Positions 1-64,000 of a stretch of 64,000 bases of DNA are shown here, piece by piece (position 1 is the first letter of the stretch; each line of letters begins with the position of its first letter). The stretch is taken from the NCBI RefSeq assembly GCF_900095825.1, contig NZ_LT608315.1, positions 2,045,628 to 2,109,627 of the forward strand, given 5' to 3'. Position numbers and translations under genes: made by a program. The stretch is from Acidaminococcus massiliensis. Its GTDB lineage: Bacteria > Bacillota > Negativicutes > Acidaminococcales > Acidaminococcaceae. Below the pieces are notes generated by a model that saw only the letters and a list, made by a program, of their open reading frames with translations, was not told the origin of the DNA and searched no databases.

Positions 1-58
1 ACGTTGGAGTCGGGCACTCGTTCACCAACTTTCGGAGATTTCCTATCCACAGGGGCGG

Positions 59-1072
59 TCAAATCGTATGACCAGCTGCTTTTTCCAGCACCTCACTGGC
101 GGCAAGGGTCATCTTTAAATAAGCCTCCGCCTCTTCTTTTTTCTTCCCGTCCACGATCCGGGCAAAATCCTCGAACTCTTCCACCATCCGGTTTTCCCGT
201 TTCGGCGGAATCCAGCTTTCAGTCACCTTTTCATTTTTCACAGCGGCGGTGCTGAACTGGTCCTGGTCCGGTCCCTGGATCAGGGTCCACTCCAGTTTTT
301 CCGGGTGGATGGGCTTTCCTTCCACTTTCAGCCACCCTTTTTCTCCCTGGACCAGGAACCCGGAGGGGCTGTCGGAATCTTTGGCGGCGGACAGAGTTGC
401 CTGGAACCCGGGGTATCCCAGGAGCAGCACGCCGGAGGTATCCACCTCATTCCATCCCCGGTTGGGGGCATACAGGACCTTTTCCGGCAGGCCCCAGAGC
501 CCGGTGGTCCAGGCGATGTTGTACACGTTCAGGTCGTACAGGGCTCCCCCTGCTAGTGCCGGATCGAAGGCAGGGAGCACTTCCCCTGTAAGATACCGGT
601 CATACCGGCTGGAATATTGGGAATAATTTCCCTGGACCAGCCGGATGGGACCCAGGGCCGGCACCAGTTCCCGGATTTTCCGAAAGAGAGCCCCGTGCCA
701 CAGAGGCATGGCTTCCAGCAGGATGAGGCCTTTTTTCCGGGCTAGTTCCGCCAATTCCTGGGTCTGGGTCAACCGGGTGCAGAAGGGCTTTTCCAGGATC
801 ACGTTTTTTCCAGCCAGCAGAGCTTTCCGAGCATAGGCATAGTGGACCGGGTTCACCAGGGCGATGTACGCCGTATCTACGTCTGCTTCCTGAAAAAGGG
901 CCCGGCAGTCCGTATATACCCTGGAAATCCCATACTCCCGGGCCAGAGCTTCTCCCCGCTGCTGGCTGTGCTGCCGGCACCACAGGGCCTCCACCTGGAT
1001 GGACGGCACCGCCTCCATAGCAGCCAAGGCCACAGGAGCAATGGCGCCAGTGCCCAGCATGGCCAATTTCAT
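59..1072 (-). CDS. Gfo/Idh/MocA family oxidoreductase
   Basis: A 337-residue NAD(P)-dependent dehydrogenase of the Gfo/Idh/MocA superfamily, cytoplasmic, probably acting on a sugar, inositol or related polyol. The N-terminal Rossmann fold shows AMLGTGAIA at residues 4-12, and the family EKP motif, whose Lys is catalytic, lies at residues 94-96; the rest is the alpha/beta substrate domain. The ATG is preceded by AAAGGAGG. It is the last gene of an operon behind a response regulator and histidine kinase (21-bp gap), an unusual partner for a two-component system. The substrate cannot be read from the sequence. Confidence 0.9.
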   Translation of the reverse strand: MKLAMLGTGAIAPVALAAMEAVPSIQVEALWCRQHSQQRGEALAREYGISRVYTDCRALFQEADVDTAYIALVNPVHYAYARKALLAGKNVILEKPFCTRLTQTQELAELARKKGLILLEAMPLWHGALFRKIRELVPALGPIRLVQGNYSQYSSRYDRYLTGEVLPAFDPALAGGALYDLNVYNIAWTTGLWGLPEKVLYAPNRGWNEVDTSGVLLLGYPGFQATLSAAKDSDSPSGFLVQGEKGWLKVEGKPIHPEKLEWTLIQGPDQDQFSTAAVKNEKVTESWIPPKRENRMVEEFEDFARIVDGKKKEEAEAYLKMTLAASEVLEKAAGHTI

Positions 1073-1093
1073 GAAAAAAGCCTCCTTTTCTGG

Positions 1094-2353
1094 TCAAAAG
1101 GTCACACCGAAGGTGATCACTCCCTCTTTGTATTCCACCTGGATCTTCCCTCCCAGGAGATGGGTGGCTTCTTCCGCCATGGAAAGGCCGATGCCGTAGC
1201 CGGCTTTTTGGCTGTTGTGGCTCTCATCTCCCCGGTAGAACCGTTCGAAGAAGTGGGTGTAATCCACCCCTGCCCCGTTTTTGTAGTCATTGGCTACACT
1301 GGCCCGGAAACCATGGCGGCCATGGGTTTCCAAAAAGGCCCGGATGGTGCCTCCCTCATCGCAGTATTTAGCGGCGTTGTCCATGAGGATATTGAAGATT
1401 TCATAGAGGTATTTGGGATCGGTTTCCCGTACGATCCCTTCCGGGATCTCTGTCACCAGCTGTTTCTTTTCACTCTGGACCACCGGAGCAAAAGCTTGGA
1501 CAGCTTCCTGGAAGGTCCGGCTGATATCCACCGGTTCTTTTTTCAGTTCCTGTTCTTTCTTCTCTCCCAACTTGGCCAGCATGATCAGTTCGTTGATCAG
1601 CCGGGTCACCCGTTTCACCTGGAACAGGATGTTGTCCGTCCACTGGCTCTTTCCGCTGATCAGCTCCAATGCCTCTGCATTGGCAGAAATGATGGCAATG
1701 GGGGTCTTCAGTTCATGGCCTGCATTGGTGATGAACCGTTTCTGGCTGGCCAGGTTCTCTACGAAAGGACGGATGGCGTAATTGCTCAAAAGGCCAAGGA
1801 TCAGCATATAGAGCAGGATACAGGCCAGGCCGAACCGGAGGGAATAGCGCATGAACGCCTCCACAGCCCCCACATCCCGGGTGCAGTCCATGACCACCAC
1901 CAATTTTCCTCCCTCGGTCCGAGGTGTCACACTGAAGCAGTAGCTGGCCCGTTTGTTCTTGAACAGGCCCTGAGTCTGGGTGCCATCTGCCAAGCTCCGG
2001 GCAATCTCCAAAGCCTGGAGTTCATTGAAGGCGGAAATGTTGGACAGGTTCAGCCGGCGGATCTTGTCGTTTTCATCCAGGATGACGCTGAAATACCGGG
2101 TCTGGTGGGCAAATTCCGGGGTATCATTGTACCATTCCGGATCACTGAGCCAGCTTTCCGTGCTGGTCCCAGGCTGGTGGGAGGGCATGATGCCATCGTT
2201 CTGGACAATGGCGGTAAGAAGGGTGTTCACTTCTGACCGCATCTTCATATAGGTGATGCCGTTGATCAGCCCAAGGGCCCCGGCCAAGATGATGACCACG
2301 GCGATAAAAGCCAGCAGCAGGAATTTCCGCCGCAGACGATGGATCATATCCAT
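1094..2353 (-). CDS. Membrane sensor histidine kinase
   Basis: A 419-residue two-component sensor kinase. A transmembrane helix at about residues 11-35 and another at about 170-192 bracket an extracytoplasmic sensor region. The HisKA box has the phospho-acceptor His at 213 in NAGHELKTP, followed by an N box (MDNAAKYC) and a GIGLSMA G box. No obvious HAMP domain is seen, since the kinase domain follows the second helix closely. It lies 12 bp downstream of its response regulator, so they are a cognate pair. The signal is unknown. Confidence 0.95.
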   Translation of the reverse strand: MDMIHRLRRKFLLLAFIAVVIILAGALGLINGITYMKMRSEVNTLLTAIVQNDGIMPSHQPGTSTESWLSDPEWYNDTPEFAHQTRYFSVILDENDKIRRLNLSNISAFNELQALEIARSLADGTQTQGLFKNKRASYCFSVTPRTEGGKLVVVMDCTRDVGAVEAFMRYSLRFGLACILLYMLILGLLSNYAIRPFVENLASQKRFITNAGHELKTPIAIISANAEALELISGKSQWTDNILFQVKRVTRLINELIMLAKLGEKKEQELKKEPVDISRTFQEAVQAFAPVVQSEKKQLVTEIPEGIVRETDPKYLYEIFNILMDNAAKYCDEGGTIRAFLETHGRHGFRASVANDYKNGAGVDYTHFFERFYRGDESHNSQKAGYGIGLSMAEEATHLLGGKIQVEYKEGVITFGVTF

Positions 2354-2365
2354 AGGGCAGGCTCC

Positions 2366-3046
2366 TTAACTGGCCAGGGCCGGTGTCTGCAGCACAAAGG
2401 CCCCGTCCTGGTGACCATCGATGGTCAGATTGCCGCCGATGGCCCGGAGTTTTTCCCGGAGGTAGGACACATAGATCCACACGATCCCTGGGTCTTCCTG
2501 TTTTTCATCCTGCCAGATCCGATCGAAGAGCACCCGTGTCTCACAGGGTTTTCCAGGATGCTGCATGAAAAATTTCATCAGCTGGGTCTCCTTGGGAGAG
2601 AGCCGGACTGTGCTCTTGCTGGACAGTTCCCCTTCCGCACAGTTCAGGGTCACCGTCCCGGCCTGGAGGGTATCCCGGTTGAAATCCTCCTGGCGCCGGG
2701 TCAGGCTCCGGAGCCGTGCCAGGAGTTCTCCCATGGCAAAAGGCTTGGTCAGGTAATCGTCCGCCCCTGCATCCAGGCCATTGATCCGATCATCCACTTC
2801 TGCTTTGGCGGTGAGCATGATCACTGGAGTCCGGTCCCCTTCCTCTCGGAGTTCTGTCAGGGCGCTGATCCCGTCCTTCACCGGCATCATGATATCGAAG
2901 ATCATGGCATCGTAGATTTCCTGGCGTGCCTTTTCCACAGCTGCCTGCCCGTCATAGACGGCATCCACCTGATAGCCAGAATATTCCAGCACGGCACATA
3001 GGGCCATGGACATGGCTTTTTCATCTTCCGCAAGTAATATTTTCAT
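2366..3046 (-). CDS. OmpR/PhoB-family response regulator
   Basis: A 226-residue DNA-binding response regulator. The receiver domain (about 1-118) has acidic residues in LAEDE, the phospho-acceptor Asp at 51 in FDIMMP and the conserved Lys in LTKPF. The C-terminal half is an OmpR-type winged helix (LSPKETQLMKFF, then YVSYLREKL near the end). The ATG follows AAAGGAG. It is first in an operon with the kinase and the Gfo/Idh oxidoreductase, which is a plausible but unproven target. Confidence 0.96.
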   Translation of the reverse strand: MKILLAEDEKAMSMALCAVLEYSGYQVDAVYDGQAAVEKARQEIYDAMIFDIMMPVKDGISALTELREEGDRTPVIMLTAKAEVDDRINGLDAGADDYLTKPFAMGELLARLRSLTRRQEDFNRDTLQAGTVTLNCAEGELSSKSTVRLSPKETQLMKFFMQHPGKPCETRVLFDRIWQDEKQEDPGIVWIYVSYLREKLRAIGGNLTIDGHQDGAFVLQTPALAS

Positions 3047-3076
3047 GGATTCTTGGCTCCTTTCCAGAGTGGCTCA

Positions 3077-3700
3077 TCAGTTTTCCCGGATCAGTTTCCG
3101 GATGGTCTCCATGGACAGGTCGCAGGCGGCCAGTTCATCGGCGCACCGTTTCAGTTCCTGCCCGATCAATTCCGGATTCCTGATATCCCGTTTGTACTTC
3201 ATCTCATGTTCCAGGCTGGCCCAGGAATCCATGGCAATGGTCCGCAGCTGCACTTCCGCATAGAAAATCCCCGGAGTATTCCCTTCCACATCGGGAAAGG
3301 GCTCCTCCAGGCGAAGGATCAGATGATAAGACCGATAGCCATTGGGTTTCACATTGTGCACATAGTCTTTTTCCCGGATGATGGTGCAGCCAGGGATCTG
3401 CCGGAGTAGACGGAGGTTCCGGTCGATGTCGCTGAGGAAGCGGCAGACGATCCGCAGGCCGATGGCATCATAGACCCCGTGGAGAGCCGACCGGGCATTG
3501 ACCGGCAGACCTTTCCGTCCACATTTTTCCGCCATGCTTGCCGGGTCCTTGATGCGGTAGATCAAATGTTCATAGGCATTTTCCTTGTGTTCTTCCATCT
3601 CTTTCTGATTATACTGTTGGATCTGCCGGACCAGCTGTGCCTGGACTTTTTCCAGGACCGGCCGCCAGTCTTCATAGCTGCTGCCCATGGATTGGTTCAA
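3077..3700 (-). CDS. Small alarmone synthetase (RelQ/YjbM-like (p)ppGpp synthetase)
   Basis: A 207-residue single-domain RelA/SpoT synthetase that would transfer pyrophosphate from ATP to GDP/GTP to make (p)ppGpp. The synthetase core is visible (RIKDPASMAEK, GLRIVCRF, KPNGYRSYHL, EVQLRTIAMDSWASLEHEMKY across roughly residues 55-175). There is no HD hydrolase, TGS or ACT domain, and the length fits small alarmone synthetases. I place the start at a TTG (3698-3700) because AAAGGAGG lies 7 bases upstream; an upstream in-frame start at 3730 would put the ribosome site inside the gene. It appears monocistronic. Confidence 0.92.
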   Translation of the reverse strand: MNQSMGSSYEDWRPVLEKVQAQLVRQIQQYNQKEMEEHKENAYEHLIYRIKDPASMAEKCGRKGLPVNARSALHGVYDAIGLRIVCRFLSDIDRNLRLLRQIPGCTIIREKDYVHNVKPNGYRSYHLILRLEEPFPDVEGNTPGIFYAEVQLRTIAMDSWASLEHEMKYKRDIRNPELIGQELKRCADELAACDLSMETIRKLIREN

Positions 3701-3789
3701 ATCAATTCCTCCTTTGGGAGTTATTTTCACATCTCTTTTCTTGTTATTGTATCATAGGAATATGGAATTTGTATGAAAATTGGGGGTAC

Positions 3790-3990
3790 TCAGCCAGCCC
3801 CTTCCAATATCCTCCTTGCTTTTTCCTTCACGCTTTCCAGCTGGCGGGCGCTTTTCGGGTTGACCGGCTGGAAGTCCAGGAGTTCTTGGAAATATCCCTG
3901 CTGCCGGACCAGGGCAAGACTGGGCCCATAGGTAAAATCGAAGAGCTGGCACAGACAGCCCGTAAAAAAATCCAGAGCTGTCTTTTTCAC
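3790..3990 (-). CDS. Small hypothetical protein (66 aa)
   Basis: A 66-codon ORF with a GTG start that immediately follows the TAA stop of the HD-domain gene, an arrangement typical of translational coupling. The product is soluble-looking and ends in a basic helix (SARQLESVKEKARRIL). I recognise no domain. It might be a protein of its own or a decayed C-terminal extension of the HD gene. Confidence 0.5.
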   Translation of the reverse strand: MKKTALDFFTGCLCQLFDFTYGPSLALVRQQGYFQELLDFQPVNPKSARQLESVKEKARRILEGAG

Positions 3991-4569
3991 TTATGTATGG
4001 ACCAGCTTCTCCCCCAAGGCTTCTTCCAGCACCTTGGGGGAAATCTCTTGGCTGCCCAGATCTTTCAGAGACATTTGCCATATCTGTTCCGGATGCTCCA
4101 GATACCCGGCATAGACCCGGAATAAATCGATCTTGTCCGCATCCCGGATCAACAGGGCGAAATCCCGGGTTCGGCCGGTGATACTGGAAGGGACTGCATA
4201 GCCATTGTGCCATAAGATAGCCAATTCCAGGATCCGTTCCCGTTCTGGCTCCGGATCCGGCAGGAAATCCCGGATATGGCCTTTTTCGAACAGATACCAG
4301 ACCCCATACCGAGCATGATCCATGGATTTATAATCGATGAAGGTATGGAACCGCCGAGCCTGTTCGAACCGGCCGATGTCATGGAGCAGCCCCAGCACCC
4401 AGGCCAGGTCCTGGTCCTTCCGAAGCCAGCCCAGCTGCCGGGCCAGTGTCTCACACAGGACGCTGACGGTCCGGGAATGGCGCTGCTTGCTGAGGATGCC
4501 GGGAGTATCCGGATTGAACTGAGAAACATACCGGTCAAAAGCAGCAGAAACAGATTGTTTGTCTAGCAT
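3991..4569 (-). CDS. HD-domain phosphohydrolase
   Basis: A 192-residue HD-superfamily metal-dependent phosphohydrolase. The signature is present in order: His31 in KQRHSRTV, His63-Asp64 in LLHDIGR, a later His in LAILWHNGY and an Asp in IRDADKIDLFR. Such proteins cleave nucleotide or related phosphoesters; the substrate is not apparent. I chose the ATG at 4569 (MLDKQSV) rather than the one 48 bases upstream, because the upstream one lies inside the terminator hairpin behind eno. The small ORF 3790-3990 is adjacent downstream. Confidence 0.85.
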   Translation of the reverse strand: MLDKQSVSAAFDRYVSQFNPDTPGILSKQRHSRTVSVLCETLARQLGWLRKDQDLAWVLGLLHDIGRFEQARRFHTFIDYKSMDHARYGVWYLFEKGHIRDFLPDPEPERERILELAILWHNGYAVPSSITGRTRDFALLIRDADKIDLFRVYAGYLEHPEQIWQMSLKDLGSQEISPKVLEEALGEKLVHT

Positions 4570-4585
4570 GAGATTTTCCTTTCGT

Positions 4586-4625
4586 AAAAAAGGTGTGCCG
4601 CACGCTCCATGCAGCACACCTTTTT
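4586..4625 (-). terminator. Intrinsic terminator after eno
   Basis: An inverted repeat (GGTGTGC arms with a GCAGCACACC/GGTGTGCCGC core) flanked by A and T runs lies 30 bases past the eno stop. On the minus strand the stem is followed by a U run, so it should end the glycolytic operon. Confidence 0.85.
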
Positions 4626-4654
4626 GTCATCCGGCCGCTGGCCGTTGACAGTTT

Positions 4655-6016
<1,362 letters not shown>

Positions 6017-6072
6017 CCGATGGAAATCAATTTTGGCAAATTGATTTTGAATATGGAAACAACTTGAAAAGA

Positions 6073-7602
6073 TTACTTGCGTACCAGCAGGGAATGGCCA
6101 GTCATGGCCTCCGGTTCGGGCAGATCCAGGAGATCCAGCAGGGTGGGGGCAATATCGGAAAGGCCTCCGTCTTCCACTTGGGTCCCCGGCTCCGCCCCCA
6201 CCACCAGGAAAGGCACCGGATTGGTGGTATGGGCGGTCATAGGAGCATGGGTCACCGGATCTTCCATCTCTTCCAGGTTCCCATGGTCCGCAGTGATACA
6301 CAGGGCACCGCCCTTTTGCAGCACGGTCTCCGCCAGGCTGCCCACACATTCGTCCACGGCTTCCAGAGCCTTCACCGCTGCTTCCAGGGAACCGGTATGG
6401 CCCACCATGTCCGGATTGGCGAAGTTCAGGATCACCAAGTCATACAAATCCTTGGCCAGGGCTTCCTGGAGCTTTTCCGTCACCAGGTAGGCGCTCATTT
6501 CTGGCTGCAGGTCGTAGGTAGCTACTTTGGGAGAAGGCACCAGGATCCGGTCTTCATTGGGGAAGGGCTGTTCCCGTCCGCCGTTGAAGAAGAAGGTCAC
6601 ATGGGCGTATTTCTCCGTTTCCGCAATGTGGAGCTGATGGAGGCCGGCCCGGGACACCACTTCCGCCAGGGTATCCTTGATTGCTTCCGGAGGAAAGGCA
6701 ACCGCTGCCTGGAGGCCCTTTTCGTATTCCGTCATGGAAACGAAGTGGACCGGCAGGGCAGTTTCCTTCCGGGGGAATCCAGCAAATTCCGGATCTGTGA
6801 ACACATGGGTCAGCTCCCGGGCCCGGTCGGGACGGAAATTAAAGAAAATCAAGCTGTCGCCCTTTTCCACCTTTCCATCCACTCCGGCCACCCGGAAAGG
6901 CACCACGAATTCATCGGTCTGGCCGGCTCCATAAGCAGCTGCCAAGCCTTCCGCCGCACTGGGTGCTTCCAGTGCTTCCCCGCCGGTCATGCAGTCATAG
7001 ACTTTCCGGATCCGTTCCCACCTTTTGTCCCGGTCCATAGCATAATACCGGCCGGAAACGGTGGCAATCTGCCCCACACCCAGTTCCTTGCAGGCTTTTT
7101 CCACCTGTTCCAAGAAGGGAGCAGCACTTTGAGGAGGGGTATCCCGTCCATCCAAGAAGGCATGGACGCAGACTTTTTCAACGCCCATTTTCTGGGCCAT
7201 GGCCAGGAGACCCAGCAGATGATCGATATGGCTGTGGACGCCCCCATCACTGAGGAGTCCCAAGAGATGGAGCTTTTTTTCTCCATCCCGGGCTTCTTCC
7301 ATGGCTTTCACCAAGACAGGATTCTTTTCCAGGCTGCCGTCTTTCACGGCCCGGCTGATCCGGGTCAGGCTCTGGTAGATGATCCGGCCGGAACCGATGG
7401 ACAGGTGTCCCACTTCCGAATTGCCCATCTGGCCTTCCGGAAGCCCCACCGCTTCCCCGGAACACCGGAGCTGGCTGTGGGGATACCGGTTGAAGTAATA
7501 GTCCAGATGAGGAGTCCGGGCCCGGGTCACCGCATTGGTGGAGCTGGGAGGTGCGATCCCCCAGCCGTCCAGGATCATCAGCATCACAGGTTTCTTTCTC
7601 AT
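6073..7602 (-). CDS. gpmI: 2,3-bisphosphoglycerate-independent phosphoglycerate mutase
   Basis: A 509-residue cofactor-independent phosphoglycerate mutase (alkaline-phosphatase superfamily) interconverting 3- and 2-phosphoglycerate, probably Mn-dependent. Metal-binding Asp12 lies in MLMILDGWG and the phosphorylated Ser62 in GNSEVGH; the C-terminal metal motif TADHGNLEEM is also present. Length matches the family. It lies 8 bp downstream of the pgk-tpi fusion gene. Confidence 0.98.
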   Translation of the reverse strand: MRKKPVMLMILDGWGIAPPSSTNAVTRARTPHLDYYFNRYPHSQLRCSGEAVGLPEGQMGNSEVGHLSIGSGRIIYQSLTRISRAVKDGSLEKNPVLVKAMEEARDGEKKLHLLGLLSDGGVHSHIDHLLGLLAMAQKMGVEKVCVHAFLDGRDTPPQSAAPFLEQVEKACKELGVGQIATVSGRYYAMDRDKRWERIRKVYDCMTGGEALEAPSAAEGLAAAYGAGQTDEFVVPFRVAGVDGKVEKGDSLIFFNFRPDRARELTHVFTDPEFAGFPRKETALPVHFVSMTEYEKGLQAAVAFPPEAIKDTLAEVVSRAGLHQLHIAETEKYAHVTFFFNGGREQPFPNEDRILVPSPKVATYDLQPEMSAYLVTEKLQEALAKDLYDLVILNFANPDMVGHTGSLEAAVKALEAVDECVGSLAETVLQKGGALCITADHGNLEEMEDPVTHAPMTAHTTNPVPFLVVGAEPGTQVEDGGLSDIAPTLLDLLDLPEPEAMTGHSLLVRK

Positions 7603-7610
7603 GGGACGCC

Positions 7611-9536
7611 TCAGAAAGTATTGGCAATGGCGCAGAATTCCTGGGCAGACAGGCTGGCCCCGCCTACCAGGACGCCGTCGATGCCGTCTTCATGGAAGGC
7701 ATGGGCATTTTCGCTGGTCACGCTTCCGCCGTAGAGGATCCGCACCCGGCGGGCTGCCTCTTTGCCGAATTTCTCAGCCACAGCTTTCCGGATCAGGTCT
7801 GCGGCCGCCACGGCATCCCGTACTTCTGCACTCTTGCCGCTGCCGATGGCCCAGACCGGTTCATAGGCAACCAAAAGGTGCTGGATCTGCCCGTCGGTGA
7901 GCACATTGAGGACAGGAGTCAGCTGGCTCAGGATTTTGTCCTTGGTAGAACCGTTCTCATGTTCATCGGCATCTTCGCCCACGCACAGCACCGGATCCAG
8001 ATCGTTCCGGAAAGCGGCCAGGACCTTCTTCACCACGATTTCATTGGATTCATGGAAGAATTTCCGCCGTTCACTATGACCCACCAGCACATACCGGGAA
8101 CCGATTTCTGCGATCATAGGACCGGAGACAGCGCCGGTATAGGAGCCTTCATCTTCGTAGAAGATATCCTGGGCGCCGTAGCCGATGCCGTCATCATCCA
8201 CCATGGCCGCCACGCTTTCCAGAGCGGTGAAAGGAGGGAACAGCACCACTTCCGCCCGGGCCATTTCCGTGCCATGGGCTACCTGATGGGCCAATTCCAT
8301 GGCTTCTTCCACAGTCTTATGGCATTTCCAGTTGCCGGCCACGATGGGAGTCCGGAGATCATCCAGGGCAGCCAGGCCCGGCAGCACTTTGCCTTCCAGG
8401 TATTCCAGAGAGGCACCGCCGCCAGTGGACACATGGCTCATCTTGTCCGCCAGGCCCATCTGTTTCACCGCTGCAGCACTGTCGCCGCCGCCTACAATGG
8501 TGATGCCGTCAGAAGCGGCCATGGCTTCCGCCACCCGCCGGGTCCCTTCCGCGTAATTGGGCATTTCGAACACGCCCATGGGCCCGTTCCAGACGATGGT
8601 CTTCATGCCGGCCAAGGTCTGGGCATACAGTTCCGCCGTCTTGGGACCGATGTCCAGGGCCATATATTCCGGATTCAGGGCATCCAGGTCTTCTGCTTCA
8701 TGGTCCGCTTCATTGGAGAAGCTGGCAGCCATGATCAAATCCACCGGCAGGAGCATTTTGGTCTTTTGGGCCGCAGCTTCTGCCAAGAGGTCCTTGGCGA
8801 TCCCCAGGCTCTCTTTTTCCACCAGGGATTTGCCCAGGTTGTAGCCTTTGGCAGCCAGGAAGGTATTGGCCATGCCGCCGCCGATGAGGATCACATCCGC
8901 TTTCTTGATCAGGCTGCGGATGACAGCGATCTTATCTGCTACTTTGGCCCCGCCGATGATGGCGGCAAAAGGACGCTGTGGTTTATCCACCGCATTGCCC
9001 AGGTAGGCGATTTCCTTTTCCAGCAGGAAACCGGCCACAGCCGGCAGATAATGGGTAATGCCTTCCACAGAGGCATGGGCCCGGTGGGATACCCCGAACC
9101 CATCATTCACGAACACATCCCCCAGAGAAGCCAGTTCCTGGGCAAAATGGGGGTCATTCTTTTCTTCTTCCGGATGGAACCGGAGATTTTCCAGCAGCAG
9201 GATATCCCCGTTCCGCAGCTGGGCAGCTGCGGCCTGGGCTTCTTTTCCCACGCAGTCCGAGCAGAACTGCACCGGCCGGTGGATCAGCTGGCTCAGGGCT
9301 TCTGCCACCGGCTTCAGGCTGAACTTGGGGTTCACCTTGCCTTTGGGACGGCCCAGGTGGGCCAGGAGGATCACAGCGGCCCCCTGGTCCAGCAGGTAAT
9401 GGAGGGTGGGCAGGGAGGCTTCGATCCGGATGAAGTCCGTGATCTCTCCCTTGTCGTTCATGGGGACGTTATAATCCACCCGGACCAGCACTCGTTTGCC
9501 GGTCAGTTGGATGTCTTTGACTGTTCTCTTATCCAT
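7611..9536 (-). CDS. pgk-tpiA: Phosphoglycerate kinase / triosephosphate isomerase fusion
   Basis: One uninterrupted 641-residue ORF containing two full glycolytic enzymes. Residues 1 to about 392 are phosphoglycerate kinase ([15 protein letters not shown], nucleotide loop GGGDSAAAV near the end). From about residue 393 ([14 protein letters not shown]) to the end is a complete triosephosphate isomerase with the catalytic His in LVGHSERR, the Glu in [11 protein letters not shown] and the phosphate loop YGGSV. There is essentially no linker and no second start region. A PGK-TIM fusion is known from Thermotoga. The ribosome site is weak (CTGAGCC). It follows gap by 22 bp. Confidence 0.97.
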
Positions 9537-9558
9537 GGCTCAGCGCACTGCCTTTCTC

Positions 9559-10563
9559 TTACAGGCCCTTTTTGGCCACGAACAGAGCCAGTTCCACCAG
9601 ACGGTTGGAATAACCCCATTCATTATCGTACCAGGATACCACTTTGGCCACACGAGGTCCTACCATCATGGTGGACAGGCCGTCCACGATGGAGCTCAGG
9701 GGGCAGCCGCTGTAATCTTTGGAAACCAGGGGCAGTTCGTTGTAACCCAGGATCCCCTTCATGGTGGTTTCAGAAGCGACTTTCATGGCTTCGTTGATTT
9801 CATCTTTGGTGGTGTCTTTCTTCAAGGTCACAACCAGGTCAGTGAGGGAAACATCCGGAGTCGGGACGCGGATGGCCATGCCTTTCAGTTTGCCTTCCAG
9901 TTCCGGCAGGACCAGACCGATGGCTTTGGCAGCCCCGGTGGTGGTGGGGATGATGGAGCAGGCACCGGCACGGGCACGGCGCAGGTCTTTGTGGGCTGCA
10001 TCCAGGATCTTCTGGTCGTTGGTATAGGAATGGACAGTGGTCATCATGCCGTTTTCAATGCCGAAGTTGTCTTCCAGGACTTTGGTAAAGGGAGCCAGGC
10101 AGTTGGTGGTGCAGGAAGCGTTGGAAATGATGTGGTCTTTCTTGGGATCGTACTTATCTTCATTGACCCCCAGCACGATGGTGATGTCTTCGCCTTTTGC
10201 CGGGCAGGCGATCAGCACTTTCTTGGCGCCATTGTCCAGATGGGGCTGTACGGTTTCCCGGGTCTTGAACTTACCGGTGGTTTCCAGCACCACATCCACG
10301 CCCATGTCACCCCAGGGGATTTCTTTCGGTTCGGTGAAGCGGGTGAATTTGATGGCTTTATCCCCTACATGCATCACGTCTCCATCAACGGACACATCTT
10401 CATCAAAGGTGCCATGGATGGAATCGTACTTCAGCAGGTGGGCATAGGTATCGATACCGGAACGGGCATTGACCGCTACCACTTCCACTTCAGGATTCTT
10501 CACAGCGATACGCAGCGCGCAGCGTCCAATACGACCAAAACCATTGATACCAATTTTTACCAT
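9559..10563 (-). CDS. gap: Glyceraldehyde-3-phosphate dehydrogenase, type I
   Basis: A 334-residue NAD-dependent GAPDH that oxidises and phosphorylates glyceraldehyde-3-phosphate to 1,3-bisphosphoglycerate. The Rossmann motif NGFGRIG is at residues 7-13 and the catalytic Cys151 lies in SNASCTTNCLAP. AGGAGG precedes the ATG. It sits directly behind cggR, the usual Bacillus-type arrangement, and leads the glycolytic enzyme genes. Confidence 0.99.
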   Translation of the reverse strand: MVKIGINGFGRIGRCALRIAVKNPEVEVVAVNARSGIDTYAHLLKYDSIHGTFDEDVSVDGDVMHVGDKAIKFTRFTEPKEIPWGDMGVDVVLETTGKFKTRETVQPHLDNGAKKVLIACPAKGEDITIVLGVNEDKYDPKKDHIISNASCTTNCLAPFTKVLEDNFGIENGMMTTVHSYTNDQKILDAAHKDLRRARAGACSIIPTTTGAAKAIGLVLPELEGKLKGMAIRVPTPDVSLTDLVVTLKKDTTKDEINEAMKVASETTMKGILGYNELPLVSKDYSGCPLSSIVDGLSTMMVGPRVAKVVSWYDNEWGYSNRLVELALFVAKKGL

Positions 10564-10584
10564 TTTTCATTCCTCCTAAATTTT

Positions 10585-11646
10585 TTACTGATGGTTGGAA
10601 TCAGCTTGCAGACAATCGATGATTTCCCGGGCGGCAGCTTCATCGGTGACCAGGATATCATCCTGGCCGCTGCGGAGCATGGAAAGGATCGCCCTTCCCT
10701 TGGAACGCCCGCCGGCAATGCCCATGACCGTGTGGATCTTTTCCAGATCATTGACCATGAGCCCCAGGGTGTCGGTGCTGTAGACCACCCGGCCTTTCAG
10801 GTCGAAATACTGCCCCAGGGCTTCCCCTACGGCGCCGGCCTGTTCCAACTGCCGCATCAGCTTCGGATCCATACCCCGTTTTTCTGCCATCACCAAGGCC
10901 TGTCCCATACCATGGACCAGGATATCCGCGCTTTTGATGGTTTCCACCACCTGCTTCACACGGGCATCTTCTTCCAGGATTTTCTGGAGCACATCCTCGC
11001 TGACACTGTCCGGCACATACAGCTGCAGGTACCGGGTCTTGAGGCGGCCGGCCAGCACGGTAGCAATGGTGTTGGCCTGGAGTTCCATTTTGTCTCCCAA
11101 GCCACCCCGGGCCGGGACCACAATGGTCTCCGGTTCGTTGCCAAAGGTGTTTTCCGCCATGGCAGCCACCGTGGTTCCTCCGGTGACAGCCACAATGTGC
11201 CTTCCATGATCTGCAAGAAGGCGCAGCAGGATACCGGCTGCCACTCGCCCGATTTCCCGGGTGACCACTTTATCCTGGTCCGCATTCCCGGGAAGCACCA
11301 CCACTTTCTGGAGATGGAGCTTTTCCTGGAGCAGGGTTTCCAGGCTGGAAAGCTTCTGGAGCCGGTTCACATAGTCCCGGAGTTCCTGGAGGAGCACAGC
11401 TCCCTCATCAGTGATGCTCATGCCGGTGAGGGTGAAGTCCAAGAGACCCGCTTCCTTGAGGAAATCCACATGGGAGCGGAGGATCCGCTCGCTGAGCCCC
11501 AGCTTTTTGGCCAGGGTCCGGCGGCCGATGGGCTGGTCATGGCTGATCTGCCGGAGCACTTTGTAGCGCTCAGTCAGGAGATCCACCATTTCCGGGACCA
11601 GTTTATTCTGCAGGTTGATGATTCGATCCAAGCTGATGTTGCACAT
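10585..11646 (-). CDS. cggR: Central glycolytic genes regulator (SorC/CggR family)
   Basis: A 353-residue SorC-family repressor. The N-terminal helix-turn-helix (GRRTLAKKLGLSERILRSHV, about residues 41-60) is followed by a sugar-phosphate isomerase-like effector domain with TGGTTVAAMAE and VVPARGGLG. In Bacillus, CggR represses gap-pgk-tpi-pgm-eno until fructose-1,6-bisphosphate binds; the same gene order downstream makes that role likely here. GAGGG precedes the ATG and overlaps a candidate CggR operator, implying autoregulation. Confidence 0.95.
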   Translation of the reverse strand: MCNISLDRIINLQNKLVPEMVDLLTERYKVLRQISHDQPIGRRTLAKKLGLSERILRSHVDFLKEAGLLDFTLTGMSITDEGAVLLQELRDYVNRLQKLSSLETLLQEKLHLQKVVVLPGNADQDKVVTREIGRVAAGILLRLLADHGRHIVAVTGGTTVAAMAENTFGNEPETIVVPARGGLGDKMELQANTIATVLAGRLKTRYLQLYVPDSVSEDVLQKILEEDARVKQVVETIKSADILVHGMGQALVMAEKRGMDPKLMRQLEQAGAVGEALGQYFDLKGRVVYSTDTLGLMVNDLEKIHTVMGIAGGRSKGRAILSMLRSGQDDILVTDEAAAREIIDCLQADSNHQ

Positions 11647-11649
11647 TTT

Positions 11650-11676
11650 GTCCCTCGTGGTACTTTTTACGTCCCA
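11650..11676 (-). promoter_or_regulatory. Candidate CggR operator
   Basis: On the minus strand just before cggR are two direct GGGAC repeats whose starts are 21 bp apart, with a partial GTAC-type half site between. This resembles the tandem CGGGAC-N6-TGTC operator of Bacillus CggR. The proximal repeat overlaps the cggR ribosome site. Assignment is by similarity only. Confidence 0.55.
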
Positions 11677-11710
11677 CCCTGTTCGAAAAAAATAAATTTA
11701 CTACGACTTC

Positions 11711-11716
11711 ATTATA
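11711..11716 (-). promoter_or_regulatory. -10 box for the cggR-glycolysis operon
   Basis: A perfect TATAAT on the minus strand lies about 65 bases before cggR. The -35 position falls inside the nadC terminator stem and has no good match to TTGACA, so the promoter may rely on other elements. Confidence 0.5.
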
Positions 11717-11726
11717 GCATAGATAA

Positions 11727-11759
11727 GAAAAAAAGGAAGGGGGCGCCCTTCCTTTTTTT
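11727..11759 (-). terminator. Bidirectional terminator after nadC
   Basis: A near-perfect inverted repeat (AAGGAAGGG / CCCTTCCTT arms) flanked by A and T runs sits between nadC and the cggR promoter. It should terminate the nadABC transcript from the minus strand. Confidence 0.75.
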
Positions 11760-11782
11760 CTGCCCTGCCTGCCAGGCAGGGC

Positions 11783-11802
11783 GGGTCACGAGTCGCGACC
11801 CA
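11783..11802. repeat. Short palindromic intergenic repeat
   Basis: The palindrome GGGTCACGAGTCGCGACCC lies between the nadC stop and its terminator. Related GAGTC/GACCC-rich palindromes occur at 15462-15492, 15589-15607 and 27568-27588, all intergenic. Confidence 0.5.
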
Positions 11803-11806
11803 CCTG

Positions 11807-12646
11807 TTATTTTATCTCCCCCACATCCAAACTGATGTCCAGGGCTTTTACGCTGTGGGTCAGGGCTCCGATGCTGATTACGTCCACGCCGGCTGCCGCA
11901 GCGGCTGCCAAGTTATGTTCATCGATGCCGCCGGAAGCTTCCACCACCGCCCGGTGAGCGATCATCTTTACGCATTCTTTCATAGTTTCCGGAGCCATGT
12001 TGTCCAGCATGATCACATCGGCCCCCCCTTCCAAGGCTTCTTTGGCCTGAGCCAGGCTTTCCACTTCGATCTCGATCTTGGTCATATGGCTGGCATAGGC
12101 TTTGGCCCGGGCCAGGGCTTCTTTTACGCCACCGGCCACGGCAATGTGGTTGTCTTTGATCAGGATGGCATCATAGAGCCCCAACCGGTGGTTGTGGCCC
12201 CCACCGGTGCGGACGGCATATTTTTCCAGGCACCGCAGCCCCGGAGTAGTCTTCCTGGTATCCACCACCCGGGTACCGTAAGGTTTGGCCAGATCTGCCA
12301 GCTTTTTGGTCCGGGTAGCGATGCCGGAAAGGTGCTGGAGCAGGTTCAGGGCCAGCCGTTCTCCCATGAGCACGCTGCGGGCACAGCCGCTGACTTCGGC
12401 AATGAGAGTGCCCGGTTCCAACAGGTCCCCGTCTTTGGCCAAGGCTTTGAATTCCAAGCGGGGATCCACTTTGGCAAAGACCTTCCGGGCCGCCTCCATC
12501 CCGCACAGGACCCCGGTATCCTTGGCATGGATGATGCCGCAGGTCACCGCTTCCGGAGGCAGCAGGGCCTCACTGGTCAAATCGCCGCTGCCGATGTCTT
12601 CTGCCAGCCATTCTTCCAGCTGTTTATCCAATGTTCCGCTGTACAT
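11807..12646 (-). CDS. nadC: Nicotinate-nucleotide pyrophosphorylase (carboxylating)
   Basis: A 279-residue quinolinate phosphoribosyltransferase converting quinolinate and PRPP into nicotinate mononucleotide, the last step of the de novo NAD branch encoded here. Diagnostic motifs include LAEDIGSGDLTSEALL, VVDTRKTTPGLR and IMLDNM. The ATG at 12646 follows AGGAGG; an in-frame extension to 12898 merely shadows nadB. It overlaps the 3' end of nadB by 23 bp, so the two are translationally linked. Confidence 0.97.
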   Translation of the reverse strand: MYSGTLDKQLEEWLAEDIGSGDLTSEALLPPEAVTCGIIHAKDTGVLCGMEAARKVFAKVDPRLEFKALAKDGDLLEPGTLIAEVSGCARSVLMGERLALNLLQHLSGIATRTKKLADLAKPYGTRVVDTRKTTPGLRCLEKYAVRTGGGHNHRLGLYDAILIKDNHIAVAGGVKEALARAKAYASHMTKIEIEVESLAQAKEALEGGADVIMLDNMAPETMKECVKMIAHRAVVEASGGIDEHNLAAAAAAGVDVISIGALTHSVKALDISLDVGEIK

Positions 12647-14243
12647 GGGGTGCGCCTCCTTGAAGTTCTTCGATGCTGTGATGCTTCCAGCATTCCCGCG
12701 GTTCCGGATAATCCAGACGATAGTGGGCACCCCGGCTTTCTTCCCGCCGAAGGGCTGCCTGGGCAATGAGCCGGGAAACCAGGAGCTGAGACTTAAGGTC
12801 CAGCTGTGCGCTGGCAGAAGCCGCTGCCCCTTCATATTTTTTGCCGATGGCTGCCAGGGCATCCAGGGCTTTTTCAATGGATTCCCGGTCCCGGGCAATG
12901 CCCAGCTGCCGGCTCATGATTTCCTGGAGAGCCTTCCGGTCTGCCTCCAGGGTTCCTGGGGAAATCTCCCAGGGCTGGAGCCGAGACTGCCAATCGCTTT
13001 CTTCCGCAAATGACTGGCCAGCCGGAAGATCCTTGCACAGGGCTTGGGCCGCCCTCCGTCCGAACACCAGTCCCTCCAAAAGAGAATTGCTGGCCAGCCG
13101 GTTGGCCCCCTGGAGCCCGGTGCAGGCCGCTTCTCCACAGGCGTACAGCCGCTGGATACTGGTATGGCCCCAGGCATCGGTGCGGATGCCGCCCATCATA
13201 TAATGGGCAGCCGGCGCAATGGGGATCCGCTCTTTGCGCATATCCACCCCATATTCCAGCAGGGTCCGGAAGATCATGGGGAATTTTTCCTCCACCCGGT
13301 CGATGACTGTGGCATCCAGCAGTACATGGTCACTGCCGCACGCCTTCATTTCCGTGGCTATGGCCCGGGCCACCACATCCCGGGGAGCCAGTTCCTTCAT
13401 GGGATGGTATCCGGGCATGAACCGTTCTCCCCTTGTATTGTACAAAAGGGCTCCGGCGCCCCGGACCGCCTCCGAGACCAAAAAGCTGGGATGGCCGGGG
13501 ATGGCCAGGGCCGTAGGATGGAACTGGACGAACTCCATATCCATCAGCTCCGCCCCCGCCCGGTAGGCCAAGGCCAGTCCGCTGCCCACTGCCCCTTCCG
13601 GATTGGTGGTATGGGCAAAGAGACGGCCCACGCCCCCGGTGGCCAGGACTGTTCCCCGGGCCCGGATATGAAGCATCTTTCCCTGATAGAGGGCCATAGC
13701 ACCCCAGCAGATGCCGTCCCGGACCAAAAGATCCGTCACATAGCAGTGTTCCAAGGTACGGATCCGTTTTTCCCGGCCGGCGATCGCCCGGAGGGCCCGA
13801 GAGACTTCCGCGCCGGTGCTGTCGCCATTGGCGTGGACGATCCGGTTCCGGCTGTGACAGCCTTCCCGTCCCAGTGCCAAGGTCCCATCCGGGTTCCGGT
13901 CGAACTGCGCTCCGTGATGGAGCAGATCCAGCACCGCCTGAGGACCTTCCGTCACTACGATCTTTGCCATCTTTTCATCGGTCAGGCCGGCTCCGGCCAC
14001 CAGGGTATCCTGGTAATGGAGGGATGGATCATCGTCCTTCCCCAGGGCTGCAGCAATGCCTCCCTGGGCTTTAGCGGTATTGCTGTCCTGGAGCTCATCC
14101 CGGACCGCCACTAGCACTTCCCGTCCGGCTTCCGCCAGGGACCAGGCAGTCTGGAGCCCAGCAGCCCCGGACCCGATTACCAAGATATCCGTTTCAATCA
14201 CCGGCGCATCCGCCGTATCAAATTGCGTCCAATAGGTTTCCAT
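12624..14243 (-). CDS. nadB: L-aspartate oxidase
   Basis: A 539-residue FAD enzyme oxidising L-aspartate to iminoaspartate, which NadA condenses to quinolinate. The dinucleotide motif VIGSGAAGLQTAWSLAEAG starts near residue 22, and active-site segments HSRNRIVHANGDSTG and PTALAIPGHPSFLVSEA are present, with a C-terminal helical domain as in the succinate dehydrogenase flavoprotein family. AAAGGAGG precedes the ATG. In an anaerobe fumarate is the likely electron acceptor. Middle gene of nadA-nadB-nadC. Confidence 0.97.
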   Translation of the reverse strand: METYWTQFDTADAPVIETDILVIGSGAAGLQTAWSLAEAGREVLVAVRDELQDSNTAKAQGGIAAALGKDDDPSLHYQDTLVAGAGLTDEKMAKIVVTEGPQAVLDLLHHGAQFDRNPDGTLALGREGCHSRNRIVHANGDSTGAEVSRALRAIAGREKRIRTLEHCYVTDLLVRDGICWGAMALYQGKMLHIRARGTVLATGGVGRLFAHTTNPEGAVGSGLALAYRAGAELMDMEFVQFHPTALAIPGHPSFLVSEAVRGAGALLYNTRGERFMPGYHPMKELAPRDVVARAIATEMKACGSDHVLLDATVIDRVEEKFPMIFRTLLEYGVDMRKERIPIAPAAHYMMGGIRTDAWGHTSIQRLYACGEAACTGLQGANRLASNSLLEGLVFGRRAAQALCKDLPAGQSFAEESDWQSRLQPWEISPGTLEADRKALQEIMSRQLGIARDRESIEKALDALAAIGKKYEGAAASASAQLDLKSQLLVSRLIAQAALRREESRGAHYRLDYPEPRECWKHHSIEELQGGAPHVQRNIG

Positions 14244-14307
14244 GAGGAATCCTCCTTTTACAAGTGGCCGCCTGAGCAGCAGCCTGTTACAGCTGGTAGG
14301 ACAAGGG

Positions 14308-14332
14308 AAGGAACCCGATCGACGGGTTCCTT
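14308..14332 (-). other. Perfect hairpin in the nadA-nadB gap
   Basis: A 10-bp perfect inverted repeat (AAGGAACCCG / CGGGTTCCTT, 5-nt loop) lies in the 126-bp gap between nadA and nadB. The minus-strand RNA continues CCCTTG with no U run, so a role in mRNA processing or differential stability is more likely than termination. Confidence 0.5.
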
Positions 14333-14369
14333 GAAGAGAAACGCAGCTGCCGCTGACAGCCAGTTCAGT

Positions 14370-15275
14370 TCACTTCACTTCCAGCATCCGTTCCAAGGCC
14401 GTCCGGGCTTTCACTCTGATTTCTTCCGGCACCACGATCCGGGGTTCCAAAGTCTCCAGGGAACGCTTCACCAGTTCCAAGGTGGTCTTTTTCATATTGG
14501 GGCACAGCAGATTGCCGCCGGCCATGTAGAACTTCTTGTGGGGGCAGCTCCATTCCAGCTGGGTCAGCACCCCGCATTCCGTGGCGATGATGAATTCGTC
14601 TTCCGGACTTTGTTCCGCATAGTGGATGATGCCCATGGTGCTGCCCACATAATCCGCCAGGGCCCGGACTTCCGGCCGGCATTCCGGGTGCATGAGCACT
14701 TTGGCCGCCGGATGTTCTTTTTTGGCTGCTTCCACTTCCTCTACGCTGAGCGCATGATGGGTGGGGCAGGCTCCCCGCCAGGGCAGGATGGTGTGATGGG
14801 TCTTTTCCGCCGTAAAAGTGGCCAAGTTCTGATCCGGGACGAAAAGGATGGGCTGCTCTGCCGGCAGGCTTTCGATCACTTTCACCGCATTGGAGGATGT
14901 GCAGCAGATTTCACTGAGGGCCTTGACGCTGGCCGGGGTATTCACGTAGGAAACCACTTTGTATTCCGGATGGTCTGACAGAAAAGCCTTTACCCGCGCT
15001 TCCAAGGTATCGTCGAACATCCGGCAGCCCGCGTCGATGGCCGGCAGCAGGGTGATTTTCTCCGGGGAAAGGATGTTGGCAGTCTCCGCCATGAACCGGA
15101 CCCCGCAGAAAACGATCACATCCGCATCGGTCTGGGCGGCCTGCTGGGACAGGGCAAAAGAATCACCGCAGAAATCCGCGATTTCCTGGATTTCCTCCGG
15201 CTGGTATACATGGGCCAGGATCACAGCATTCCGTTCTTTTTTCAAACGGATGATGGCATCGAACAAGTCTTCCAT
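14370..15275 (-). CDS. nadA: Quinolinate synthase A
   Basis: A 301-residue [4Fe-4S] enzyme condensing iminoaspartate with dihydroxyacetone phosphate to quinolinate. It shows the A-type core: AHVYQPEEIQEIAD, FCGVRFMAETANILSP, the SSNAVKVI segment, HPECRPEV and ATECGVLTQLEW. Cysteines in FCGVRF, ICCTSSNA and ATECG are the probable cluster ligands. Length is normal for the compact form. AAAGGAG precedes the ATG. It is first in the nad operon behind a good promoter and a candidate operator. Confidence 0.96.
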   Translation of the reverse strand: MEDLFDAIIRLKKERNAVILAHVYQPEEIQEIADFCGDSFALSQQAAQTDADVIVFCGVRFMAETANILSPEKITLLPAIDAGCRMFDDTLEARVKAFLSDHPEYKVVSYVNTPASVKALSEICCTSSNAVKVIESLPAEQPILFVPDQNLATFTAEKTHHTILPWRGACPTHHALSVEEVEAAKKEHPAAKVLMHPECRPEVRALADYVGSTMGIIHYAEQSPEDEFIIATECGVLTQLEWSCPHKKFYMAGGNLLCPNMKKTTLELVKRSLETLEPRIVVPEEIRVKARTALERMLEVK

Positions 15276-15340
15276 GGGTCAGGTCTCCTTTGAGAAACGG
15301 AGGATGCCGCAGCAAGGCACCGCTCCGAAGTATTGGGTAC

Positions 15341-15384
15341 ATTATACACGATTTTTCCTTTATTGTCATGTCAACAGATGTCAA
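15341..15384 (-). promoter_or_regulatory. nadA promoter with TGTCA-repeat candidate operator
   Basis: On the minus strand a TGACAA -35 (15363-15368) and TATAAT -10 (15341-15346) are spaced 16 bp. Overlapping and upstream of the -35 are three TGTCA units (15364-15368, 15369-15373, 15379-15383), two of them in a TTGACAT direct repeat. Firmicutes NAD genes are often repressed by NiaR at TGTCA/TGACA-rich sites, so this is a plausible NiaR-type operator; no niaR gene is in the window. Confidence 0.5.
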
Positions 15385-15430
15385 TAGATAATGCAATGAA
15401 TCCATTGTAGCTGTTTTCCGGAGAAAGTGC

Positions 15431-15607
15431 AAGGCGGGGGTGTGAATGGATCCACACCCCCGGTCACGGGCACGAGTCTCGGGTCGCGAGCCTGGACGTT
15501 CAAGTTGTTTGTCCTTTTTCTATAGAATGATGAGAGAAAATCGAATGAAATCTGGAAAACCGGATTTTCGTTCTCCACCAACAAGCCCGCGACTCACGAC
15601 CCGTGAC
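15431..15607. repeat. Intergenic palindromes between nadA and glmS
   Basis: The nadA-glmS gap of about 380 bp holds no convincing gene beyond the nadA promoter and glmS terminator. It has a GGGGGTGTG/CACACCCCC hairpin (15434-15461) and, about 100 bp apart, two inverted relatives of a GTCACGGG...GAGTC...CGCGAG sequence (15462-15492 and 15589-15607). Confidence 0.5.
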
Positions 15608-15616
15608 CTTTTCCAT

Positions 15617-15645
15617 AAAAAAATGCTCCCCGCGGGGAGCATTTT
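15617..15645 (-). terminator. Intrinsic terminator after glmS
   Basis: A tight hairpin (AATGCTCCCC/GGGGAGCATT) just past the glmS stop, followed on the minus strand by a run of seven U, is a textbook terminator. Confidence 0.9.
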
Positions 15646-15657
15646 ATCCTTATGAAT

Positions 15658-17487
15658 TTATTCCACTGTCACGCTCTTGGCCAGGTTCCGAGGTTTATCC
15701 ACGTCGCAGCCTCTGGCCAGGGCCGCATAATAGGCCAGCAGCTGCAGAGGGATGACGGCCAGGATGGGAGCCAGGTCTTCATCGGCTTTGGGGATGATGA
15801 TCACGTTATTGGCATGTTTGGCCAGTTCCGTATCCCCTTCCATACCGATGCCGATCACGATGGCACCCCGGGTCTTCACTTCCTGGAGGTTGCTGATGGT
15901 CTTGTCATAGATATTGGACTGGGTGGCCAGGACGATCACTGGAACCCCTTCTGTGATGAGAGCCAGGGTCCCATGCTTCAGTTCCCCAGCGGCATAGGCT
16001 TCCGCATGGATGTAGGAGATTTCCTTCAGCTTCAGAGCCCCTTCCAGGGCCACGGCGTAATCCAGGCTCCGGCCTAGGAAGAAAGCGTCTTCCCGGTTGG
16101 CATAATTGGTGGCGTAGACTTTGATCTGGTCTACATGGTCCAGGATCTCATGCATCTGTTCCGGCACCGCCAGGACGCTCTGGATCAGTTCATGGAGCCG
16201 TTCGTCACTGAGTTTGCCTCTGATATGGGAAACATACATGCTCAGCAGCAGCATGACGATGAGCTGGGTGGTGTAGGCTTTGGTAGAAGCCACGGCGATT
16301 TCCGGTCCCGCATAGGTGTAGACCACCTGGTCGGCTTCCCGGGCAATGGAAGAACCCACCACATTGGTTACGGCCATGGTCTTGGCTCCCCGGCGCTTGG
16401 CTTCTTTCAGGGCTTCCAAGGTATCGCTGGTTTCCCCGGACTGGCTGATGACAATGCACAGGCAGCTTTCGTCCACAATAGGGTTCCGGTAGCGGAATTC
16501 CGAAGCGATGTCCACTTCCACTGGGATCCGGGCCATCTTCTCGATGTAATATTTCCCCACGATCCCCGCATGATAGGCCGTGCCGCAGGCCACGATGAAG
16601 ATCTTCTTGATGTCCTTCAGGGTCTCAGCGGTCCAGCCCAGTTCGCTGAATACCACTTTGTCGCTTTCCTTGCTCACCCGGCCCCGGAGGGTATCCCGGA
16701 CGGCCTTGGGCTGTTCGTAGATCTCCTTCAGCATGAAATGCTCGAAGCCGCCCTTTTCAGCTGCTTCCGCATTCCAGGTGACCCGGAAGACTTTTTTATC
16801 GATTTTCTTCCCTTCCAGGTCTTTGACAGTGACCCGGTCCGGTTCCACCACGGCCATCTCCCCATCGCTGAGGATATAGGTATCCCGGGTCTTGCTGATG
16901 ATGGCCGGGATATCGGAAGCAATGTAATTTTCGCCCTTGCCCAGGCCGATGACCAGCGGGTTGTTCTTCTTGGCGCAGATCAACTTGCTGGGATCCTTGG
17001 CGCAGAGGAACACCAGGGAATAGGACCCTTTGATGGTGTGGAGCACCTTCCGGACGGTGCTTTCAAAATCCCCGTCCCACAGATCTGCCATGAGATGGGC
17101 TACGATTTCCGTATCGGTTTCGGAACGGAAGTGATGGCCTTTCTTCAGCAGAGCCTGCTTCAGGGGCATATAATTTTCGATGATGCCGTTGTGGACGACG
17201 GCAAACTGGCCGCTTTCATCCGTATGGGGATGGGCGTTGATATCGCTGGGTTTCCCGTGGGTAGCCCAGCGGGTATGGCCGATGCCCACCGTGCCCGCCG
17301 GTTCATGGCCTACGATTTTCTGCCGCAGGGCATCCAGCCGGCCCACGCATTTTTCAACATCGATCTTGCCATTGTTGTAAACGGCGATGCCGGCAGAGTC
17401 ATACCCTCTGTATTCCAGTTTGCTCAGGCCTTCCATCAAAAAAGGAGTTGCCTGATGGCGTCCGATATATCCTACGATTCCGCACAT
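15658..17487 (-). CDS. glmS: Glutamine--fructose-6-phosphate aminotransferase (isomerising)
   Basis: A 609-residue GlmS making glucosamine-6-phosphate from fructose-6-phosphate and glutamine, the first step toward UDP-GlcNAc. The N-terminal class II glutamine amidotransferase domain begins MCGIVGYIG with nucleophile Cys2. Two SIS isomerase domains follow (ACGTAYHAG, SQSGETSDT, AVASTKAYTTQ) and the protein ends in KSVTVE. It is preceded by a glmS ribozyme and its own promoter, and followed by a terminator, so it is monocistronic and self-regulated by its product. Confidence 0.99.
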   Translation of the reverse strand: MCGIVGYIGRHQATPFLMEGLSKLEYRGYDSAGIAVYNNGKIDVEKCVGRLDALRQKIVGHEPAGTVGIGHTRWATHGKPSDINAHPHTDESGQFAVVHNGIIENYMPLKQALLKKGHHFRSETDTEIVAHLMADLWDGDFESTVRKVLHTIKGSYSLVFLCAKDPSKLICAKKNNPLVIGLGKGENYIASDIPAIISKTRDTYILSDGEMAVVEPDRVTVKDLEGKKIDKKVFRVTWNAEAAEKGGFEHFMLKEIYEQPKAVRDTLRGRVSKESDKVVFSELGWTAETLKDIKKIFIVACGTAYHAGIVGKYYIEKMARIPVEVDIASEFRYRNPIVDESCLCIVISQSGETSDTLEALKEAKRRGAKTMAVTNVVGSSIAREADQVVYTYAGPEIAVASTKAYTTQLIVMLLLSMYVSHIRGKLSDERLHELIQSVLAVPEQMHEILDHVDQIKVYATNYANREDAFFLGRSLDYAVALEGALKLKEISYIHAEAYAAGELKHGTLALITEGVPVIVLATQSNIYDKTISNLQEVKTRGAIVIGIGMEGDTELAKHANNVIIIPKADEDLAPILAVIPLQLLAYYAALARGCDVDKPRNLAKSVTVE

Positions 17488-17490
17488 AGT

Positions 17491-17662
17491 TGTGCCCTCC
17501 TGCGATTCTTTGTAGTTACCGTCTGCCGCGGTCCCTTCTGTATGCCTCCGTTGCCGGAGGGATTTGTAGGACAGCTTACGGTCTGCAGCTTACCGAGAGG
17601 CATCCGCTGACGACTCGATGGACCTCTTCCTCGTCGGCCAGGCCATGCCTGGCACCTGCGCT
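17491..17662 (-). ncRNA. glmS glucosamine-6-phosphate riboswitch-ribozyme
   Basis: The minus-strand leader of glmS carries the ribozyme landmarks in order: cleavage site A/GCGC (A at 17662, G1 at 17661), GACGAGGAAGAGGT, ATCGA, the catalytic-core segment GCGGATGCCTCTCGG, and downstream P3/P4-like stems ending in the AGGAGG ribosome site. Length of about 170 nt fits the class. The RNA self-cleaves when glucosamine-6-phosphate binds, lowering glmS mRNA. The 3' boundary is approximate. Confidence 0.93.
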
Positions 17663-17757
17663 CAAAGATTTGCAGAAATCTCCTGGCCCGTTCCCCCTCA
17701 AAAACGAGCGGCCCTCCAGTCCGGTATGCCCGGAGAGCATGTTTCTGCAGATACTTT

Positions 17758-17786
17758 ATCATACTATGTTTTGGACATGGGGTCAA
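17758..17786 (-). promoter_or_regulatory. glmS promoter
   Basis: TTGACC (17781-17786) and TATGAT (17758-17763) on the minus strand are separated by exactly 17 bp and lie about 95 bp upstream of the ribozyme cleavage site. Confidence 0.75.
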
Positions 17787-17820
17787 CTGGGAAGGGGGTG
17801 TTGCATGAGCAGCATCCCCG

Positions 17821-17856
17821 TCAGCGGTCAGCTGTCAACGGCCGCTGACAGCTGAC
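17821..17856. repeat. GTCAGCTGTC-type intergenic palindrome
   Basis: A perfect 10-bp inverted repeat (GTCAGCTGTC at 17827-17836, GACAGCTGAC at 17847-17856) nested in a TCAGCGG/CCGCTGA pair. Related GTCAACGGTCAGCTGACC-type sequences occur near 4631, 14350, 23840 and 44900, all intergenic. Confidence 0.55.
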
Positions 17857-17885
17857 AAAAAAAGGCGCTGCCTCAGCAGCGTCTC
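17857..17885 (-). terminator. Terminator after glmM
   Basis: Stem GACGCTGC / GCAGCGCC with a TGAG loop followed by seven U on the minus strand, shortly after the glmM stop. Confidence 0.85.
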
Positions 17886-17891
17886 TTTTCT

Positions 17892-19235
17892 TTATGCCAG
17901 CTCTTTCCGTACCACTTCCGCAATGGCTTCCGTGATATTGTCCAGTTCCACCTGGTTGGGGCCCTGGGCCATGATCCGGATCAAGGGTTCGGTACCGCTG
18001 GCCCGGACCAGTACCTGGCCGTCGTCCCCCAGTTCTTCCGTATACTGACGGACCACCTGTGCGATGGCCTGGTTGTCCTGCCAGCCGTTCTTGTCCTTCA
18101 CCCGCACATTGAGCAGGGTCTGGGGATATTTCACCATCAGGGCCCCCAGCTGGGACAAGGTCTGGTTGTGGCGCACCAGGCTGCTCAGGAGCTTCACCCC
18201 AGTCATCATCCCGTCCCCGGTGCGTACCAGGTCCCCGAAGATGATGTGGCCGGACTGTTCGCCCCCCAATTTGTAATCATGCTTCAGCATCTCTTCCAGC
18301 ACATACCGGTCTCCCACGGAGGTCTTCACCGTAGAGCCACCATGTTCCTTCATGGCCTTGGCCAGGCCCACATTGCTCATCACCGTGGTGACCAGCACAT
18401 TGTCCTTCAGTTTGCCGGCCTTCATCAGGTCCAGGGCGCAGATCAGCATGATCTGGTCCCCATCCAGCACTTCCCCGTTCTCATCTACAGCCAGGAGACG
18501 GTCCGCATCCCCATCGTTGGCCAGGCCACAGTCAGCGCCCAATTCCCGGACCTTGGCCTGGAGGGCTTCCAGATGGGTGGAACCGCAGCCGTTGTTGATG
18601 TTGATCCCGTTGGGTTCATGGAAGATGGGGATCACATGGGCTCCCAGAGTCCGGAGGATGGCCGGTGCAATCTCACTGTTGGCCCCGTTGGCACAGTCCA
18701 TGACCACCTTCAGCCCATTGAGCTTCACATCAGAGCTGTCCACGATATGTTTCACATACAGCATGCCCATATCCGGTTCTTGGATCACCTGTCCCAGGTT
18801 GGACCCAGTCACCGTCTGGGTATAATCCACCGGCTGGTTCACGATGGCTTCGATTTCGTCCTCCACTGCATCCGGCAGTTTGTAGCCGGTCCGGGCAAAG
18901 AACTTGATCCCGTTGTCCTCAAAGGGATTGTGGGAAGCGGAAATCACCACCCCTGCATTGGCTTCCAGTTTTTCTGTGAGATAAGAGACCGCCGGTGTGG
19001 GGATCACCCCCAAGAGATGGGCGTTCCCTCCCGCGCTGCAGATACCGGCCGCCAAAGCGCTTTCCAGCATGGTACCGGAAAGACGGGTATCCCGTCCAAT
19101 CAGGATCTTGGGTGTCTTCACCTCCCGTCCGAAATACTGAGCCGCCGCACGGCCCAGCCTGTATGCCAGTTCCGCATTGAGTACAGGACCATTGGCGACG
19201 CCGCGGACGCCGTCCGTTCCAAACATTCTAGCCAT
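17892..19235 (-). CDS. glmM: Phosphoglucosamine mutase
   Basis: A 447-residue alpha-D-phosphohexomutase converting glucosamine-6-phosphate to glucosamine-1-phosphate for UDP-GlcNAc synthesis. It starts MARMFGTDGVRG; phospho-Ser101 lies in VVISASHNP, the metal loop is DGDADRLL and the phosphate-binding loop RASGTEPLIRIM is near the end. It begins 33 bp after hisIE with no terminator between, so it probably rides on the histidine operon, while glmS next door has its own promoter. Confidence 0.98.
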   Translation of the reverse strand: MARMFGTDGVRGVANGPVLNAELAYRLGRAAAQYFGREVKTPKILIGRDTRLSGTMLESALAAGICSAGGNAHLLGVIPTPAVSYLTEKLEANAGVVISASHNPFEDNGIKFFARTGYKLPDAVEDEIEAIVNQPVDYTQTVTGSNLGQVIQEPDMGMLYVKHIVDSSDVKLNGLKVVMDCANGANSEIAPAILRTLGAHVIPIFHEPNGININNGCGSTHLEALQAKVRELGADCGLANDGDADRLLAVDENGEVLDGDQIMLICALDLMKAGKLKDNVLVTTVMSNVGLAKAMKEHGGSTVKTSVGDRYVLEEMLKHDYKLGGEQSGHIIFGDLVRTGDGMMTGVKLLSSLVRHNQTLSQLGALMVKYPQTLLNVRVKDKNGWQDNQAIAQVVRQYTEELGDDGQVLVRASGTEPLIRIMAQGPNQVELDNITEAIAEVVRKELA

Positions 19236-19268
19236 CAGAGCCCTCCAGCTTGTATAGGATTTTGCTGC

Positions 19269-19919
19269 TTATTTTTCTTCTTCTACTTTACGGCCTGCCA
19301 TTTCCACCAGCATTTCACCGGGAGTAATGTTATGGTAAGCCAACAGCACTAAGCAATGATACCATAAATCCCCCATCTCGTAAACAACCTGGTCCGCGTC
19401 GCTGTTCTTGGAAGCCAGGATGGTCCGGGTGGTATTGGCGCCCAATTCTGCCAGGAGATTGTCCTGGCTGGGAGCCGGCAGCAGCTTCCGAGTCTCTTTC
19501 TGTTTTTCTTGGTAACAGACGATCTGTTTGTACAATTCGTTGATCACCTGGGGCAGCCGGTTGTCAGCCACAGGCAGGCTTTCCCCGGAGGCACTGTTCC
19601 ACAGGGGATTGAAGAAACAGGAATAGTTCCCCGTATGGCAGGCAGCGCCTTTCTGCTCCACCTTGACCAGGAGCGCATCCCCATCGCAGTCATAGGTGAT
19701 GCTGTACACCTTCTGGGTATGGCCGCTGGTAGCGCCTTTGTTCCACAGTTCCTGCCGGCTCCGGCTCCAGAACCAAGTATAGCCGGTTTCCACCGTGCGG
19801 GCCAGACTGGTGCCGTTCATGTAAGCCAGCATCAGCACCTTGTCCGTCTTCACATCCTGGACGATGGCAGGGATCAGGCCCCTGTCGTCAAACTTCAGCT
19901 TGCTGATATCGATTTTCAT
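19269..19919 (-). CDS. hisIE: Phosphoribosyl-AMP cyclohydrolase / phosphoribosyl-ATP diphosphatase
   Basis: A 216-residue bifunctional enzyme for steps 2 and 3 of histidine synthesis. The N-terminal HisI domain has [16 protein letters not shown] and the zinc and metal residues around [15 protein letters not shown] and CHTG. The C-terminal HisE domain has the pyrophosphatase helices ([30 protein letters not shown]). Its ATG overlaps the hisF stop in an ATGA motif. Confidence 0.97.
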
Positions 19920-20674
19920 AACCGTACTTCCACTCCTTTGCTCCGCAAGTATTCCTTCACCTGGCGGATCGTGAATTTCCTGTAATGGAATACGGAAGCG
20001 GCCAGAGCTGCGTCGGCTTTGCCGGCCGTAAGGACTTCATAGAAATCTTCCAAAGAACCGGCCCCGCCGGAAGCGATCACCGGTACAGGGACCGCTTCAG
20101 CCACCTTCCGGGTCAGCGGGATGTCGAAGCCATCCTTGGTGCCGTCCGCATCCATGCTGGTCAGGAGGATTTCCCCCGCCCCCAGGGATACGGCTTTTTT
20201 CACCCATTCCAAGGCATCCAGCCCGGTGGGCGTATGTCCCCCGTTGATGTAGACTTCCCAGGAATCTTCTCCCCGGCGTTTGGCATCCACAGCCAGCACC
20301 ACACACTGGTTCCCGAAAGCTTCTGCGCCCCGGGAAATCAGGCTGGGATCCTTCACTGCCGCGGTATTGAGGCTGGTCTTGTCCGCTCCGGCCAAGAGCA
20401 CGGCCCGCATGTCCTCGATGGAAGAAATGCCGCCTCCTACCGTCAAAGGCATGAACACTTCCCGGGCCGTCCGTTCGATGGTTTCCACCATGGATTTGCG
20501 CTTTTCCAAAGAAGCGGTGATATCCAGGAACACCAGCTCATCGGCCTGCTCCTTTTCATAGAGGGAAGCCAGTTCCACCGGGTCTCCGGCATCCCGGAGG
20601 CTGACGAAATTGGTCCCCTTTACCACCCGTCCATCCTTTACGTCCAGACAGGGAATGATCCGTTTTGCCAGCAT
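19916..20674 (-). CDS. hisF: Imidazole glycerol phosphate synthase, cyclase subunit
   Basis: A 252-residue beta/alpha barrel that with HisH makes imidazole glycerol phosphate and AICAR. Catalytic Asp lies in [14 protein letters not shown] near the N terminus and a second Asp in [14 protein letters not shown]; phosphate loops TVGGGI and ASGGAG are present. The start at 20674 has AAGGAGG upstream at correct spacing. It follows the hisA stop by 4 bp and overlaps hisIE. Confidence 0.98.
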
Positions 20675-20678
20675 GGCT

Positions 20679-21407
20679 CTACGCCTCCTTCGCAATCGCT
20701 ACAGCCTGGCGAAGGTCAATGGCGCCAGTATACAGCGCCTTACCTATAATACACCCTTCAATGCCATCTGTTTCTCTTTTTTTCAAAATTTTCAAATCTT
20801 CCAGGCTGGCCACTCCGCCGCTGGCTGTCACCGCCAGACCGGAAGCCTGGGCCACTTTCACGGTGGCTTCCACGTTCACCCCGCTGAGCATGCCGTCCCG
20901 GGCAATGTCCGTGAAGATGATCCGCCGGACGCCTGCTTCCGCCATTTTCCGGGCCAGGTCTTCTGCCTGGATATGGCCGCTGGCTTCCCAGCCTTCCACT
21001 GCCACGTCCCCGTTCTTGGCATCGATGCCCACCACGATCCGGCCCGGATACTTTTCACAAGCTTCCTTCACCAGATCTGGGTCCTTCACCGCTGCAGACC
21101 CCAGGATCACCTGGTGCACCCCCCGGTCCAGCAGCCGTTCTATCTGCTCCATAGTCCGGATGCCGCCCCCCACCTCGATGGGGATGCCGCCCTCTTTTAA
21201 GATGGCGTCAATGGACTGGAGGTTCCGGCTTTCCCCGGCGACTGCACCGTCCAGATCCACCACATGGATGCAGCTGGCTCCTGCCTGGGCCCACTGTCTT
21301 GCCATGGCACCAGGATCGGTGCTGTACACTGTTTCTCTGGAAAAATCACCTTTCACCAGGCGGACGCAGTTGCCTCCCCGCAGGTCGATGGCTGGATAGA
21401 TGTTCAT
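20679..21407 (-). CDS. hisA: ProFAR isomerase
   Basis: A 242-residue beta/alpha barrel isomerase (step 4), paralogous to HisF. It starts [20 protein letters not shown] with the catalytic Asp in the first strand, and has [16 protein letters not shown] and [11 protein letters not shown] with the second Asp. The ATG at 21407 has AAGGAG 8 bases upstream and overlaps the hisH stop; the GTG nine bases earlier is less likely. Confidence 0.97.
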
Positions 21408-22018
21408 AGTTTCCACTCCTTGAAGGCTTTCAGCATGGCCAGTCCGGCAAATGAGGACTTTTCCGGATGGAACTGGAAGCCCTGTACGCTGCCCCGGCCC
21501 ACGCTGGCCGTAATTTGGGTCCCGTAATCGCAGACGGAGGTAATGATGGAAGGATCATCAGGCACCGCATGGAAGCTGTGGACGAAGTACACATACTTCC
21601 CGTCCGCTTCCTCCATCAAAGGGGACGGATTCACCGTAGAGATCCGGTTCCATCCCATATGGGGGATCTTGTATCCAGTGACGATCTTCTTCACCTGGCC
21701 CTTGAAATAGCCCAGGCCCTTCACCCCCGGCGCTTCCTCGCTGCCTTCAAAGAGCAGCTGTTCGCCCAGACAGATGCCCAGGAAGGGCTTGCCGCTGTGG
21801 AGGGCTTCCTGGACTGCTTCTTCCAGGCCCCGGCTCCGCATGGTATCCATACAGTCCCCGAAAGACCCCACCCCGGGCAGGATCACCCGAGGGGCTTCAG
21901 CGATGACCTTGGGGTCTCCGGAAACAACTGGGGACGCTCCCACTTTCAGAAGGCCGTTGTATACGGAGTGCAGATTCCCCCGTCCATAATCGATGATCAC
22001 AATGGTATCTTTGTCCAT
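21404..22018 (-). CDS. hisH: Imidazole glycerol phosphate synthase, glutaminase subunit
   Basis: A 204-residue class I glutamine amidotransferase feeding ammonia to HisF. The nucleophile Cys83 lies in FLGICLGEQLLFEGSEE and the His-Glu pair in FQFHPEKSS near the C terminus. The ATG directly abuts the hisB stop and the stop overlaps hisA, indicating coupled translation. Confidence 0.98.
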   Translation of the reverse strand: MDKDTIVIIDYGRGNLHSVYNGLLKVGASPVVSGDPKVIAEAPRVILPGVGSFGDCMDTMRSRGLEEAVQEALHSGKPFLGICLGEQLLFEGSEEAPGVKGLGYFKGQVKKIVTGYKIPHMGWNRISTVNPSPLMEEADGKYVYFVHSFHAVPDDPSIITSVCDYGTQITASVGRGSVQGFQFHPEKSSFAGLAMLKAFKEWKL

Positions 22019-22606
22019 TTACAATGCCCCCTTGCTGCTCATCACCCCATGGACCCTGGGATCCAGGGCTACGGCCTGGCTCATGGCCCGGGCCACACCC
22101 TTGAAGATGGCTTCCAGCATATGGTGGGTGTTCTTCCCATAAGGCACATTGATGTGGAGGGTCAGGCCACAGTTCATGGCCAGAGCCCGAAAGAAATCTT
22201 CTCCCATCTCCGTATCGAAATTCCCCAAGGTCACCCGGGGAATGATCTCGGCGTTCCACACCAGGTAGGGCCGTCCGGAAAAGTCCAGGGCGATTTCTGC
22301 CAGGGCTTCATCCATGGGCAGCAGGAAGCTGCCGTACCGGTGGATGCCTTTTTTGTCCCCCAAGGCCTGGGCAATGGCCTGGCCCAAAGCGATTCCCACA
22401 TCTTCCACTGTATGGTGGCAGTCCACTTCCAGATCTCCCTGGGCCCGCACCTTCAGGTCCATAAAAGAATGGACCGCCAGCAGGGTCAGCATATGATCCA
22501 GGAACCCTACTCCGGTGGAGATATCTGCCTTGCCGGTGCCGTCTAGATCCAATTCCACACAGATCTGGGTCTCTTTCGTATTCCGTTCCACTTTCCCTTG
22601 CCGCAT
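22019..22606 (-). CDS. hisB: Imidazoleglycerol-phosphate dehydratase
   Basis: A 195-residue monofunctional HisB (step 6; no histidinol-phosphatase domain). Metal-binding motifs are present: GVGFLDHMLTLLAVH, CHHTVEDVGIALG, and the C-terminal HMLEAIFKGVARAM. I favour the ATG at 22606 because GGGAGG is 8 bases upstream of it but only 2 from the ATG at 22612. No hisN-type phosphatase is seen in the window. Confidence 0.97.
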   Translation of the reverse strand: MRQGKVERNTKETQICVELDLDGTGKADISTGVGFLDHMLTLLAVHSFMDLKVRAQGDLEVDCHHTVEDVGIALGQAIAQALGDKKGIHRYGSFLLPMDEALAEIALDFSGRPYLVWNAEIIPRVTLGNFDTEMGEDFFRALAMNCGLTLHINVPYGKNTHHMLEAIFKGVARAMSQAVALDPRVHGVMSSKGAL

Positions 22607-22625
22607 ATCCATGGCCTCCCTCAGC

Positions 22626-23777
22626 TTACTGGATGATATCCTTGACAGCCCCGATGATCAGGGGATTTTCTTCCGCCGTGCCCACAGTGATCCGCAGGCC
22701 CCCCGGCAGCCGGGGATTCCCCGAGTAGTTCCGCACCAGGATCTTCCGGGCCAGCAGTTCCCGGAACAAGTATCCGCCGGCGGCCATGGCTTTTTCCGCA
22801 CTGGGCAGGCTGTCCGCCTTGGCTTTCACGGCCAGTCTTTCCAGGGCTTTCCCAGCCGGCAGGGCCAGGAGGAAGTTGGTGGCGCTGGGCAGGACCCGGA
22901 AGCCCAGCGCTTCCAGATGCTCCCGCAGATATTTCCGTCCACTAAGCACCGCATTCACCCGTTCCCGGAGTACATCCGGCTTGCTGTAGAGCAGTTCTGC
23001 CGTCAGGATGGACACCCCGTTCACCGTATAGGGCAGCAGCACTTTTTTCAGGATCTTCATCAGAGGAGCGCTGCCGATGCCGTAGCCGATCCGGAGATTG
23101 GCCAGGCCGTAGGCTTTGGAGAAGGTCTTCAGTACCAGCAGATTGTCCACCTGGTTCACCAGGGACAGGGTGCTCAGGTCTTCCATCTTCCCTTCTTCCA
23201 CCGCAAATTCCATGTAGGCTTCATCCATGATCACCGGGCAGTCCACACTGCGGATGATTTTTTCCATACCAGCCTTGGGATTGAAGTTCCCGGTGGGATT
23301 GTTGGGATTGCAGATGATCAGGAGGGCCGGCTTTTCTTCCCGGCAGAAGTTGATGACCCCATCCGGATCCACATATCCGTCCGCCGTCAGCGGGAACAGC
23401 ACCGGTTCGCTGTCCGCCAGGATGGCATAGGTCTGGTACATGGAAAAAGAAGGATTGGCGGAAGCAATCTTCCGGCCCGCACCCCCGAAAGCGTAGCAGG
23501 CTTTTTCCAACAGTTCGCTGGAACCGTTGCCGATGGCCACCTGGCTGGGATCGAATCCCAGCCGGTCGGCGATGACCTGGCAGAGATCTTCCCCATGCAT
23601 GGAAGGATACCGGTTGAAGGCATGTCCCGCCAGCCGGCTCCCCAGTTCCAGACGGATCTCTGGAGTCATGTCCCAGTTGGTCTCATTGGCATTGACAACA
23701 ATATCTGCATCAGGTACCGTTTCCACCTGATAGTCTTCGATCCGGGAAAGGCTCTCCCGGGCAAGGATATTACTCAT
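22626..23777 (-). CDS. hisC: Histidinol-phosphate aminotransferase
   Basis: A 383-residue fold-type I PLP aminotransferase (step 7). Landmarks are IGNGSSELLEKACYAF, NPNNPTGN, the PLP-lysine segment KTFSKAYGLANLRIGY, and the C-terminal substrate Arg in GGLRITVG. It is followed by hisB after about 19 bp and separated from hisD by 89 bp containing a palindromic repeat. Confidence 0.96.
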   Translation of the reverse strand: MSNILARESLSRIEDYQVETVPDADIVVNANETNWDMTPEIRLELGSRLAGHAFNRYPSMHGEDLCQVIADRLGFDPSQVAIGNGSSELLEKACYAFGGAGRKIASANPSFSMYQTYAILADSEPVLFPLTADGYVDPDGVINFCREEKPALLIICNPNNPTGNFNPKAGMEKIIRSVDCPVIMDEAYMEFAVEEGKMEDLSTLSLVNQVDNLLVLKTFSKAYGLANLRIGYGIGSAPLMKILKKVLLPYTVNGVSILTAELLYSKPDVLRERVNAVLSGRKYLREHLEALGFRVLPSATNFLLALPAGKALERLAVKAKADSLPSAEKAMAAGGYLFRELLARKILVRNYSGNPRLPGGLRITVGTAEENPLIIGAVKDIIQ

Positions 23778-23809
23778 AACAGCTCCCCCTCATTGATTGA
23801 TTGCAGCGT

Positions 23810-23866
23810 GCTGCACCGGCAGCACACTTTTGTCTACAGTCAATAGTCAACGGCCAGCTGACCGTT
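23810..23866. repeat. Intergenic palindromic element between hisD and hisC
   Basis: The 89-bp hisD-hisC gap, the largest inside the his operon, holds a GTGCTGC-accg-GCAGCAC hairpin followed by a GTCAATAGTCAACGG / CCAGCTGACC stretch related to the element near 17827. No U run follows, so read-through is expected. Confidence 0.45.
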
Positions 23867-25216
23867 TTACAGCTGTTTCTCCTTCCGGATCCGGATGGCA
23901 TTGGCATGTGCCTGGAGCCCTTCCGCTTCTGCCATGGCGATGATGTCGTCAGCGGCTTCCGCCAGGGCTTCTTTGGTATAGGAGATGATGCTGGTCTTTT
24001 TCATAAAGGTTTCCACATTCAGCACGGAATAGAACCGAGCCGTGCCGCCAGTGGGCAGGATGTGGTTGGGGCCGGCGTAATAGTCCCCCAGAGGTTCTGG
24101 AGAATAGGCTCCCAAGAAGATGGCGCCGGCGTTGCGGATCTTGGGCACCAGGGCAAAAGGTTCTTTGGTGTTGATTTCCATGTGTTCCGGTGCGGAGATG
24201 TTGGCCATTTCCACCACGGTGTCCATATCCTTGGCCAGGATGATCTTCCCTTGGACGGCCAAAGACTGGGCAGCGATTTCCTTCCGGGGCAGCTTCTGGA
24301 GCTGGACTTCCACTTCGTCCGCCACCTTGTTTGCCAATCCTTCATCGTCGGTGATCAGGATGGCACAGGCCAGAGGATCATGTTCCGCCTGGCTCAAGAG
24401 GTCAGCCGCCAAGTACTGGTAATCGGCGGTCTTGTCCGCCACGATGAGGATCTCGCTGGGGCCGGCCAGCATGTCGATGTCCACATGTCCGTAAACCGCT
24501 TTCTTGGCCAGGGTCACGAAAATGTTCCCGGGGCCGGTGATCTTTTCCACTTTGGGGATGGTTTCTGTCCCGAATGCCAGGGCTGCAATGGCTTGGGCCC
24601 CGCCCATCTTATAGATTTCCGTAATGCCGATTTCCTTGGCAGTGGCCAGTACATAGGGATTCATCTTCCCATCCCGGCCGGCAGGAGCTGCCATGGCGAT
24701 CCGGGGCACTCCCGCTACTTTGGCAGGCACTGCGTTCATGATCACGCTGGAAGGATAAGCTGCCGTGCCGCCGGGGACGTAGATCCCCACGCTGTCCACC
24801 GGGGTCATCTTCTGGCCCAGGAAGGACCCATAAGCCCGGGGAGTGAGCCAGGTCTTGGGCAGCTGTTCCTCATGGAACTTCCGCACATTGGCGATGGCCC
24901 GGCGGATAGCGCCCATGGTCTTTTCATCCACGGCCTTTTCCGCTTCCGCAAATTCCTCTTCCGTCACCCGGATGGTGGCGGGAGTCAGATCCGCTCCATC
25001 CAGCTTCTTGGTATATTCGAACAGGGCGGCATCCCCTTTGGCACGGATATCATTGACGATGATGTCTACTTCTTCCGCTGCGGTGAGAGGCCGGCCGAAC
25101 ATTTTTTCTACGGCTGCCGCCACTTTCGGGGACAGTTTCACTTCATCAAAAGATTTCTTTTCCAAGAGACGGCTGATCTCTTCCGCCGTACTTTTTCTTT
25201 CATCATAGACTTTCAT
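23867..25216 (-). CDS. hisD: Histidinol dehydrogenase
   Basis: A 449-residue zinc enzyme carrying out the last two oxidations to L-histidine with NAD. It shows the family signature region [30 protein letters not shown], and the zinc and active-site His segments EHMEI and [10 protein letters not shown]. Its ATG overlaps the hisG stop (ATGA). Confidence 0.98.
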
Positions 25217-25863
25217 TCCGGTTTTTCCTCCTTCAGGACTACTTTCAGATCTTCTACTAGCTTCCGGATCCGGTCGTACTGCATCTTGAAGCTGACTTTA
25301 TTGGCAATGAGACGGGCCGTGGACGGGAATACCGTGGCCACTTCCTTCAGATGATTCTCTCTCAGGGTACGGCCTGTCTGGACGATATCCACGATCATTT
25401 CACTGAGCCCCACGATGGGCCCCAGTTCGATGGAACCGTTCAGTTTGATGATTTCCATCTGCATCCCCAGCTTGTCGAAGAAATCCGCTGCGCATTTGGG
25501 ATACTTGGTAGCCACCCGCATATGGGCGTAATCGGTGATTTCCGGCAGTACCTTGGCTTCTGGCACCGCCATCATCAGATGGCATCCCCCGTAGCCCATA
25601 TCCAGCAGTTCGTAGATGTCCTTCCGTTCCTCATTGAGCACATCCTTGCCGATGATGCCGATATCCGCCGCTCCGTATTCCACATAGGTGGGCAGGTCCA
25701 CGGTCTTGACGATGATGAACTTCACCTTGGTCTCTTCGTTGGTGATGACCAGTTTCCGGGAATCTTCCACCACATTTTCCGCCGCATAACCGACTTTGGC
25801 CAGGAGTTCCACAGATTTTGCAAAAAGTTTCCCCTTAGGCAGGGCGATTGTCAAATAATCCAT
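25213..25863 (-). CDS. hisG: ATP phosphoribosyltransferase, catalytic subunit (short form)
   Basis: A 216-residue short HisG, which starts the histidine pathway by joining ATP and PRPP. It has IALPKGKLF at the N terminus and the PRPP loop in IVDIVQTGRTLRENHL. It lacks the C-terminal ACT-like regulatory domain of long HisG, consistent with hisZ being immediately upstream, so feedback inhibition should act through HisZ. Confidence 0.97.
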   Translation of the reverse strand: MDYLTIALPKGKLFAKSVELLAKVGYAAENVVEDSRKLVITNEETKVKFIIVKTVDLPTYVEYGAADIGIIGKDVLNEERKDIYELLDMGYGGCHLMMAVPEAKVLPEITDYAHMRVATKYPKCAADFFDKLGMQMEIIKLNGSIELGPIVGLSEMIVDIVQTGRTLRENHLKEVATVFPSTARLIANKVSFKMQYDRIRKLVEDLKVVLKEEKPE

Positions 25864-25875
25864 TCCGTCTCTCTC

Positions 25876-27051
25876 CTATCCTACATATGCTACGGCTTCA
25901 CACCGGTTGGCCGCACAGGCTTTGGCTGCTTCTTCCGGGGTCAGGGCATTGGTAGCCACTTTTACGTTCTTGCCGCCCTTGCGCAGCTCGATGGCCTTCT
26001 GGATGGCTTTTCCCTGGCAGCCGGGTGCCCAGGCTACGTAAATATCCCATTTGGATTCTCGGTTGAACCGGCCGTCCCGGCGCAGGGACAGGATGATCCG
26101 GTCGATGCCCATGGCAAACCCCGTCGCTGGTTCTGGATCCCCGAAAGCTTCCATCATATGGTCGTAACGCCCGCCGCCGCAGATGTTGAACCCGATCTGG
26201 GGGGCATAAGCTTCGAACACCATGCCGGTGTAATAATCGAAGTTCCGGATCAGGGACAGGTCGAAGGACAGGTACTGTTCCACCCCATAGGATTCTGCCA
26301 GTTTATAGATGGCTTTCAGGTTCTTCAGGGCATCCAGGCTCTTGGGATTCTTCACCCGGGTTTCCAGGGTATCCAGCAGGTCACGGCCGCCTTGGAGATA
26401 GAGCAGATCCCGGAACAGGTCCTTCAGTTCCTTGGGGATGAACCGTTCTGCCGCTTCTTCTAAGCCCACTGCATTGTGGCTCAGGATCATGGTCTTTACG
26501 AAGTCCGCCTGTTTCTCCGTCAGCTTGGCTTCTTCCATGAGCCCAGCCAGGAAAGCGCTGTGACCGATACTGATGAGGAAATCCTGGAGTCCGGCGGCTT
26601 TCAGGCTGCTGACGGCCAGGGCCAGCACTTCCGCATCTGCCATGGGGGCTTCCGCCCCGATCATCTCGATTCCCGCCTGGGAGAATTCGCACTGGCGGCC
26701 GGCCTGGGTCTGTTCGTGACGGAACACATTGGCGATGTAGAACAGCCGCTTCACGCCCCTATCGTTTTTCAGCCGGGTAGCCACCATCCGGGCCAGAGGG
26801 GTAGTCATTTCACTCCGGAGCATCACCGTCCGGTTGTTCCGGTCCATGAACCGCATGCTTTCATCGCTGATGCCAGCCCCGCTTAGGGCAAAAGTATCGG
26901 CGTATTCGATGGTAGGGGTGATGGCTTCATCGTAGCCCCAGGAAAGGAAATTCCCGGCGATCCGATCTTCCAGCTCCCGTTTCATCCGGGCATCTCCCGG
27001 CAGGATATCTTTGGTCCCGTAAGGGATCCGCAGTACAGTACTGTTGCTCAT
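25876..27051 (-). CDS. hisZ: ATP phosphoribosyltransferase regulatory subunit
   Basis: A 391-residue histidyl-tRNA-synthetase paralogue that forms a hetero-octamer with short HisG and senses histidine. Class II motifs are recognisable (PTIEYADTFA, MLRSEMTTPLARMVATR, FDYYTGMVFEAYAP, GGGRYDHMMEAFG). Neighbourhood and pairing with short HisG make HisZ the right call over HisS. Its ATG overlaps the upstream YerC stop. Confidence 0.96.
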   Translation of the reverse strand: MSNSTVLRIPYGTKDILPGDARMKRELEDRIAGNFLSWGYDEAITPTIEYADTFALSGAGISDESMRFMDRNNRTVMLRSEMTTPLARMVATRLKNDRGVKRLFYIANVFRHEQTQAGRQCEFSQAGIEMIGAEAPMADAEVLALAVSSLKAAGLQDFLISIGHSAFLAGLMEEAKLTEKQADFVKTMILSHNAVGLEEAAERFIPKELKDLFRDLLYLQGGRDLLDTLETRVKNPKSLDALKNLKAIYKLAESYGVEQYLSFDLSLIRNFDYYTGMVFEAYAPQIGFNICGGGRYDHMMEAFGDPEPATGFAMGIDRIILSLRRDGRFNRESKWDIYVAWAPGCQGKAIQKAIELRKGGKNVKVATNALTPEEAAKACAANRCEAVAYVG

Positions 27052-27350
27052 TTCTCGTTAGCTCCTTCAGTCAAGATGGGGATCAGGGTACGGTACCCTC
27101 CCGCTCCATAGTTCAGACAACGATTGACCCGGGATACGGTGGTGCTGCTGGCGCCCGTATCCTTGACGATCTTCGCATAGTTCTCGCCGCGATGAAGACG
27201 CACCGCCACTTCCAGCCGCTGGCTCAATGCCTTCAGCTCATTGGGGGTGCAGATATCTTCCAGGAAGGCCAGGCTGCCGTCCACATCCTGCAGCAGGGTA
27301 AAGGCTTTGGCCAGCTGTTTCAGTTCCCGTTCATTCAATCCGGCTACCAT
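27048..27350 (-). CDS. yerC: YerC/YecD family TrpR-like regulator
   Basis: A 100-residue protein with a TrpR-like helix-turn-helix (LSQRLEVAVRLHRGENYAKI then DTGASSTTVSRVNRCLNYG). YerC-family proteins often sit at the head of or near histidine genes in Firmicutes, so it may regulate this operon, though that is inferred from position. It is the first gene of the operon and overlaps hisZ by 4 bp. Confidence 0.88.
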   Translation of the reverse strand: MVAGLNERELKQLAKAFTLLQDVDGSLAFLEDICTPNELKALSQRLEVAVRLHRGENYAKIVKDTGASSTTVSRVNRCLNYGAGGYRTLIPILTEGANEK

Positions 27351-27393
27351 GATCGTAACCCCTTTCTTTTCTGGAATCTTTGCCGTTCCGGAC

Positions 27394-27461
27394 CTTTCCG
27401 GAACAATTGCTTTACTGATTTAATACTTTACTACGATGATGCGATAAATGCAAGTAGTATT
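27394..27461 (-). promoter_or_regulatory. Candidate his-operon promoter with inverted repeats
   Basis: Upstream of the YerC gene the minus strand has TTGCAT (27448-27453) and TAAAGT (27425-27430) spaced 17 bp, bracketed by TACTAC/GTAGTA inverted arms (27431-27461). The leader carries a GTTCCGG/CCGGAAC hairpin (27394-27413). I saw no T-box. The promoter is a moderate match only. Confidence 0.4.
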
Positions 27462-27500
27462 TGGGAATTTGTGAAAATTTTTTATGCGGTTTTCTCCATT

Positions 27501-27536
27501 AAAAAAGAGGCTGCTGCACGTAATGTGCAACAGCCC
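27501..27536 (-). terminator. Terminator after the FadH/BaiCD-type gene
   Basis: Stem GGCTGTTGCAC / GTGCAGCAGCC followed by six U on the minus strand. It is one of the window's GCTGCTGCAC-type terminators. Confidence 0.88.
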
Positions 27537-27542
27537 GGTCTC

Positions 27543-27588
27543 ATGAGCCGCATAGCGGCTCGGTTTCAAGTCTCGAGACCCGAGACCT
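27543..27588. repeat. Palindromic repeats beside the oxidoreductase stop
   Basis: Contains GAGCCGC-ata-GCGGCTC (27545-27561), nearly identical to GAGTCGC-aaa-GCGGCTC at 41773-41789, and a TCTCGAGACCCGAGACC palindrome resembling those at 11783 and 15462. Confidence 0.5.
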
Positions 27589-29534
27589 CAAATATCCATC
27601 CCTGCCCAATGTCCCCAATACACTGCATTGGTGATGGTGGACACCCGTGCTGCGTCTCCGATGACCCTGACAAAGGGGGCACTGTTCCGCAAAGCCTCCA
27701 CTACATCCGTCCGGGACCGCTGGCCCAGGGCGCAGATCACCGTATCCCCAGGCACCAACACCTGCTTTCCGGAAGGATCGGTGCAGAGGATACCCTTTTG
27801 GGTCACTTCTACCCCTTTGTATCCCGTGTGGACCGTGGCTGTTTTGGCGATTTCCGCCAGCAGCAAAGGACGGTGGCGCACATTGGCATCGGGGGCCAGG
27901 GTGGGACGCATTTCCACGATTTCCACCTTTTTTCCTTCCTGGCCCAGGTGGATGGCACATTCACACCCGGCCAGGCCGCCGCCGAACACCACCACATGGT
28001 CCCCCACTTTGTCTTTTTCCTTGTAGTAGTTGTTCACGATCACCACATTGTCCCCGTCCAGTCCTTTGATGGGAGGCACCAGAGGCGTGGAGCCAGCAGC
28101 GATGATCAGGGCATCGGGCTTTTCCGCCTCCACCGTTTCCGGGGTGGATTCCGTGTTCAGCCGGATCTCCGCTCCTGCCTTCCGGGCCAGCAGTTCGTAG
28201 GTATGGGCCAGCTGGTACATCTCTTTCTTGAAGGGAATGGCCTGCTCACTTTTCAGGATGCCCCCCACTTCCCCTTCTTTTTCCATCAGGATCACCCGGT
28301 GGCCCCGGCGGGCAGCGGTATAGGCGGCGTACAGGCCCCCAGGGCCTCCGCCCACCACAACCACTTTCTTCTTCACCGGTGCCGGCTGGACTTCCGTCCC
28401 GTCCAGTTCCCGTCCGATGAAGGGGTTCACCGTACACCGGCGAGTACCGGTGGCCGCCCGTTCCGCCATGCAGGTGAAGCACCGGAGACAATGGACGATT
28501 TCCTCTTCCCGGCCTTCTTCGATTTTCCGGGGCGTTTCCGGATCTGCCAGCAGCTGCCGGGCCATGTACACCACATCCGCCTTTCCGGAAGCGACGATTT
28601 CTTCCATCATGGCCGGGTCCGTGAGCCCCCCGATGGCAGCCACCGGTTTTGCTACATGCTTCTTGATTTCCGCCGCCAGGTACACATTCCGGCCGTGGTC
28701 CTCGAACATGGAGGGATGGGTGATCCCGAAAGTCTTCTGGTAAGTGCCGGCGGATACATGGATCAGGTCCGCATAGGGTTCGACGGCCTGGGCAATCTTC
28801 ACCCCTTCGTCCAGTCCGTAGCCTCCTTCCGCAAATTCCGCCCCGCTCATCCGGAACTCGATGGGGAAAAAGGGCCCCACCGCAGCCCGCACCGATTTCA
28901 GGACTTCCACCGCAAACCGGGCCCGGTTTTCCAAGGAGCCGCCGTATCCGTCCTTCCGGTGGTTGAACAGGGGGGATAGGAACTGGTTGATCAGCCAGCC
29001 GTGGCCTCCATGGATCATCACCATTTCAAAGCCCGCCCGTTTGGCCAGGCCAGCAGCATGGCCGTAGGCAGCCACGATGTCATCGATCAGCTCCTGGGTC
29101 AGGGCCCGCACCGGAACCCCATCGGCCCGGACTCCGTCACTGGGGCCCCACTGATGGAGGCTGTGCTGCTTTTCCTTATCCGTCATGTAGGTACCGGCAA
29201 ACTGACCGGAATGGGACAGTTCCAGGGAAGGGATGGCGCCATGCCGACGGATGGCGTCTGCCGTATAGGTGGCGCAGGCCAGGGAATTCAGGATGCTTTC
29301 ATCCAGATGGTAGGCATGGGAGCCGTCGGTGGCCGGATGGACCATCAGTTCCGAAACTGTGACCGCCCCGGCTCCTCCTTTGGCCCGGAGTTCATAAAAG
29401 GCCGTGGATTTAGGGCCGATGCATCCGTCATTGGTGATGTCCGTACCTCCCATGGGAGCGGAGAAGATCCGGTTCCGGAAAGTGGTGCGTCCCAAGGTGA
29501 TGGGGCTGGACAGATGGGGAAATTTGCGCTGCAT
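27588..29534 (-). CDS. FadH/BaiCD-type FMN, Fe-S, FAD oxidoreductase
   Basis: A 648-residue old-yellow-enzyme fusion. Residues 1 to about 340 are an FMN-binding TIM barrel (MIHGGHGWLINQFLSP). A cysteine cluster CLRCFTCMAE...RRCTVNP binds [4Fe-4S]. The C-terminal third has two dinucleotide folds (VVVGGGPGGLYAA and VVFGGGLAGCECA). Such enzymes reduce activated C=C bonds: 2,4-dienoyl-CoA, enoates or bile-acid enones. The substrate is not evident. GAGGAGG precedes the ATG. A LysR gene lies just upstream on the same strand with a candidate operator between. Confidence 0.93.
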   Translation of the reverse strand: MQRKFPHLSSPITLGRTTFRNRIFSAPMGGTDITNDGCIGPKSTAFYELRAKGGAGAVTVSELMVHPATDGSHAYHLDESILNSLACATYTADAIRRHGAIPSLELSHSGQFAGTYMTDKEKQHSLHQWGPSDGVRADGVPVRALTQELIDDIVAAYGHAAGLAKRAGFEMVMIHGGHGWLINQFLSPLFNHRKDGYGGSLENRARFAVEVLKSVRAAVGPFFPIEFRMSGAEFAEGGYGLDEGVKIAQAVEPYADLIHVSAGTYQKTFGITHPSMFEDHGRNVYLAAEIKKHVAKPVAAIGGLTDPAMMEEIVASGKADVVYMARQLLADPETPRKIEEGREEEIVHCLRCFTCMAERAATGTRRCTVNPFIGRELDGTEVQPAPVKKKVVVVGGGPGGLYAAYTAARRGHRVILMEKEGEVGGILKSEQAIPFKKEMYQLAHTYELLARKAGAEIRLNTESTPETVEAEKPDALIIAAGSTPLVPPIKGLDGDNVVIVNNYYKEKDKVGDHVVVFGGGLAGCECAIHLGQEGKKVEIVEMRPTLAPDANVRHRPLLLAEIAKTATVHTGYKGVEVTQKGILCTDPSGKQVLVPGDTVICALGQRSRTDVVEALRNSAPFVRVIGDAARVSTITNAVYWGHWAGMDI

Positions 29535-29587
29535 GTGATTGCCTCCTCAAAAATCATTTCTATTGTATCTGTCTTCCACCCTATCAT

Positions 29588-29623
29588 AAAAAAGAGACTG
29601 CCGTCCAGCAAGGAAGCGGCAGT
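29588..29623 (-). terminator. Terminator after the LysR gene
   Basis: Stem ACTGCCG / CGGCAGT with a long loop followed by CTCTTTTTT on the minus strand, separating the LysR gene from the oxidoreductase. Confidence 0.75.
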
Positions 29624-29626
29624 AGG

Positions 29627-29645
29627 TATCAATAAATTGTTGATA
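29627..29645 (-). promoter_or_regulatory. Candidate LysR-type operator
   Basis: The perfect interrupted palindrome TATCAA-N7-TTGATA (19 bp, containing the T-N11-A LysR-box geometry) lies directly after the LysR stop and about 95 bp before the oxidoreductase start. A LysR protein acting on the next gene would bind here. Confidence 0.5.
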
Positions 29646-29647
29646 GA

Positions 29648-30511
29648 TTATACCAGTCGGGGACAAACCGCCAGCAGCTCCTGGAACAGGGTGTCTTCCG
29701 CCCGGTTTTGGGGGCACACAAAGAACACCTGCCAAGGGGCGGTTTCCCGGAGAGGGATCTGTCGGAGAGGAGCTTCTACAGGATGGATGGCCGCATCGAT
29801 GCCGATGCCCCGACCCTCCCTGCAGAACTGGTAAATCAGGCTGCTTTCCATGGTCTTCACCGCAAAATGAGGCGTAAAGCCAAAATCCCCGCACCGCTCC
29901 GCCACATTGTGATAAATGGAAAAATGTTCGTTGAGGCACAAGAGGGGCTCCCCTTTCAAGTCTTCCAGGGACAGGCTGTCCCGGCCATAGAGAGGATGCC
30001 CTGGGTACACCACTGCTCCCACCGGCGCCCGGAACAGTTCTCGGCGAAAGAACCCCTCCGGAGCCTGCGTCCCCACGCAGAACCCGCAGGACAGGGTCCC
30101 TTCTTGGAGCAGCCGCAGGATATTTTCATTGAAATCCTCCACCCATTCCAGCCGGAATTCCGGATGCTGGGCAGCCGCCTCCTGGAGCTTCCCTATGGAA
30201 ATCACATGGAGGACCCCGCAGGCGAAGCCCATCCGCAGTCCCTGCTGCTGTCGCTTCATTTCCTGGATCCCCAACTGGAGCCGGAGCAGCTGGGCGGAGA
30301 AAGAACGGCTGTGTTCATAGAAATAGTCTCCCTCTCGGGTAGGCTCCATCCCTTTGGGAGTGCGGACAAAAAGCTTGGCCTGGAGCTCCCCTTCCAGCAC
30401 ACCGATGATCCGGCTCACCCCCTGGGGCGTCAGGAACAGCACCTTGGCCGCCTGATGGATGCTTTTCTTTTCATAAACCTGCTGGAAACAGCGGATGGCC
30501 CTGGTATCCAT
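29648..30511 (-). CDS. LysR-family transcriptional regulator
   Basis: A 287-residue LysR regulator. The N-terminal winged helix spans about residues 1-60 (AIRCFQQVYEKKSIHQAA, TPQGVSRIIGVLEGEL), followed by the two-lobed effector domain. The ATG at 30511 has AAGGAGGG upstream, so the 17-residue N-terminal extension is rejected. It is probably the regulator of the downstream FadH/BaiCD-type oxidoreductase. Confidence 0.93.
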   Translation of the reverse strand: MDTRAIRCFQQVYEKKSIHQAAKVLFLTPQGVSRIIGVLEGELQAKLFVRTPKGMEPTREGDYFYEHSRSFSAQLLRLQLGIQEMKRQQQGLRMGFACGVLHVISIGKLQEAAAQHPEFRLEWVEDFNENILRLLQEGTLSCGFCVGTQAPEGFFRRELFRAPVGAVVYPGHPLYGRDSLSLEDLKGEPLLCLNEHFSIYHNVAERCGDFGFTPHFAVKTMESSLIYQFCREGRGIGIDAAIHPVEAPLRQIPLRETAPWQVFFVCPQNRAEDTLFQELLAVCPRLV

Positions 30512-30648
30512 GCTTCTTCCCTCCTTGGGGAGGATTGTAACACGGGAGGAGTAGGGTGTCAACGGATGGAGGATAGAGAAGGCTAAGCGATTCAGTAGCT
30601 AGGCGGTTGGGTGAATTGAGTCTCTTTACTAGGTTTCCCCAATCCCCA

Positions 30649-30677
30649 TTGACAAACTGTACTTTATACGGTATCAT
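30649..30677 (+). promoter_or_regulatory. metNI promoter
   Basis: TTGACA (30649-30654) and TATCAT (30672-30677) separated by exactly 17 bp, ending about 15 bp before the SAM riboswitch. Confidence 0.8.
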
Positions 30678-30691
30678 TTAAAGCGCATTGA

Positions 30692-30799
30692 TTTCATCGA
30701 GAGTAACGGAGGGACTGGCCCAATGAAGTTACGGCAACCATCAGCGGCGCAGCCGGCTGAACGGTGCTAAGTCCACCAGGCAGTGCCTGAAAGATGAAG
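30692..30799 (+). ncRNA. SAM-I (S-box) riboswitch
   Basis: The S-box core is plain: TTCATCGAGAG, then GAGGGACTGGCCC, ATGAAG, CGGCAACC, GGTGCTAAGTCC and a closing GATGAA that pairs with TTCATC (P1: 30693-30698 with 30793-30798). It is followed by a terminator, so high S-adenosylmethionine should stop transcription before metN. Confidence 0.96.
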
Positions 30800-30819
30800 A
30801 TGAGTAAGCCCAACTGATT

Positions 30820-30849
30820 CCTCTTCACATCAGATGAAGAGGTTTTTTT
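30820..30849 (+). terminator. Riboswitch-controlled terminator
   Basis: Hairpin CCTCTTCA / TGAAGAGG followed by seven T. Its 5' arm can pair instead with the GATGAAGATGAG stretch at the end of the aptamer, which gives the expected antiterminator. Confidence 0.92.
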
Positions 30850-30871
30850 ATTTCTACGGAGGTGAACCCCC

Positions 30872-31909
30872 ATGATAGAACTGCAGCATATCGAAAAGAT
30901 CTATCATACAGCTTCAGGGGACCTACACGCCCTGAAGGATATCAACCTGACCATCAATGAAGGCGAGATCTTCGGGATCATCGGCCTTTCCGGGGCCGGC
31001 AAAAGCACCCTGGTCCGCTGCATCAACATGCTGGAAAAGCCCACCAGCGGCAAAGTGATCGTGGACGGCCAGGAAATGACCGCCCTGGGAGAAGAACAGC
31101 TGCGGAAAGCCCGGCAGAATATCGGCATGATCTTCCAGCATTTCAATCTGCTCTCCAGCCGCACGGTCTACGGCAACATCGCTTTCCCCCTGGAAATCCA
31201 AGGCATGGACAAGGCTTCCATCCAAAAGAAGGTGGCCCCCCTGCTGGAACTGGTCGGGCTCAGTGACCGGGCCGACCACTACCCCAGCCAGCTTTCCGGC
31301 GGGCAGAAACAGCGGGTAGGCATTGCCCGTGCCCTGGCCAGCGATCCCAAAGTGCTCCTGTGCGACGAAGCCACTTCTGCCCTGGATCCCCAGACCACGG
31401 AAAGCATCCTCTCCCTGCTCCGGGACATCAACAAACGGCTCCACATCACCATCGTCATGATCACCCACCAGATGAACGTGGTGAAGGAAATCTGCGACCG
31501 AGTGGCCGTCATCGAAAACGGAGAGATCATCGAACAGGGCTCCATGGTGGATATCTTCACCAATCCCCAGAAGGCTACCACCAAGGAATTCGTAGCCAGC
31601 ATCCAGCACAATGACCTGCCGGATTTCGTCAAGAAGTTGGACATCCACAAGGAATACCGGCCTGGGGACAAGGCCCTGGTGAGCCTGAGCTTCATCGGGG
31701 ACAGTGCGGGAGAACCCATCGTCTCTGTGCTGATCAAACAATACGATACCAATGTGAACATCCTCACGGCCAATATCGAGACCCTGCAGGATACCCCCTT
31801 CGGGACCCTGCTCATTGAAGTGGAAGGTGACGAGGCCCATCTGAAAAAGGCCCTGGATTACCTCCATGAAAGAAAAGTAAAAGATGAGGTGATCGGTTAT
31901 GTCTCCTAA
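30872..31909 (+). CDS. metN: Methionine ABC transporter ATP-binding protein
   Basis: A 345-residue ATPase of the D/L-methionine importer. Walker A GLSGAGKSTL (near residue 38), signature LSGGQKQRVGIARAL, Walker B VLLCDEATSALD and the H-loop MITHQMN are intact. The C-terminal extension from about residue 260 is the NIL regulatory domain that binds methionine. It follows the S-box and overlaps metI by 11 bp. Confidence 0.97.
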   Translation: MIELQHIEKIYHTASGDLHALKDINLTINEGEIFGIIGLSGAGKSTLVRCINMLEKPTSGKVIVDGQEMTALGEEQLRKARQNIGMIFQHFNLLSSRTVYGNIAFPLEIQGMDKASIQKKVAPLLELVGLSDRADHYPSQLSGGQKQRVGIARALASDPKVLLCDEATSALDPQTTESILSLLRDINKRLHITIVMITHQMNVVKEICDRVAVIENGEIIEQGSMVDIFTNPQKATTKEFVASIQHNDLPDFVKKLDIHKEYRPGDKALVSLSFIGDSAGEPIVSVLIKQYDTNVNILTANIETLQDTPFGTLLIEVEGDEAHLKKALDYLHERKVKDEVIGYVS

Positions 31910-32561
31910 TATGATCCATCTGCTGATCAAGGCCCTGGGGGAAACCCTTTACATGGTGGCCCTGTCCGCTGCCATTGCATCCCTCTTCGGCATCCCCCTA
32001 GGGGTGATCCTGACCATTACCGGGAAAGGGCACATCAAGGAAAACGCTGCCCTCCACAAAACCCTGGGCTCCATTGTGAATGCCCTCCGTTCCGTGCCTT
32101 TCATCATCCTCATGGTTGCCATCATCCCCCTGACCCGGCTGATCGTCGGTTCTTCCATCGGGACCACCGCTGCCATCGTCCCGTTGACCATTTCTTGTAC
32201 CCCGTTCATTTCCCGGATCATCGAATCCTCCCTCCTGGAAGTGGATCCAGGGGTCATCGAGGCAGCCCAGAGCATGGGAGCCAGTCCCATGCAGATCATC
32301 TGGAAAGTGCTGCTGCCGGAAGCCATGCATTCCATCGTGCTGGGCATCACCCTGGCAGTGATCAGCCTGATCGGTTCCAGTGCCATGGCCGGAGCATTGG
32401 GCGGCGGCGGCCTGGGAGACCTGGCCATCCGGTACGGCTATCAGCGGTTCCAGGCGGACACCATGGTGGCCACGGTCATCGTGCTGATTGTCCTGGTCCA
32501 GGTGGTCCAGACCATCGGGAATCGGATCTCGGCTAAATTGAATAAGACGAAAATCAAATAG
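31899..32561 (+). CDS. metI: Methionine ABC transporter permease
   Basis: A 220-residue inner-membrane permease with about five hydrophobic segments and the ABC-contacting loop around ESSLLEVDPGVIEAAQSMGA. It is the usual MetI length. The gene starts inside the metN 3' end. A terminator follows and no metQ substrate-binding gene is present, so the lipoprotein must be encoded elsewhere. Confidence 0.96.
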   Translation: MSPNMIHLLIKALGETLYMVALSAAIASLFGIPLGVILTITGKGHIKENAALHKTLGSIVNALRSVPFIILMVAIIPLTRLIVGSSIGTTAAIVPLTISCTPFISRIIESSLLEVDPGVIEAAQSMGASPMQIIWKVLLPEAMHSIVLGITLAVISLIGSSAMAGALGGGGLGDLAIRYGYQRFQADTMVATVIVLIVLVQVVQTIGNRISAKLNKTKIK

Positions 32562-32565
32562 GATA

Positions 32566-32604
32566 GGGGCTGTTGCACAGAACGTACAACGGCCCCTTTC
32601 TTTC
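32566..32604 (+). terminator. Terminator after metI
   Basis: Stem GGGGCTGTTG(CAC) / (GT)ACAACGGCCCC followed by TTTCTTTC. The roughly 85 bp from here to the next gene show nothing recognisable. Confidence 0.85.
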
Positions 32605-32689
32605 ATGTATAATAGTATTTGCAGGATTCCTAAACTGCCCTGCACTCTGCTTAAAATTTTTTAATCACGGATCTTTCTTTTATTTCTCT

Positions 32690-33490
32690 TCAGATTCCTG
32701 CCTGGTTACAATAGACGAATGCCGGTTGGCTGAAGATTTTTTGCTGTTCCATTTCCCGATACTCCAGGAACTGGCCGACTGCGCCGGAGAGCATCCTCCA
32801 ATTCCGGTAATCCTGCCAGCTGCTGCCCTGTCGGGGATCCTGTTGGGGATCAAACACCTTTTGGCTGGCGATCATCCCTGCCAGCGAAACTCCTGCGTTC
32901 AAAGGATCTTTCCAATAGGAAGCCAGCTGCTGTCCCAACTGTTGTTCATTTCCCCAGGAAGGAGACTGGAGCAGGGAGGAATGGGGATCCAGCCGCTGGA
33001 GATAAGCAGCTGGCGGCAGCGGATGCTTGAATTTGGACAAAAAGGCCGTTCCTATCCTCCTGGCAAAGGGGTCTTCATCCGGGTCGCCCTTATACAGGGG
33101 TTCAGCCAGGTACAGGCTGTCCAGATAAAAGGGATCCATACTGCCCTTCTGGGTTCCTGCGACCTTGGCATATCGGCTGCTTACCACGACCACATCGTAC
33201 CACCCAGCGGGGCTATCGAATTCCATATCCGGATCCATGCCATTGGGCAGTGCCACATGATGCTCTTTGTCCATAAAAGAATGCTTCCCCCCGGATACAC
33301 TGAGAGGATGATCCTCGGGGATTTCCATGTCTACTTCCGGATCCCTCTGAAAATCTGCCAGATACCAGGCAATCCCATGCCCCTTCAGGCCTCGGTTGTG
33401 AGACGGGTACTCCTGGTAGCGAAAAAGACGGATTGGGTGCGGGGTACCATTGAAGATCCTCATGTGGTTCAGAAGATTACTGTTTTCCAT
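32690..33490 (-). CDS. Hypothetical protein with an NGTPH-type N-terminal domain
   Basis: A 266-residue soluble protein of unknown function. By eye, residues 10-125 resemble small phage and Firmicutes proteins that begin FNGTPHPI and carry a YDVVVVSSRYA segment (here near residue 95). After that come an acidic DPDEDPFARR stretch and a Gln-rich, Trp-rich C-terminal half. AAAGGAG precedes the ATG at 33490; an extension to 33565 overlaps the promoter. It is divergent from the equally unknown 33595-35256 gene, about 100 bp away. No signal peptide is seen. Confidence 0.7.
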   Translation of the reverse strand: MENSNLLNHMRIFNGTPHPIRLFRYQEYPSHNRGLKGHGIAWYLADFQRDPEVDMEIPEDHPLSVSGGKHSFMDKEHHVALPNGMDPDMEFDSPAGWYDVVVVSSRYAKVAGTQKGSMDPFYLDSLYLAEPLYKGDPDEDPFARRIGTAFLSKFKHPLPPAAYLQRLDPHSSLLQSPSWGNEQQLGQQLASYWKDPLNAGVSLAGMIASQKVFDPQQDPRQGSSWQDYRNWRMLSGAVGQFLEYREMEQQKIFSQPAFVYCNQAGI

Positions 33491-33521
33491 ATTTATCCAC
33501 TCCTTTATTATTGCTGCCTCC

Positions 33522-33550
33522 ACTATACACGGCCGGATCCTTCCAGACAA
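33522..33550 (-). promoter_or_regulatory. Promoter of the 32690-33490 gene
   Basis: TTGTCT (33545-33550) and TATAGT (33522-33527) on the minus strand with a 17-bp spacer, 30 bp before the ATG. Confidence 0.65.
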
Positions 33551-33594
33551 AGGTAAAATAGCCATTTTCCTTATTTTTTCCTGAGGTGAACATC

Positions 33595-35256
33595 ATGACT
33601 ATGAGACAGACAAGGAAAGACGTTATCGACCTTCCTGATCCAGATAAGAACATCATGACCATCCAATCTGCAATCAACGAATGCTGGCTGCCTTTGGAAG
33701 ATTTGATGAAAAAATTCTGCGGCCCAGTTGTCCATCCCTGGCTGTACACCGGTTTCACGGAATATCCAGCATATGAGAATCTTGGCAAACAGCGGAAGGC
33801 TCGAGAAAAATATCTGCAAGATCTTTGTCTCAAAGATAAACCAAAAGGACCGGAAGAAAAGGACCATCCTGAAAATTCTTTGGATATTTTCCAGGATCCG
33901 AACGTCAAGGGATTTTTTAGGAGACATTTTATCAACAACAACAATAGCGATAGCAATACCTTAGCGAAATTCCTGTCCCCCTACCAGAACAGTTTCCAAA
34001 AGCCAAAACCCAATGACAGACATAAGCAATTATATGATGCCAACCGGCTGGCCCAGCTGTATGTGGAATATTTTTTCAGGATAAAGGCCGGTGAAATATC
34101 CACCAACCACAAAGAAGCAGCTCTTCGGTGGCATCAGGAGGACTGGTCCTTCCTGGGCAAAAGGAAATATGATTATCTCCAAATCATCCTCCAGCAGCTC
34201 TACACGTCGGAAGAAGCCCAGGAGCTCCTGGAGCTTCCCAGCCGGAAAGCTCTTGATGCCTGGATTGTAAAGGGTTCCTTCGAGGGCAGCCTTTCCCTGG
34301 TCCCTGCCGCGCCCAACGATCCCCGTCACCCCAGCTTTTATCTGTGGGAAGAAGACCTGCTGGCAGACGTGTCGCACGGGGAAGATATAAGCCCTGAACT
34401 TCGGGGCCGCTGGTACAGTCCCCTGCACCGGAAACTGTATAAAGCCATCAAATACGGATATTGGCCCCTGACGAACGCCATCCTGGATTATAAAAATACC
34501 CCATCGCCAGATACGTTGATCACCTATGATCCTGCAGAGATCCTCTACAATCGATTAAAAGTGATCATGGGAAAAGAGGGAAAGGAAAAGCTGTATACTT
34601 CCCGGCTTTACGGCCTCCAGGACCGGAAGGAGCTCGCAGCCGCCTATTATCTTCTTGCCCAGCGTGCTGAAAGGATCAAGCATGAGATAAATGACATCCG
34701 AGAGAAAGAAAGAATAAACCTGAATGCAGATGTCCGTTACAAGGAATGTGTTTCTCAGCTGCTCAGTCCGGCCATCGACTTGGCGGAATTAGAGAAAGAT
34801 GGCTTGGATGGTACTGACTGCAGAGGATTATTGGAGGATCAATGGATCGATCCTGCTGATGCCGGGGATCCCTTTCTGGACGCCCTGGAGCAGGCACAGG
34901 ATCTGACCGAAAAGATGCAAAGGATCATCCGGCTGAAGTTGGAACTCAACCGGATGATCCGCGAACCCGAGAACAGATATGAAATTTACGCAGCGTTAGG
35001 GGGAATCAACTACAACTTCCGCCCCAGACCGACATCTGAGGAAGGAAGCAAGTATGGAATTGGACCACGGACGGTGGAGCTCAGCTTCTTGCCCAGTATC
35101 GTTCCCAGAGGATTTGCCTTCCTGGGTCCAGTCCGTATCCCCTTCTGTGCTGATACAGAGGACCTGGGAAATGCAGGAACTGCTCCCAAAATCATTGCAC
35201 AGCCAGGGGAAACTCAGCCTCTTGCCCAGGTTCCATCCCAGACGATGCGCCGGTAG
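33595..35256 (+). CDS. Hypothetical protein, 553 aa, no recognised domain
   Basis: A long soluble ORF that I cannot assign. It is rich in Tyr, Trp, Lys and Glu, apparently largely helical, with an Asn-rich patch (NNNNSDSN near residue 114) and a heptad-like stretch AERIKHEINDIREKERINL. No membrane segment, signal peptide, nuclease, ATPase or HTH motif is visible. The ATG at 33595 has GAGG 8 bases upstream; a GTG at 33586 overlaps that site. It looks more AT-rich than its neighbours over the first 500 bp, suggesting possible acquisition. Its 3' end overlaps convergent dpaL by 43 bp, so the last residues may not be ancestral. Confidence 0.65.
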   Translation: MTMRQTRKDVIDLPDPDKNIMTIQSAINECWLPLEDLMKKFCGPVVHPWLYTGFTEYPAYENLGKQRKAREKYLQDLCLKDKPKGPEEKDHPENSLDIFQDPNVKGFFRRHFINNNNSDSNTLAKFLSPYQNSFQKPKPNDRHKQLYDANRLAQLYVEYFFRIKAGEISTNHKEAALRWHQEDWSFLGKRKYDYLQIILQQLYTSEEAQELLELPSRKALDAWIVKGSFEGSLSLVPAAPNDPRHPSFYLWEEDLLADVSHGEDISPELRGRWYSPLHRKLYKAIKYGYWPLTNAILDYKNTPSPDTLITYDPAEILYNRLKVIMGKEGKEKLYTSRLYGLQDRKELAAAYYLLAQRAERIKHEINDIREKERINLNADVRYKECVSQLLSPAIDLAELEKDGLDGTDCRGLLEDQWIDPADAGDPFLDALEQAQDLTEKMQRIIRLKLELNRMIREPENRYEIYAALGGINYNFRPRPTSEEGSKYGIGPRTVELSFLPSIVPRGFAFLGPVRIPFCADTEDLGNAGTAPKIIAQPGETQPLAQVPSQTMRR

Positions 35257-36410
35257 CTCTCCCGATCCGTAGCGCCTTCAGTGCTGATGCACAGGACCCG
35301 GGAATCTTTGTCCAGGCCCAGCTCCTCTCTCAGGGGTTCCTGCTCTTTGTTCCGGTACAGTTCACAGACAAAGCCGCTGGTCACCGCTCCGCTTTCTCCG
35401 GAAATCACCCTGGGGTCCCCGGGGACCGGCGCGCCCAGGATCCGCATGCCTTGGGCCGCCACCCAATCAGGGACAGAAGCAAAATGCTCGGCATGAGCTG
35501 CCAGTTCCCCCCAGCCCAAGGTACAGGGTTCCCCGCAGGCCAATCCGGCCATAATGGTGTCCAATGCCCCAGTCACAGTGTGGAGCTTCCCATCCCCGGC
35601 AGCAGCAGTACGGAAGATGCAGTCCGCCCGATTGGGTTCCACAATGGTGATCACGGGCTTCTGGCTGCCGTAATAATCGGCGAAGAATCCGGTGAGTGCC
35701 CCACTCATGGCCCCCACTCCCGCCTGGAGGAAAATGTGGGTGGGAGGCTGGGATAGAGCCTCTGCCGCTTCCAGGGCCAGGGTGGTGTACCCTTCCATGA
35801 TCCACCCGGGAATGGTTTCGTATCCTTCCCAAGCCGTATCCTGGACCAATACTCCGCCAGTTTCTTCCGCCACCCGAGCAGCATGGCGCACCGTATCATC
35901 ATAATTGAATTCCGTGATACAGGCATCGCTGCCCAAAGCCCGGATGTTCTCCAGCCTTTCCCGGGAACTTCCTTTGGGCATGAATACCCGGCTCTTCACT
36001 CCCAGGCAGTGAGCGGTCCAAGCAATGCCCCGGCCGTGGTTCCCGTCGGTGGCCGTCACAAAACACAGGTCTTTGATCTTTGCATGGACTGCAGGATCTT
36101 GGAGCAGGGCAAAGGTCATTTCTGTTATGGGGATCCCCAGTTTCTCTCCCAGGACTTGGGCCACGCAGAAACTGCCTCCCAGTCCCTTGAAGGCATTGAG
36201 GCCGAACCGGAAGCTTTCATCTTTCACATAGAACGCCTCCAGCCCCAAGTGTTTTGCCAATCCCTTCAAATCCACCAGGGGCGTGGGCGCATATCCTGGG
36301 ATAGTCCGATGGAAGTTCCGGGCCGTTTCTGCTGCCTGTCGGGTAAAAAGCCCGTCCCATTGACATTTCCCGCTGGGTTTCCGGGTCACGATCTTGATTT
36401 CGTTCTCCAT
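35214..36410 (-). CDS. dpaL: Diaminopropionate ammonia-lyase
   Basis: A 398-residue fold-type II PLP enzyme converting 2,3-diaminopropionate to pyruvate and two ammonia (YgeX family). The PLP Lys75 lies in FGLNAFKGLGGSF, followed by TATDGNHGRGIAWTA and the glycine loop QAGVGAMSGALTGF. The ATG at 36410 is better spaced from GGGAG than the one at 36416. It is last in a four-gene operon with an M20 amidohydrolase, an amino-acid symporter and an N-carbamoylase, suggesting release and degradation of acylated or carbamoylated amino acids. Confidence 0.93.
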   Translation of the reverse strand: MENEIKIVTRKPSGKCQWDGLFTRQAAETARNFHRTIPGYAPTPLVDLKGLAKHLGLEAFYVKDESFRFGLNAFKGLGGSFCVAQVLGEKLGIPITEMTFALLQDPAVHAKIKDLCFVTATDGNHGRGIAWTAHCLGVKSRVFMPKGSSRERLENIRALGSDACITEFNYDDTVRHAARVAEETGGVLVQDTAWEGYETIPGWIMEGYTTLALEAAEALSQPPTHIFLQAGVGAMSGALTGFFADYYGSQKPVITIVEPNRADCIFRTAAAGDGKLHTVTGALDTIMAGLACGEPCTLGWGELAAHAEHFASVPDWVAAQGMRILGAPVPGDPRVISGESGAVTSGFVCELYRNKEQEPLREELGLDKDSRVLCISTEGATDRESYRRIVWDGTWARG

Positions 36411-36425
36411 CGTCATGCTCCCTTC

Positions 36426-37574
36426 TTATGCTGCTAGCCGGAGTCTTACCAGCTCGGCCCAAAATTCTGCTCCCGTTGCCAATACATCATCATTGAAGTC
36501 ATAGATATTCTGATGAAGAGAGACATTTCCGCTTTTCTCTTTTCCGGTTCCCAGAAGCAGGAAACAGCCAGGCACATGTTTCAGGAAAGCGGCAAAGTCT
36601 TCCGACGCCATCCATGGCTCACAGTCTCCAAAAGTACGGTTTTCTCCCACCACCGCCTGGGCAGCCCGCACCGCATATTGGACGCATCCGGCGTCATTGA
36701 CCGTGGGGAAAAACTCATGGGTGTAGGCAAAGCTGCACTGGGCGTGGTTCATCCGACAGATTCCCTCCACAATATCCCGCATCCGATTTTCCACCAGCTG
36801 CTGGTCTTCCGGCGTGGTAGTCCGGGCATCTCCCCGTACCGTCACGGTGGTGGGGATGGCATTGTGAGCCCCATCTGTCTCGATTTCCGTGCAGGAGACC
36901 ACCACTGGACGCATGGGCGGCGCATTCCGACTGACGATGGTCTGAAGTGCCAGATAAATTTCTGCAAAAGAGGCCAGTGGGTCATTTCCTTCGTGGGGAG
37001 AAGAAGCATGGCCCCCTTTTCCAGTAATGGTGAAGGAAAAATCATCTTCGCTGGCAGCCATGCCCCCCACCCGGGTGGAAAGGGTCCCGGCCGGCAGGAA
37101 AGGCGCATTGTGGAGGCCATAGATTTCATCCATGGGGAACCGTTCGAACAGCCCGTCATCGATCATGGCCTGGGCACCCCGGCCCGGTTCTTCTGCCGGC
37201 TGAAAGATAAAGCGGACCGTGCCATTGAAATTTTTCCGATCCGCCAGCAGTTTGGCCGCTCCCAACAGCATCACCGTATGGCCGTCATGACCGCAGCCAT
37301 GCATTTTCCCCGGACACAGGGAGATATGGTCATGGCAGCTCCGTTCTGTGATATCCAGGGCATCCATATCCGCCCGGATGCCGATACAGCCTCCGCCATT
37401 CCCGCACCGGAGAGTGCCTACCACTCCGGTCCTGCCGATGCCTTCTTCGACCTGGATCCCCCAGGCCCGCATCTGTTCTGCAGTCAGCTGGGGAGCCGTT
37501 TTCTCCTCAAAGGCTGTTTCCGGATGCTGATGGAGATAATGACGCCAAGCCGTCAGCTGTTCTTTGAAATCCAT
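36426..37574 (-). CDS. M20-family N-acyl-amino-acid amidohydrolase
   Basis: A 382-residue zinc amidohydrolase of the hippurate hydrolase/IAL-ILR1/YxeP type. Metal motifs GIRADMDALDI (65-75) and MHGCGHDGHTVMLLG (91-105) and the catalytic Glu in FQPAEEPGRGA are present, with a lid dimerisation domain in the middle. It would deacylate N-acyl amino acids in the cytoplasm. It lies between the AGCS symporter and dpaL with short gaps. Confidence 0.92.
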   Translation of the reverse strand: MDFKEQLTAWRHYLHQHPETAFEEKTAPQLTAEQMRAWGIQVEEGIGRTGVVGTLRCGNGGGCIGIRADMDALDITERSCHDHISLCPGKMHGCGHDGHTVMLLGAAKLLADRKNFNGTVRFIFQPAEEPGRGAQAMIDDGLFERFPMDEIYGLHNAPFLPAGTLSTRVGGMAASEDDFSFTITGKGGHASSPHEGNDPLASFAEIYLALQTIVSRNAPPMRPVVVSCTEIETDGAHNAIPTTVTVRGDARTTTPEDQQLVENRMRDIVEGICRMNHAQCSFAYTHEFFPTVNDAGCVQYAVRAAQAVVGENRTFGDCEPWMASEDFAAFLKHVPGCFLLLGTGKEKSGNVSLHQNIYDFNDDVLATGAEFWAELVRLRLAA

Positions 37575-37595
37575 TTCAATCCCATCCTTTCTTTG

Positions 37596-38996
37596 TCAGT
37601 CAAGATCTTCTTCATCCACTTGATGGGTAAAATCCCACACCGGCCGAGCGCCAGCTTCTTTTTTGGCACTCCATTGTCCGGCATAGTCTTTCAGGGCCAA
37701 GACCACATATCTGGAAAGTCTCAGCAATGCAATCACATTGAAGAATACCATGAAGGCGCTGGCAAAATCCACCAGATCCCACACCATAGGAACTGGAGCC
37801 ACCGCACCAGCGATGATGATGGCGCAGCACAGCACCCGATAGATCGTGACAGCTTGGGGCTTCTTCACCAGGATCATCAAATTCACTTCTCCATAATAAA
37901 TATCTGCCAGCAGAGTGGTGAAACCGAACAAGAACATAGCTAGGAACACAACCCACCGGCCTATGCTTCCCAGATTGCTTTCAAAGGCCAGCTGGGTCAG
38001 CGCAATTCCCGTTTCCCCCGTACCCAGCTGATTGGAAAGCAGGATACAGAAAGCTGTACAGCTGCAGATGATGATGGTTGTAATGAAAGTCCCCAACATG
38101 GCGGCAAAGCCTTGGTTCACTGGATGGGGAACTACAGCTGTAGCATGCATGGTAGGTGCTGTGCCGTTGCCTGCATCATTGGAAAACAATCCCCGGGCCA
38201 CTCCGTACCGAAAAGCCTGCTGCACTGAATAGCCCGCCACACCTCCTGCAGCTGCCTGGCCGGAAAAGGCCCCTGTGAAAATCTGGCGGAGCATTTCCGG
38301 AAGCATGGAAGCATGGACCACCATCACCCAGATGGCCATAAGCAGGTATCCCAGAGCCATAAAGGGCACGATGTAGGATGCCACTTCTGACAGCCGCTTG
38401 ATGCCTCCGAAGATGACCAAGGCTACTAGGATCAGCAGCAGGATGCCGGCTGCCAGAGGAGAGACCGGTGCCACCCCTGTAAGAGCTACAGAAATAGAAT
38501 TGCTCTGGATCATGCAGTAGAAGAACCCGATGCCCACCAAAATGCTGATAGAATACAGGATGGACAATGCCTTGCTGTGAAGCCCCTTTTCCATATAATA
38601 AGCCGGTCCGCCCCGATAGGTCCCATCTGGATTCTTTACCCGGAACAGCTGGGCCAGCACCGCTTCCGCAAAGCTGATGGGCATTCCCAGCACGGCCGTC
38701 ACCCACATCCAGAAGATAGCTCCCGGACCGCCGGAAGCCAGGGCTGTGGCCACACCCACCAGGGATCCGGTCCCTACCTGTCCTCCCACAGCGGCACACA
38801 GAGCTCCGAATCCCGACACACTTCCCTCGGCCTTTTCATTGCCTTTCATGCTGCAGGCCAGATTGCCAAACAGCCGGGTGAAGTAGCGGAATTGGGGAAA
38901 ATGCAGCCGCAGCGTGAAAAACACCCCTGTCAGGAGCAGGATGCCCGCTACCAGCCAGCCCCAGAATACGTTGTTCATTGTGCGGATGATTTCCAT
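37596..38996 (-). CDS. AGCS-family alanine/glycine:cation symporter
   Basis: A 466-residue membrane protein with about eleven hydrophobic segments and AGCS motifs (GSLVGVATALASGGPGAIFW, AYYMEKGL, GLFSNDAGNGTAP). It imports small neutral amino acids with Na+ or H+. It sits inside the catabolic operon, so the substrate may be a modified amino acid handled by the flanking hydrolases. The C-terminal tail (about 30 residues) is hydrophilic. Confidence 0.94.
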   Translation of the reverse strand: MEIIRTMNNVFWGWLVAGILLLTGVFFTLRLHFPQFRYFTRLFGNLACSMKGNEKAEGSVSGFGALCAAVGGQVGTGSLVGVATALASGGPGAIFWMWVTAVLGMPISFAEAVLAQLFRVKNPDGTYRGGPAYYMEKGLHSKALSILYSISILVGIGFFYCMIQSNSISVALTGVAPVSPLAAGILLLILVALVIFGGIKRLSEVASYIVPFMALGYLLMAIWVMVVHASMLPEMLRQIFTGAFSGQAAAGGVAGYSVQQAFRYGVARGLFSNDAGNGTAPTMHATAVVPHPVNQGFAAMLGTFITTIIICSCTAFCILLSNQLGTGETGIALTQLAFESNLGSIGRWVVFLAMFLFGFTTLLADIYYGEVNLMILVKKPQAVTIYRVLCCAIIIAGAVAPVPMVWDLVDFASAFMVFFNVIALLRLSRYVVLALKDYAGQWSAKKEAGARPVWDFTHQVDEEDLD

Positions 38997-39014
38997 AAAG
39001 TATTCTCCCCTTTC

Positions 39015-40235
39015 TTATGCCCCGATCATTTCCCGCACCACATCCAAGAACACATTGGCCCCGTTGATGCAGGCCTGGTCCGGGGTGTATTCGGCCGGAT
39101 TGTGGCTGATGCCTTTGACGCTGGGTACAAAGATCATGGCGGTGGGACAGATCCGAGCCATCATCTGGGCGTCCTGACCGGCTCCGGACACCATCCGGCG
39201 GCATTTCAAGTTCCGGGCAGCAGCGGCTTTTTCCACTTTCTGACAAATTCCTTCATCAAAGGACACTGGATCGAAACAGGTCATCCGTTTGGCGGTGATT
39301 TCCACGCCCTCTTCCTGGGCCAGCTGTTCCAGATAGGCAGCCAGGATCTCTTCATCTCCATCCAATCTGGCCTTGTCCGGATTCCGCAGGTCGATGGTGA
39401 ATTTCGCCTCACTGGGGATCACGTTCACCGCATTGGGCTGGTAGGCCATGGTGCCGATGGTGCACACCCCGCCAGATTTTTCCACCATCTGCCGACAGAA
39501 CACATTGACTTTGGCCGCAGCCAGGCCCGCATCGTGGCGGAGCCGTGTGGGCGTAGTCCCTGCATGGTTGGCTGCTCCTTTGATGGTCACTTGCTGCCAG
39601 TGGATGCCCTGGAGATTTTCTACAGCTCCGATATCGTACCCTTCCACATCCATGATGGGGCCCTGTTCGATGTGGAGTTCCAGAAAGGCAAAAGGCTTCA
39701 GGAACCCGGGTTCCACGGTGCCCCCATATCCGATCCGCTTCAGTTCTTCCCCCAGGATGGTCCCATCCGTGCCTACAGAAGCCAGGGCTTCTTCGCAGGA
39801 AAGTCCCCCTGCGTACACCAGGCTGCCCATCATATCGGGCGAATACCGGACCCCTTCTTCGTTGGTGAACACTCCCACTACAAGAGGATGCTTGGGACGG
39901 ACCCCTTGTTCCTGGAGGGTTTGGCACAGTTCGATGCCAGCCAGCACCCCCAGACAGCCGTCATACTGACCGGCATTGATCACCGTATCGATGTGGGACC
40001 CCACCATCATGGGGGTTTCTCCCTTGTTTTCCGGCGTTTCCCAGATGCCGAAGATATTCCCGATCCGGTCCACCACTACCTGGAGACCAGCTTCCTCCAT
40101 CCATGCTGCTACCTGATCCCGGCCCTGCCGATTGGTATCACTGGCCGCCAGCCGGATCCGCCTGCCATCCTCTCCAATGCCGATTTTTCCCAAAGTATTG
40201 ATATGTTCCATCAGACGCTTTCCATTGATTTCCAT
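39015..40235 (-). CDS. N-carbamoyl-L-amino acid hydrolase / allantoate amidohydrolase family
   Basis: A 406-residue Zn-dependent M20/M28-type amidase of the hydantoinase/carbamoylase family. Metal ligands include His81 in GSHIDTV and Asp92 in YDGCLGVLAG, the Glu pair in FTNEEGVRYSPDM, and the His in GISHNPAEYT near the end. It would cleave carbamoyl or ureido groups from amino acids. AAGGAGG precedes the ATG. It is the first gene of the operon, divergent from an AraC regulator. Exact substrate is not determined. Confidence 0.92.
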   Translation of the reverse strand: MEINGKRLMEHINTLGKIGIGEDGRRIRLAASDTNRQGRDQVAAWMEEAGLQVVVDRIGNIFGIWETPENKGETPMMVGSHIDTVINAGQYDGCLGVLAGIELCQTLQEQGVRPKHPLVVGVFTNEEGVRYSPDMMGSLVYAGGLSCEEALASVGTDGTILGEELKRIGYGGTVEPGFLKPFAFLELHIEQGPIMDVEGYDIGAVENLQGIHWQQVTIKGAANHAGTTPTRLRHDAGLAAAKVNVFCRQMVEKSGGVCTIGTMAYQPNAVNVIPSEAKFTIDLRNPDKARLDGDEEILAAYLEQLAQEEGVEITAKRMTCFDPVSFDEGICQKVEKAAAARNLKCRRMVSGAGQDAQMMARICPTAMIFVPSVKGISHNPAEYTPDQACINGANVFLDVVREMIGA

Positions 40236-40273
40236 ACTGTATACCTCCTTGGACTCCCTTTCTTGATGGTTTC

Positions 40274-40299
40274 ATTATAAGAAATCCCTAGAAGGGATT
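40274..40299 (-). promoter_or_regulatory. Operon -10 box and adjoining inverted repeat
   Basis: On the minus strand a TATAAT (40274-40279) lies about 40 bp before the carbamoylase gene. Immediately upstream is an AATCCC-TAGAA-GGGATT inverted repeat (40283-40299), between -10 and -35 positions, a natural place for a regulator to bind. Confidence 0.5.
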
Positions 40300-40331
40300 C
40301 TATGCGAATCCTGATGAAAAATATCACTAAA

Positions 40332-40359
40332 TTGCGTTTTTTGAAAAATCTGTTATACT
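40332..40359 (+). promoter_or_regulatory. Promoter of the AraC-family gene
   Basis: TTGCGT (40332-40337) and TATACT (40354-40359) spaced 16 bp, 41 bp before the ATG. Confidence 0.6.
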
Positions 40360-40399
40360 GGAACCAAATCCATCTTCTTCAGACGAAAGGAGTTTTTCC

Positions 40400-41296
40400 A
40401 TGCAGGTCACCAACATCCCAGTGGATGCCAGAAACCGGGAATCCACCCGCCACGGGACCCATGGATTTCCCATGGCTGTCTACAATTCCATCCTAAGCCG
40501 CAATGTACTGGGTTATACCCGGCTCCACTGGCATGAAGAACTGCAGTTCTGTGCCGTAGTCCAGGGTACTGTGACCTTTTCCGTCAACGAAGCCAGCTGG
40601 CAGCTTGAGACCGGAGACGGCATCTTCATCAACAGCGGTTATCTCCACATGGCCCGCCCCCTGGGAAATCCGGATGCCGGCTACATTTGCTTGGATATCC
40701 ATCCCCGGCTGCTCTGCGGATTCCCCGGCTCCGTACTGGAACAAGACTATGTGCTTCCGGCCCTCTCAGATCCTGTACTGACTGCCCGGCCTCTATATCA
40801 AAGGGTCCCTTGGCAGGCGGATGTTCTCCAGAAGATCCGTGAAATCTACCAGGAAAGTGAAACAAAAAGACCGGGCTGGGAACTTTTTGCCACAGCCCGG
40901 CTCTATGAAATTTTCGCTGCCGTCCTCTGCCACCAGCCATCGGACGAGTTCCAGACACGGAAATGGTCCCGGGCCAATACCGTGGCCCAGCGGATCCTCA
41001 GCTACCTGACAGCCCATTATGGGGAAAAAATCACCCTGGCTCAAATAGCCGCTTATGCCTCCTATACGGAAAGCGAATGCTGCCGCATCTTCAAACGGTT
41101 CACGGGCGAATCCATCTTTGCCTATCTCCGGGAACTGCGCTTGGAACAGAGCGTCCGACTGCTGGATTCCACCGACCAGTCCATCAGTGAAATTGGAGAA
41201 AACTGTGGGTTCCGCTCCCCCAGTTACTACATAGAAGCCTTCCGTCAGCAGTTCCACTGTACGCCCTTCCAGTACAGGAAGAAAAAGCGGACTTGA
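40400..41296 (+). CDS. AraC-family regulator with cupin sensor domain
   Basis: A 298-residue regulator. The N-terminal cupin (HWHEELQFCAVVQGTVTFSV, about residues 34-90) would bind a small ligand; the C-terminal AraC domain has two helix-turn-helix units (KITLAQIAAYASYTESECCR and SISEIGENCGFRSPSYYIEA). GAAAGGAG precedes the ATG. Divergent placement makes it the likely activator of the carbamoylase-symporter-amidohydrolase-dpaL operon. Confidence 0.92.
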   Translation: MQVTNIPVDARNRESTRHGTHGFPMAVYNSILSRNVLGYTRLHWHEELQFCAVVQGTVTFSVNEASWQLETGDGIFINSGYLHMARPLGNPDAGYICLDIHPRLLCGFPGSVLEQDYVLPALSDPVLTARPLYQRVPWQADVLQKIREIYQESETKRPGWELFATARLYEIFAAVLCHQPSDEFQTRKWSRANTVAQRILSYLTAHYGEKITLAQIAAYASYTESECCRIFKRFTGESIFAYLRELRLEQSVRLLDSTDQSISEIGENCGFRSPSYYIEAFRQQFHCTPFQYRKKKRT

Positions 41297-41300
41297 CTCT

Positions 41301-41693
41301 TCACTCTTCACTACTCTTCTCTGCTTCCGCCTCCTGCTCTGGACAGGTGATGTCGATGAGGAGTTCGATCATGTGGTGGAGGAGCCACACTTCCTCGGTA
41401 TTGGCGGCTTTATAGTACATTTCTTTCCCGGCCCGGCGGCTGATGATGAGGCCGTTTTCCCGGAGGATCTTCAAATGATGGGACAGAGCTGGACTGCTCA
41501 TGTGCATCAGTGCCGACAGGTTGATGACGCATTCTTCCATATGACACAAAAACCAGAACAGTTTGATCCGATTGGCATCCGCCAGGCTGCTGAACAGCCC
41601 AGACACCGCAGAAAAGTTGGCGTTTTCCGGCAGATCTTTCAAGATATAATTGATATTTTCTCCATGATTGTGGGGCAGCTGATTCTCAGCCAT
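41301..41693 (-). CDS. ArsR/SmtB-family transcriptional regulator
   Basis: A 130-residue winged-helix regulator. The fold is seen from ADANRIKLFWFLCHMEECVI through the recognition helix MSSPALSHHLKILRENGLI to RRAGKEMYYKA. Cysteines in LCHMEECVINLS sit where ArsR-type metal sites often lie, but the canonical ELCVCDL motif is degraded. An N-terminal His-containing tail (LPHNHGENIN) is present. The 3' end meets the convergent AraC gene within 5 bp. Its target is not obvious. Confidence 0.9.
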   Translation of the reverse strand: MAENQLPHNHGENINYILKDLPENANFSAVSGLFSSLADANRIKLFWFLCHMEECVINLSALMHMSSPALSHHLKILRENGLIISRRAGKEMYYKAANTEEVWLLHHMIELLIDITCPEQEAEAEKSSEE

Positions 41694-41734
41694 AACAATC
41701 CCTCCAATAGTCGTTGTTGTTTTTATTATACCAC

Positions 41735-41768
41735 AAAAGGGGATGCCGCTTACGCAGCATCCCCTTTA
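41735..41768 (-). terminator. Terminator after the C69 dipeptidase gene
   Basis: GGGGATGC / GCATCCCC stem with flanking A and T runs; works in the minus direction for the dipeptidase gene. A second palindrome GAGTCGC-aaa-GCGGCTC (41773-41789) overlaps the gene's stop. Confidence 0.75.
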
Positions 41769-41787
41769 TAGTGAGTCGCAAAGCGGC

Positions 41788-43259
41788 TCACGCATCCGAC
41801 CGTGCAAATCCGTTCTTCATCCCGTTGCTGGCAGCGTAGAGCACCTGACCCAGGACTTTTTGGGTCTCTTCTTTAGCCATAGCGGCCATTTTTTCGTTCC
41901 TTGCTTCCAAGTACAGACTCGGATTTTCCCCAGTTTCTCCCCGGTCCCCTTCCTTCAGCAGGGCATGAGCCCGGGCAGCTACCTTGTTCTGGTACCGTTC
42001 GATCAAATTGGCGCAGGCACCGAAATGGGCATCGGCCAAGGCTCCGATGAGTCGGTTAGCCCAATAGAACTGATTGGAATCCGGTTCTTCTCCTGTAACC
42101 GCCAGATATTCCGGAGTTTTGTCCACATTGGTATAAAATGGCACAAAGGCATTGAACACGTTGCACCCTTCGGCGATCCATTCCACCGCCCGCCGGTCTT
42201 CCGGCAGATCCGGCCGCAGTTGGGTGAGGGCCAGGAAATTGGTCCGGTTGATACCGATAGGCCGGTATTTCCCCCCCCCCGTAGGCTCCCATCTCCCTTG
42301 TGGCCGTAGGGATCATAAGGAGTCCCCTGGTAGTGGCTGCTGAGGATATATTTCACATCTTCCACCGTCACCTTCCGGTCCGGTTCTACAGACCAAGGCA
42401 AGTCGTCATCTTCTGGGTGGAAAGGGACTTCCGGGCCTTCCCACTGGATGCTGAAGGGAATCAGGCACCGGAGCATGTACCAGGCCCGAGGCGTATTGTA
42501 GGTATGGTCCGCATCATCGTGGCTGCCAAAGGCGGACCGGCAGTCAAAAGCCGTATCTTCCGCCACCGGTCCTTCCCTGTCTTCTGCCAGGGTCAGGTCC
42601 AGATGGTTTTCTTCAATAAAGGCTGCCAAATCCCGGGAGCACAGGTTGTCCTTCCCCGCTCCCAGGGCATCTGCCAGATCCAGGAAATCGATGCCCTGCT
42701 GGTTGGGCATCACCACCGCCTCATCATCAGGCACCCGCTTGGCGATCCAGTGATGGCCGCCGATGCTTTCCAGCCACCAGACTTCGTCCACATCCTGGAA
42801 TCCGATGCCGTTCATTTCGTAGGTGCCGTACTGCTCCAGCAGGCTTCCCAGCCGCAGTACCCCCTCCCGAGCGGACCGGATGTAGGGCAGTACCAAGGTC
42901 AAAAGGTCCTCTTCTCCAATGCCTCCTGGCACCAGGGGATCGGCCCCCAGGACCCGGGGATTGGAAGTGATGGTCTCCGTTTCCGTCATGGCCACGTTGG
43001 CGGCGTTGATCCCCGCTTCCCCCCAGATCCCTTCCACAGCCTGGGCATTGGGCATGGCCGTATATCGGAGGGGATTGTCCGGCAGAGCGATCTCCACCTG
43101 GGAAATCACACTTTTATACTTCCGGGGTTGATCCTCCGGCCGGACCACGATGAATTTCTTGGAAGTGAACTTCCCGGAAGGAGAATCTTCGTTCCGGGCC
43201 ATCATGGTAGATCCGTCAACGGTTGCATTCTTTCCTACTAATAAAGTGGTACAAGGCAT
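41788..43259 (-). pseudogene. C69-family dipeptidase, frameshifted at a G10 tract
   Basis: A PepD-like Ntn-hydrolase dipeptidase. It starts [18 protein letters not shown] with Cys3 as the expected nucleophile, and AAGGAG precedes the ATG at 43259. The frame is intact to about residue 330 ([13 protein letters not shown]), then meets ten consecutive G (C at 42271-42280 on the plus strand). As written the frame is lost and continues out of frame to 42003. Shifting by one base restores [12 protein letters not shown] and a normal C terminus ending at 41788. Eight or eleven G would be in frame. It could be phase variation, a real pseudogene or a sequencing error. Confidence 0.85.
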
Positions 43260-43283
43260 AGTCCCATCTCCTTTCGTATACAG

Positions 43284-43316
43284 GAGAGGCTGCCGCATCT
43301 GCAGCAGCCTCCTTTT
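43284..43316. other. Stem-loop between the 26-aa ORF and the dipeptidase gene
   Basis: Inverted repeat GAGGCTGC/GCAGCCTC. The T run is on the plus-strand side only, so it does not look like a terminator for the minus-strand genes; it could stop antisense transcription or stabilise the dipeptidase mRNA. Confidence 0.5.
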
Positions 43317-43397
43317 TTATTTTCTTTTCATTCCAGTAAACATGGTCATGGCAAAGGCGAAGACCGTGGCCCAAGCCCAGAATTTATGCTGTTTCAT
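43317..43397 (-). CDS. 26-aa putative small membrane protein
   Basis: A 26-codon ORF with an ATG at 43397, an AAGGGGG ribosome site and its own promoter. The peptide starts MKQHKFWAW, continues as a hydrophobic Ala/Phe/Met segment and ends TGMKRK, giving a single short membrane helix with basic ends. It lies directly upstream of the dipeptidase gene. No family is recognised; a leader-peptide role is possible but the codons show no single-amino-acid bias. Confidence 0.5.
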   Translation of the reverse strand: MKQHKFWAWATVFAFAMTMFTGMKRK

Positions 43398-43441
43398 GGA
43401 TGCATACCCCCTTGCAGGTCCTTCCCTGCCGCTTTTTCTTT

Positions 43442-43470
43442 ATTATACCAAGCTAACCTAGGGAATGCAA
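43442..43470 (-). promoter_or_regulatory. Promoter of the 26-aa ORF/dipeptidase unit
   Basis: TTGCAT (43465-43470) and TATAAT (43442-43447) on the minus strand with a 17-bp spacer. Confidence 0.7.
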
Positions 43471-43605
43471 TCTTACAGAGTTTTACAAAGCACTGCAATA
43501 AATTACATCATTTTTACTTATGGACTGCGAAACTTTTACCTTATTTTCATATACTGATTTTGTTTCCAAATAAATCATTGTAATGACTGATAGGGAGGTA
43601 ACGGA

Positions 43606-44901
43606 ATGAACTGGAAAAAGACGATGGCGCTGGCCTTGGCTGGGGTCCTTTCCCTGGGGGTACTGGGATGCGGCGGCAGCACTGGATCCAAGAGTGCTGA
43701 CAAGAAAGTGAAAATCGAATACTGGCATGTGGCTTCTGAAAGCTTCGGAGGCGCTACGGTGAAGCAACTGGTAGATGAATTCAACAAATCCCATCCGGAT
43801 ATCGAAGTCACCGCCAAATACAATCCGGACATGTACAAGGGCCTGACCCAGAATCTTCAGGCGGCCATGGCTTCCGGCAAGAATCCGGACGTGGTCCAGA
43901 TGGGCTACAGCTATCTGAACTATGCCAATGACAACCTGAAGTACACTGATCTGAACGACCTGGCCAAACAGGACGACAAGGACAAGAACTTCCTGAAGAA
44001 CAACTTCCTGCCCAACGTGCTGGCTCTGGCCCAGACCGAAGACGGCAAACAGATCGGTCTTCCCTATTCCGTTTCTGTTCCCGTACTCTACATCAACCCG
44101 GATCTGTTCAAACAAGCTGGCCTGGATCCGGACAACCCTCCCAAAACCTGGGATGAAGTGAAGAAAGCAGCGGAAACCATCAAAGCCAAGACGGGGAACG
44201 CCGGGTTCTTCATGCAGGAATATGCAGACAACTGGGCCCAGCAGGCTCTCATCGAATCCAACGGCGGAGCCATGCTGAAAAAAGAAAACGGCAAAGTCCG
44301 TGCAGCCTTCGACAGCCCGGAAGCTGCCCAAGCCTACCAGCTGCTGGCTGACATGGTAAAAGACGGCAGCGGACTCCATGCCACCAACGAAGAAGGATTC
44401 CAGGCTTATCTGTCCGGCAAGGTGGGGATGGTGTGCACCACCATCGGCAAACGGGCCAACTTTGAAAAGAGCGCCAACTTCAAGGTGGTAGCTGCTCCTT
44501 TCCCTGTGTTCCAAGGCAAACCTCGGAAAGTCCCTGCAGGGGGCAACTTCCTGATGTGCTTCTCCAAGGATCCGGCCAAACAGAAAGCCGCCTGGGAATT
44601 CATCAAATATCTGGAATCCAATGATGCCCTGACCAAATGGTCCACTGGCACCGGCTACCTGCCGCCCCGCAAAGGCATGGACAAGGAAGGTGCTTTCAAG
44701 AAAGTCATCGATTCCAACAAAAACATCCAGGCCGCCTTGTCCACCATGCCCAACTTGGTGAAATGGGCAAGCTTCCCTGGCCAGAACGGTCTCAAAGCAG
44801 AACAGCTGCTGATCGATGTCCGGGACGTGATCTTAAGCGGCAAGGAACCCGCCGCCCAGGCCCTCCAGGAAACCGCAGCAAAGGTCAACGAATTACTGTA
44901 G
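43606..44901 (+). CDS. ABC transporter substrate-binding lipoprotein (family 1, UgpB/MalE-like)
   Basis: A 431-residue periplasmic-binding-type lipoprotein. The signal peptide ends in the lipobox LGVLGC with Cys22 as lipid anchor. Family features include IEYWHVASESFGG, DVVQMGYSYLNYA, GLPYSVSVPVLYINPDLF and the C-terminal GYLPPRKG motif. GGGAGG precedes the ATG. It heads an operon with two permeases, an ATPase and a TIM barrel protein. The ligand is probably a sugar or glycerol-phosphate compound. Confidence 0.94.
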   Translation: MNWKKTMALALAGVLSLGVLGCGGSTGSKSADKKVKIEYWHVASESFGGATVKQLVDEFNKSHPDIEVTAKYNPDMYKGLTQNLQAAMASGKNPDVVQMGYSYLNYANDNLKYTDLNDLAKQDDKDKNFLKNNFLPNVLALAQTEDGKQIGLPYSVSVPVLYINPDLFKQAGLDPDNPPKTWDEVKKAAETIKAKTGNAGFFMQEYADNWAQQALIESNGGAMLKKENGKVRAAFDSPEAAQAYQLLADMVKDGSGLHATNEEGFQAYLSGKVGMVCTTIGKRANFEKSANFKVVAAPFPVFQGKPRKVPAGGNFLMCFSKDPAKQKAAWEFIKYLESNDALTKWSTGTGYLPPRKGMDKEGAFKKVIDSNKNIQAALSTMPNLVKWASFPGQNGLKAEQLLIDVRDVILSGKEPAAQALQETAAKVNELL

Positions 44902-44920
44902 TTGACAGCTGACCGTTGAC

Positions 44921-44951
44921 AAGGCTGTTGCACATGCAACAGCCTCTTTTA
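44921..44951 (+). terminator. Attenuating terminator between the binding protein and permease genes
   Basis: Perfect stem GGCTGTTGCAC/(A)TGCAACAGCC followed by TCTTTTATT. Sited inside the operon, it probably gives the binding-protein gene higher expression than the membrane components, as is common. An upstream GTTGACAGCTGACC element (44900-44920) belongs to the GTCAACGG-type intergenic sequences. Confidence 0.75.
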
Positions 44952-44971
44952 TTAACGAAAGAAGGTATCCT

Positions 44972-45871
44972 ATGCTCCATTCTTCCTCCCGGACTGGCGG
45001 GAACCGTGCCTGGCTCTACCTGCTCCCTGCCGTCCTGGTGTTTGTCATTTTTTATTACCGACCTTTGCTGGAAGACGCCTACCTGAGCTTCTTCCAGTGG
45101 AACATGATCAGCCCCACCATGAAATTCGTAGGACTTTCCAACTACCAGCAGATCTTTGCCAGCAAGGAATTCGGCAAAATCTTGGGGAACACCGGGGTGC
45201 TGGTGGTGCTCCTCCTCATATTCAACTTCCTGCTGCCCTACGGGTTCGCCTTTGTGCTCACCCAGCTGATTGGGAACAAAAAGGCCCAGGCCCTGTTCCG
45301 CTCGGTGTTCTTCCTGCCCAGCACCATTTCCCTGGCGGTGGCCAGCATCATCTTCCTGTGGATGTACAACCCACTGGCAGGGCCGGTATCCCTGGTGCTG
45401 AAGGCCTTCGGGCTGGAAAGTCCCCGCTGGTTCAAAGAAAGCGGGCTGGTGATCTTTGCCCTGTCCACCATCATCGGCTGGAAAGCCTTCGGCTATAACC
45501 TGATTGTATTGATTGCCGCCATGGTTTCCGTGCCCCGGGAACTGATCGAGGCGGCCAAACTGGAAAATGCCTCCAACTGGACCATTTTCCGGAAGGTGAT
45601 CGTGCCCATGACTTCCCCTACTGCCCTCTACGTGTTCACCATCACCATCATCTTCGGTCTCCAGTACATGCTGGTGCCTACCAACATGCTGACCCAGGGG
45701 GGCCCGGACCAGGGCAGCTCCAATATTGTCTATATCGTCTACCAGTATGCCCTGGTATTTTTCCAGACTGGGAAAAGCGCTGCCTTTGCCATGCTGTGTA
45801 TGGCCGTCTACGTGATTTTCCTGTTCCTGAAAGCCCGTTTCCTGGACAAACGGGTCCATTATGAAAACTGA
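44972..45871 (+). CDS. ABC sugar-type permease (UgpA/MalF-like)
   Basis: A 299-residue inner-membrane permease with about six transmembrane helices and the EAA loop around ELIEAAKLENASNWTIFRKV. It starts MLHSSSRTGG with AGAAGG upstream. It pairs with the next permease, which begins just after its stop. Confidence 0.94.
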   Translation: MLHSSSRTGGNRAWLYLLPAVLVFVIFYYRPLLEDAYLSFFQWNMISPTMKFVGLSNYQQIFASKEFGKILGNTGVLVVLLLIFNFLLPYGFAFVLTQLIGNKKAQALFRSVFFLPSTISLAVASIIFLWMYNPLAGPVSLVLKAFGLESPRWFKESGLVIFALSTIIGWKAFGYNLIVLIAAMVSVPRELIEAAKLENASNWTIFRKVIVPMTSPTALYVFTITIIFGLQYMLVPTNMLTQGGPDQGSSNIVYIVYQYALVFFQTGKSAAFAMLCMAVYVIFLFLKARFLDKRVHYEN

Positions 45872-45881
45872 GGAGGCTGCC

Positions 45882-46721
45882 ATGCACAATCCTGAACCTG
45901 CTTCATCCCTGTGGGAAAAAGGCTGGATCCTCGTCATGGGACTGGCTGCTTTCCTCATGCTCTATCCCCTGCTGTTCATGTTCTCCACTTCCTTCAAGGA
46001 TATGAACCAGATTTTCCAGGCCTCTTTGAATCCCTTTTCCTGGCCTCCCACCATGGCCAACTATGAAGTGGTGCTGGAAAAGTTCCCCTTCTACCAGTAC
46101 CTGGGGAACACCCTGTATATCGCTGTCATCGTAACCCTGGGGAAATTGGCCACCAGCCTGTTGGCTGCTTTTGCCTTTGTCTATTATGAATTCCGAGGGA
46201 AAGAAAAGCTCTTTTCCGCCATGCTGCTGACCTTTTTCATCCCCACCACAGTGCTGGTGATGCCCAACTACCTGCTCATGAGCAAAATGGGCCTCCTGAA
46301 CAATCCCTGGGGTGTCATCCTGCCGGAACTGGCAGACGGCATGGGGATCTTCCTCCTGCGCCAAACCATGCGGGGCATCCCCCGAGCGCTCCTGGAAGCC
46401 TCCCGGCTGGACGGGGCCACCCCCTTTACCATCCTTCGGCGGATCATCCTGCCCCTGGTAAAACCTTCTATCTTTGCCACCAGTATCTTTTTCTTTATCA
46501 ATTCTTGGAATGAATATTTCTGGCCGCTTTTGATCCTGGCGGACCGGGACAACTATACCCTGCCCCTGGCCCTCCAGATGTTCATCAGTGCTGAAGGGGG
46601 CAGCGAATGGGGCATCGCCATGGCCGTTGCCATGTTCACCACCCTGCCGCCCCTGATCCTGTATCTGTTCACCCAGAAATTCATTCTCAATACCTTCATG
46701 CAGTCAGGCATGAAGGGCTGA
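45882..46721 (+). CDS. ABC sugar-type permease (UgpE/MalG-like)
   Basis: A 279-residue second permease with six predicted helices and the EAA loop ALLEASRLDGATPFTILRRI, ending in LNTFMQSGMKG, a typical MalG-type C terminus. I chose the ATG at 45882 because GAGGAGG lies just upstream; the ATG at 45861 overlaps the previous gene and lacks such a site. Confidence 0.94.
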   Translation: MHNPEPASSLWEKGWILVMGLAAFLMLYPLLFMFSTSFKDMNQIFQASLNPFSWPPTMANYEVVLEKFPFYQYLGNTLYIAVIVTLGKLATSLLAAFAFVYYEFRGKEKLFSAMLLTFFIPTTVLVMPNYLLMSKMGLLNNPWGVILPELADGMGIFLLRQTMRGIPRALLEASRLDGATPFTILRRIILPLVKPSIFATSIFFFINSWNEYFWPLLILADRDNYTLPLALQMFISAEGGSEWGIAMAVAMFTTLPPLILYLFTQKFILNTFMQSGMKG

Positions 46722-46733
46722 AAGGACAATGCC

Positions 46734-47224
46734 ATGCAAGAAAATACTTCTTCTTCCGGTCTCACTTTCCATCATGTTTCCAAAGTCTACGGCACCAATC
46801 AGGTGGTCCGGGACCTGGATTTTTCCATCCAGCCCGGAGAACGGCTGATCCTCCTGGGACCTTCCGGCTGCGGCAAGACCACCACCCTGCGGATGATTGC
46901 CGGACTGGAATCCATCACCAGCGGTGACCTGTACATGGGCGGGACCCGGGTCAACGACCTGGCTCCCGGCGAACGGAACATCGCCATGGTGTTCCAAAGC
47001 TATGCGCTCTATCCCCACATGACTGTATGGGACAACATCACCTTCGGCCTGCAGATCCAGAAACTGGACCCCAAGGAAATCGCCCAGCGGACCAACCAGG
47101 CAGTGGAGATTCTCCAATTGGATGGATTGACCCAGCGCTACCCCAAAGAACTCTCCGGGGGACAGAAACAGCGGGTAGCCCTGGCCCGGGCCATTGTGAA
47201 AAAGGCACCCTACTTCCTGCTGGA
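46734..47224 (+). pseudogene. ABC ATPase (UgpC/MsmK-like), 5' part, split by an IS
   Basis: The first 163 codons of the operon's ATPase: Walker A LLGPSGCGKTT, Q-loop VFQSYALYPHM and signature LSGGQKQRVALARAI are intact. The frame stops in Walker B (FLLD) where the insertion element begins, then reads into a short foreign tail and stop. Joined to 48766-49345 it would give an uninterrupted 356-residue ATPase. Without Walker B Glu, D-loop and H-switch this fragment cannot hydrolyse ATP. Confidence 0.95.
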
Positions 47225-47286
47225 TGATGTGACCCCAAAAAGTTAGACCTTAGTAACGAGATGGTTTTTACTGTCTCGTTACTTTT

Positions 47287-48132
47287 TTATGCTGCCAGCA
47301 AAGAAAGCCTGTATTGAACAGGACTTTTCCAGCCCAGTTTTTCCTTGATCCTTTGTTCGTTATAGTATTTGATGTATCGTTCGATAGCGGCTTTTAGTTC
47401 TTCGTAGCTGTAGTAGATCACTCCATAATACATTTCCTGTTTCATTAAGCCGAAAAAGTTTTCCATTACAGCGTTATCATGACAGTTACCCTTTCGAGAC
47501 ATGCTCTGAAAAATTCGTTCTTTTTTTAGTTTCCTGGTATAGGCCTTCATTTGGTATGCCCAGCCCTGATCGGAGTGAAACGTTCTTCGATATGGACAAT
47601 CAGCAGTAATTTCGATTGCTTCAGCTTGAGCTTCCAGTATGCTTTCAGCCGAAGGACGTTTGGCTATTCCATAGCTGATGATTTCATCATCGAACATGTC
47701 CAGGAAAGGATCCAGATAAAGCTTGTGCAGGGTCAGATGTCCCTGTGTATCTACTTCATAATATTTGAATTCTGAAGTATCGGTCGTAATCTTCTGATGT
47801 GGGATATTCGTCTCAAAACGACGATGTATTCTATTCGGAGCAATGGTCCCTACCTTACCCTTATAGGAACTGTATTTACGGCTTTTCCGGGTAAAGGATG
47901 TTACCTGAAGGCTCAGTTTCTGCATGATACGTTGAACTTTCTTCTTGTTCACGCAAATCCCTTGATTCTTCAGCTCACCGGTCATGCGCCGATATCCATA
48001 ATCTTTATGCTGGCTGCGGATTTCCTGTATTTTGTCCTCTACTTCCTGGTCTGGATTCACGCGGTCAAACCGTTTCTGCCAGTACATATAGGTCGCTTTG
48101 GGCATTTGAGTATAGGAGAGAAGGTCTTTCAA
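47287..48132 (-). CDS. IS3-family transposase OrfB (DDE integrase)
   Basis: A 281-residue retroviral-integrase-type catalytic subunit. After a helical HTH_21-like N terminus (EIRSQHKDYGYRRMTGELK), the DDE residues appear in TDTSEFKYYE, HSDQGWAYQ and NAVMENFFGLMKQE. The frame begins at a TTG overlapping the orfA stop; in this family OrfB is normally made as an OrfAB fusion by -1 frameshifting, so an independent start is uncertain. It looks complete and potentially active. Confidence 0.93.
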   Translation of the reverse strand: MKDLLSYTQMPKATYMYWQKRFDRVNPDQEVEDKIQEIRSQHKDYGYRRMTGELKNQGICVNKKKVQRIMQKLSLQVTSFTRKSRKYSSYKGKVGTIAPNRIHRRFETNIPHQKITTDTSEFKYYEVDTQGHLTLHKLYLDPFLDMFDDEIISYGIAKRPSAESILEAQAEAIEITADCPYRRTFHSDQGWAYQMKAYTRKLKKERIFQSMSRKGNCHDNAVMENFFGLMKQEMYYGVIYYSYEELKAAIERYIKYYNEQRIKEKLGWKSPVQYRLSLLAA

Positions 48133-48707
48133 TTTGAATGATCTTCGGAGACTGGAGATGATTTTCGCAACTCTCTCATTTTTGCTTCGTCCTCTAAACG
48201 CAGTCTCCTCAGTTCTTTTAAAAAAGCATTCTCTATACGGAGTTTAAGATTTTCATCCTCTAACTCCTTGACATGTTCCACACTGATGTCGACCATCGGC
48301 TGCTGAACCTGGGTATCTGTTTTTTTGGTTTGAGATTTGTTCAAAGTTCTCTTCCTGCCTTTTTTATGTGACCGTAAAGCATCTGGTCCCGCAATTCTAA
48401 ATTCATTGACCCATCTGGCAATCATTGATGGGTTGTTGATCCCTACTTGAATTGCTAGTTCCTGATATGAGATTTCATTTGTTAAGTAAGACTCTACCAC
48501 AGAAAGTTTTTCTTTGAAAGAGTATATTTTTTGAGAGCGGGATCTTTTCAGTCCATCATCACCAAATGCCTTGTAAGCAGCAACCCACTTTAGCAGCTGG
48601 CTGCTACTTGCCATCCCATATTTACGTGAAATAGAAATACACCCTTCGTCACTGTTCAAATATTCCAGTACTATTTTTTTCTTAAATTCATAGCTGTGTT
48701 TTGCCAT
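48129..48707 (-). CDS. IS3-family transposase OrfA (HTH subunit)
   Basis: A 192-residue DNA-binding subunit with two helix-turn-helix repeats (SISRKYGMASSSQLLKWVAA and ELAIQVGINNPSMIARWVNE) followed by a basic linker and a leucine-rich coiled coil (KELEDENLKLRIENAFLKEL). The ATG lies 8 bases from a perfect palindrome that includes the outer end of the element, and its G-rich ribosome site falls within the stem. Confidence 0.92.
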   Translation of the reverse strand: MAKHSYEFKKKIVLEYLNSDEGCISISRKYGMASSSQLLKWVAAYKAFGDDGLKRSRSQKIYSFKEKLSVVESYLTNEISYQELAIQVGINNPSMIARWVNEFRIAGPDALRSHKKGRKRTLNKSQTKKTDTQVQQPMVDISVEHVKELEDENLKLRIENAFLKELRRLRLEDEAKMRELRKSSPVSEDHSN

Positions 48708-48714
48708 AAAAAAC

Positions 48715-48757
48715 TGACCCCCAATTGTTAGATTTTTGGTCTAACAATTGGGGGTCA
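48715..48757 (-). promoter_or_regulatory. Perfect hairpin at the IS right end, before orfA
   Basis: Two 17-bp arms TGACCCCCAATTGTTAG and its reverse complement flank a 9-nt loop. One arm is the element's terminal repeat, the other an inward copy ending 8 bases before the orfA ATG. In a transcript reading in from outside, the stem would hide the GGGGG ribosome site. Confidence 0.7.
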
Positions 48758-48762
48758 GCTCA

Positions 48763-49345
48763 GGATGAGCCCCTTTCCAACCTGGATGCCAAGCTACGCC
48801 AGCAAGCCCGGACCCAGCTGGTGAAGATCCATCAGCTCTACAACCCCACCATGATTTATGTGACCCACGACCAGGTGGAAGCCATGACCGTCGCCACCCG
48901 GATCGCCATCATCAACCAAGGGACCCTCCAGCAGATCGGGACTCCGGAAGAAGTGTATCACCGGCCGGCCAACACTTTTGTGGCCCAGTTCATCGGTACC
49001 CCAGCCATGAACCTGCTGCCTGCCCAGGTCCATACGGATATCCTCCAATGGGGAGACCACCGGCTTCCCGTACCGTCCTTTGTAGAAGAGAAGATCCGAC
49101 TCCAGGACCGGGTGATCCTGGGGATCCGGCCGGAAAAATGCCGATTTTCCGACCAACCCATGATCCCGGCAAAAAGAATCTACACCGAAGACCTGGGAAG
49201 CCACTGGATCACTTATCTGGAACTACCTACCGGCGAAAAGCTCCAGGTAAGCAGCCCGGCTCCCATGCCGGAAGACGCCCAGGGCATTGCCTTTGCCTGG
49301 CAGGATGCCTGTTTCTTTGACGGAACGAAGGAGGAACTGTTATGA
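48763..49345 (+). pseudogene. ABC ATPase (UgpC/MsmK-like), 3' part, split by an IS
   Basis: The remaining 193 codons of the split ATPase, starting in GATGAG and giving EPLSNLDAKLR (D-loop), YVTHDQVEAMTVA (H-switch) and a C-terminal TOBE/MalK-type domain with LGIRPEKCRF. No native start remains here; an ORF from 48725 begins inside the IS. Its stop overlaps the following TIM barrel gene in ATGA, so polar effects on that gene are likely. Confidence 0.93.
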
Positions 49346-50103
49346 AACTTTCTATCAGCGACCTGGCCTATGCCGGGTTCCGGTATCACGATTTCTGCCA
49401 GCTGCCCAAAACCTGCGGCCTGGAATTTTTCTACGAATTCGGTACTCCCACCTACTGGGATACGGTGCTGCCCCTGATGCTGGAGGGCCGGCAGAACGGA
49501 GTCAGCGTCCACGGCCCCTGCGTCCAGGTAAACTTGGCGGTGGACGAAAATGTCCGGTTCCTGGAAGTGTTCCTGGACACCTTCCGGTATGCCCAAAAGA
49601 TCGGGGCAGAATTTGTGGTGGTCCACACCAATGAGGCTCTTCCGGAGGAAGACCCCTTTGTGCTACGGCAGCGGGTGATCCGGAAGCTGGCCCTGCTGCT
49701 CCAACTGGGCAAAGAAATGGGCGTCACCCCCGTGATCGAGAACGTGGGACTCCGGCCTTCCGGCAGTCTGCTCTTCGACCGGGAACAGTTCCTGGAACTA
49801 CCCCAGATCTTCCCGGAAGCGGGATTCCTGTTAGATGTGGGCCACGCCCATGTAAACGGCTGGGATCTGGCCGCCACTGTCCGGGCTCTGGGGCACCGGC
49901 TGAAAGGCTGCCACCTCCACGACAACGATGGTACCGGAGACCAGCACCAATATCTGGAAAATGGAACCATCCAGTGGGCCCCCTTCTTTGAGGCCCTGAA
50001 AGAAAAGGCCCCGGAAGCCCGGCTGGTACTGGAATACGCCAAACTGCCCCCAGAAGGGATGGCAAAGCATGTGGAGAGTGTCAGGAAGGAATATGGGATA
50101 TGA
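49342..50103 (+). CDS. Sugar phosphate isomerase/epimerase-like TIM barrel (AP2EC family)
   Basis: A 253-residue xylose-isomerase-like/AP-endonuclease-2 TIM barrel. Metal-site residues are suggested by VHTNEALPEE, VIENVGL, LDVGHAHVNG and HLHDNDG. GGAGG precedes the ATG, which overlaps the ATPase stop. Its place as last gene of an importer operon suggests it isomerises or cleaves the imported substrate. UgpQ-type phosphodiesterases occupy this position in the E. coli ugp operon, but this protein is of a different family. Confidence 0.85.
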   Translation: MKLSISDLAYAGFRYHDFCQLPKTCGLEFFYEFGTPTYWDTVLPLMLEGRQNGVSVHGPCVQVNLAVDENVRFLEVFLDTFRYAQKIGAEFVVVHTNEALPEEDPFVLRQRVIRKLALLLQLGKEMGVTPVIENVGLRPSGSLLFDREQFLELPQIFPEAGFLLDVGHAHVNGWDLAATVRALGHRLKGCHLHDNDGTGDQHQYLENGTIQWAPFFEALKEKAPEARLVLEYAKLPPEGMAKHVESVRKEYGI

Positions 50104-50141
50104 AAAAGGGGCTGCTGCCCATGCAGCAGCCCCTTGCTTTT
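50104..50141 (+). terminator. Terminator of the ABC operon
   Basis: Stem GGGGCTGCTGC / GCAGCAGCCCC followed by TTGCTTTT, immediately after the TIM barrel stop. Confidence 0.8.
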
Positions 50142-50162
50142 CCTCCTGCTCCCTTGTATAAT
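50134..50162 (+). promoter_or_regulatory. Promoter of the OYE-type reductase gene
   Basis: TTGCTT (50134-50139) and TATAAT (50157-50162) with a 17-bp spacer. The -35 overlaps the tail of the preceding terminator. Confidence 0.65.
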
Positions 50163-50201
50163 GACAATTGTATATAAAATAATTACAGGAGGAGCTATCT
50201 C

Positions 50202-51212
50202 ATGAACCATCCCCTGCTCCACCAGCCCATCCCTCTGGGTTCCCTGACCCTGAAGAACCGTCTGGTGCTGCCTCCCATGGCTACGGAAAAAGCGGACAAA
50301 GGCCAGGTGACCCAGGCCCTTGTGGATTATTATGGAAATATGGCCCAGAGCGGGCCCGGTCTCCTGATCCAGGAACACTGCTTCGTCTCTCCGGAAGGCC
50401 GGGCCAGTGTCCATCAAATTGCTTTTGATGAAAGGGCGGATCTGGACGGATTGAAACGGATCACCGCCGCCGTCCATCAGCACCAGGTCCCCATCCTGGC
50501 CCAGCTGAGCCATGCAGGCAGTGCGGCCCATAAGGCCCTGACAGGACAGGAGCCTCTGGGGCCCAGTGCCGTCCTGAACCCGGCCCGGACCGCTTCCGCC
50601 TACGGACAGCCGGAACTGCCCCGTCCCATGGCGGAGAAAGATCTGATCCGGGTGCAGGACGCCTTCGCCTCAGCTGCCCTCAGGGCTTGGGAAGCCGGCT
50701 ACGACGGAGTGGAGATCCACGCTGCCCACGGGTACCTGCTGAACCAGTTCTATTCTCCCCTCACCAACAAACGGACGGATGCCTATACCGGCAGCACCCT
50801 GGAAGGCCGTACCCGTTATCTCCGGGAAGTGATCCAGGCCGTACGGGCCGCCGTCTCGGCTGATTTTGTGGTGACCTTGCGGCTGGGAGGCGGTGACTAC
50901 ATGGAAGGCGGCTCCCGGCCGGAGGAACTGCCCCAGGCAGTGGAACTGCTGCAGCAGGAAGGCCTGGATGGCATCAGTTTTTCCGGCGGCATGTGCATCT
51001 TTTTCCGTCCCGGCCATCCGGAACCCGGTTATTTTGCGGAACTGTCCCAGGCCGCCAAAGAAACGGACCGGATCCCGGTGCTCCTTACCGGAGGCATCGA
51101 AACCGGAGATCAGGCAGAACACTTCCTGGCCACCGGTCAGGCCGATCTCATAGGCCTGGGCCGGGCCGCCCTGAAAGACCCTCAGGTGTTCCGGAAGATA
51201 TTGGAGGAATAA
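50202..51212 (+). CDS. Old yellow enzyme-type NADH:flavin oxidoreductase
   Basis: A 336-residue FMN TIM barrel reductase. Motifs include LTLKNRLVLPPMATEKA, ILAQLSHAGSAAH, GYDGVEIHAAHGYLLNQFYSP and a C-terminal LLTGGIETGDQAEH...GLGRAAL. Unlike the 648-residue enzyme at 27588 it has no Fe-S or FAD domain. It would reduce an activated alkene or related compound. Monocistronic between two terminators; substrate unknown. Confidence 0.93.
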   Translation: MNHPLLHQPIPLGSLTLKNRLVLPPMATEKADKGQVTQALVDYYGNMAQSGPGLLIQEHCFVSPEGRASVHQIAFDERADLDGLKRITAAVHQHQVPILAQLSHAGSAAHKALTGQEPLGPSAVLNPARTASAYGQPELPRPMAEKDLIRVQDAFASAALRAWEAGYDGVEIHAAHGYLLNQFYSPLTNKRTDAYTGSTLEGRTRYLREVIQAVRAAVSADFVVTLRLGGGDYMEGGSRPEELPQAVELLQQEGLDGISFSGGMCIFFRPGHPEPGYFAELSQAAKETDRIPVLLTGGIETGDQAEHFLATGQADLIGLGRAALKDPQVFRKILEE

Positions 51213-51257
51213 AAAGAGGTGCTGTACGTGTTAATTTTCACACGTGCAGCACCTTTT
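51211..51257. terminator. Bidirectional terminator between convergent genes
   Basis: Stem AGGTGCTGTACGTGT / ACACGTGCAGCACCT with A and T runs on both sides, serving the reductase (plus) and the CoA-transferase (minus). Confidence 0.85.
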
Positions 51258-51287
51258 CAACAATAAATTGTCAGCGGCCTTTTGCTG

Positions 51288-52502
51288 CTATAGGATTTTT
51301 TTCTCCCTGAGCCTAACCAATTCGCTATCCCGCAGGCCCAGTAGACCGCCAAAGACTGCTTTGTTATCCTGTCCAAGGGACGGTGCTGGTGTCCGGATCT
51401 TAGTCTGGGTATCCATCAGCTTCACGGCACAGCCGTTGACCGTAATCTTTCCCAGGGTGGGATGGTCCATTTCCACGAACATTTCCCGTTCTTTGACATG
51501 GGGATCAGCCAAGATTTGGGAAATGTCCAGAATAGGACCGGCAGGGATGCCATGACGCAGCAGGATTTCTACGGCTTCCTCCATGGTCTTATCTGCCAGC
51601 CAAGCTTCAAGGACCTCTTGGATGGCGTCCTGATTGGCCAGACGCCCGGACATATTTATAAATCGGGGATCTGTCACCATATCGGGCCGATCCAAGATTT
51701 CCACGCAAAGTTTTTCATAAAGGTGCTGATTGCCGGCAGCCACGATTACCACCCCATCCTTGCATCGGAAACCGTCATAAGGAGAGACCGAAGCATACCG
51801 ATTGCCCATCCGCGGAGGGAGTTTCCCGCTTTCCAGATATTTCAAAGCGGTGTTCTCGGTGGCTGCAATGACACTGTCCATCAGAGAAACATCCACCCGC
51901 TGTCCTCGGCCGGTAAGGGACCGTGCATTGACGGCGGCCAGGATTCCGATCACCGTATGCAGTCCACCCAGTATATCGCCCAAGGCACTGCCTGCCCGGG
52001 TGGGAGCCCCGCCCTTGGGACCGGTGATGGCCATCATGCCGCCCATGGCTTGAGCCAAGATGTCATATCCTGGACGGCTGTGGTAGGGGCCGTAGCAGCC
52101 AAAGCCGGATACCGCTGCATAAATCAACTGAGGATTTAGTTCCTTCAAGGAATTATACCCCAGTCCCAGCTTATCCATAACCCCGGGCCGATAGTTTTCC
52201 ACCACCACATCCGCCTTTTTTACCAGCCTGCGGAATAATTCTTTGCCTTCCGGAGCTTTCAGATTCAGGGTGATCCCTTTTTTATTCCTATTGAGATTGG
52301 CATAATAAAGACTTTCCCGTTTACCCAACAGATTTTTTTCTCGGAACGGAGGATAACTGCGGGTATCATCCCCGGTCCCGGGTCTTTCGATTTTGATGAC
52401 CCTGGCCCCCATATCCGCCAGCATCATAGTACAGAACGGACCCGCAAGGACCCGGGTCAAATCCAGCACCGTCAGGTTTTCGAGTGCCATATGCCCGCTC
52501 AT
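51288..52502 (-). CDS. Family III CoA-transferase (CaiB/BaiF)
   Basis: A 404-residue CoA-transferase moving CoA between carboxylic acids. It begins with LENLTVLDLTRVLAGPF and has GYDILAQAMGG with the expected catalytic Asp, plus the RVDVSLMDS segment. The ATG overlaps the stop of the small upstream gene (ATGA). Grouping with AtuA-like genes suggests it activates a carboxylate for degradation. Exact acid unknown. Confidence 0.94.
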   Translation of the reverse strand: MSGHMALENLTVLDLTRVLAGPFCTMMLADMGARVIKIERPGTGDDTRSYPPFREKNLLGKRESLYYANLNRNKKGITLNLKAPEGKELFRRLVKKADVVVENYRPGVMDKLGLGYNSLKELNPQLIYAAVSGFGCYGPYHSRPGYDILAQAMGGMMAITGPKGGAPTRAGSALGDILGGLHTVIGILAAVNARSLTGRGQRVDVSLMDSVIAATENTALKYLESGKLPPRMGNRYASVSPYDGFRCKDGVVIVAAGNQHLYEKLCVEILDRPDMVTDPRFINMSGRLANQDAIQEVLEAWLADKTMEEAVEILLRHGIPAGPILDISQILADPHVKEREMFVEMDHPTLGKITVNGCAVKLMDTQTKIRTPAPSLGQDNKAVFGGLLGLRDSELVRLREKKIL

Positions 52503-52831
52503 TTCAACTCCCCTTCATCCACATGGATCTTCATCCGCATCACAGCACTGCCCATAGATTTTCCTAAACTGTCCAGGCGCAGACTCATAGTCGCTCCCCC
52601 TCCCAGGGCATGTTCCATGACGAAGTTATAGCCACCCAGGGTGGGGATATCGTACCGTGTGATTTCTCCTTTGACCATATCTCCAAAATAGGTTTTCAGT
52701 TTTTCCGGTGTCACTTCCCGCCCTATAATGGCATAATAGCTTGGTTTCCGAGCGAAAACACAAACATTGCTGGTGTCCCCTTTATCCCCGCTGCGCCCAT
52801 GGGCAATATCATTCAAATAGATTTCTGGCAT
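52499..52831 (-). CDS. AtuA-associated small protein
   Basis: A 110-residue protein (IYLNDIAHGRSGDKGDTSNV near its start) matching the domain that is often fused to or encoded right after AtuA/DUF1446 proteins. It starts 1 bp after the AtuA-like gene and overlaps the CoA-transferase. Biochemical role is unknown; it probably works with the AtuA-like protein. Confidence 0.85.
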   Translation of the reverse strand: MPEIYLNDIAHGRSGDKGDTSNVCVFARKPSYYAIIGREVTPEKLKTYFGDMVKGEITRYDIPTLGGYNFVMEHALGGGATMSLRLDSLGKSMGSAVMRMKIHVDEGELK

Positions 52832-52832
52832 T

Positions 52833-54203
52833 TCATTTCACCTCCAATATATGGCTTTCAATCTGAAGAGCATCCCGGGGCACACAAGTGGGCCACAGTG
52901 CCATGACTTCCTGTACATGAGGTCTGCCCCCAAAGAAAGAGGCTCCAGGGGGCCCATTCAGCTGCATGGGACTGACTTCTGGGATGATCTTGGCGCATTC
53001 TTTTTTATCTTTACTGAATATGGCAATCCGCAGGACACATTCATTCAGATTTGCCAGTGCCTCTTCGCTCATATCGGCCACCCCTAGATGCAGACTGTTT
53101 AGACCGATATAACTGATATGGACATCATCCGCTTTCATTCCCAGGCGCCGCATTTTCTTCATGATCAGTTCACCGCAGTACCGAGCTTTCTCATAAGCAT
53201 CGGGCCAGGCGAAGGAAAGCATGGAAACTGTCTTCCAGCCTTTGTGATAACCGATACACAGTTTCAGGGTATCCGGTCTGGGCTTTCCTTTGATTCCAGA
53301 AATACGGACCCGATCCGGCCCCACCTGTCTGATAACAGCATGGGACACGTCCACATTGACGTCTGGAGTCAGATAATTGGCCGGATCCAGTATTTCATAT
53401 AGAAACTGCTCTTTGCAGCTTTCTTCACTGATGATTCCCCCGCAGTCCGGTGCTTTAGTGATGTCCAGTGTCTCTTCGGTAAGTTCTGCTATGGGAAATC
53501 CCAATTCATCCATCCGGGGGACACTGCGCCAGTCATACATGAAGTTTCCGCCAGCACCCTGCCCCCCGCATTCCAGCAGATGGCCGGCCATGATTCCTCG
53601 GGCCAGATTGTCCCAGTCATCGGCTGCCCAGCCGAATTCGTGTTGCAAAGGAGCCAGGAATAGAGCGCTGTCAGCCGCCCGGCCAGTTACTACCACATCG
53701 GCCCCCTGAGCCAGACATCCTGCAATGCTTTCATGACCGATATAGGCATTGCAGTTGTAAATCTTATCAGCTATCTCCGTGAAATCTCCCTCACCGTCAA
53801 AGTTAGGAAATGTCCACCCATCCTTCAGCAATTGAGGGATCTTCTCTTTTATAGAGTCCCCGGTTACGTAACCGATTTTATACCCCGCCATGTGTTCCCC
53901 TTCTGCCCACTCCCGGATGGCATCCACACAGCCAGTGATATTCATCCCACCGGCATTGGTACAGATCCGGATGTGTTTATCCCAAGCTTCCCTGCCAGCT
54001 GAATGCAGCAGCCGGGTCACAAAATCTGGAGCATACCCCGCTTTGGGATTCTTTACCTGCTGCCTGGCCATGATGGACAGTGTCAGTTCTGCCAGATAAT
54101 CACAACTCAGATACTGGATATCAGCCCTACGGATCATATGGATGGCTGCATCGGGGCTGTCCCCCCAAAAGCCCTGGCCACCGCCGATAGCGATTTTTTT
54201 CAT
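52833..54203 (-). CDS. AtuA/DUF1446 family protein
   Basis: A 456-residue protein of the acyclic terpene utilisation AtuA family. Typical features are IGGGQGFWGDSPDAA at the start, NAGGMNITGCVDAI, VVTGRAADSALFLAPL and LECGGQGAGGN. In Pseudomonas, AtuA belongs to citronellol/geraniate breakdown but its reaction is unclear; here the context is a family III CoA-transferase, so degradation of a branched or unsaturated carboxylate is possible. The ATG at 54203 follows GGGGTGAG. First gene of the three-gene operon. Confidence 0.92.
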   Translation of the reverse strand: MKKIAIGGGQGFWGDSPDAAIHMIRRADIQYLSCDYLAELTLSIMARQQVKNPKAGYAPDFVTRLLHSAGREAWDKHIRICTNAGGMNITGCVDAIREWAEGEHMAGYKIGYVTGDSIKEKIPQLLKDGWTFPNFDGEGDFTEIADKIYNCNAYIGHESIAGCLAQGADVVVTGRAADSALFLAPLQHEFGWAADDWDNLARGIMAGHLLECGGQGAGGNFMYDWRSVPRMDELGFPIAELTEETLDITKAPDCGGIISEESCKEQFLYEILDPANYLTPDVNVDVSHAVIRQVGPDRVRISGIKGKPRPDTLKLCIGYHKGWKTVSMLSFAWPDAYEKARYCGELIMKKMRRLGMKADDVHISYIGLNSLHLGVADMSEEALANLNECVLRIAIFSKDKKECAKIIPEVSPMQLNGPPGASFFGGRPHVQEVMALWPTCVPRDALQIESHILEVK

Positions 54204-54281
54204 CTGTCTCACCCCATTTTTGATATAAAGAAAATTAACATCTAGTTTTGTGCTTTCAATGTTTTATTTTCTATATCTTGC

Positions 54282-54310
54282 ATTATAAGAGGGTTTTATG
54301 GTAATATCAA
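54282..54310 (-). promoter_or_regulatory. Promoter of the AtuA-CoA-transferase operon
   Basis: TTGATA (54305-54310) and TATAAT (54282-54287) on the minus strand with a 17-bp spacer, in the 159-bp gap shared with the divergent LysR gene. The gap is AT-rich and contains an ATTAATATCAAT stretch close to the LysR start, where LysR proteins commonly bind. Confidence 0.7.
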
Positions 54311-54362
54311 ATTACTTGTATTCATCTTCATATTAGTTTAATTAATATCAATAGGAGCCATT

Positions 54363-55274
54363 ATGGACTTTAACCTGGAATATTACCGTGCGTTCTACTA
54401 TGCGGCCAAATTTGGCAGTTATTCCAAGGCCGCAGAGCATTTGTATCTGACCCAGCCGGCTGTCAGCCAATCCATCCATCGTTTGGAAAATAGCCTAGGC
54501 GGCTGTAAACTGTTTATCCGGAACTCTCATGGCATGGATCTGACCCCGGAAGGCAAACTGCTCTTTACTCATGTAGACAAGGCTTTTGAGCTGCTGACAG
54601 CAGGTGAAGTCAAACTATCCCGATTCAATAGCCTGGAAAACAGCGACCTGTATATCGGTGCCACTGAAACGGCCCTGGATTTCCATGTGCTGCCCCATGT
54701 CAATGCCTTTTCCCAACGGTATCCTCGGATCAGTCTCCATATCCAAGGCTGTCATTCTGGGGAACTGCTGGAAATGCTGAAAGCAGGCAAGATTGATGTG
54801 GCCTTCGGGGTGACACCGGTTTCCAGCAAATCCGGCTTCACATTTGCTTGTCTTCAGACTTTCCAAGATGTTTTTATTGCCGGTTCAGCTTTTTCAGATC
54901 TTGCTCTCCGGGAACTGGATCCAAAAGAGCTAACCCAGTTTCCCCTAGTGGTTGCCAGTCCTGGCAGCAGTTTTTCAGGGAACCTGACTCGCTGGCTTCA
55001 ACAAGAACAGCTGGAATGGCAGCCCCGCTTCCATGTGCTGACTACTTCTTACATTCTTCCCTTTGTACAGAACAACATCGCTATCGGCTGTGTCCCCGAA
55101 CTGTTTGCCCGGCAGTGGATACAGCAGGGGCAGATTGCTATCCTGAAAGTCAGGAAACTGCCGCCCCGGCGTTCCATTTTTGCCGCCTCCAATCCTGCCC
55201 TGCCGCTGAGTGCCGCCAGCCGGGAATTCATCCGGATCATGGAAGCTGAAGCCGACAGCCAGAAAACAGAATAG
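54363..55274 (+). CDS. LysR-family transcriptional regulator
   Basis: A 303-residue LysR protein: winged helix at about residues 1-60 (YRAFYYAAKFGSYSKAAEHL, TQPAVSQSIHRLENSL) and the effector domain beyond. AGGAG precedes the ATG. Divergent from the AtuA-like/CoA-transferase operon, which it most likely controls. Confidence 0.94.
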   Translation: MDFNLEYYRAFYYAAKFGSYSKAAEHLYLTQPAVSQSIHRLENSLGGCKLFIRNSHGMDLTPEGKLLFTHVDKAFELLTAGEVKLSRFNSLENSDLYIGATETALDFHVLPHVNAFSQRYPRISLHIQGCHSGELLEMLKAGKIDVAFGVTPVSSKSGFTFACLQTFQDVFIAGSAFSDLALRELDPKELTQFPLVVASPGSSFSGNLTRWLQQEQLEWQPRFHVLTTSYILPFVQNNIAIGCVPELFARQWIQQGQIAILKVRKLPPRRSIFAASNPALPLSAASREFIRIMEAEADSQKTE

Positions 55275-55320
55275 AAAACAGAACTATGGACAGGCTTCCC
55301 CGTTTTTTTCCGAAAAGAGC

Positions 55321-55367
55321 AAAGTGCTGCTGCATATGTGATTCTCACATATGCAGCAGCACTTTTT
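55321..55367. terminator. Bidirectional terminator between convergent genes
   Basis: A long near-perfect stem AAAGTGCTGCTGCATATGTG / CACATATGCAGCAGCACTTT with a TTCT-type loop and flanking A/T runs, between the LysR gene and the enolase-superfamily gene. Confidence 0.88.
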
Positions 55368-55408
55368 GGGTATCGCTTCACGAGTCTCCAGGCTCTTGGG
55401 TAAAATGA

Positions 55409-56548
55409 TCAGCGGTCCATGATGGAACCATCATCCTGGAGATAGAATTTCCCATACAGTCCCTCGAATGGAAAACGGGTTTCAATGCCCTCTACCAGTT
55501 CAATGCCCAGCCCAGGCCCATCCGGGATCCGGATAAAACCATCCTGGAACAGGAATGGCTCCTTCATCTGCTCATCCAGCCGACATTTCCCTTCACTGTC
55601 CACAGGGTATTCCTGGATTTCGAAATTGGGGATACAGGCATCCAATTGCAGACAGGCAGCTGTAGAGACAGGGCCCAAGGGATTGTGGGGAATAACATAA
55701 ATCTGTTTGGCTTCTGCCAAGGCAGCGATTTTCTTTCCAGCAGTGATTCCCCCAGCCAGACACAGATCCGGACGGATATAGGCGACCTTGGTTTCCGTCA
55801 TCAGCTGGTCGAATTCCATCAGATTGATGAACCGTTCGCCCGTAGCTACTGGTATATCCACCTGAGAAATCAGCCGTTCCATAGCGAGGGGATTGTCGGG
55901 GATTGGATCCTCGTAAAAATAAGGATTGTACTTTTCCAGGATTTTCCCACAGGCAATGGCTTCTGCCGGCTTCATACCCCGATGGCATTCGATAGCGATA
56001 TCCATGTCACCGCCCACTGCCCCACGGATTGCCTGGAGTTGTTTTTCCATCCGTTTCACCACCCGGGTAAATGATTCCGTGCCCCGGCCTTTTTCATCAG
56101 TCTCATGGCCCATGGAATAGCGGATGGCTGTATAGCCCTGTTTCTTCAACAACACGGCTTTTCGGGCCAGTTCTTCACAGGTATCTCCTTTATAGTTTAC
56201 ATAGATTCGCGCCTTATCCCTGACTTTTCCTCCCAGTAGTTCATAAATGGGAACACCGTAGTATTTCCCTTTTAGATCCCACAATGCAATATCGATCCCA
56301 GAAATGGCCGCCTGGATGATGGAACCTCGAAAATGCATAGCTCGCATCAGACCGGTATTGATGAATTCAATATCCAGGGGATTCCGGCCGATCAACAGCT
56401 TTTCCATAGTACGGACGCAGGCTGCCGTAGCTTCCTGGTAACACCAGGCGCCGCATTCTCCAATTCCCACCAGATCAGTATCCGTATGGATTTTCAGGAA
56501 GAGATACCTTTTTCCAGAAAGCAAAGTATCAATTTTCGTGATTTTCAT
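55409..56548 (-). CDS. Enolase-superfamily acid-sugar dehydratase (mandelate racemase/muconate lactonising type)
   Basis: A 379-residue enolase-superfamily protein. The N-terminal cap domain begins KITKIDTLLSGKRYLFL; the barrel shows MDIAIECHRGMKP, YFYEDPIPDNP and ATGERFINLMEF, which carry metal-binding Asp/Glu/Glu, and IPHNPLGPVSTAA with the catalytic His. The pattern fits galactonate or gluconate-type dehydratases better than racemases. GAGGAGG precedes the ATG at 56548. It follows an SLC13-type transporter gene by 11 bp, so the substrate is presumably what that carrier imports. Confidence 0.88.
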   Translation of the reverse strand: MKITKIDTLLSGKRYLFLKIHTDTDLVGIGECGAWCYQEATAACVRTMEKLLIGRNPLDIEFINTGLMRAMHFRGSIIQAAISGIDIALWDLKGKYYGVPIYELLGGKVRDKARIYVNYKGDTCEELARKAVLLKKQGYTAIRYSMGHETDEKGRGTESFTRVVKRMEKQLQAIRGAVGGDMDIAIECHRGMKPAEAIACGKILEKYNPYFYEDPIPDNPLAMERLISQVDIPVATGERFINLMEFDQLMTETKVAYIRPDLCLAGGITAGKKIAALAEAKQIYVIPHNPLGPVSTAACLQLDACIPNFEIQEYPVDSEGKCRLDEQMKEPFLFQDGFIRIPDGPGLGIELVEGIETRFPFEGLYGKFYLQDDGSIMDR

Positions 56549-56559
56549 GTTTGACCTCC

Positions 56560-57846
56560 TCAAAATGCCGGGTAGATTGTCATGACCCAGAAAACATAGC
56601 CCACGCTCAACAGGATGGAAAGGAGCCAACCCTGTTTCAAGAGTGCCTTCTGGTCATAGCCGCCTACAGACATGGCCAAAGGAAGGGCAGGTGTAGCCAT
56701 GGGAGCCAGGATAGCGGCCAGTGCCCCAGAATATACCAGCAGGATTGGCCCGATGGGGTTGGCCCCCACTGCTTTGCAGGTCAGGATGGCAATGGGGATG
56801 AAGATTCCGATGACCGCTTTATTCAGCATGAGCTGAGTCAGCAGGAACGGTACCAGGAAAAAAATACCGCCTAGGAGATAACCGTTGTGGGATCCTGCCA
56901 GGAATTGGGAAACCGTTGCCCCTACGATATCTCCGGCACCAGTCACTGTGAGTGCTTTGGCCATGGCCAAACAGCCTACATAGATTGTAGAAGCAGAGAC
57001 GGGAATCGCTGCAATAGCTTCTTTTTCTGTCAGTACACCGCAGAAAACCGTCAGACAGGCACCTCCAAAAGTGACCACCCAGGTAGGGATACCGTGAAAC
57101 TGCTGGGTAATCAGCAGGAAAATCACCCCGAAGAAAATCACAACTCCCATAAGTTCCCCGAAAGGCGACAGGGGTTTCTTTTCCTTCGTTTTCGCCATAT
57201 GATATTCAATCGGAACGACCGGCCTATCCGGCGCATGTTTAAACCCGTAAAAATAGGCCCACAGCAAGGTCACAATGGCCAGAGGCAGACGGGCGAACAT
57301 GAAATCCAACGGGACCATGCGATACTGAGAAAGCCCGTATTCTGCAAGATATCCATTGTAAATCCCAGAATTGGTTATGGCGATGCTCAGTGGCAGGGCA
57401 CAGCAGCAGACAATGGCCACCACGACCAACGGATAGGCTGTCTTGGAGGGTTCCAGATGGAAAGTTTCCGAAAGGGACAGACTCATAGGAAATACAATAG
57501 CAAAAACAGCCAAAGGACTGAAGATGAAGTTGGTCAGGAAAAATGCCATGATTAGATAACCTAAAAATGCATATTTCAGAGATCCCCTTGACCATTTCAC
57601 GATGAAACGGGACAATTTTTCCGTGAATGTGGTGCGGTTCAGCCCGGCAGCTACAATGAACATGGTGATGATGATCATGTTGTTGGTATCCCCAAAACCG
57701 GCCAGCGCTTCCTGGGGCTTGAGACACTTAGTCACCACCAATGCCAGTAAGGTTGCCAGGGATACCACACTCATGGGGAATCGATTCCAGGCAAACAGAA
57801 GCATACACGCGGCAAAAATCGTAAGACAAATGGTTAGATTGCTCAT
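56560..57846 (-). CDS. SLC13/DASS-type anion transporter
   Basis: A 428-residue polytopic membrane protein (about eleven hydrophobic segments) of the SLC13/DASS ion-transporter superfamily that carries dicarboxylates and similar anions. Family-like helical hairpin segments are NNMIIITMFIVAAGLNRT near residue 54 and the second half around GCLAMAKALTVTGAGD. GGAGG precedes the ATG. Operon with the enolase-superfamily dehydratase; import of an acid sugar or other organic acid is likely. Confidence 0.88.
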   Translation of the reverse strand: MSNLTICLTIFAACMLLFAWNRFPMSVVSLATLLALVVTKCLKPQEALAGFGDTNNMIIITMFIVAAGLNRTTFTEKLSRFIVKWSRGSLKYAFLGYLIMAFFLTNFIFSPLAVFAIVFPMSLSLSETFHLEPSKTAYPLVVVAIVCCCALPLSIAITNSGIYNGYLAEYGLSQYRMVPLDFMFARLPLAIVTLLWAYFYGFKHAPDRPVVPIEYHMAKTKEKKPLSPFGELMGVVIFFGVIFLLITQQFHGIPTWVVTFGGACLTVFCGVLTEKEAIAAIPVSASTIYVGCLAMAKALTVTGAGDIVGATVSQFLAGSHNGYLLGGIFFLVPFLLTQLMLNKAVIGIFIPIAILTCKAVGANPIGPILLVYSGALAAILAPMATPALPLAMSVGGYDQKALLKQGWLLSILLSVGYVFWVMTIYPAF

Positions 57847-57983
57847 CTCTACTTCCTCCTTCAGAATTCTTGTCTTTACTATATCTGAAGGCAGAAGTTT
57901 TTTCTTTGCTTATTTTTAGCATTCTATCTGAAATTTCAATGATTTTTCTTTTGGATGCAGCTGTCGAGCATAGTATAATGACT

Positions 57984-58031
57984 AAAAAAACAGCCTGTTC
58001 CTCCGTTCTCTGCCGGCGGAAAACAGGCTGT
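57984..58031 (-). terminator. Terminator after the AraC-family gene
   Basis: Stem ACAGCCTGTT / AACAGGCTGT with a looped middle, followed on the minus strand by seven U. The roughly 135 bp from here to the SLC13 start hold no gene; no clear promoter stood out. Confidence 0.85.
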
Positions 58032-58074
58032 CTGCCAATTCTTTGTTGTCAAAATGGATATAAGATTCCATAAT

Positions 58075-59175
58075 TTATGACCTAGTCGATTTTTCAGATT
58101 CCGGACAGACTTTTTCATAGAAATTCCGAGTCTGTTTCCGGAGTTCTTCTGTCCGATTCAGGAGTATCCGAGCCAGTGCCTGGATTTCCTCCCGTTCCGG
58201 GAATGACTGCCCCTGACGTTCTTCTGCTGGAGTTTTTTCTGCTTCTCCATAGGTGCTGTATCTTTCTAGTATGGACCAAATCTCTTTATTGCTCTGGTCG
58301 ATGTATCTGACATGGTAATCTTTCACGTCTCGTACTTCGATATCTTCGAGCAGTTCCCGGTACTGAGAAGGTGTCCTTCCAAAAACTTCCTTGAATTTCA
58401 CATTGAAAGATTTCAAGTTTTGGAACCCGTTATCCGTGGCGACCTCCAGGATCTTTTTGGTTGTACGGTCCAGTTCACGGGTAGCTTCCCGCAGTCTTTT
58501 CCGGGTTACATATTCATAAAAGTTGACCCCTATTTCCTTTTTGAACAGCTGAGACAAGTAATTTGTACTGTAACCGATTCTCTCCGCAGTTTCTGTCAAT
58601 GTCAGTTTCTCCATATAATGGGCATCGATAAAATCCGTGGCCATCCGCAGTTTTTCGACTGTTTTCTGTGTCCTCTTCTTTTCTTCCGGATCCGGATCCT
58701 TATAGTATCGGGTCAGGAGGAAAAGTACGTCATAAAAAGACTGAAAGAAAGCAATTTTATCCATCTTGTCCCGCTTCACCATGGCCAGCATCATGGCAGC
58801 CATATCCCTGCGGAATACAGGATACCAAGTTGACTGTTCCGGATACATCCTGGAGTTTAAGGTAAATGTCATGTTCTGGCAGCCAGGACCGTTGTCGGAA
58901 AAAAATACCGGGTCCAGGCGAAAAAGCAGGGCGATGCTTTTTGGTTCCCGAGCCAGGGTGGCATGCCCGATTCCGGGATTGACCAAAACCAAATCGCCGG
59001 GCCGCAAAATGGTCCTCACTCCGTTGTTCAGCAGCTCCACTTCACCTTTCAGCAGCAGGAGCAGTTCCAAATCCCTGTGCCAATGATAATGGAATGTACC
59101 AATCTTGTAAATATACTCTTTCAGGGCAAGATGGTTCTGCGGCTCTTCATAAAAAAAATGAAAAGGCACTGCCAT
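58075..59175 (-). CDS. AraC-family regulator with cupin sensor domain
   Basis: A 366-residue regulator. The N-terminal cupin (FHYHWHRDLELLLLLKGEVE near residue 30) precedes an AraC domain with two helix-turn-helix units (KLTLTETAERIGYSTNYLSQ and ILEVATDNGFQNLKSFNVKF). A charged C-terminal tail of about 90 residues beyond the AraC domain is unusual. AAAGGAG precedes the ATG at 59175. It lies upstream of, and on the same strand as, the SLC13-dehydratase operon, its likely target. Confidence 0.92.
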   Translation of the reverse strand: MAVPFHFFYEEPQNHLALKEYIYKIGTFHYHWHRDLELLLLLKGEVELLNNGVRTILRPGDLVLVNPGIGHATLAREPKSIALLFRLDPVFFSDNGPGCQNMTFTLNSRMYPEQSTWYPVFRRDMAAMMLAMVKRDKMDKIAFFQSFYDVLFLLTRYYKDPDPEEKKRTQKTVEKLRMATDFIDAHYMEKLTLTETAERIGYSTNYLSQLFKKEIGVNFYEYVTRKRLREATRELDRTTKKILEVATDNGFQNLKSFNVKFKEVFGRTPSQYRELLEDIEVRDVKDYHVRYIDQSNKEIWSILERYSTYGEAEKTPAEERQGQSFPEREEIQALARILLNRTEELRKQTRNFYEKVCPESEKSTRS

Positions 59176-59320
59176 ATTGTTTCTCCTTTCGTTCAAACAT
59201 CTCATTTCCCTGCTCCATCATCAGGGTACAACTGTGCTGTTGGGTATTTTATTTTAAAATAAAACGAGACATTTTACAACCATACATCAAAAATCTTATG
59301 CTTATTGGGAAAAATAGTGA

Positions 59321-59370
59321 AAAAGGACTGCTGCACATGTGTGGTTTTCGCACGTGCAGCAGCCCCTTTT
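59321..59370 (-). terminator. Terminator after the amidohydrolase gene
   Basis: Stem with GGACTGCTGCACATGTG / CGCACGTGCAGCAGCCCC arms and a TTTT loop, followed on the minus strand by a short U run. Another of the GCTGCTGCAC-type terminators. Confidence 0.85.
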
Positions 59371-59372
59371 CC

Positions 59373-60467
59373 TTACACTCTTTCCCCGTTGATGAATACT
59401 GCCACCGGATCCTGGATCACCACGAAAGGTTTGTCCTTCCAGATGACAAGGTCCGCGTCTTTGCCGACAGCCAGGTTGCCTACCCGGTCTTCCACGCCCA
59501 TGACCCTTGCCGGGTTGATGGTCACTGCCTCCAGAGCCCGTTCATAGGGCATTCCTTTGGCAATGGCCAAGCCCGCACAGAGGGGCAGATACTGGAGGGG
59601 AATCACCGGTGCGTCAGTGATCAGGCACACATCCCGGCCTTCCGCCAGTTTCACCACATTTTCAAAGCCTTTTCCGTGGAGTTCCACCTTGCTCCGATGT
59701 CCCAGGCTAGGTCCCAGCAGCAGAGGGATTTCCGGCCGTTTCCGGAGGAATTCCAGCACATCGGTTCCGCAGGTCACATGGTCCAAGGTGAATTTCAGGT
59801 GGAATTCATCACAGATCCGCACCGCCGTTACAATGTCGATGCCTTCATGGCAGTGGATCTTCAGGGCTTTCTCTCCCCGGATCACCGGCACCATGGGCTC
59901 CAGTTTCATATCGAATCTGTGATTGGGATCTTCTGCATAGGCTTTGGCCTGGAACAGAAAATTCCGCAGGGTAGCGGCGATCCCCATCCGAGTGGTCTCA
60001 TACCCTTTCTTGGGATTTTCCCCCAAGGCACATTTCATGGCGAAATAAGGATCCAGGACCATATCATCGATGATCTCCCCCGCAGTCTTGATGCAGGCAT
60101 ACTGGCCGCCCACCACATTCAGGGACCCCGGGCCGCTGGCACAGGTGGTGATCCCTGCTTTACGCGCTTCCTGGAAGGTTACGTTCTGGGGATCGATGGC
60201 ATCGATGGCCCGCATTTCCGGGGACAGGATGCTCTTTTTCTCGTTGTGGTCGGAATAGAATTCTCCCTGGGAATCTGCCTTCAGTCCCAGATGGGTATGA
60301 GCGTCCACCAGGCCGGGCGTCACATACATTTCCTGGACATCCAGCTCCACCTCTTCTTCGGCATCGATATGGGGAGCGATCTGGGCGATTTTCCCATCCC
60401 GGATCAAGATGTCATAGATGCCCCGTTCCGTACCGGGGTTCAACAGATTGGCATTGCGGATCAGCAT
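59373..60467 (-). CDS. Metal-dependent amidohydrolase
   Basis: A 364-residue amidohydrolase-superfamily enzyme. The metal-binding HxH pair is His57/His59 in GLVDAHTHLGL; further ligands are suggested by KIHCHEGID, KFTLDHVTCG and LITDAPVIPL. The shape resembles imidazolonepropionase or N-acyl-amino-acid deacetylase relatives. AAGGAGG precedes the ATG. It is 101 bp downstream of abgT on the same strand, suggesting it hydrolyses an amide taken up by that transporter. Confidence 0.9.
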   Translation of the reverse strand: MLIRNANLLNPGTERGIYDILIRDGKIAQIAPHIDAEEEVELDVQEMYVTPGLVDAHTHLGLKADSQGEFYSDHNEKKSILSPEMRAIDAIDPQNVTFQEARKAGITTCASGPGSLNVVGGQYACIKTAGEIIDDMVLDPYFAMKCALGENPKKGYETTRMGIAATLRNFLFQAKAYAEDPNHRFDMKLEPMVPVIRGEKALKIHCHEGIDIVTAVRICDEFHLKFTLDHVTCGTDVLEFLRKRPEIPLLLGPSLGHRSKVELHGKGFENVVKLAEGRDVCLITDAPVIPLQYLPLCAGLAIAKGMPYERALEAVTINPARVMGVEDRVGNLAVGKDADLVIWKDKPFVVIQDPVAVFINGERV

Positions 60468-60485
60468 AGTTTTACCTCCTTATAT

Positions 60486-60526
60486 CGTTGGTCGTTCATC
60501 GTTCGTCGTTGGTCGTTCAACGTTCA
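60486..60526. repeat. Tandem CGTTGGTCGTTCA direct repeat
   Basis: The 13-mer CGTTGGTCGTTCA occurs at 60486-60498 and again at 60507-60519, a 21-bp period, followed by a partial CGTTCA. It lies in the 101-bp gap between abgT and the amidohydrolase gene. Two-helical-turn spacing could suit a DNA-binding protein. Confidence 0.5.
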
Positions 60527-60568
60527 GCGCAAAGCACTGCCCTCTGCACGCTGCACTTCCCACACCAC

Positions 60569-62161
60569 TCAAATATACAGCGTCACCCCCGGCCCGATGG
60601 GCAGATCCAGGAGCATCCAGACGATGAACATGGCAGTCATGGTAGACAGGAGCACCATGGAATAGGGAATGGTCAGGGAGAATATGGTCCCCATCCCGAT
60701 ATCCCGCTGTTCCGTTTCTCCCGGCCGCAGGGGGATCAGCCCTTCACTCTGGTATTCTTCCAAGAGACCGATGATCACCGGCAGGGCTGAATGGAGAGGG
60801 GAGCAGATATTGGTGCAGGAATCCCCGATCCGGTAGGCCAGCTGGGCATAAGCTGGATGCACATGGAGAATGGCGAACATGGGAACAATCATAGGTGCAA
60901 TCAAAAGCCACTTGGAAGAGCCGCTGGTCATGAAGGGGTTCACCAGCGTGGTCACAAGGATAACCAAGAGGCAGAGAGGCAGCACGCCCACATCGGCCCC
61001 TTTCAGGATTTCTGCTCCGGCAATGGCGACAATCCGGAAGATGTTGGATTTATTCACCATATCGATGAACACGCAGGCCATAAAGGTGGTGGTCATGAGG
61101 GGAATGGCTGTCTTCAGTCCGGCGTTCAGGATGCCAGCCAGGTCACGGCCTTTCTTGATTTGCCCGGTGGCAAAGGCATAGGGCATACCGGTGCTCACGA
61201 ACAGGAAGGCGATGATCATGGTGATGCCTTGGAACAATGGAGATTTTGGCAGGAAGCCGCCCGCCTCGTTCCGCAAAATGGCATCCTGGGGTACGGTCAA
61301 AAGGGCCATCACCGCCAAGAAGAACAGGAACCCGTAAGCACTCCAACGCAGGCCCTTTTCCTGCTCCGGCGTGGGTTTATATTTTTCCAAAAGGGAACGG
61401 TCTACCACACCTTCCCCATCCCCCACCATCTTGCAGACCACTTTTTCCGTGAACAGGGTCAAAGTAATGGCTAGGAAGAATGTGGCGGAAGCCATGAAGA
61501 AATAGTTGATGGCTGGGTTGATGGCCACAGGAAGGCCCATCTGTTCCACGATGTTTTCCGTAATGCCGGCCAGCAGAGCATCCGTTCCAGCCAGGAACAG
61601 GTTGGCCGTAAAACCGCCGCTGCACCCTGCATAGCCCAGGATCACCCCAATGAGAGGATTTCGGCCCATGGCGTGGAAAATGACCCCGCCGATGGCCAGG
61701 GAGAAGTAGGTCCCGGCATCGCTCATCAGGTTGGCATTGACAGCCATAAAAGCAACGGCAAAAGTGATCAGGGATTTAGGAGCCTTCAGTAAGTATTTTT
61801 TCATCAAGGTCTCAAAGAAGCCGGTCTTATCGATGAAAGCCGTTGTAGCCATCATGACCAGGGTCAGCTTCAGGGGGGTATACCCCACATAGATGTCCGG
61901 ATATTTGGTGATCAGATACCGGAGGTTGTCTGCAGACAGCAGATTGACCACCTTTACCGTCACTTCTTTTCCGGCAGCGCCTGCCGTCTTAGAGGCGCTG
62001 TAGTAGGTGATACTGGTTCCCAGCTGGCTGAAAATAAAGGATAAGACCAGAATTGCCACCAGGAGGATACCAAACAGGATGAAGGGATGCGGGAGTTTGT
62101 TGCCGCCTTTTTCGATGATATCAATAAAGCGGTTCATGAGAGATTTTTTTTCTTTTTCCAT
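60569..62161 (-). CDS. abgT: AbgT-family transporter
   Basis: A 530-residue membrane protein of the AbgT family (p-aminobenzoyl-glutamate or sulfonamide transport) with about nine to eleven hydrophobic segments. Family segments include LSDAGTYFSLAIGGVIF-type helix 3, AGCSGGFTANLFLAGTDALL and the C-terminal RIGDSCTNICSPLHSALPVI. E. coli abgT is linked to abgA/abgB hydrolases; here an amidohydrolase of another family follows. A 12-bp inverted repeat lies just before the ribosome site. Confidence 0.93.
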   Translation of the reverse strand: MEKEKKSLMNRFIDIIEKGGNKLPHPFILFGILLVAILVLSFIFSQLGTSITYYSASKTAGAAGKEVTVKVVNLLSADNLRYLITKYPDIYVGYTPLKLTLVMMATTAFIDKTGFFETLMKKYLLKAPKSLITFAVAFMAVNANLMSDAGTYFSLAIGGVIFHAMGRNPLIGVILGYAGCSGGFTANLFLAGTDALLAGITENIVEQMGLPVAINPAINYFFMASATFFLAITLTLFTEKVVCKMVGDGEGVVDRSLLEKYKPTPEQEKGLRWSAYGFLFFLAVMALLTVPQDAILRNEAGGFLPKSPLFQGITMIIAFLFVSTGMPYAFATGQIKKGRDLAGILNAGLKTAIPLMTTTFMACVFIDMVNKSNIFRIVAIAGAEILKGADVGVLPLCLLVILVTTLVNPFMTSGSSKWLLIAPMIVPMFAILHVHPAYAQLAYRIGDSCTNICSPLHSALPVIIGLLEEYQSEGLIPLRPGETEQRDIGMGTIFSLTIPYSMVLLSTMTAMFIVWMLLDLPIGPGVTLYI

Positions 62162-62169
62162 GGGATCAC

Positions 62170-62204
62170 CTCTTATAATGATTTGATTACACTCATTATA
62201 AGAG
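62170..62204 (-). promoter_or_regulatory. 12-bp inverted repeat upstream of abgT
   Basis: Perfect arms CTCTTATAATGA (62170-62181) and TCATTATAAGAG (62193-62204) with an 11-bp spacer. Both arms contain a -10-like TATAAT, and the proximal one abuts the AGAGGTG ribosome site. It is a strong candidate operator. Confidence 0.6.
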
Positions 62205-62334
62205 ATATTGAATTATTCGTCTAGTATGAATTTTATTAATTTACGATAATTTCCAATAATTTATCTTTCTGTCAAAGGACTGTGTACCGTCAAGGCAAAA
62301 GAGCAGAATTCTGTATATTCCAAATGGACAATTG

Positions 62335-62386
62335 AAAAGGGAGCTGCTGCGTGTGCAAATCCACACATGCAGCAGCTCCCCTTTTC
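62335..62386 (-). terminator. Terminator after the Asp23-family gene
   Basis: Stem AAAAGGGAGCTGCTGC / GCAGCAGCTCCCCTTTT with flanking A/T runs at the 3' end of the Asp23-family gene; the stop codon overlaps its base. Confidence 0.85.
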
Positions 62387-62816
62387 ATTGACCATTCTCC
62401 CGGTCTTGCTCTTCTTCAGCCGTCTCTTCCGCAGCAATGGGAAGCTGTTCCGCTCCTTCCAGCTGGGCCACGATGATATCCACCCGGTCCACCTGGAAAT
62501 CCGTGATCCGGACCACTTCTTTCACCACGGCTTCCCGCAGTTCTTCCACAGTTTCCGGAATGGAAGCATCATAAGCAGCGGACACTTTCAGGACAAAACT
62601 CACATGGCCTTTTTTCACCGTGCCATTTTCCTGGACTTCCGCATCCGTCTTTTCCACCGAGACTGCAGGAGTATTCTTCCCGGCCAGCCCCTTGGCAAAA
62701 GACATGAGGCCGCCTCCGCTCTGTTCCCACAGGGTCACTTTCTCCACCCGGGCAGCAGCCAGACGGACCAGCTGGACAAAAACTTCTTCACAGATAATGG
62801 TTTTTCCCTGGATCAT
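62385..62816 (-). CDS. Asp23/Gls24 family protein
   Basis: A 143-residue protein with the Asp23/Gls24 core (VSFVLKVSAAYDASIPETVE, VKEVVRITDFQVDRVDIIV) and an acidic C-terminal tail. Family members sit at the cell envelope or are general stress proteins; role here unproven. AAGGAG precedes the ATG. It lies 15 bp downstream of the nitroreductase gene, so they share a transcript. Confidence 0.85.
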   Translation of the reverse strand: MIQGKTIICEEVFVQLVRLAAARVEKVTLWEQSGGGLMSFAKGLAGKNTPAVSVEKTDAEVQENGTVKKGHVSFVLKVSAAYDASIPETVEELREAVVKEVVRITDFQVDRVDIIVAQLEGAEQLPIAAEETAEEEQDRENGQ

Positions 62817-62831
62817 GGAATCAGCTCCTTT

Positions 62832-63644
62832 TTACCGGAACTCTACCTTTAGATGCTGCCGGTCCACCAAACGGTTATATTTATACTTGGGATACCCCAC
62901 CAGCAGAGTCCCTACAATGACTTGTTTCTGAGGCACCTGGAGCAGTTCCCGCAAGGGGGCATAATCTGCCCGGGCACAGGTTTCAATAAAGCCCATGATC
63001 GTGGTTCCCAGGCCCAGGGTGGGTGCATATAGTTCCACATAGGCCCAAGCCTGTTCGCAGTTGCTCACACCAGTGACGTTCAGCCGGCGGGCCAGGGCAA
63101 AGACCAGCTGTTTGGCATTCCGTCCGATGATATCCACGCCCCGGTCCCGGTAGACTTCCAAGACTTTCCGGAAATACCGGCGGCGGGGAGAATTGTTGTC
63201 GATTTCCTCCTGCATCCAGTCGGCCACACAGTCCGTGATCTTTTTGATCAGTTCCCGGTCTGACACAACAATATAGTACAAGCCCTGGGAATTGGCAGCT
63301 GTAGGAGCATACCGAGCGATATCCAGCAACTGCTTCATCTTTTCTTCGCTGACCAGTTCAGGCGTGAAATTCCGGATGCTCCGGCGCATACGCAGGAAGT
63401 TGTAGGCCGTCTTGGCATCCAGCACTTCCATGGGGATGGGTTCAGTCTCTGCATAAGGGCAGCGGGAATTGTCAAGAGCACCGGTGGGGCAGACGGAAAC
63501 GCAGTGACCACAGGACATGCAGGACATATCATTGATGCAGACGGGGCCGTTTTCTCCCATTTCAATGATACAGCTGGGACAGACTTTGGAGCAGATCCCA
63601 CACTTTACACATTTATCTTGATCAACCGTTAAAATTCCAACCAA
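62832..63644 (-). CDS. Nitroreductase with N-terminal 2[4Fe-4S] ferredoxin domain
   Basis: A 270-residue fusion. The first 60 or so residues carry two clusters' worth of cysteines (CVKCGICSKVCP and CMSCGHCVSVCP). The remainder is an FMN nitroreductase domain (RRSIRNFTPELVSEEK, APTAANSQG, TLGLGTTIMGF). Electrons from ferredoxin-type clusters would reduce FMN and then an unknown substrate. I chose a TTG at 63644 with GAGG 8 bases upstream over a GTG at 63653 that overlaps that site. Confidence 0.92.
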   Translation of the reverse strand: MVGILTVDQDKCVKCGICSKVCPSCIIEMGENGPVCINDMSCMSCGHCVSVCPTGALDNSRCPYAETEPIPMEVLDAKTAYNFLRMRRSIRNFTPELVSEEKMKQLLDIARYAPTAANSQGLYYIVVSDRELIKKITDCVADWMQEEIDNNSPRRRYFRKVLEVYRDRGVDIIGRNAKQLVFALARRLNVTGVSNCEQAWAYVELYAPTLGLGTTIMGFIETCARADYAPLRELLQVPQKQVIVGTLLVGYPKYKYNRLVDRQHLKVEFR

Positions 63645-63710
63645 ATAAAACACCTCATATTCTCTTGGACAGCTTCGGTGCCGGGCAAAGCGGCAAACCC
63701 ATTATAATTT

Positions 63711-63736
63711 AAAAAAAGCCGGACATCCGTCCGGCA
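63711..63736 (-). terminator. Terminator after tRNA-Asn
   Basis: Stem GCCGGAC / GTCCGGC followed on the minus strand by seven U, 12 bases past the tRNA 3' end. Confidence 0.92.
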
Positions 63737-63747
63737 TGATTTGCAAT

Positions 63748-63822
63748 TGGCTCCCCGAGTAAGACTCGAACTTACAACAACTCGATTAACAGTCGAGTGC
63801 TCTACCATTGAGCTATCGGGGA
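63748..63822 (-). tRNA. tRNA-Asn (GTT)
   Basis: A complete cloverleaf on the minus strand: acceptor TCCCCGA/TCGGGGA, D arm AGCTCAATGGTAGAGC, anticodon stem CTCGA/TCGAG with GTT at 63788-63790, T loop GTTCGAGTC, discriminator G and an encoded CCA. Confidence 0.98.
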
Positions 63823-63894
63823 ATCTCAACGAAGATTATTCTACACGAAATCTTCATTGGTGTCAACAACAAATTTCAAAAAGACGGGATTTTT

Positions 63895-64000
63895 TTATTT
63901 TTCCATTTCCAAGGTCTTCTTCATCCATTGATGGAGCACGCCCTCTTCTGGTTCTTCCGGCCCATAGGCCTGATACCCCAGGGTTTCGTAGAAATGCCGG
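63895..64000 (-). CDS. Acetyltransferase (GNAT-type), C-terminal fragment
   Basis: The last 34 codons of a minus-strand gene cut by the window edge. The residues RHFYETLGYQAYG match the terminal beta-strand motif of GNAT acetyltransferases (FYxxLGF/Y), followed by an acidic, Lys-rich tail. Assignment rests on this short segment only. Confidence 0.6.
   Translation of the reverse strand, partial: RHFYETLGYQAYGPEEPEEGVLHQWMKKTLEMEK

Follow-up and report, generated by a model that had tools for sequence, protein, structure and literature searches.

Two divergent genes of Acidaminococcus massiliensis, here called orfA and orfB, are very probably accessory DNA that arrived by horizontal transfer and now sits where two rearranged blocks of the chromosome meet. 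Acquisition, already raised as a possibility in a first-pass annotation of the window (the whole stretch of 64,000 nucleotides analyzed here), is supported by a break in synteny at the locus, the absence of both genes from eight congeners, the codon usage of orfB, and the presence of an orfB homologue on an AT-rich insertion in Megasphaera. The acquisition history is well supported, while the functions proposed for orfA and orfB are inferred. On present evidence, we see mainly one more orphan locus of acquired origin, with a clear scar at its junction.

Layout, composition, and chromosomal setting of the pair

The gene orfA (32690-33490, minus strand) encodes an uncharacterized protein of 266 aa and orfB (33595-35256, plus strand) one of 553 aa. 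They diverge from a shared intergenic region of 104 bp (33491-33594). orfA starts with the ATG at 33490 and orfB with the ATG at 33595, preceded by AAAGGAG and GAGGTG, respectively, both plausible ribosome-binding sites; a mechanical list of open reading frames also contains longer starts for orfB, at 33565 and 33586. When the six frames were compared by the codon usage of the window, using a reference set that was chosen mechanically and includes some false open reading frames, the annotated frame scored best for orfA (0.658 versus 0.445-0.588) as well as for orfB (0.593 versus 0.458-0.539 for the other five). Both are real genes, and orfA also has a homologue in another genome of the class, G327. 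The host genome comprises 2.67 Mb in four contigs.

By Pfam, the left neighbors of the pair are metN (ABC_tran and NIL) and metI (BPD_transp_1), and the right neighbors are dpaL, two M20 peptidases, and a sodium:alanine symporter. In the case of dpaL (35214-36416, minus strand), Pfam assigns the PALP fold only, and the gene name is a reading shared by the first-pass annotation and ourselves. The 3' ends of orfB and dpaL overlap by 43 bp. The divergent arrangement, the positions of the open reading frames, the gap of about 100 bp, and the overlap with dpaL are thus all as first described. The intergenic region contains a promoter-like pair, TTGTCT-17-TATAGT, directed toward orfA (33550-33522); four promoter-like sites were counted in the region scanned versus 2.6 (SD 1.4) in shuffles, which is no evidence by itself.

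The pair fills a gap between two syntenic blocks. Nine genomes of the genus were compared, namely that of the host and those of eight congeners (G001-G008). Positions 23704-32573 of the window are collinear with G006 at 89 to 90% identity, ending 12 bp beyond the metI stop, and positions 35226-43490 are collinear in pieces with G004 (73-76%). The 2.65 kb in between, where collinearity with G006 and G004 breaks, form a species-specific stretch (32574-35225). The dpaL gene of G004 is located about 166 kb from metI, and in the congeners compared, the blocks flanking the pair either lie at distant places or are lacking. Neither orfA nor orfB was found in any of the eight.

The flank downstream of metI (window 32561 onward) appears as a variable join across the congeners. 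By reading, genes of the pilus-assembly type come after metI in G006 and G007 and other genes in the remaining six, among which G003 and G005 look alike (histidine-type). When one gene of the G006/G007 pilus-type cluster was searched in the genome of the window, nothing better than a 33% match turned up, at another place. In the stretches that were read, metI had no metQ immediately behind it.

The composition of the locus was assessed on several scales. The pair segment has 49.4% GC, compared with 56.4 and 55.6% for its flanks, and 58 of 615 windows are as low, so that the value is low but not extreme. The beginning of orfB is indeed AT-rich, as noted from the start: its first 600 nt have 43.5% GC versus 54.6% for the window, and 41 of 1268 windows of the same size are as low. 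A comparison of codon usage with eight neighbor genes, an analysis that had been proposed for this locus, gave a codon fit of 0.541 for the orfB core, 0.477 for its last 97 residues, and 0.615 for orfA. The eight neighbors themselves ranged from 0.592 to 0.738 when each was left out in turn; on the same scale, an IS3 transposase scored 0.525 and an AraC-type gene 0.538. The codon usage of the orfB core is thus poorer than that of all eight neighbor genes and near that of the IS3 transposase, i.e. atypical. The value of orfA lies inside the neighbor range, which counts against the acquisition reading. An apparent excess of the word GGATC in the window (169 occurrences versus 148 in a Markov expectation) was near expectation and was dropped.

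The right-hand border carries a scar. At 35081-35187, the 3' end of dpaL is present a second time in degenerate form, in the same orientation as dpaL (minus strand) and 26 bp downstream of the dpaL stop (75.5% identity over 94 bp, E 1e-9; the local score was 90, whereas 200 single-base shuffles reached 46 at most). This relic may be what is left of a second dpaL, or else a duplicate resulting from insertion at the gene end; bearing on the first option, G002 and G003 each contain two full-length dpaL matches. The C-terminal tail of orfB (34963-35256, plus strand; from about residue 457 to residue 553) crosses the relic and stops within dpaL. The Megasphaera homologue barely aligns with it, and the tail looks noncoding because its codon fit is 0.477, against 0.541 for the core. 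It probably corresponds to read-through into the relic and the dpaL 3' end, the simplest reading being that the joining deprived orfB of its own stop codon. Together, the relic and the read-through tail illustrate how acquired DNA gets stitched into a chromosome.

Near the end of the orfB core, there is an inverted repeat (34922-34960, GGATCATCCGG...CCGGATGATCC), which may be due to chance or be an old 3' end signal. Terminal repeats of 9 or 10 bases were not found, nor were any words common to the ends of the present insertion and of that in Megasphaera, and the stretch showed no integrase.

orfB and its Megasphaera homologue

The orphan character attributed to the pair was confirmed for the collections that we searched. 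Matches of the two proteins did not exceed noise in Pfam (where orfB gave the best E value, 0.096) or PHROGs, and PADLOC returned no family at E values up to 1 for orfA, orfB, or the Megasphaera homologue. Defence-gene models gave no match among nine other window proteins scanned either. Phage (50,697 records) and plasmid records contained no match to orfA or orfB at E values up to 1, nor to the orfA homologue and the 485-aa protein of G327. Queries with orfA, the Megasphaera protein, the two G327 proteins, and the profiles of orfA and orfB retrieved no relative from viral contigs, in scans that are pattern-based and in which a single protein query reaches close relatives only. A literature search, by titles only, yielded nothing concerning these proteins. 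With this locus, two protein families are added that rise above noise in none of Pfam, PHROGs, and PADLOC, each with one traceable relative.

Among 380 genomes of the class, orfB was found in two, its own and that of Megasphaera sp. MJR8396C (G065), and the same two were recovered among 100 relatives; a first contig scan with orfB alone had given no match. A two-sequence orfB profile applied to 398 phylum genomes retrieved these two together with four weak matches (E 0.0013-0.03), of which two have internal stops. Along with nine weak matches to orfA described below, these were treated as chance (13 in all). Three of the 13 were identified by reading: L051 (G543) and L053 (G615) as GGDEF/HD-GYP-type signaling proteins and L042 (G675) as a glycosyltransferase.

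The Megasphaera protein (532 aa; NZ_KQ958203.1, L034 8637-10235) is also uncharacterized. In a single comparison, it aligns with orfB over 249 columns at 27% identity (E 7e-18), and the local score of the whole-length comparison was 210, as against a maximum of 81 in 500 shuffles. The aligning part corresponds to the orfB core (33595-34962, plus strand; about residues 1-456). The gene occupies a different place, between a mutM-polA-like pair (by reading) and an alpha/beta-hydrolase gene, and faces a divergent ORF of 90 aa. It lies on a segment of 2490 bp (L034 8414-10903) that is replaced by 235 bp in another genome of the genus, G095, with flanks that are 84 to 89% identical. The segment has 33.1% GC and its flanks 52.6 and 54.9%; it is clearly a foreign-looking replacement.

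We considered the possibility that orfA and orfB are ancient, vertically inherited genes that have been lost nearly everywhere in the class, as could be proposed from the fact that all relatives found, including Megasphaera, lie in this one class. Yet, each gene occurs in only 2 of the 380 class genomes, at unrelated places. Moreover, the GC content of the Megasphaera copy is about 20 points lower than that of its flanks, and a genome in which these flanks are 84 to 89% identical does not have the copy. We regard such an origin as most unlikely.

A unit of about 60 residues, with the pattern YSxEE...W...YYxxEEDLL, is present once in orfB (34171-34386, plus strand; residues 193-264) and twice in the Megasphaera protein. 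By eye, it resembles the winged helix of excisionase or MerR-type proteins, with a YSxEExxxxL helix, a turn, a second helix containing W, and the YYxxEEDLL motif. orfB differs from these in that it has no profile match and is much larger than the well-known excisionases, and no recombinase was seen in the stretch. Neither the orfB unit nor either of the two in its homologue matched a Pfam family, and a search of solved structures with the three units gave E values of 0.47 and 3.5 only. Structure prediction, another check that had been proposed, did yield AlphaFold2 models for both proteins, but of low confidence: the mean pLDDT was 34.6 for orfB, modeled with its one homologue, and 31.0 for orfA, modeled alone. 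A DNA-binding fold thus received no support from a profile, a solved structure, or a confident model. A Pfam match of orfB to NNH5 (E 0.096 for the whole protein and 0.028 for its first 192 residues) was too weak to be retained.

The 90-aa ORF opposite the Megasphaera gene (L034 10393-10665; 93 aa from an upstream TTG) belongs to no Pfam family. It was rejected as a relative of orfA, since 299 of 300 shuffles reached its score against orfA and 231 of 300 its score against the G327 homologue.

orfA, its homologue, and the phage question

orfA was found in 2 of the 380 class genomes, its own and G327, and in 1 of the 100 relatives, again its own. The 398 phylum genomes contained, besides the host copy, nine weak matches (E 0.006-0.044), of which five have internal stops; those in G684, G582, and G576 have none. 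The G327 protein (217 aa, L083 7234-7887) shares 33% identity with residues 4 to 196 of orfA (E 8.8e-12; local score 164 versus a maximum of 67 in 500 shuffles) and lacks the C-terminal part of orfA. Common to both are the motifs FNGTxHP near the N terminus, YDVxxVSxxYA, and PLYxxDPDxxPxAxRxG.

The homologue belongs to a row of genes (L083 6910-9091) consisting of a small ORF of about 66 aa, the homologue itself, a coiled-coil gene whose start overlaps the stop of the homologue, and a Sel1-repeat gene; a gene of 485 aa faces this row on the other strand. The pair stretch has 44.7% GC, versus 53.3% for the genes at its left. By reading, the small ORF is membrane-spanning in appearance. We rejected the idea that the C terminus of orfA represents a fusion with the coiled-coil gene, as 220 of 300 shuffles reached the score. 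An Xre-like HTH in the 485-aa protein (Pfam E 0.057) was also too weak.

The N terminus of orfA had initially been taken for an NGTPH-like phage-associated domain. A viral family is known for its N-terminal NLTPH motif, and we collected 30 viral contigs by DNA pattern, of which 25 loci gave usable proteins. These proteins (L086-L115) are about 100 to 155 aa long and also contain a conserved IVS motif (YIVS). The N-x-T-P-H motif is present in orfA (FNGTPHPI, compared with NLTPHAI in the viral family), while the G327 homologue (FNGTNHPV) has not kept the P. With hmmsearch, an NLTPH profile picked up the motif of orfA (E 0.0039 in a two-sequence set) and gave the G327 homologue an E value of 0.6; the hhalign probability was 3.7%. 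After removal of the motif, orfA fell below the shuffle mean against the viral family (127 of 150 shuffles reached its score), and the G327 homologue was slightly above it (30 of 150), being aligned at YIVS. The likeness therefore consists of a short N-terminal motif in orfA and an IVS-type motif further on in its homologue; there is no significant similarity beyond the motif, and orfA is longer. What stands of the proposed domain is the short motif, the remainder not rising above shuffles. A second phage-related match, to the virion morphogenesis protein TIGR01635 of NCBIfam, was sub-threshold (E 0.0024; 17.9 bits versus a cut-off of 37.65), and this model had no match at E 0.1 in any of the nine genomes of the genus.

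These two matches are what speaks for a phage remnant, in which orfA would derive from a viral protein of the NLTPH or tail-completion type and orfB from a phage regulator. We consider this very unlikely in view of the shuffle results just given for orfA and its homologue, the absence of TIGR01635 matches at E 0.1 from the nine genus genomes, and the lack of any match in the 50,697 phage records or in the pattern-based viral-contig scans, by which mostly close relatives are found.

Relation of the two genes and possible roles

The pair had been thought to form a two-gene module. This was not borne out, as the detectable homologue of orfA is in G327 and that of orfB in Megasphaera sp. MJR8396C, i.e. 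in different genomes. The two genes do occur together in their own genome, but homologues of both were found in no other among the 8 congeners, 100 relatives, 380 class genomes, and 398 phylum genomes, a limited sample. This comes close to the situation, named in the first-pass annotation as arguing against a module, in which the two genes never occur together elsewhere.

A large gene stands opposite a smaller one at all three loci (the window, Megasphaera, and G327), but homology links one gene at a time. The 485-aa gene of G327, although it shows similar-looking motifs, is not detectably related to orfB: the score of 37 was below the shuffle mean of 42 and was reached by 405 of 500 shuffles, and profile comparison gave a probability of 0.3%. 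Its score against the Megasphaera protein (45) was reached by 226 of 500 shuffles. The repeat-unit model gave it an E value of 0.037, in a set of five sequences.

To account for this arrangement, we propose, tentatively and as somewhat short of probable, that the locus is an acquired cargo pair consisting of a DNA-binding regulator, orfB, and an effector, orfA. The cargo DNA would have been acquired and placed at the join of rearranged blocks, downstream both of metNI and of dpaL. orfB would be a mainly helical DNA-binding protein, its repeat unit forming an excisionase-type winged helix; it would bind the shared 104-bp region and control orfA as well as itself. orfA would be the effector of this self-regulated cargo pair, possibly serving in conflicts with phages or rival elements. 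Divergent layouts of this kind are often self-regulated, and the regulator reading is suggested by this habit, by the divergent layout itself, by the likeness of the repeat unit as seen by eye, and by the promoter-like pair directed toward orfA. Taken separately, the functional part of the proposal, with orfB as regulator and orfA as effector of a self-regulated pair, is unlikely. If the module reading were true, the pair would represent a hitherto unrecognized kind of cargo in these bacteria.

A competing explanation is that orfA and orfB are two unrelated acquired orphan genes, a rearrangement-prone join having gathered separate pieces without any functional link. This is a serious possibility, though on balance a doubtful one. 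It agrees with the distribution of the homologues over different genomes, each with other neighbors, with the more atypical codon usage of orfB compared with orfA (0.541 versus 0.615), and with the variation of the flank after metI among congeners. The large-opposite-small layout recurring at all three loci (532 aa and 90 aa in Megasphaera, the 485-aa gene in G327) argues against it, but such a layout is common in bacteria and the loci are few.

Returning to the cargo pair, a broader version would assign orfA- and orfB-type genes to a class of small mobile conflict modules, not described so far, in Negativicutes, each consisting of a large, repeat-containing DNA-binding protein and a divergent, exchangeable small partner, lodged between housekeeping genes and without an integrase of its own; we hold this class to be improbable. 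Of note, the window also contains an IS3-type transposase gene (47287-48132, minus strand; rve, HTH_21, and rve_2), which lies about 12 kb away from the pair, where the DNA is AT-rich (42% GC).
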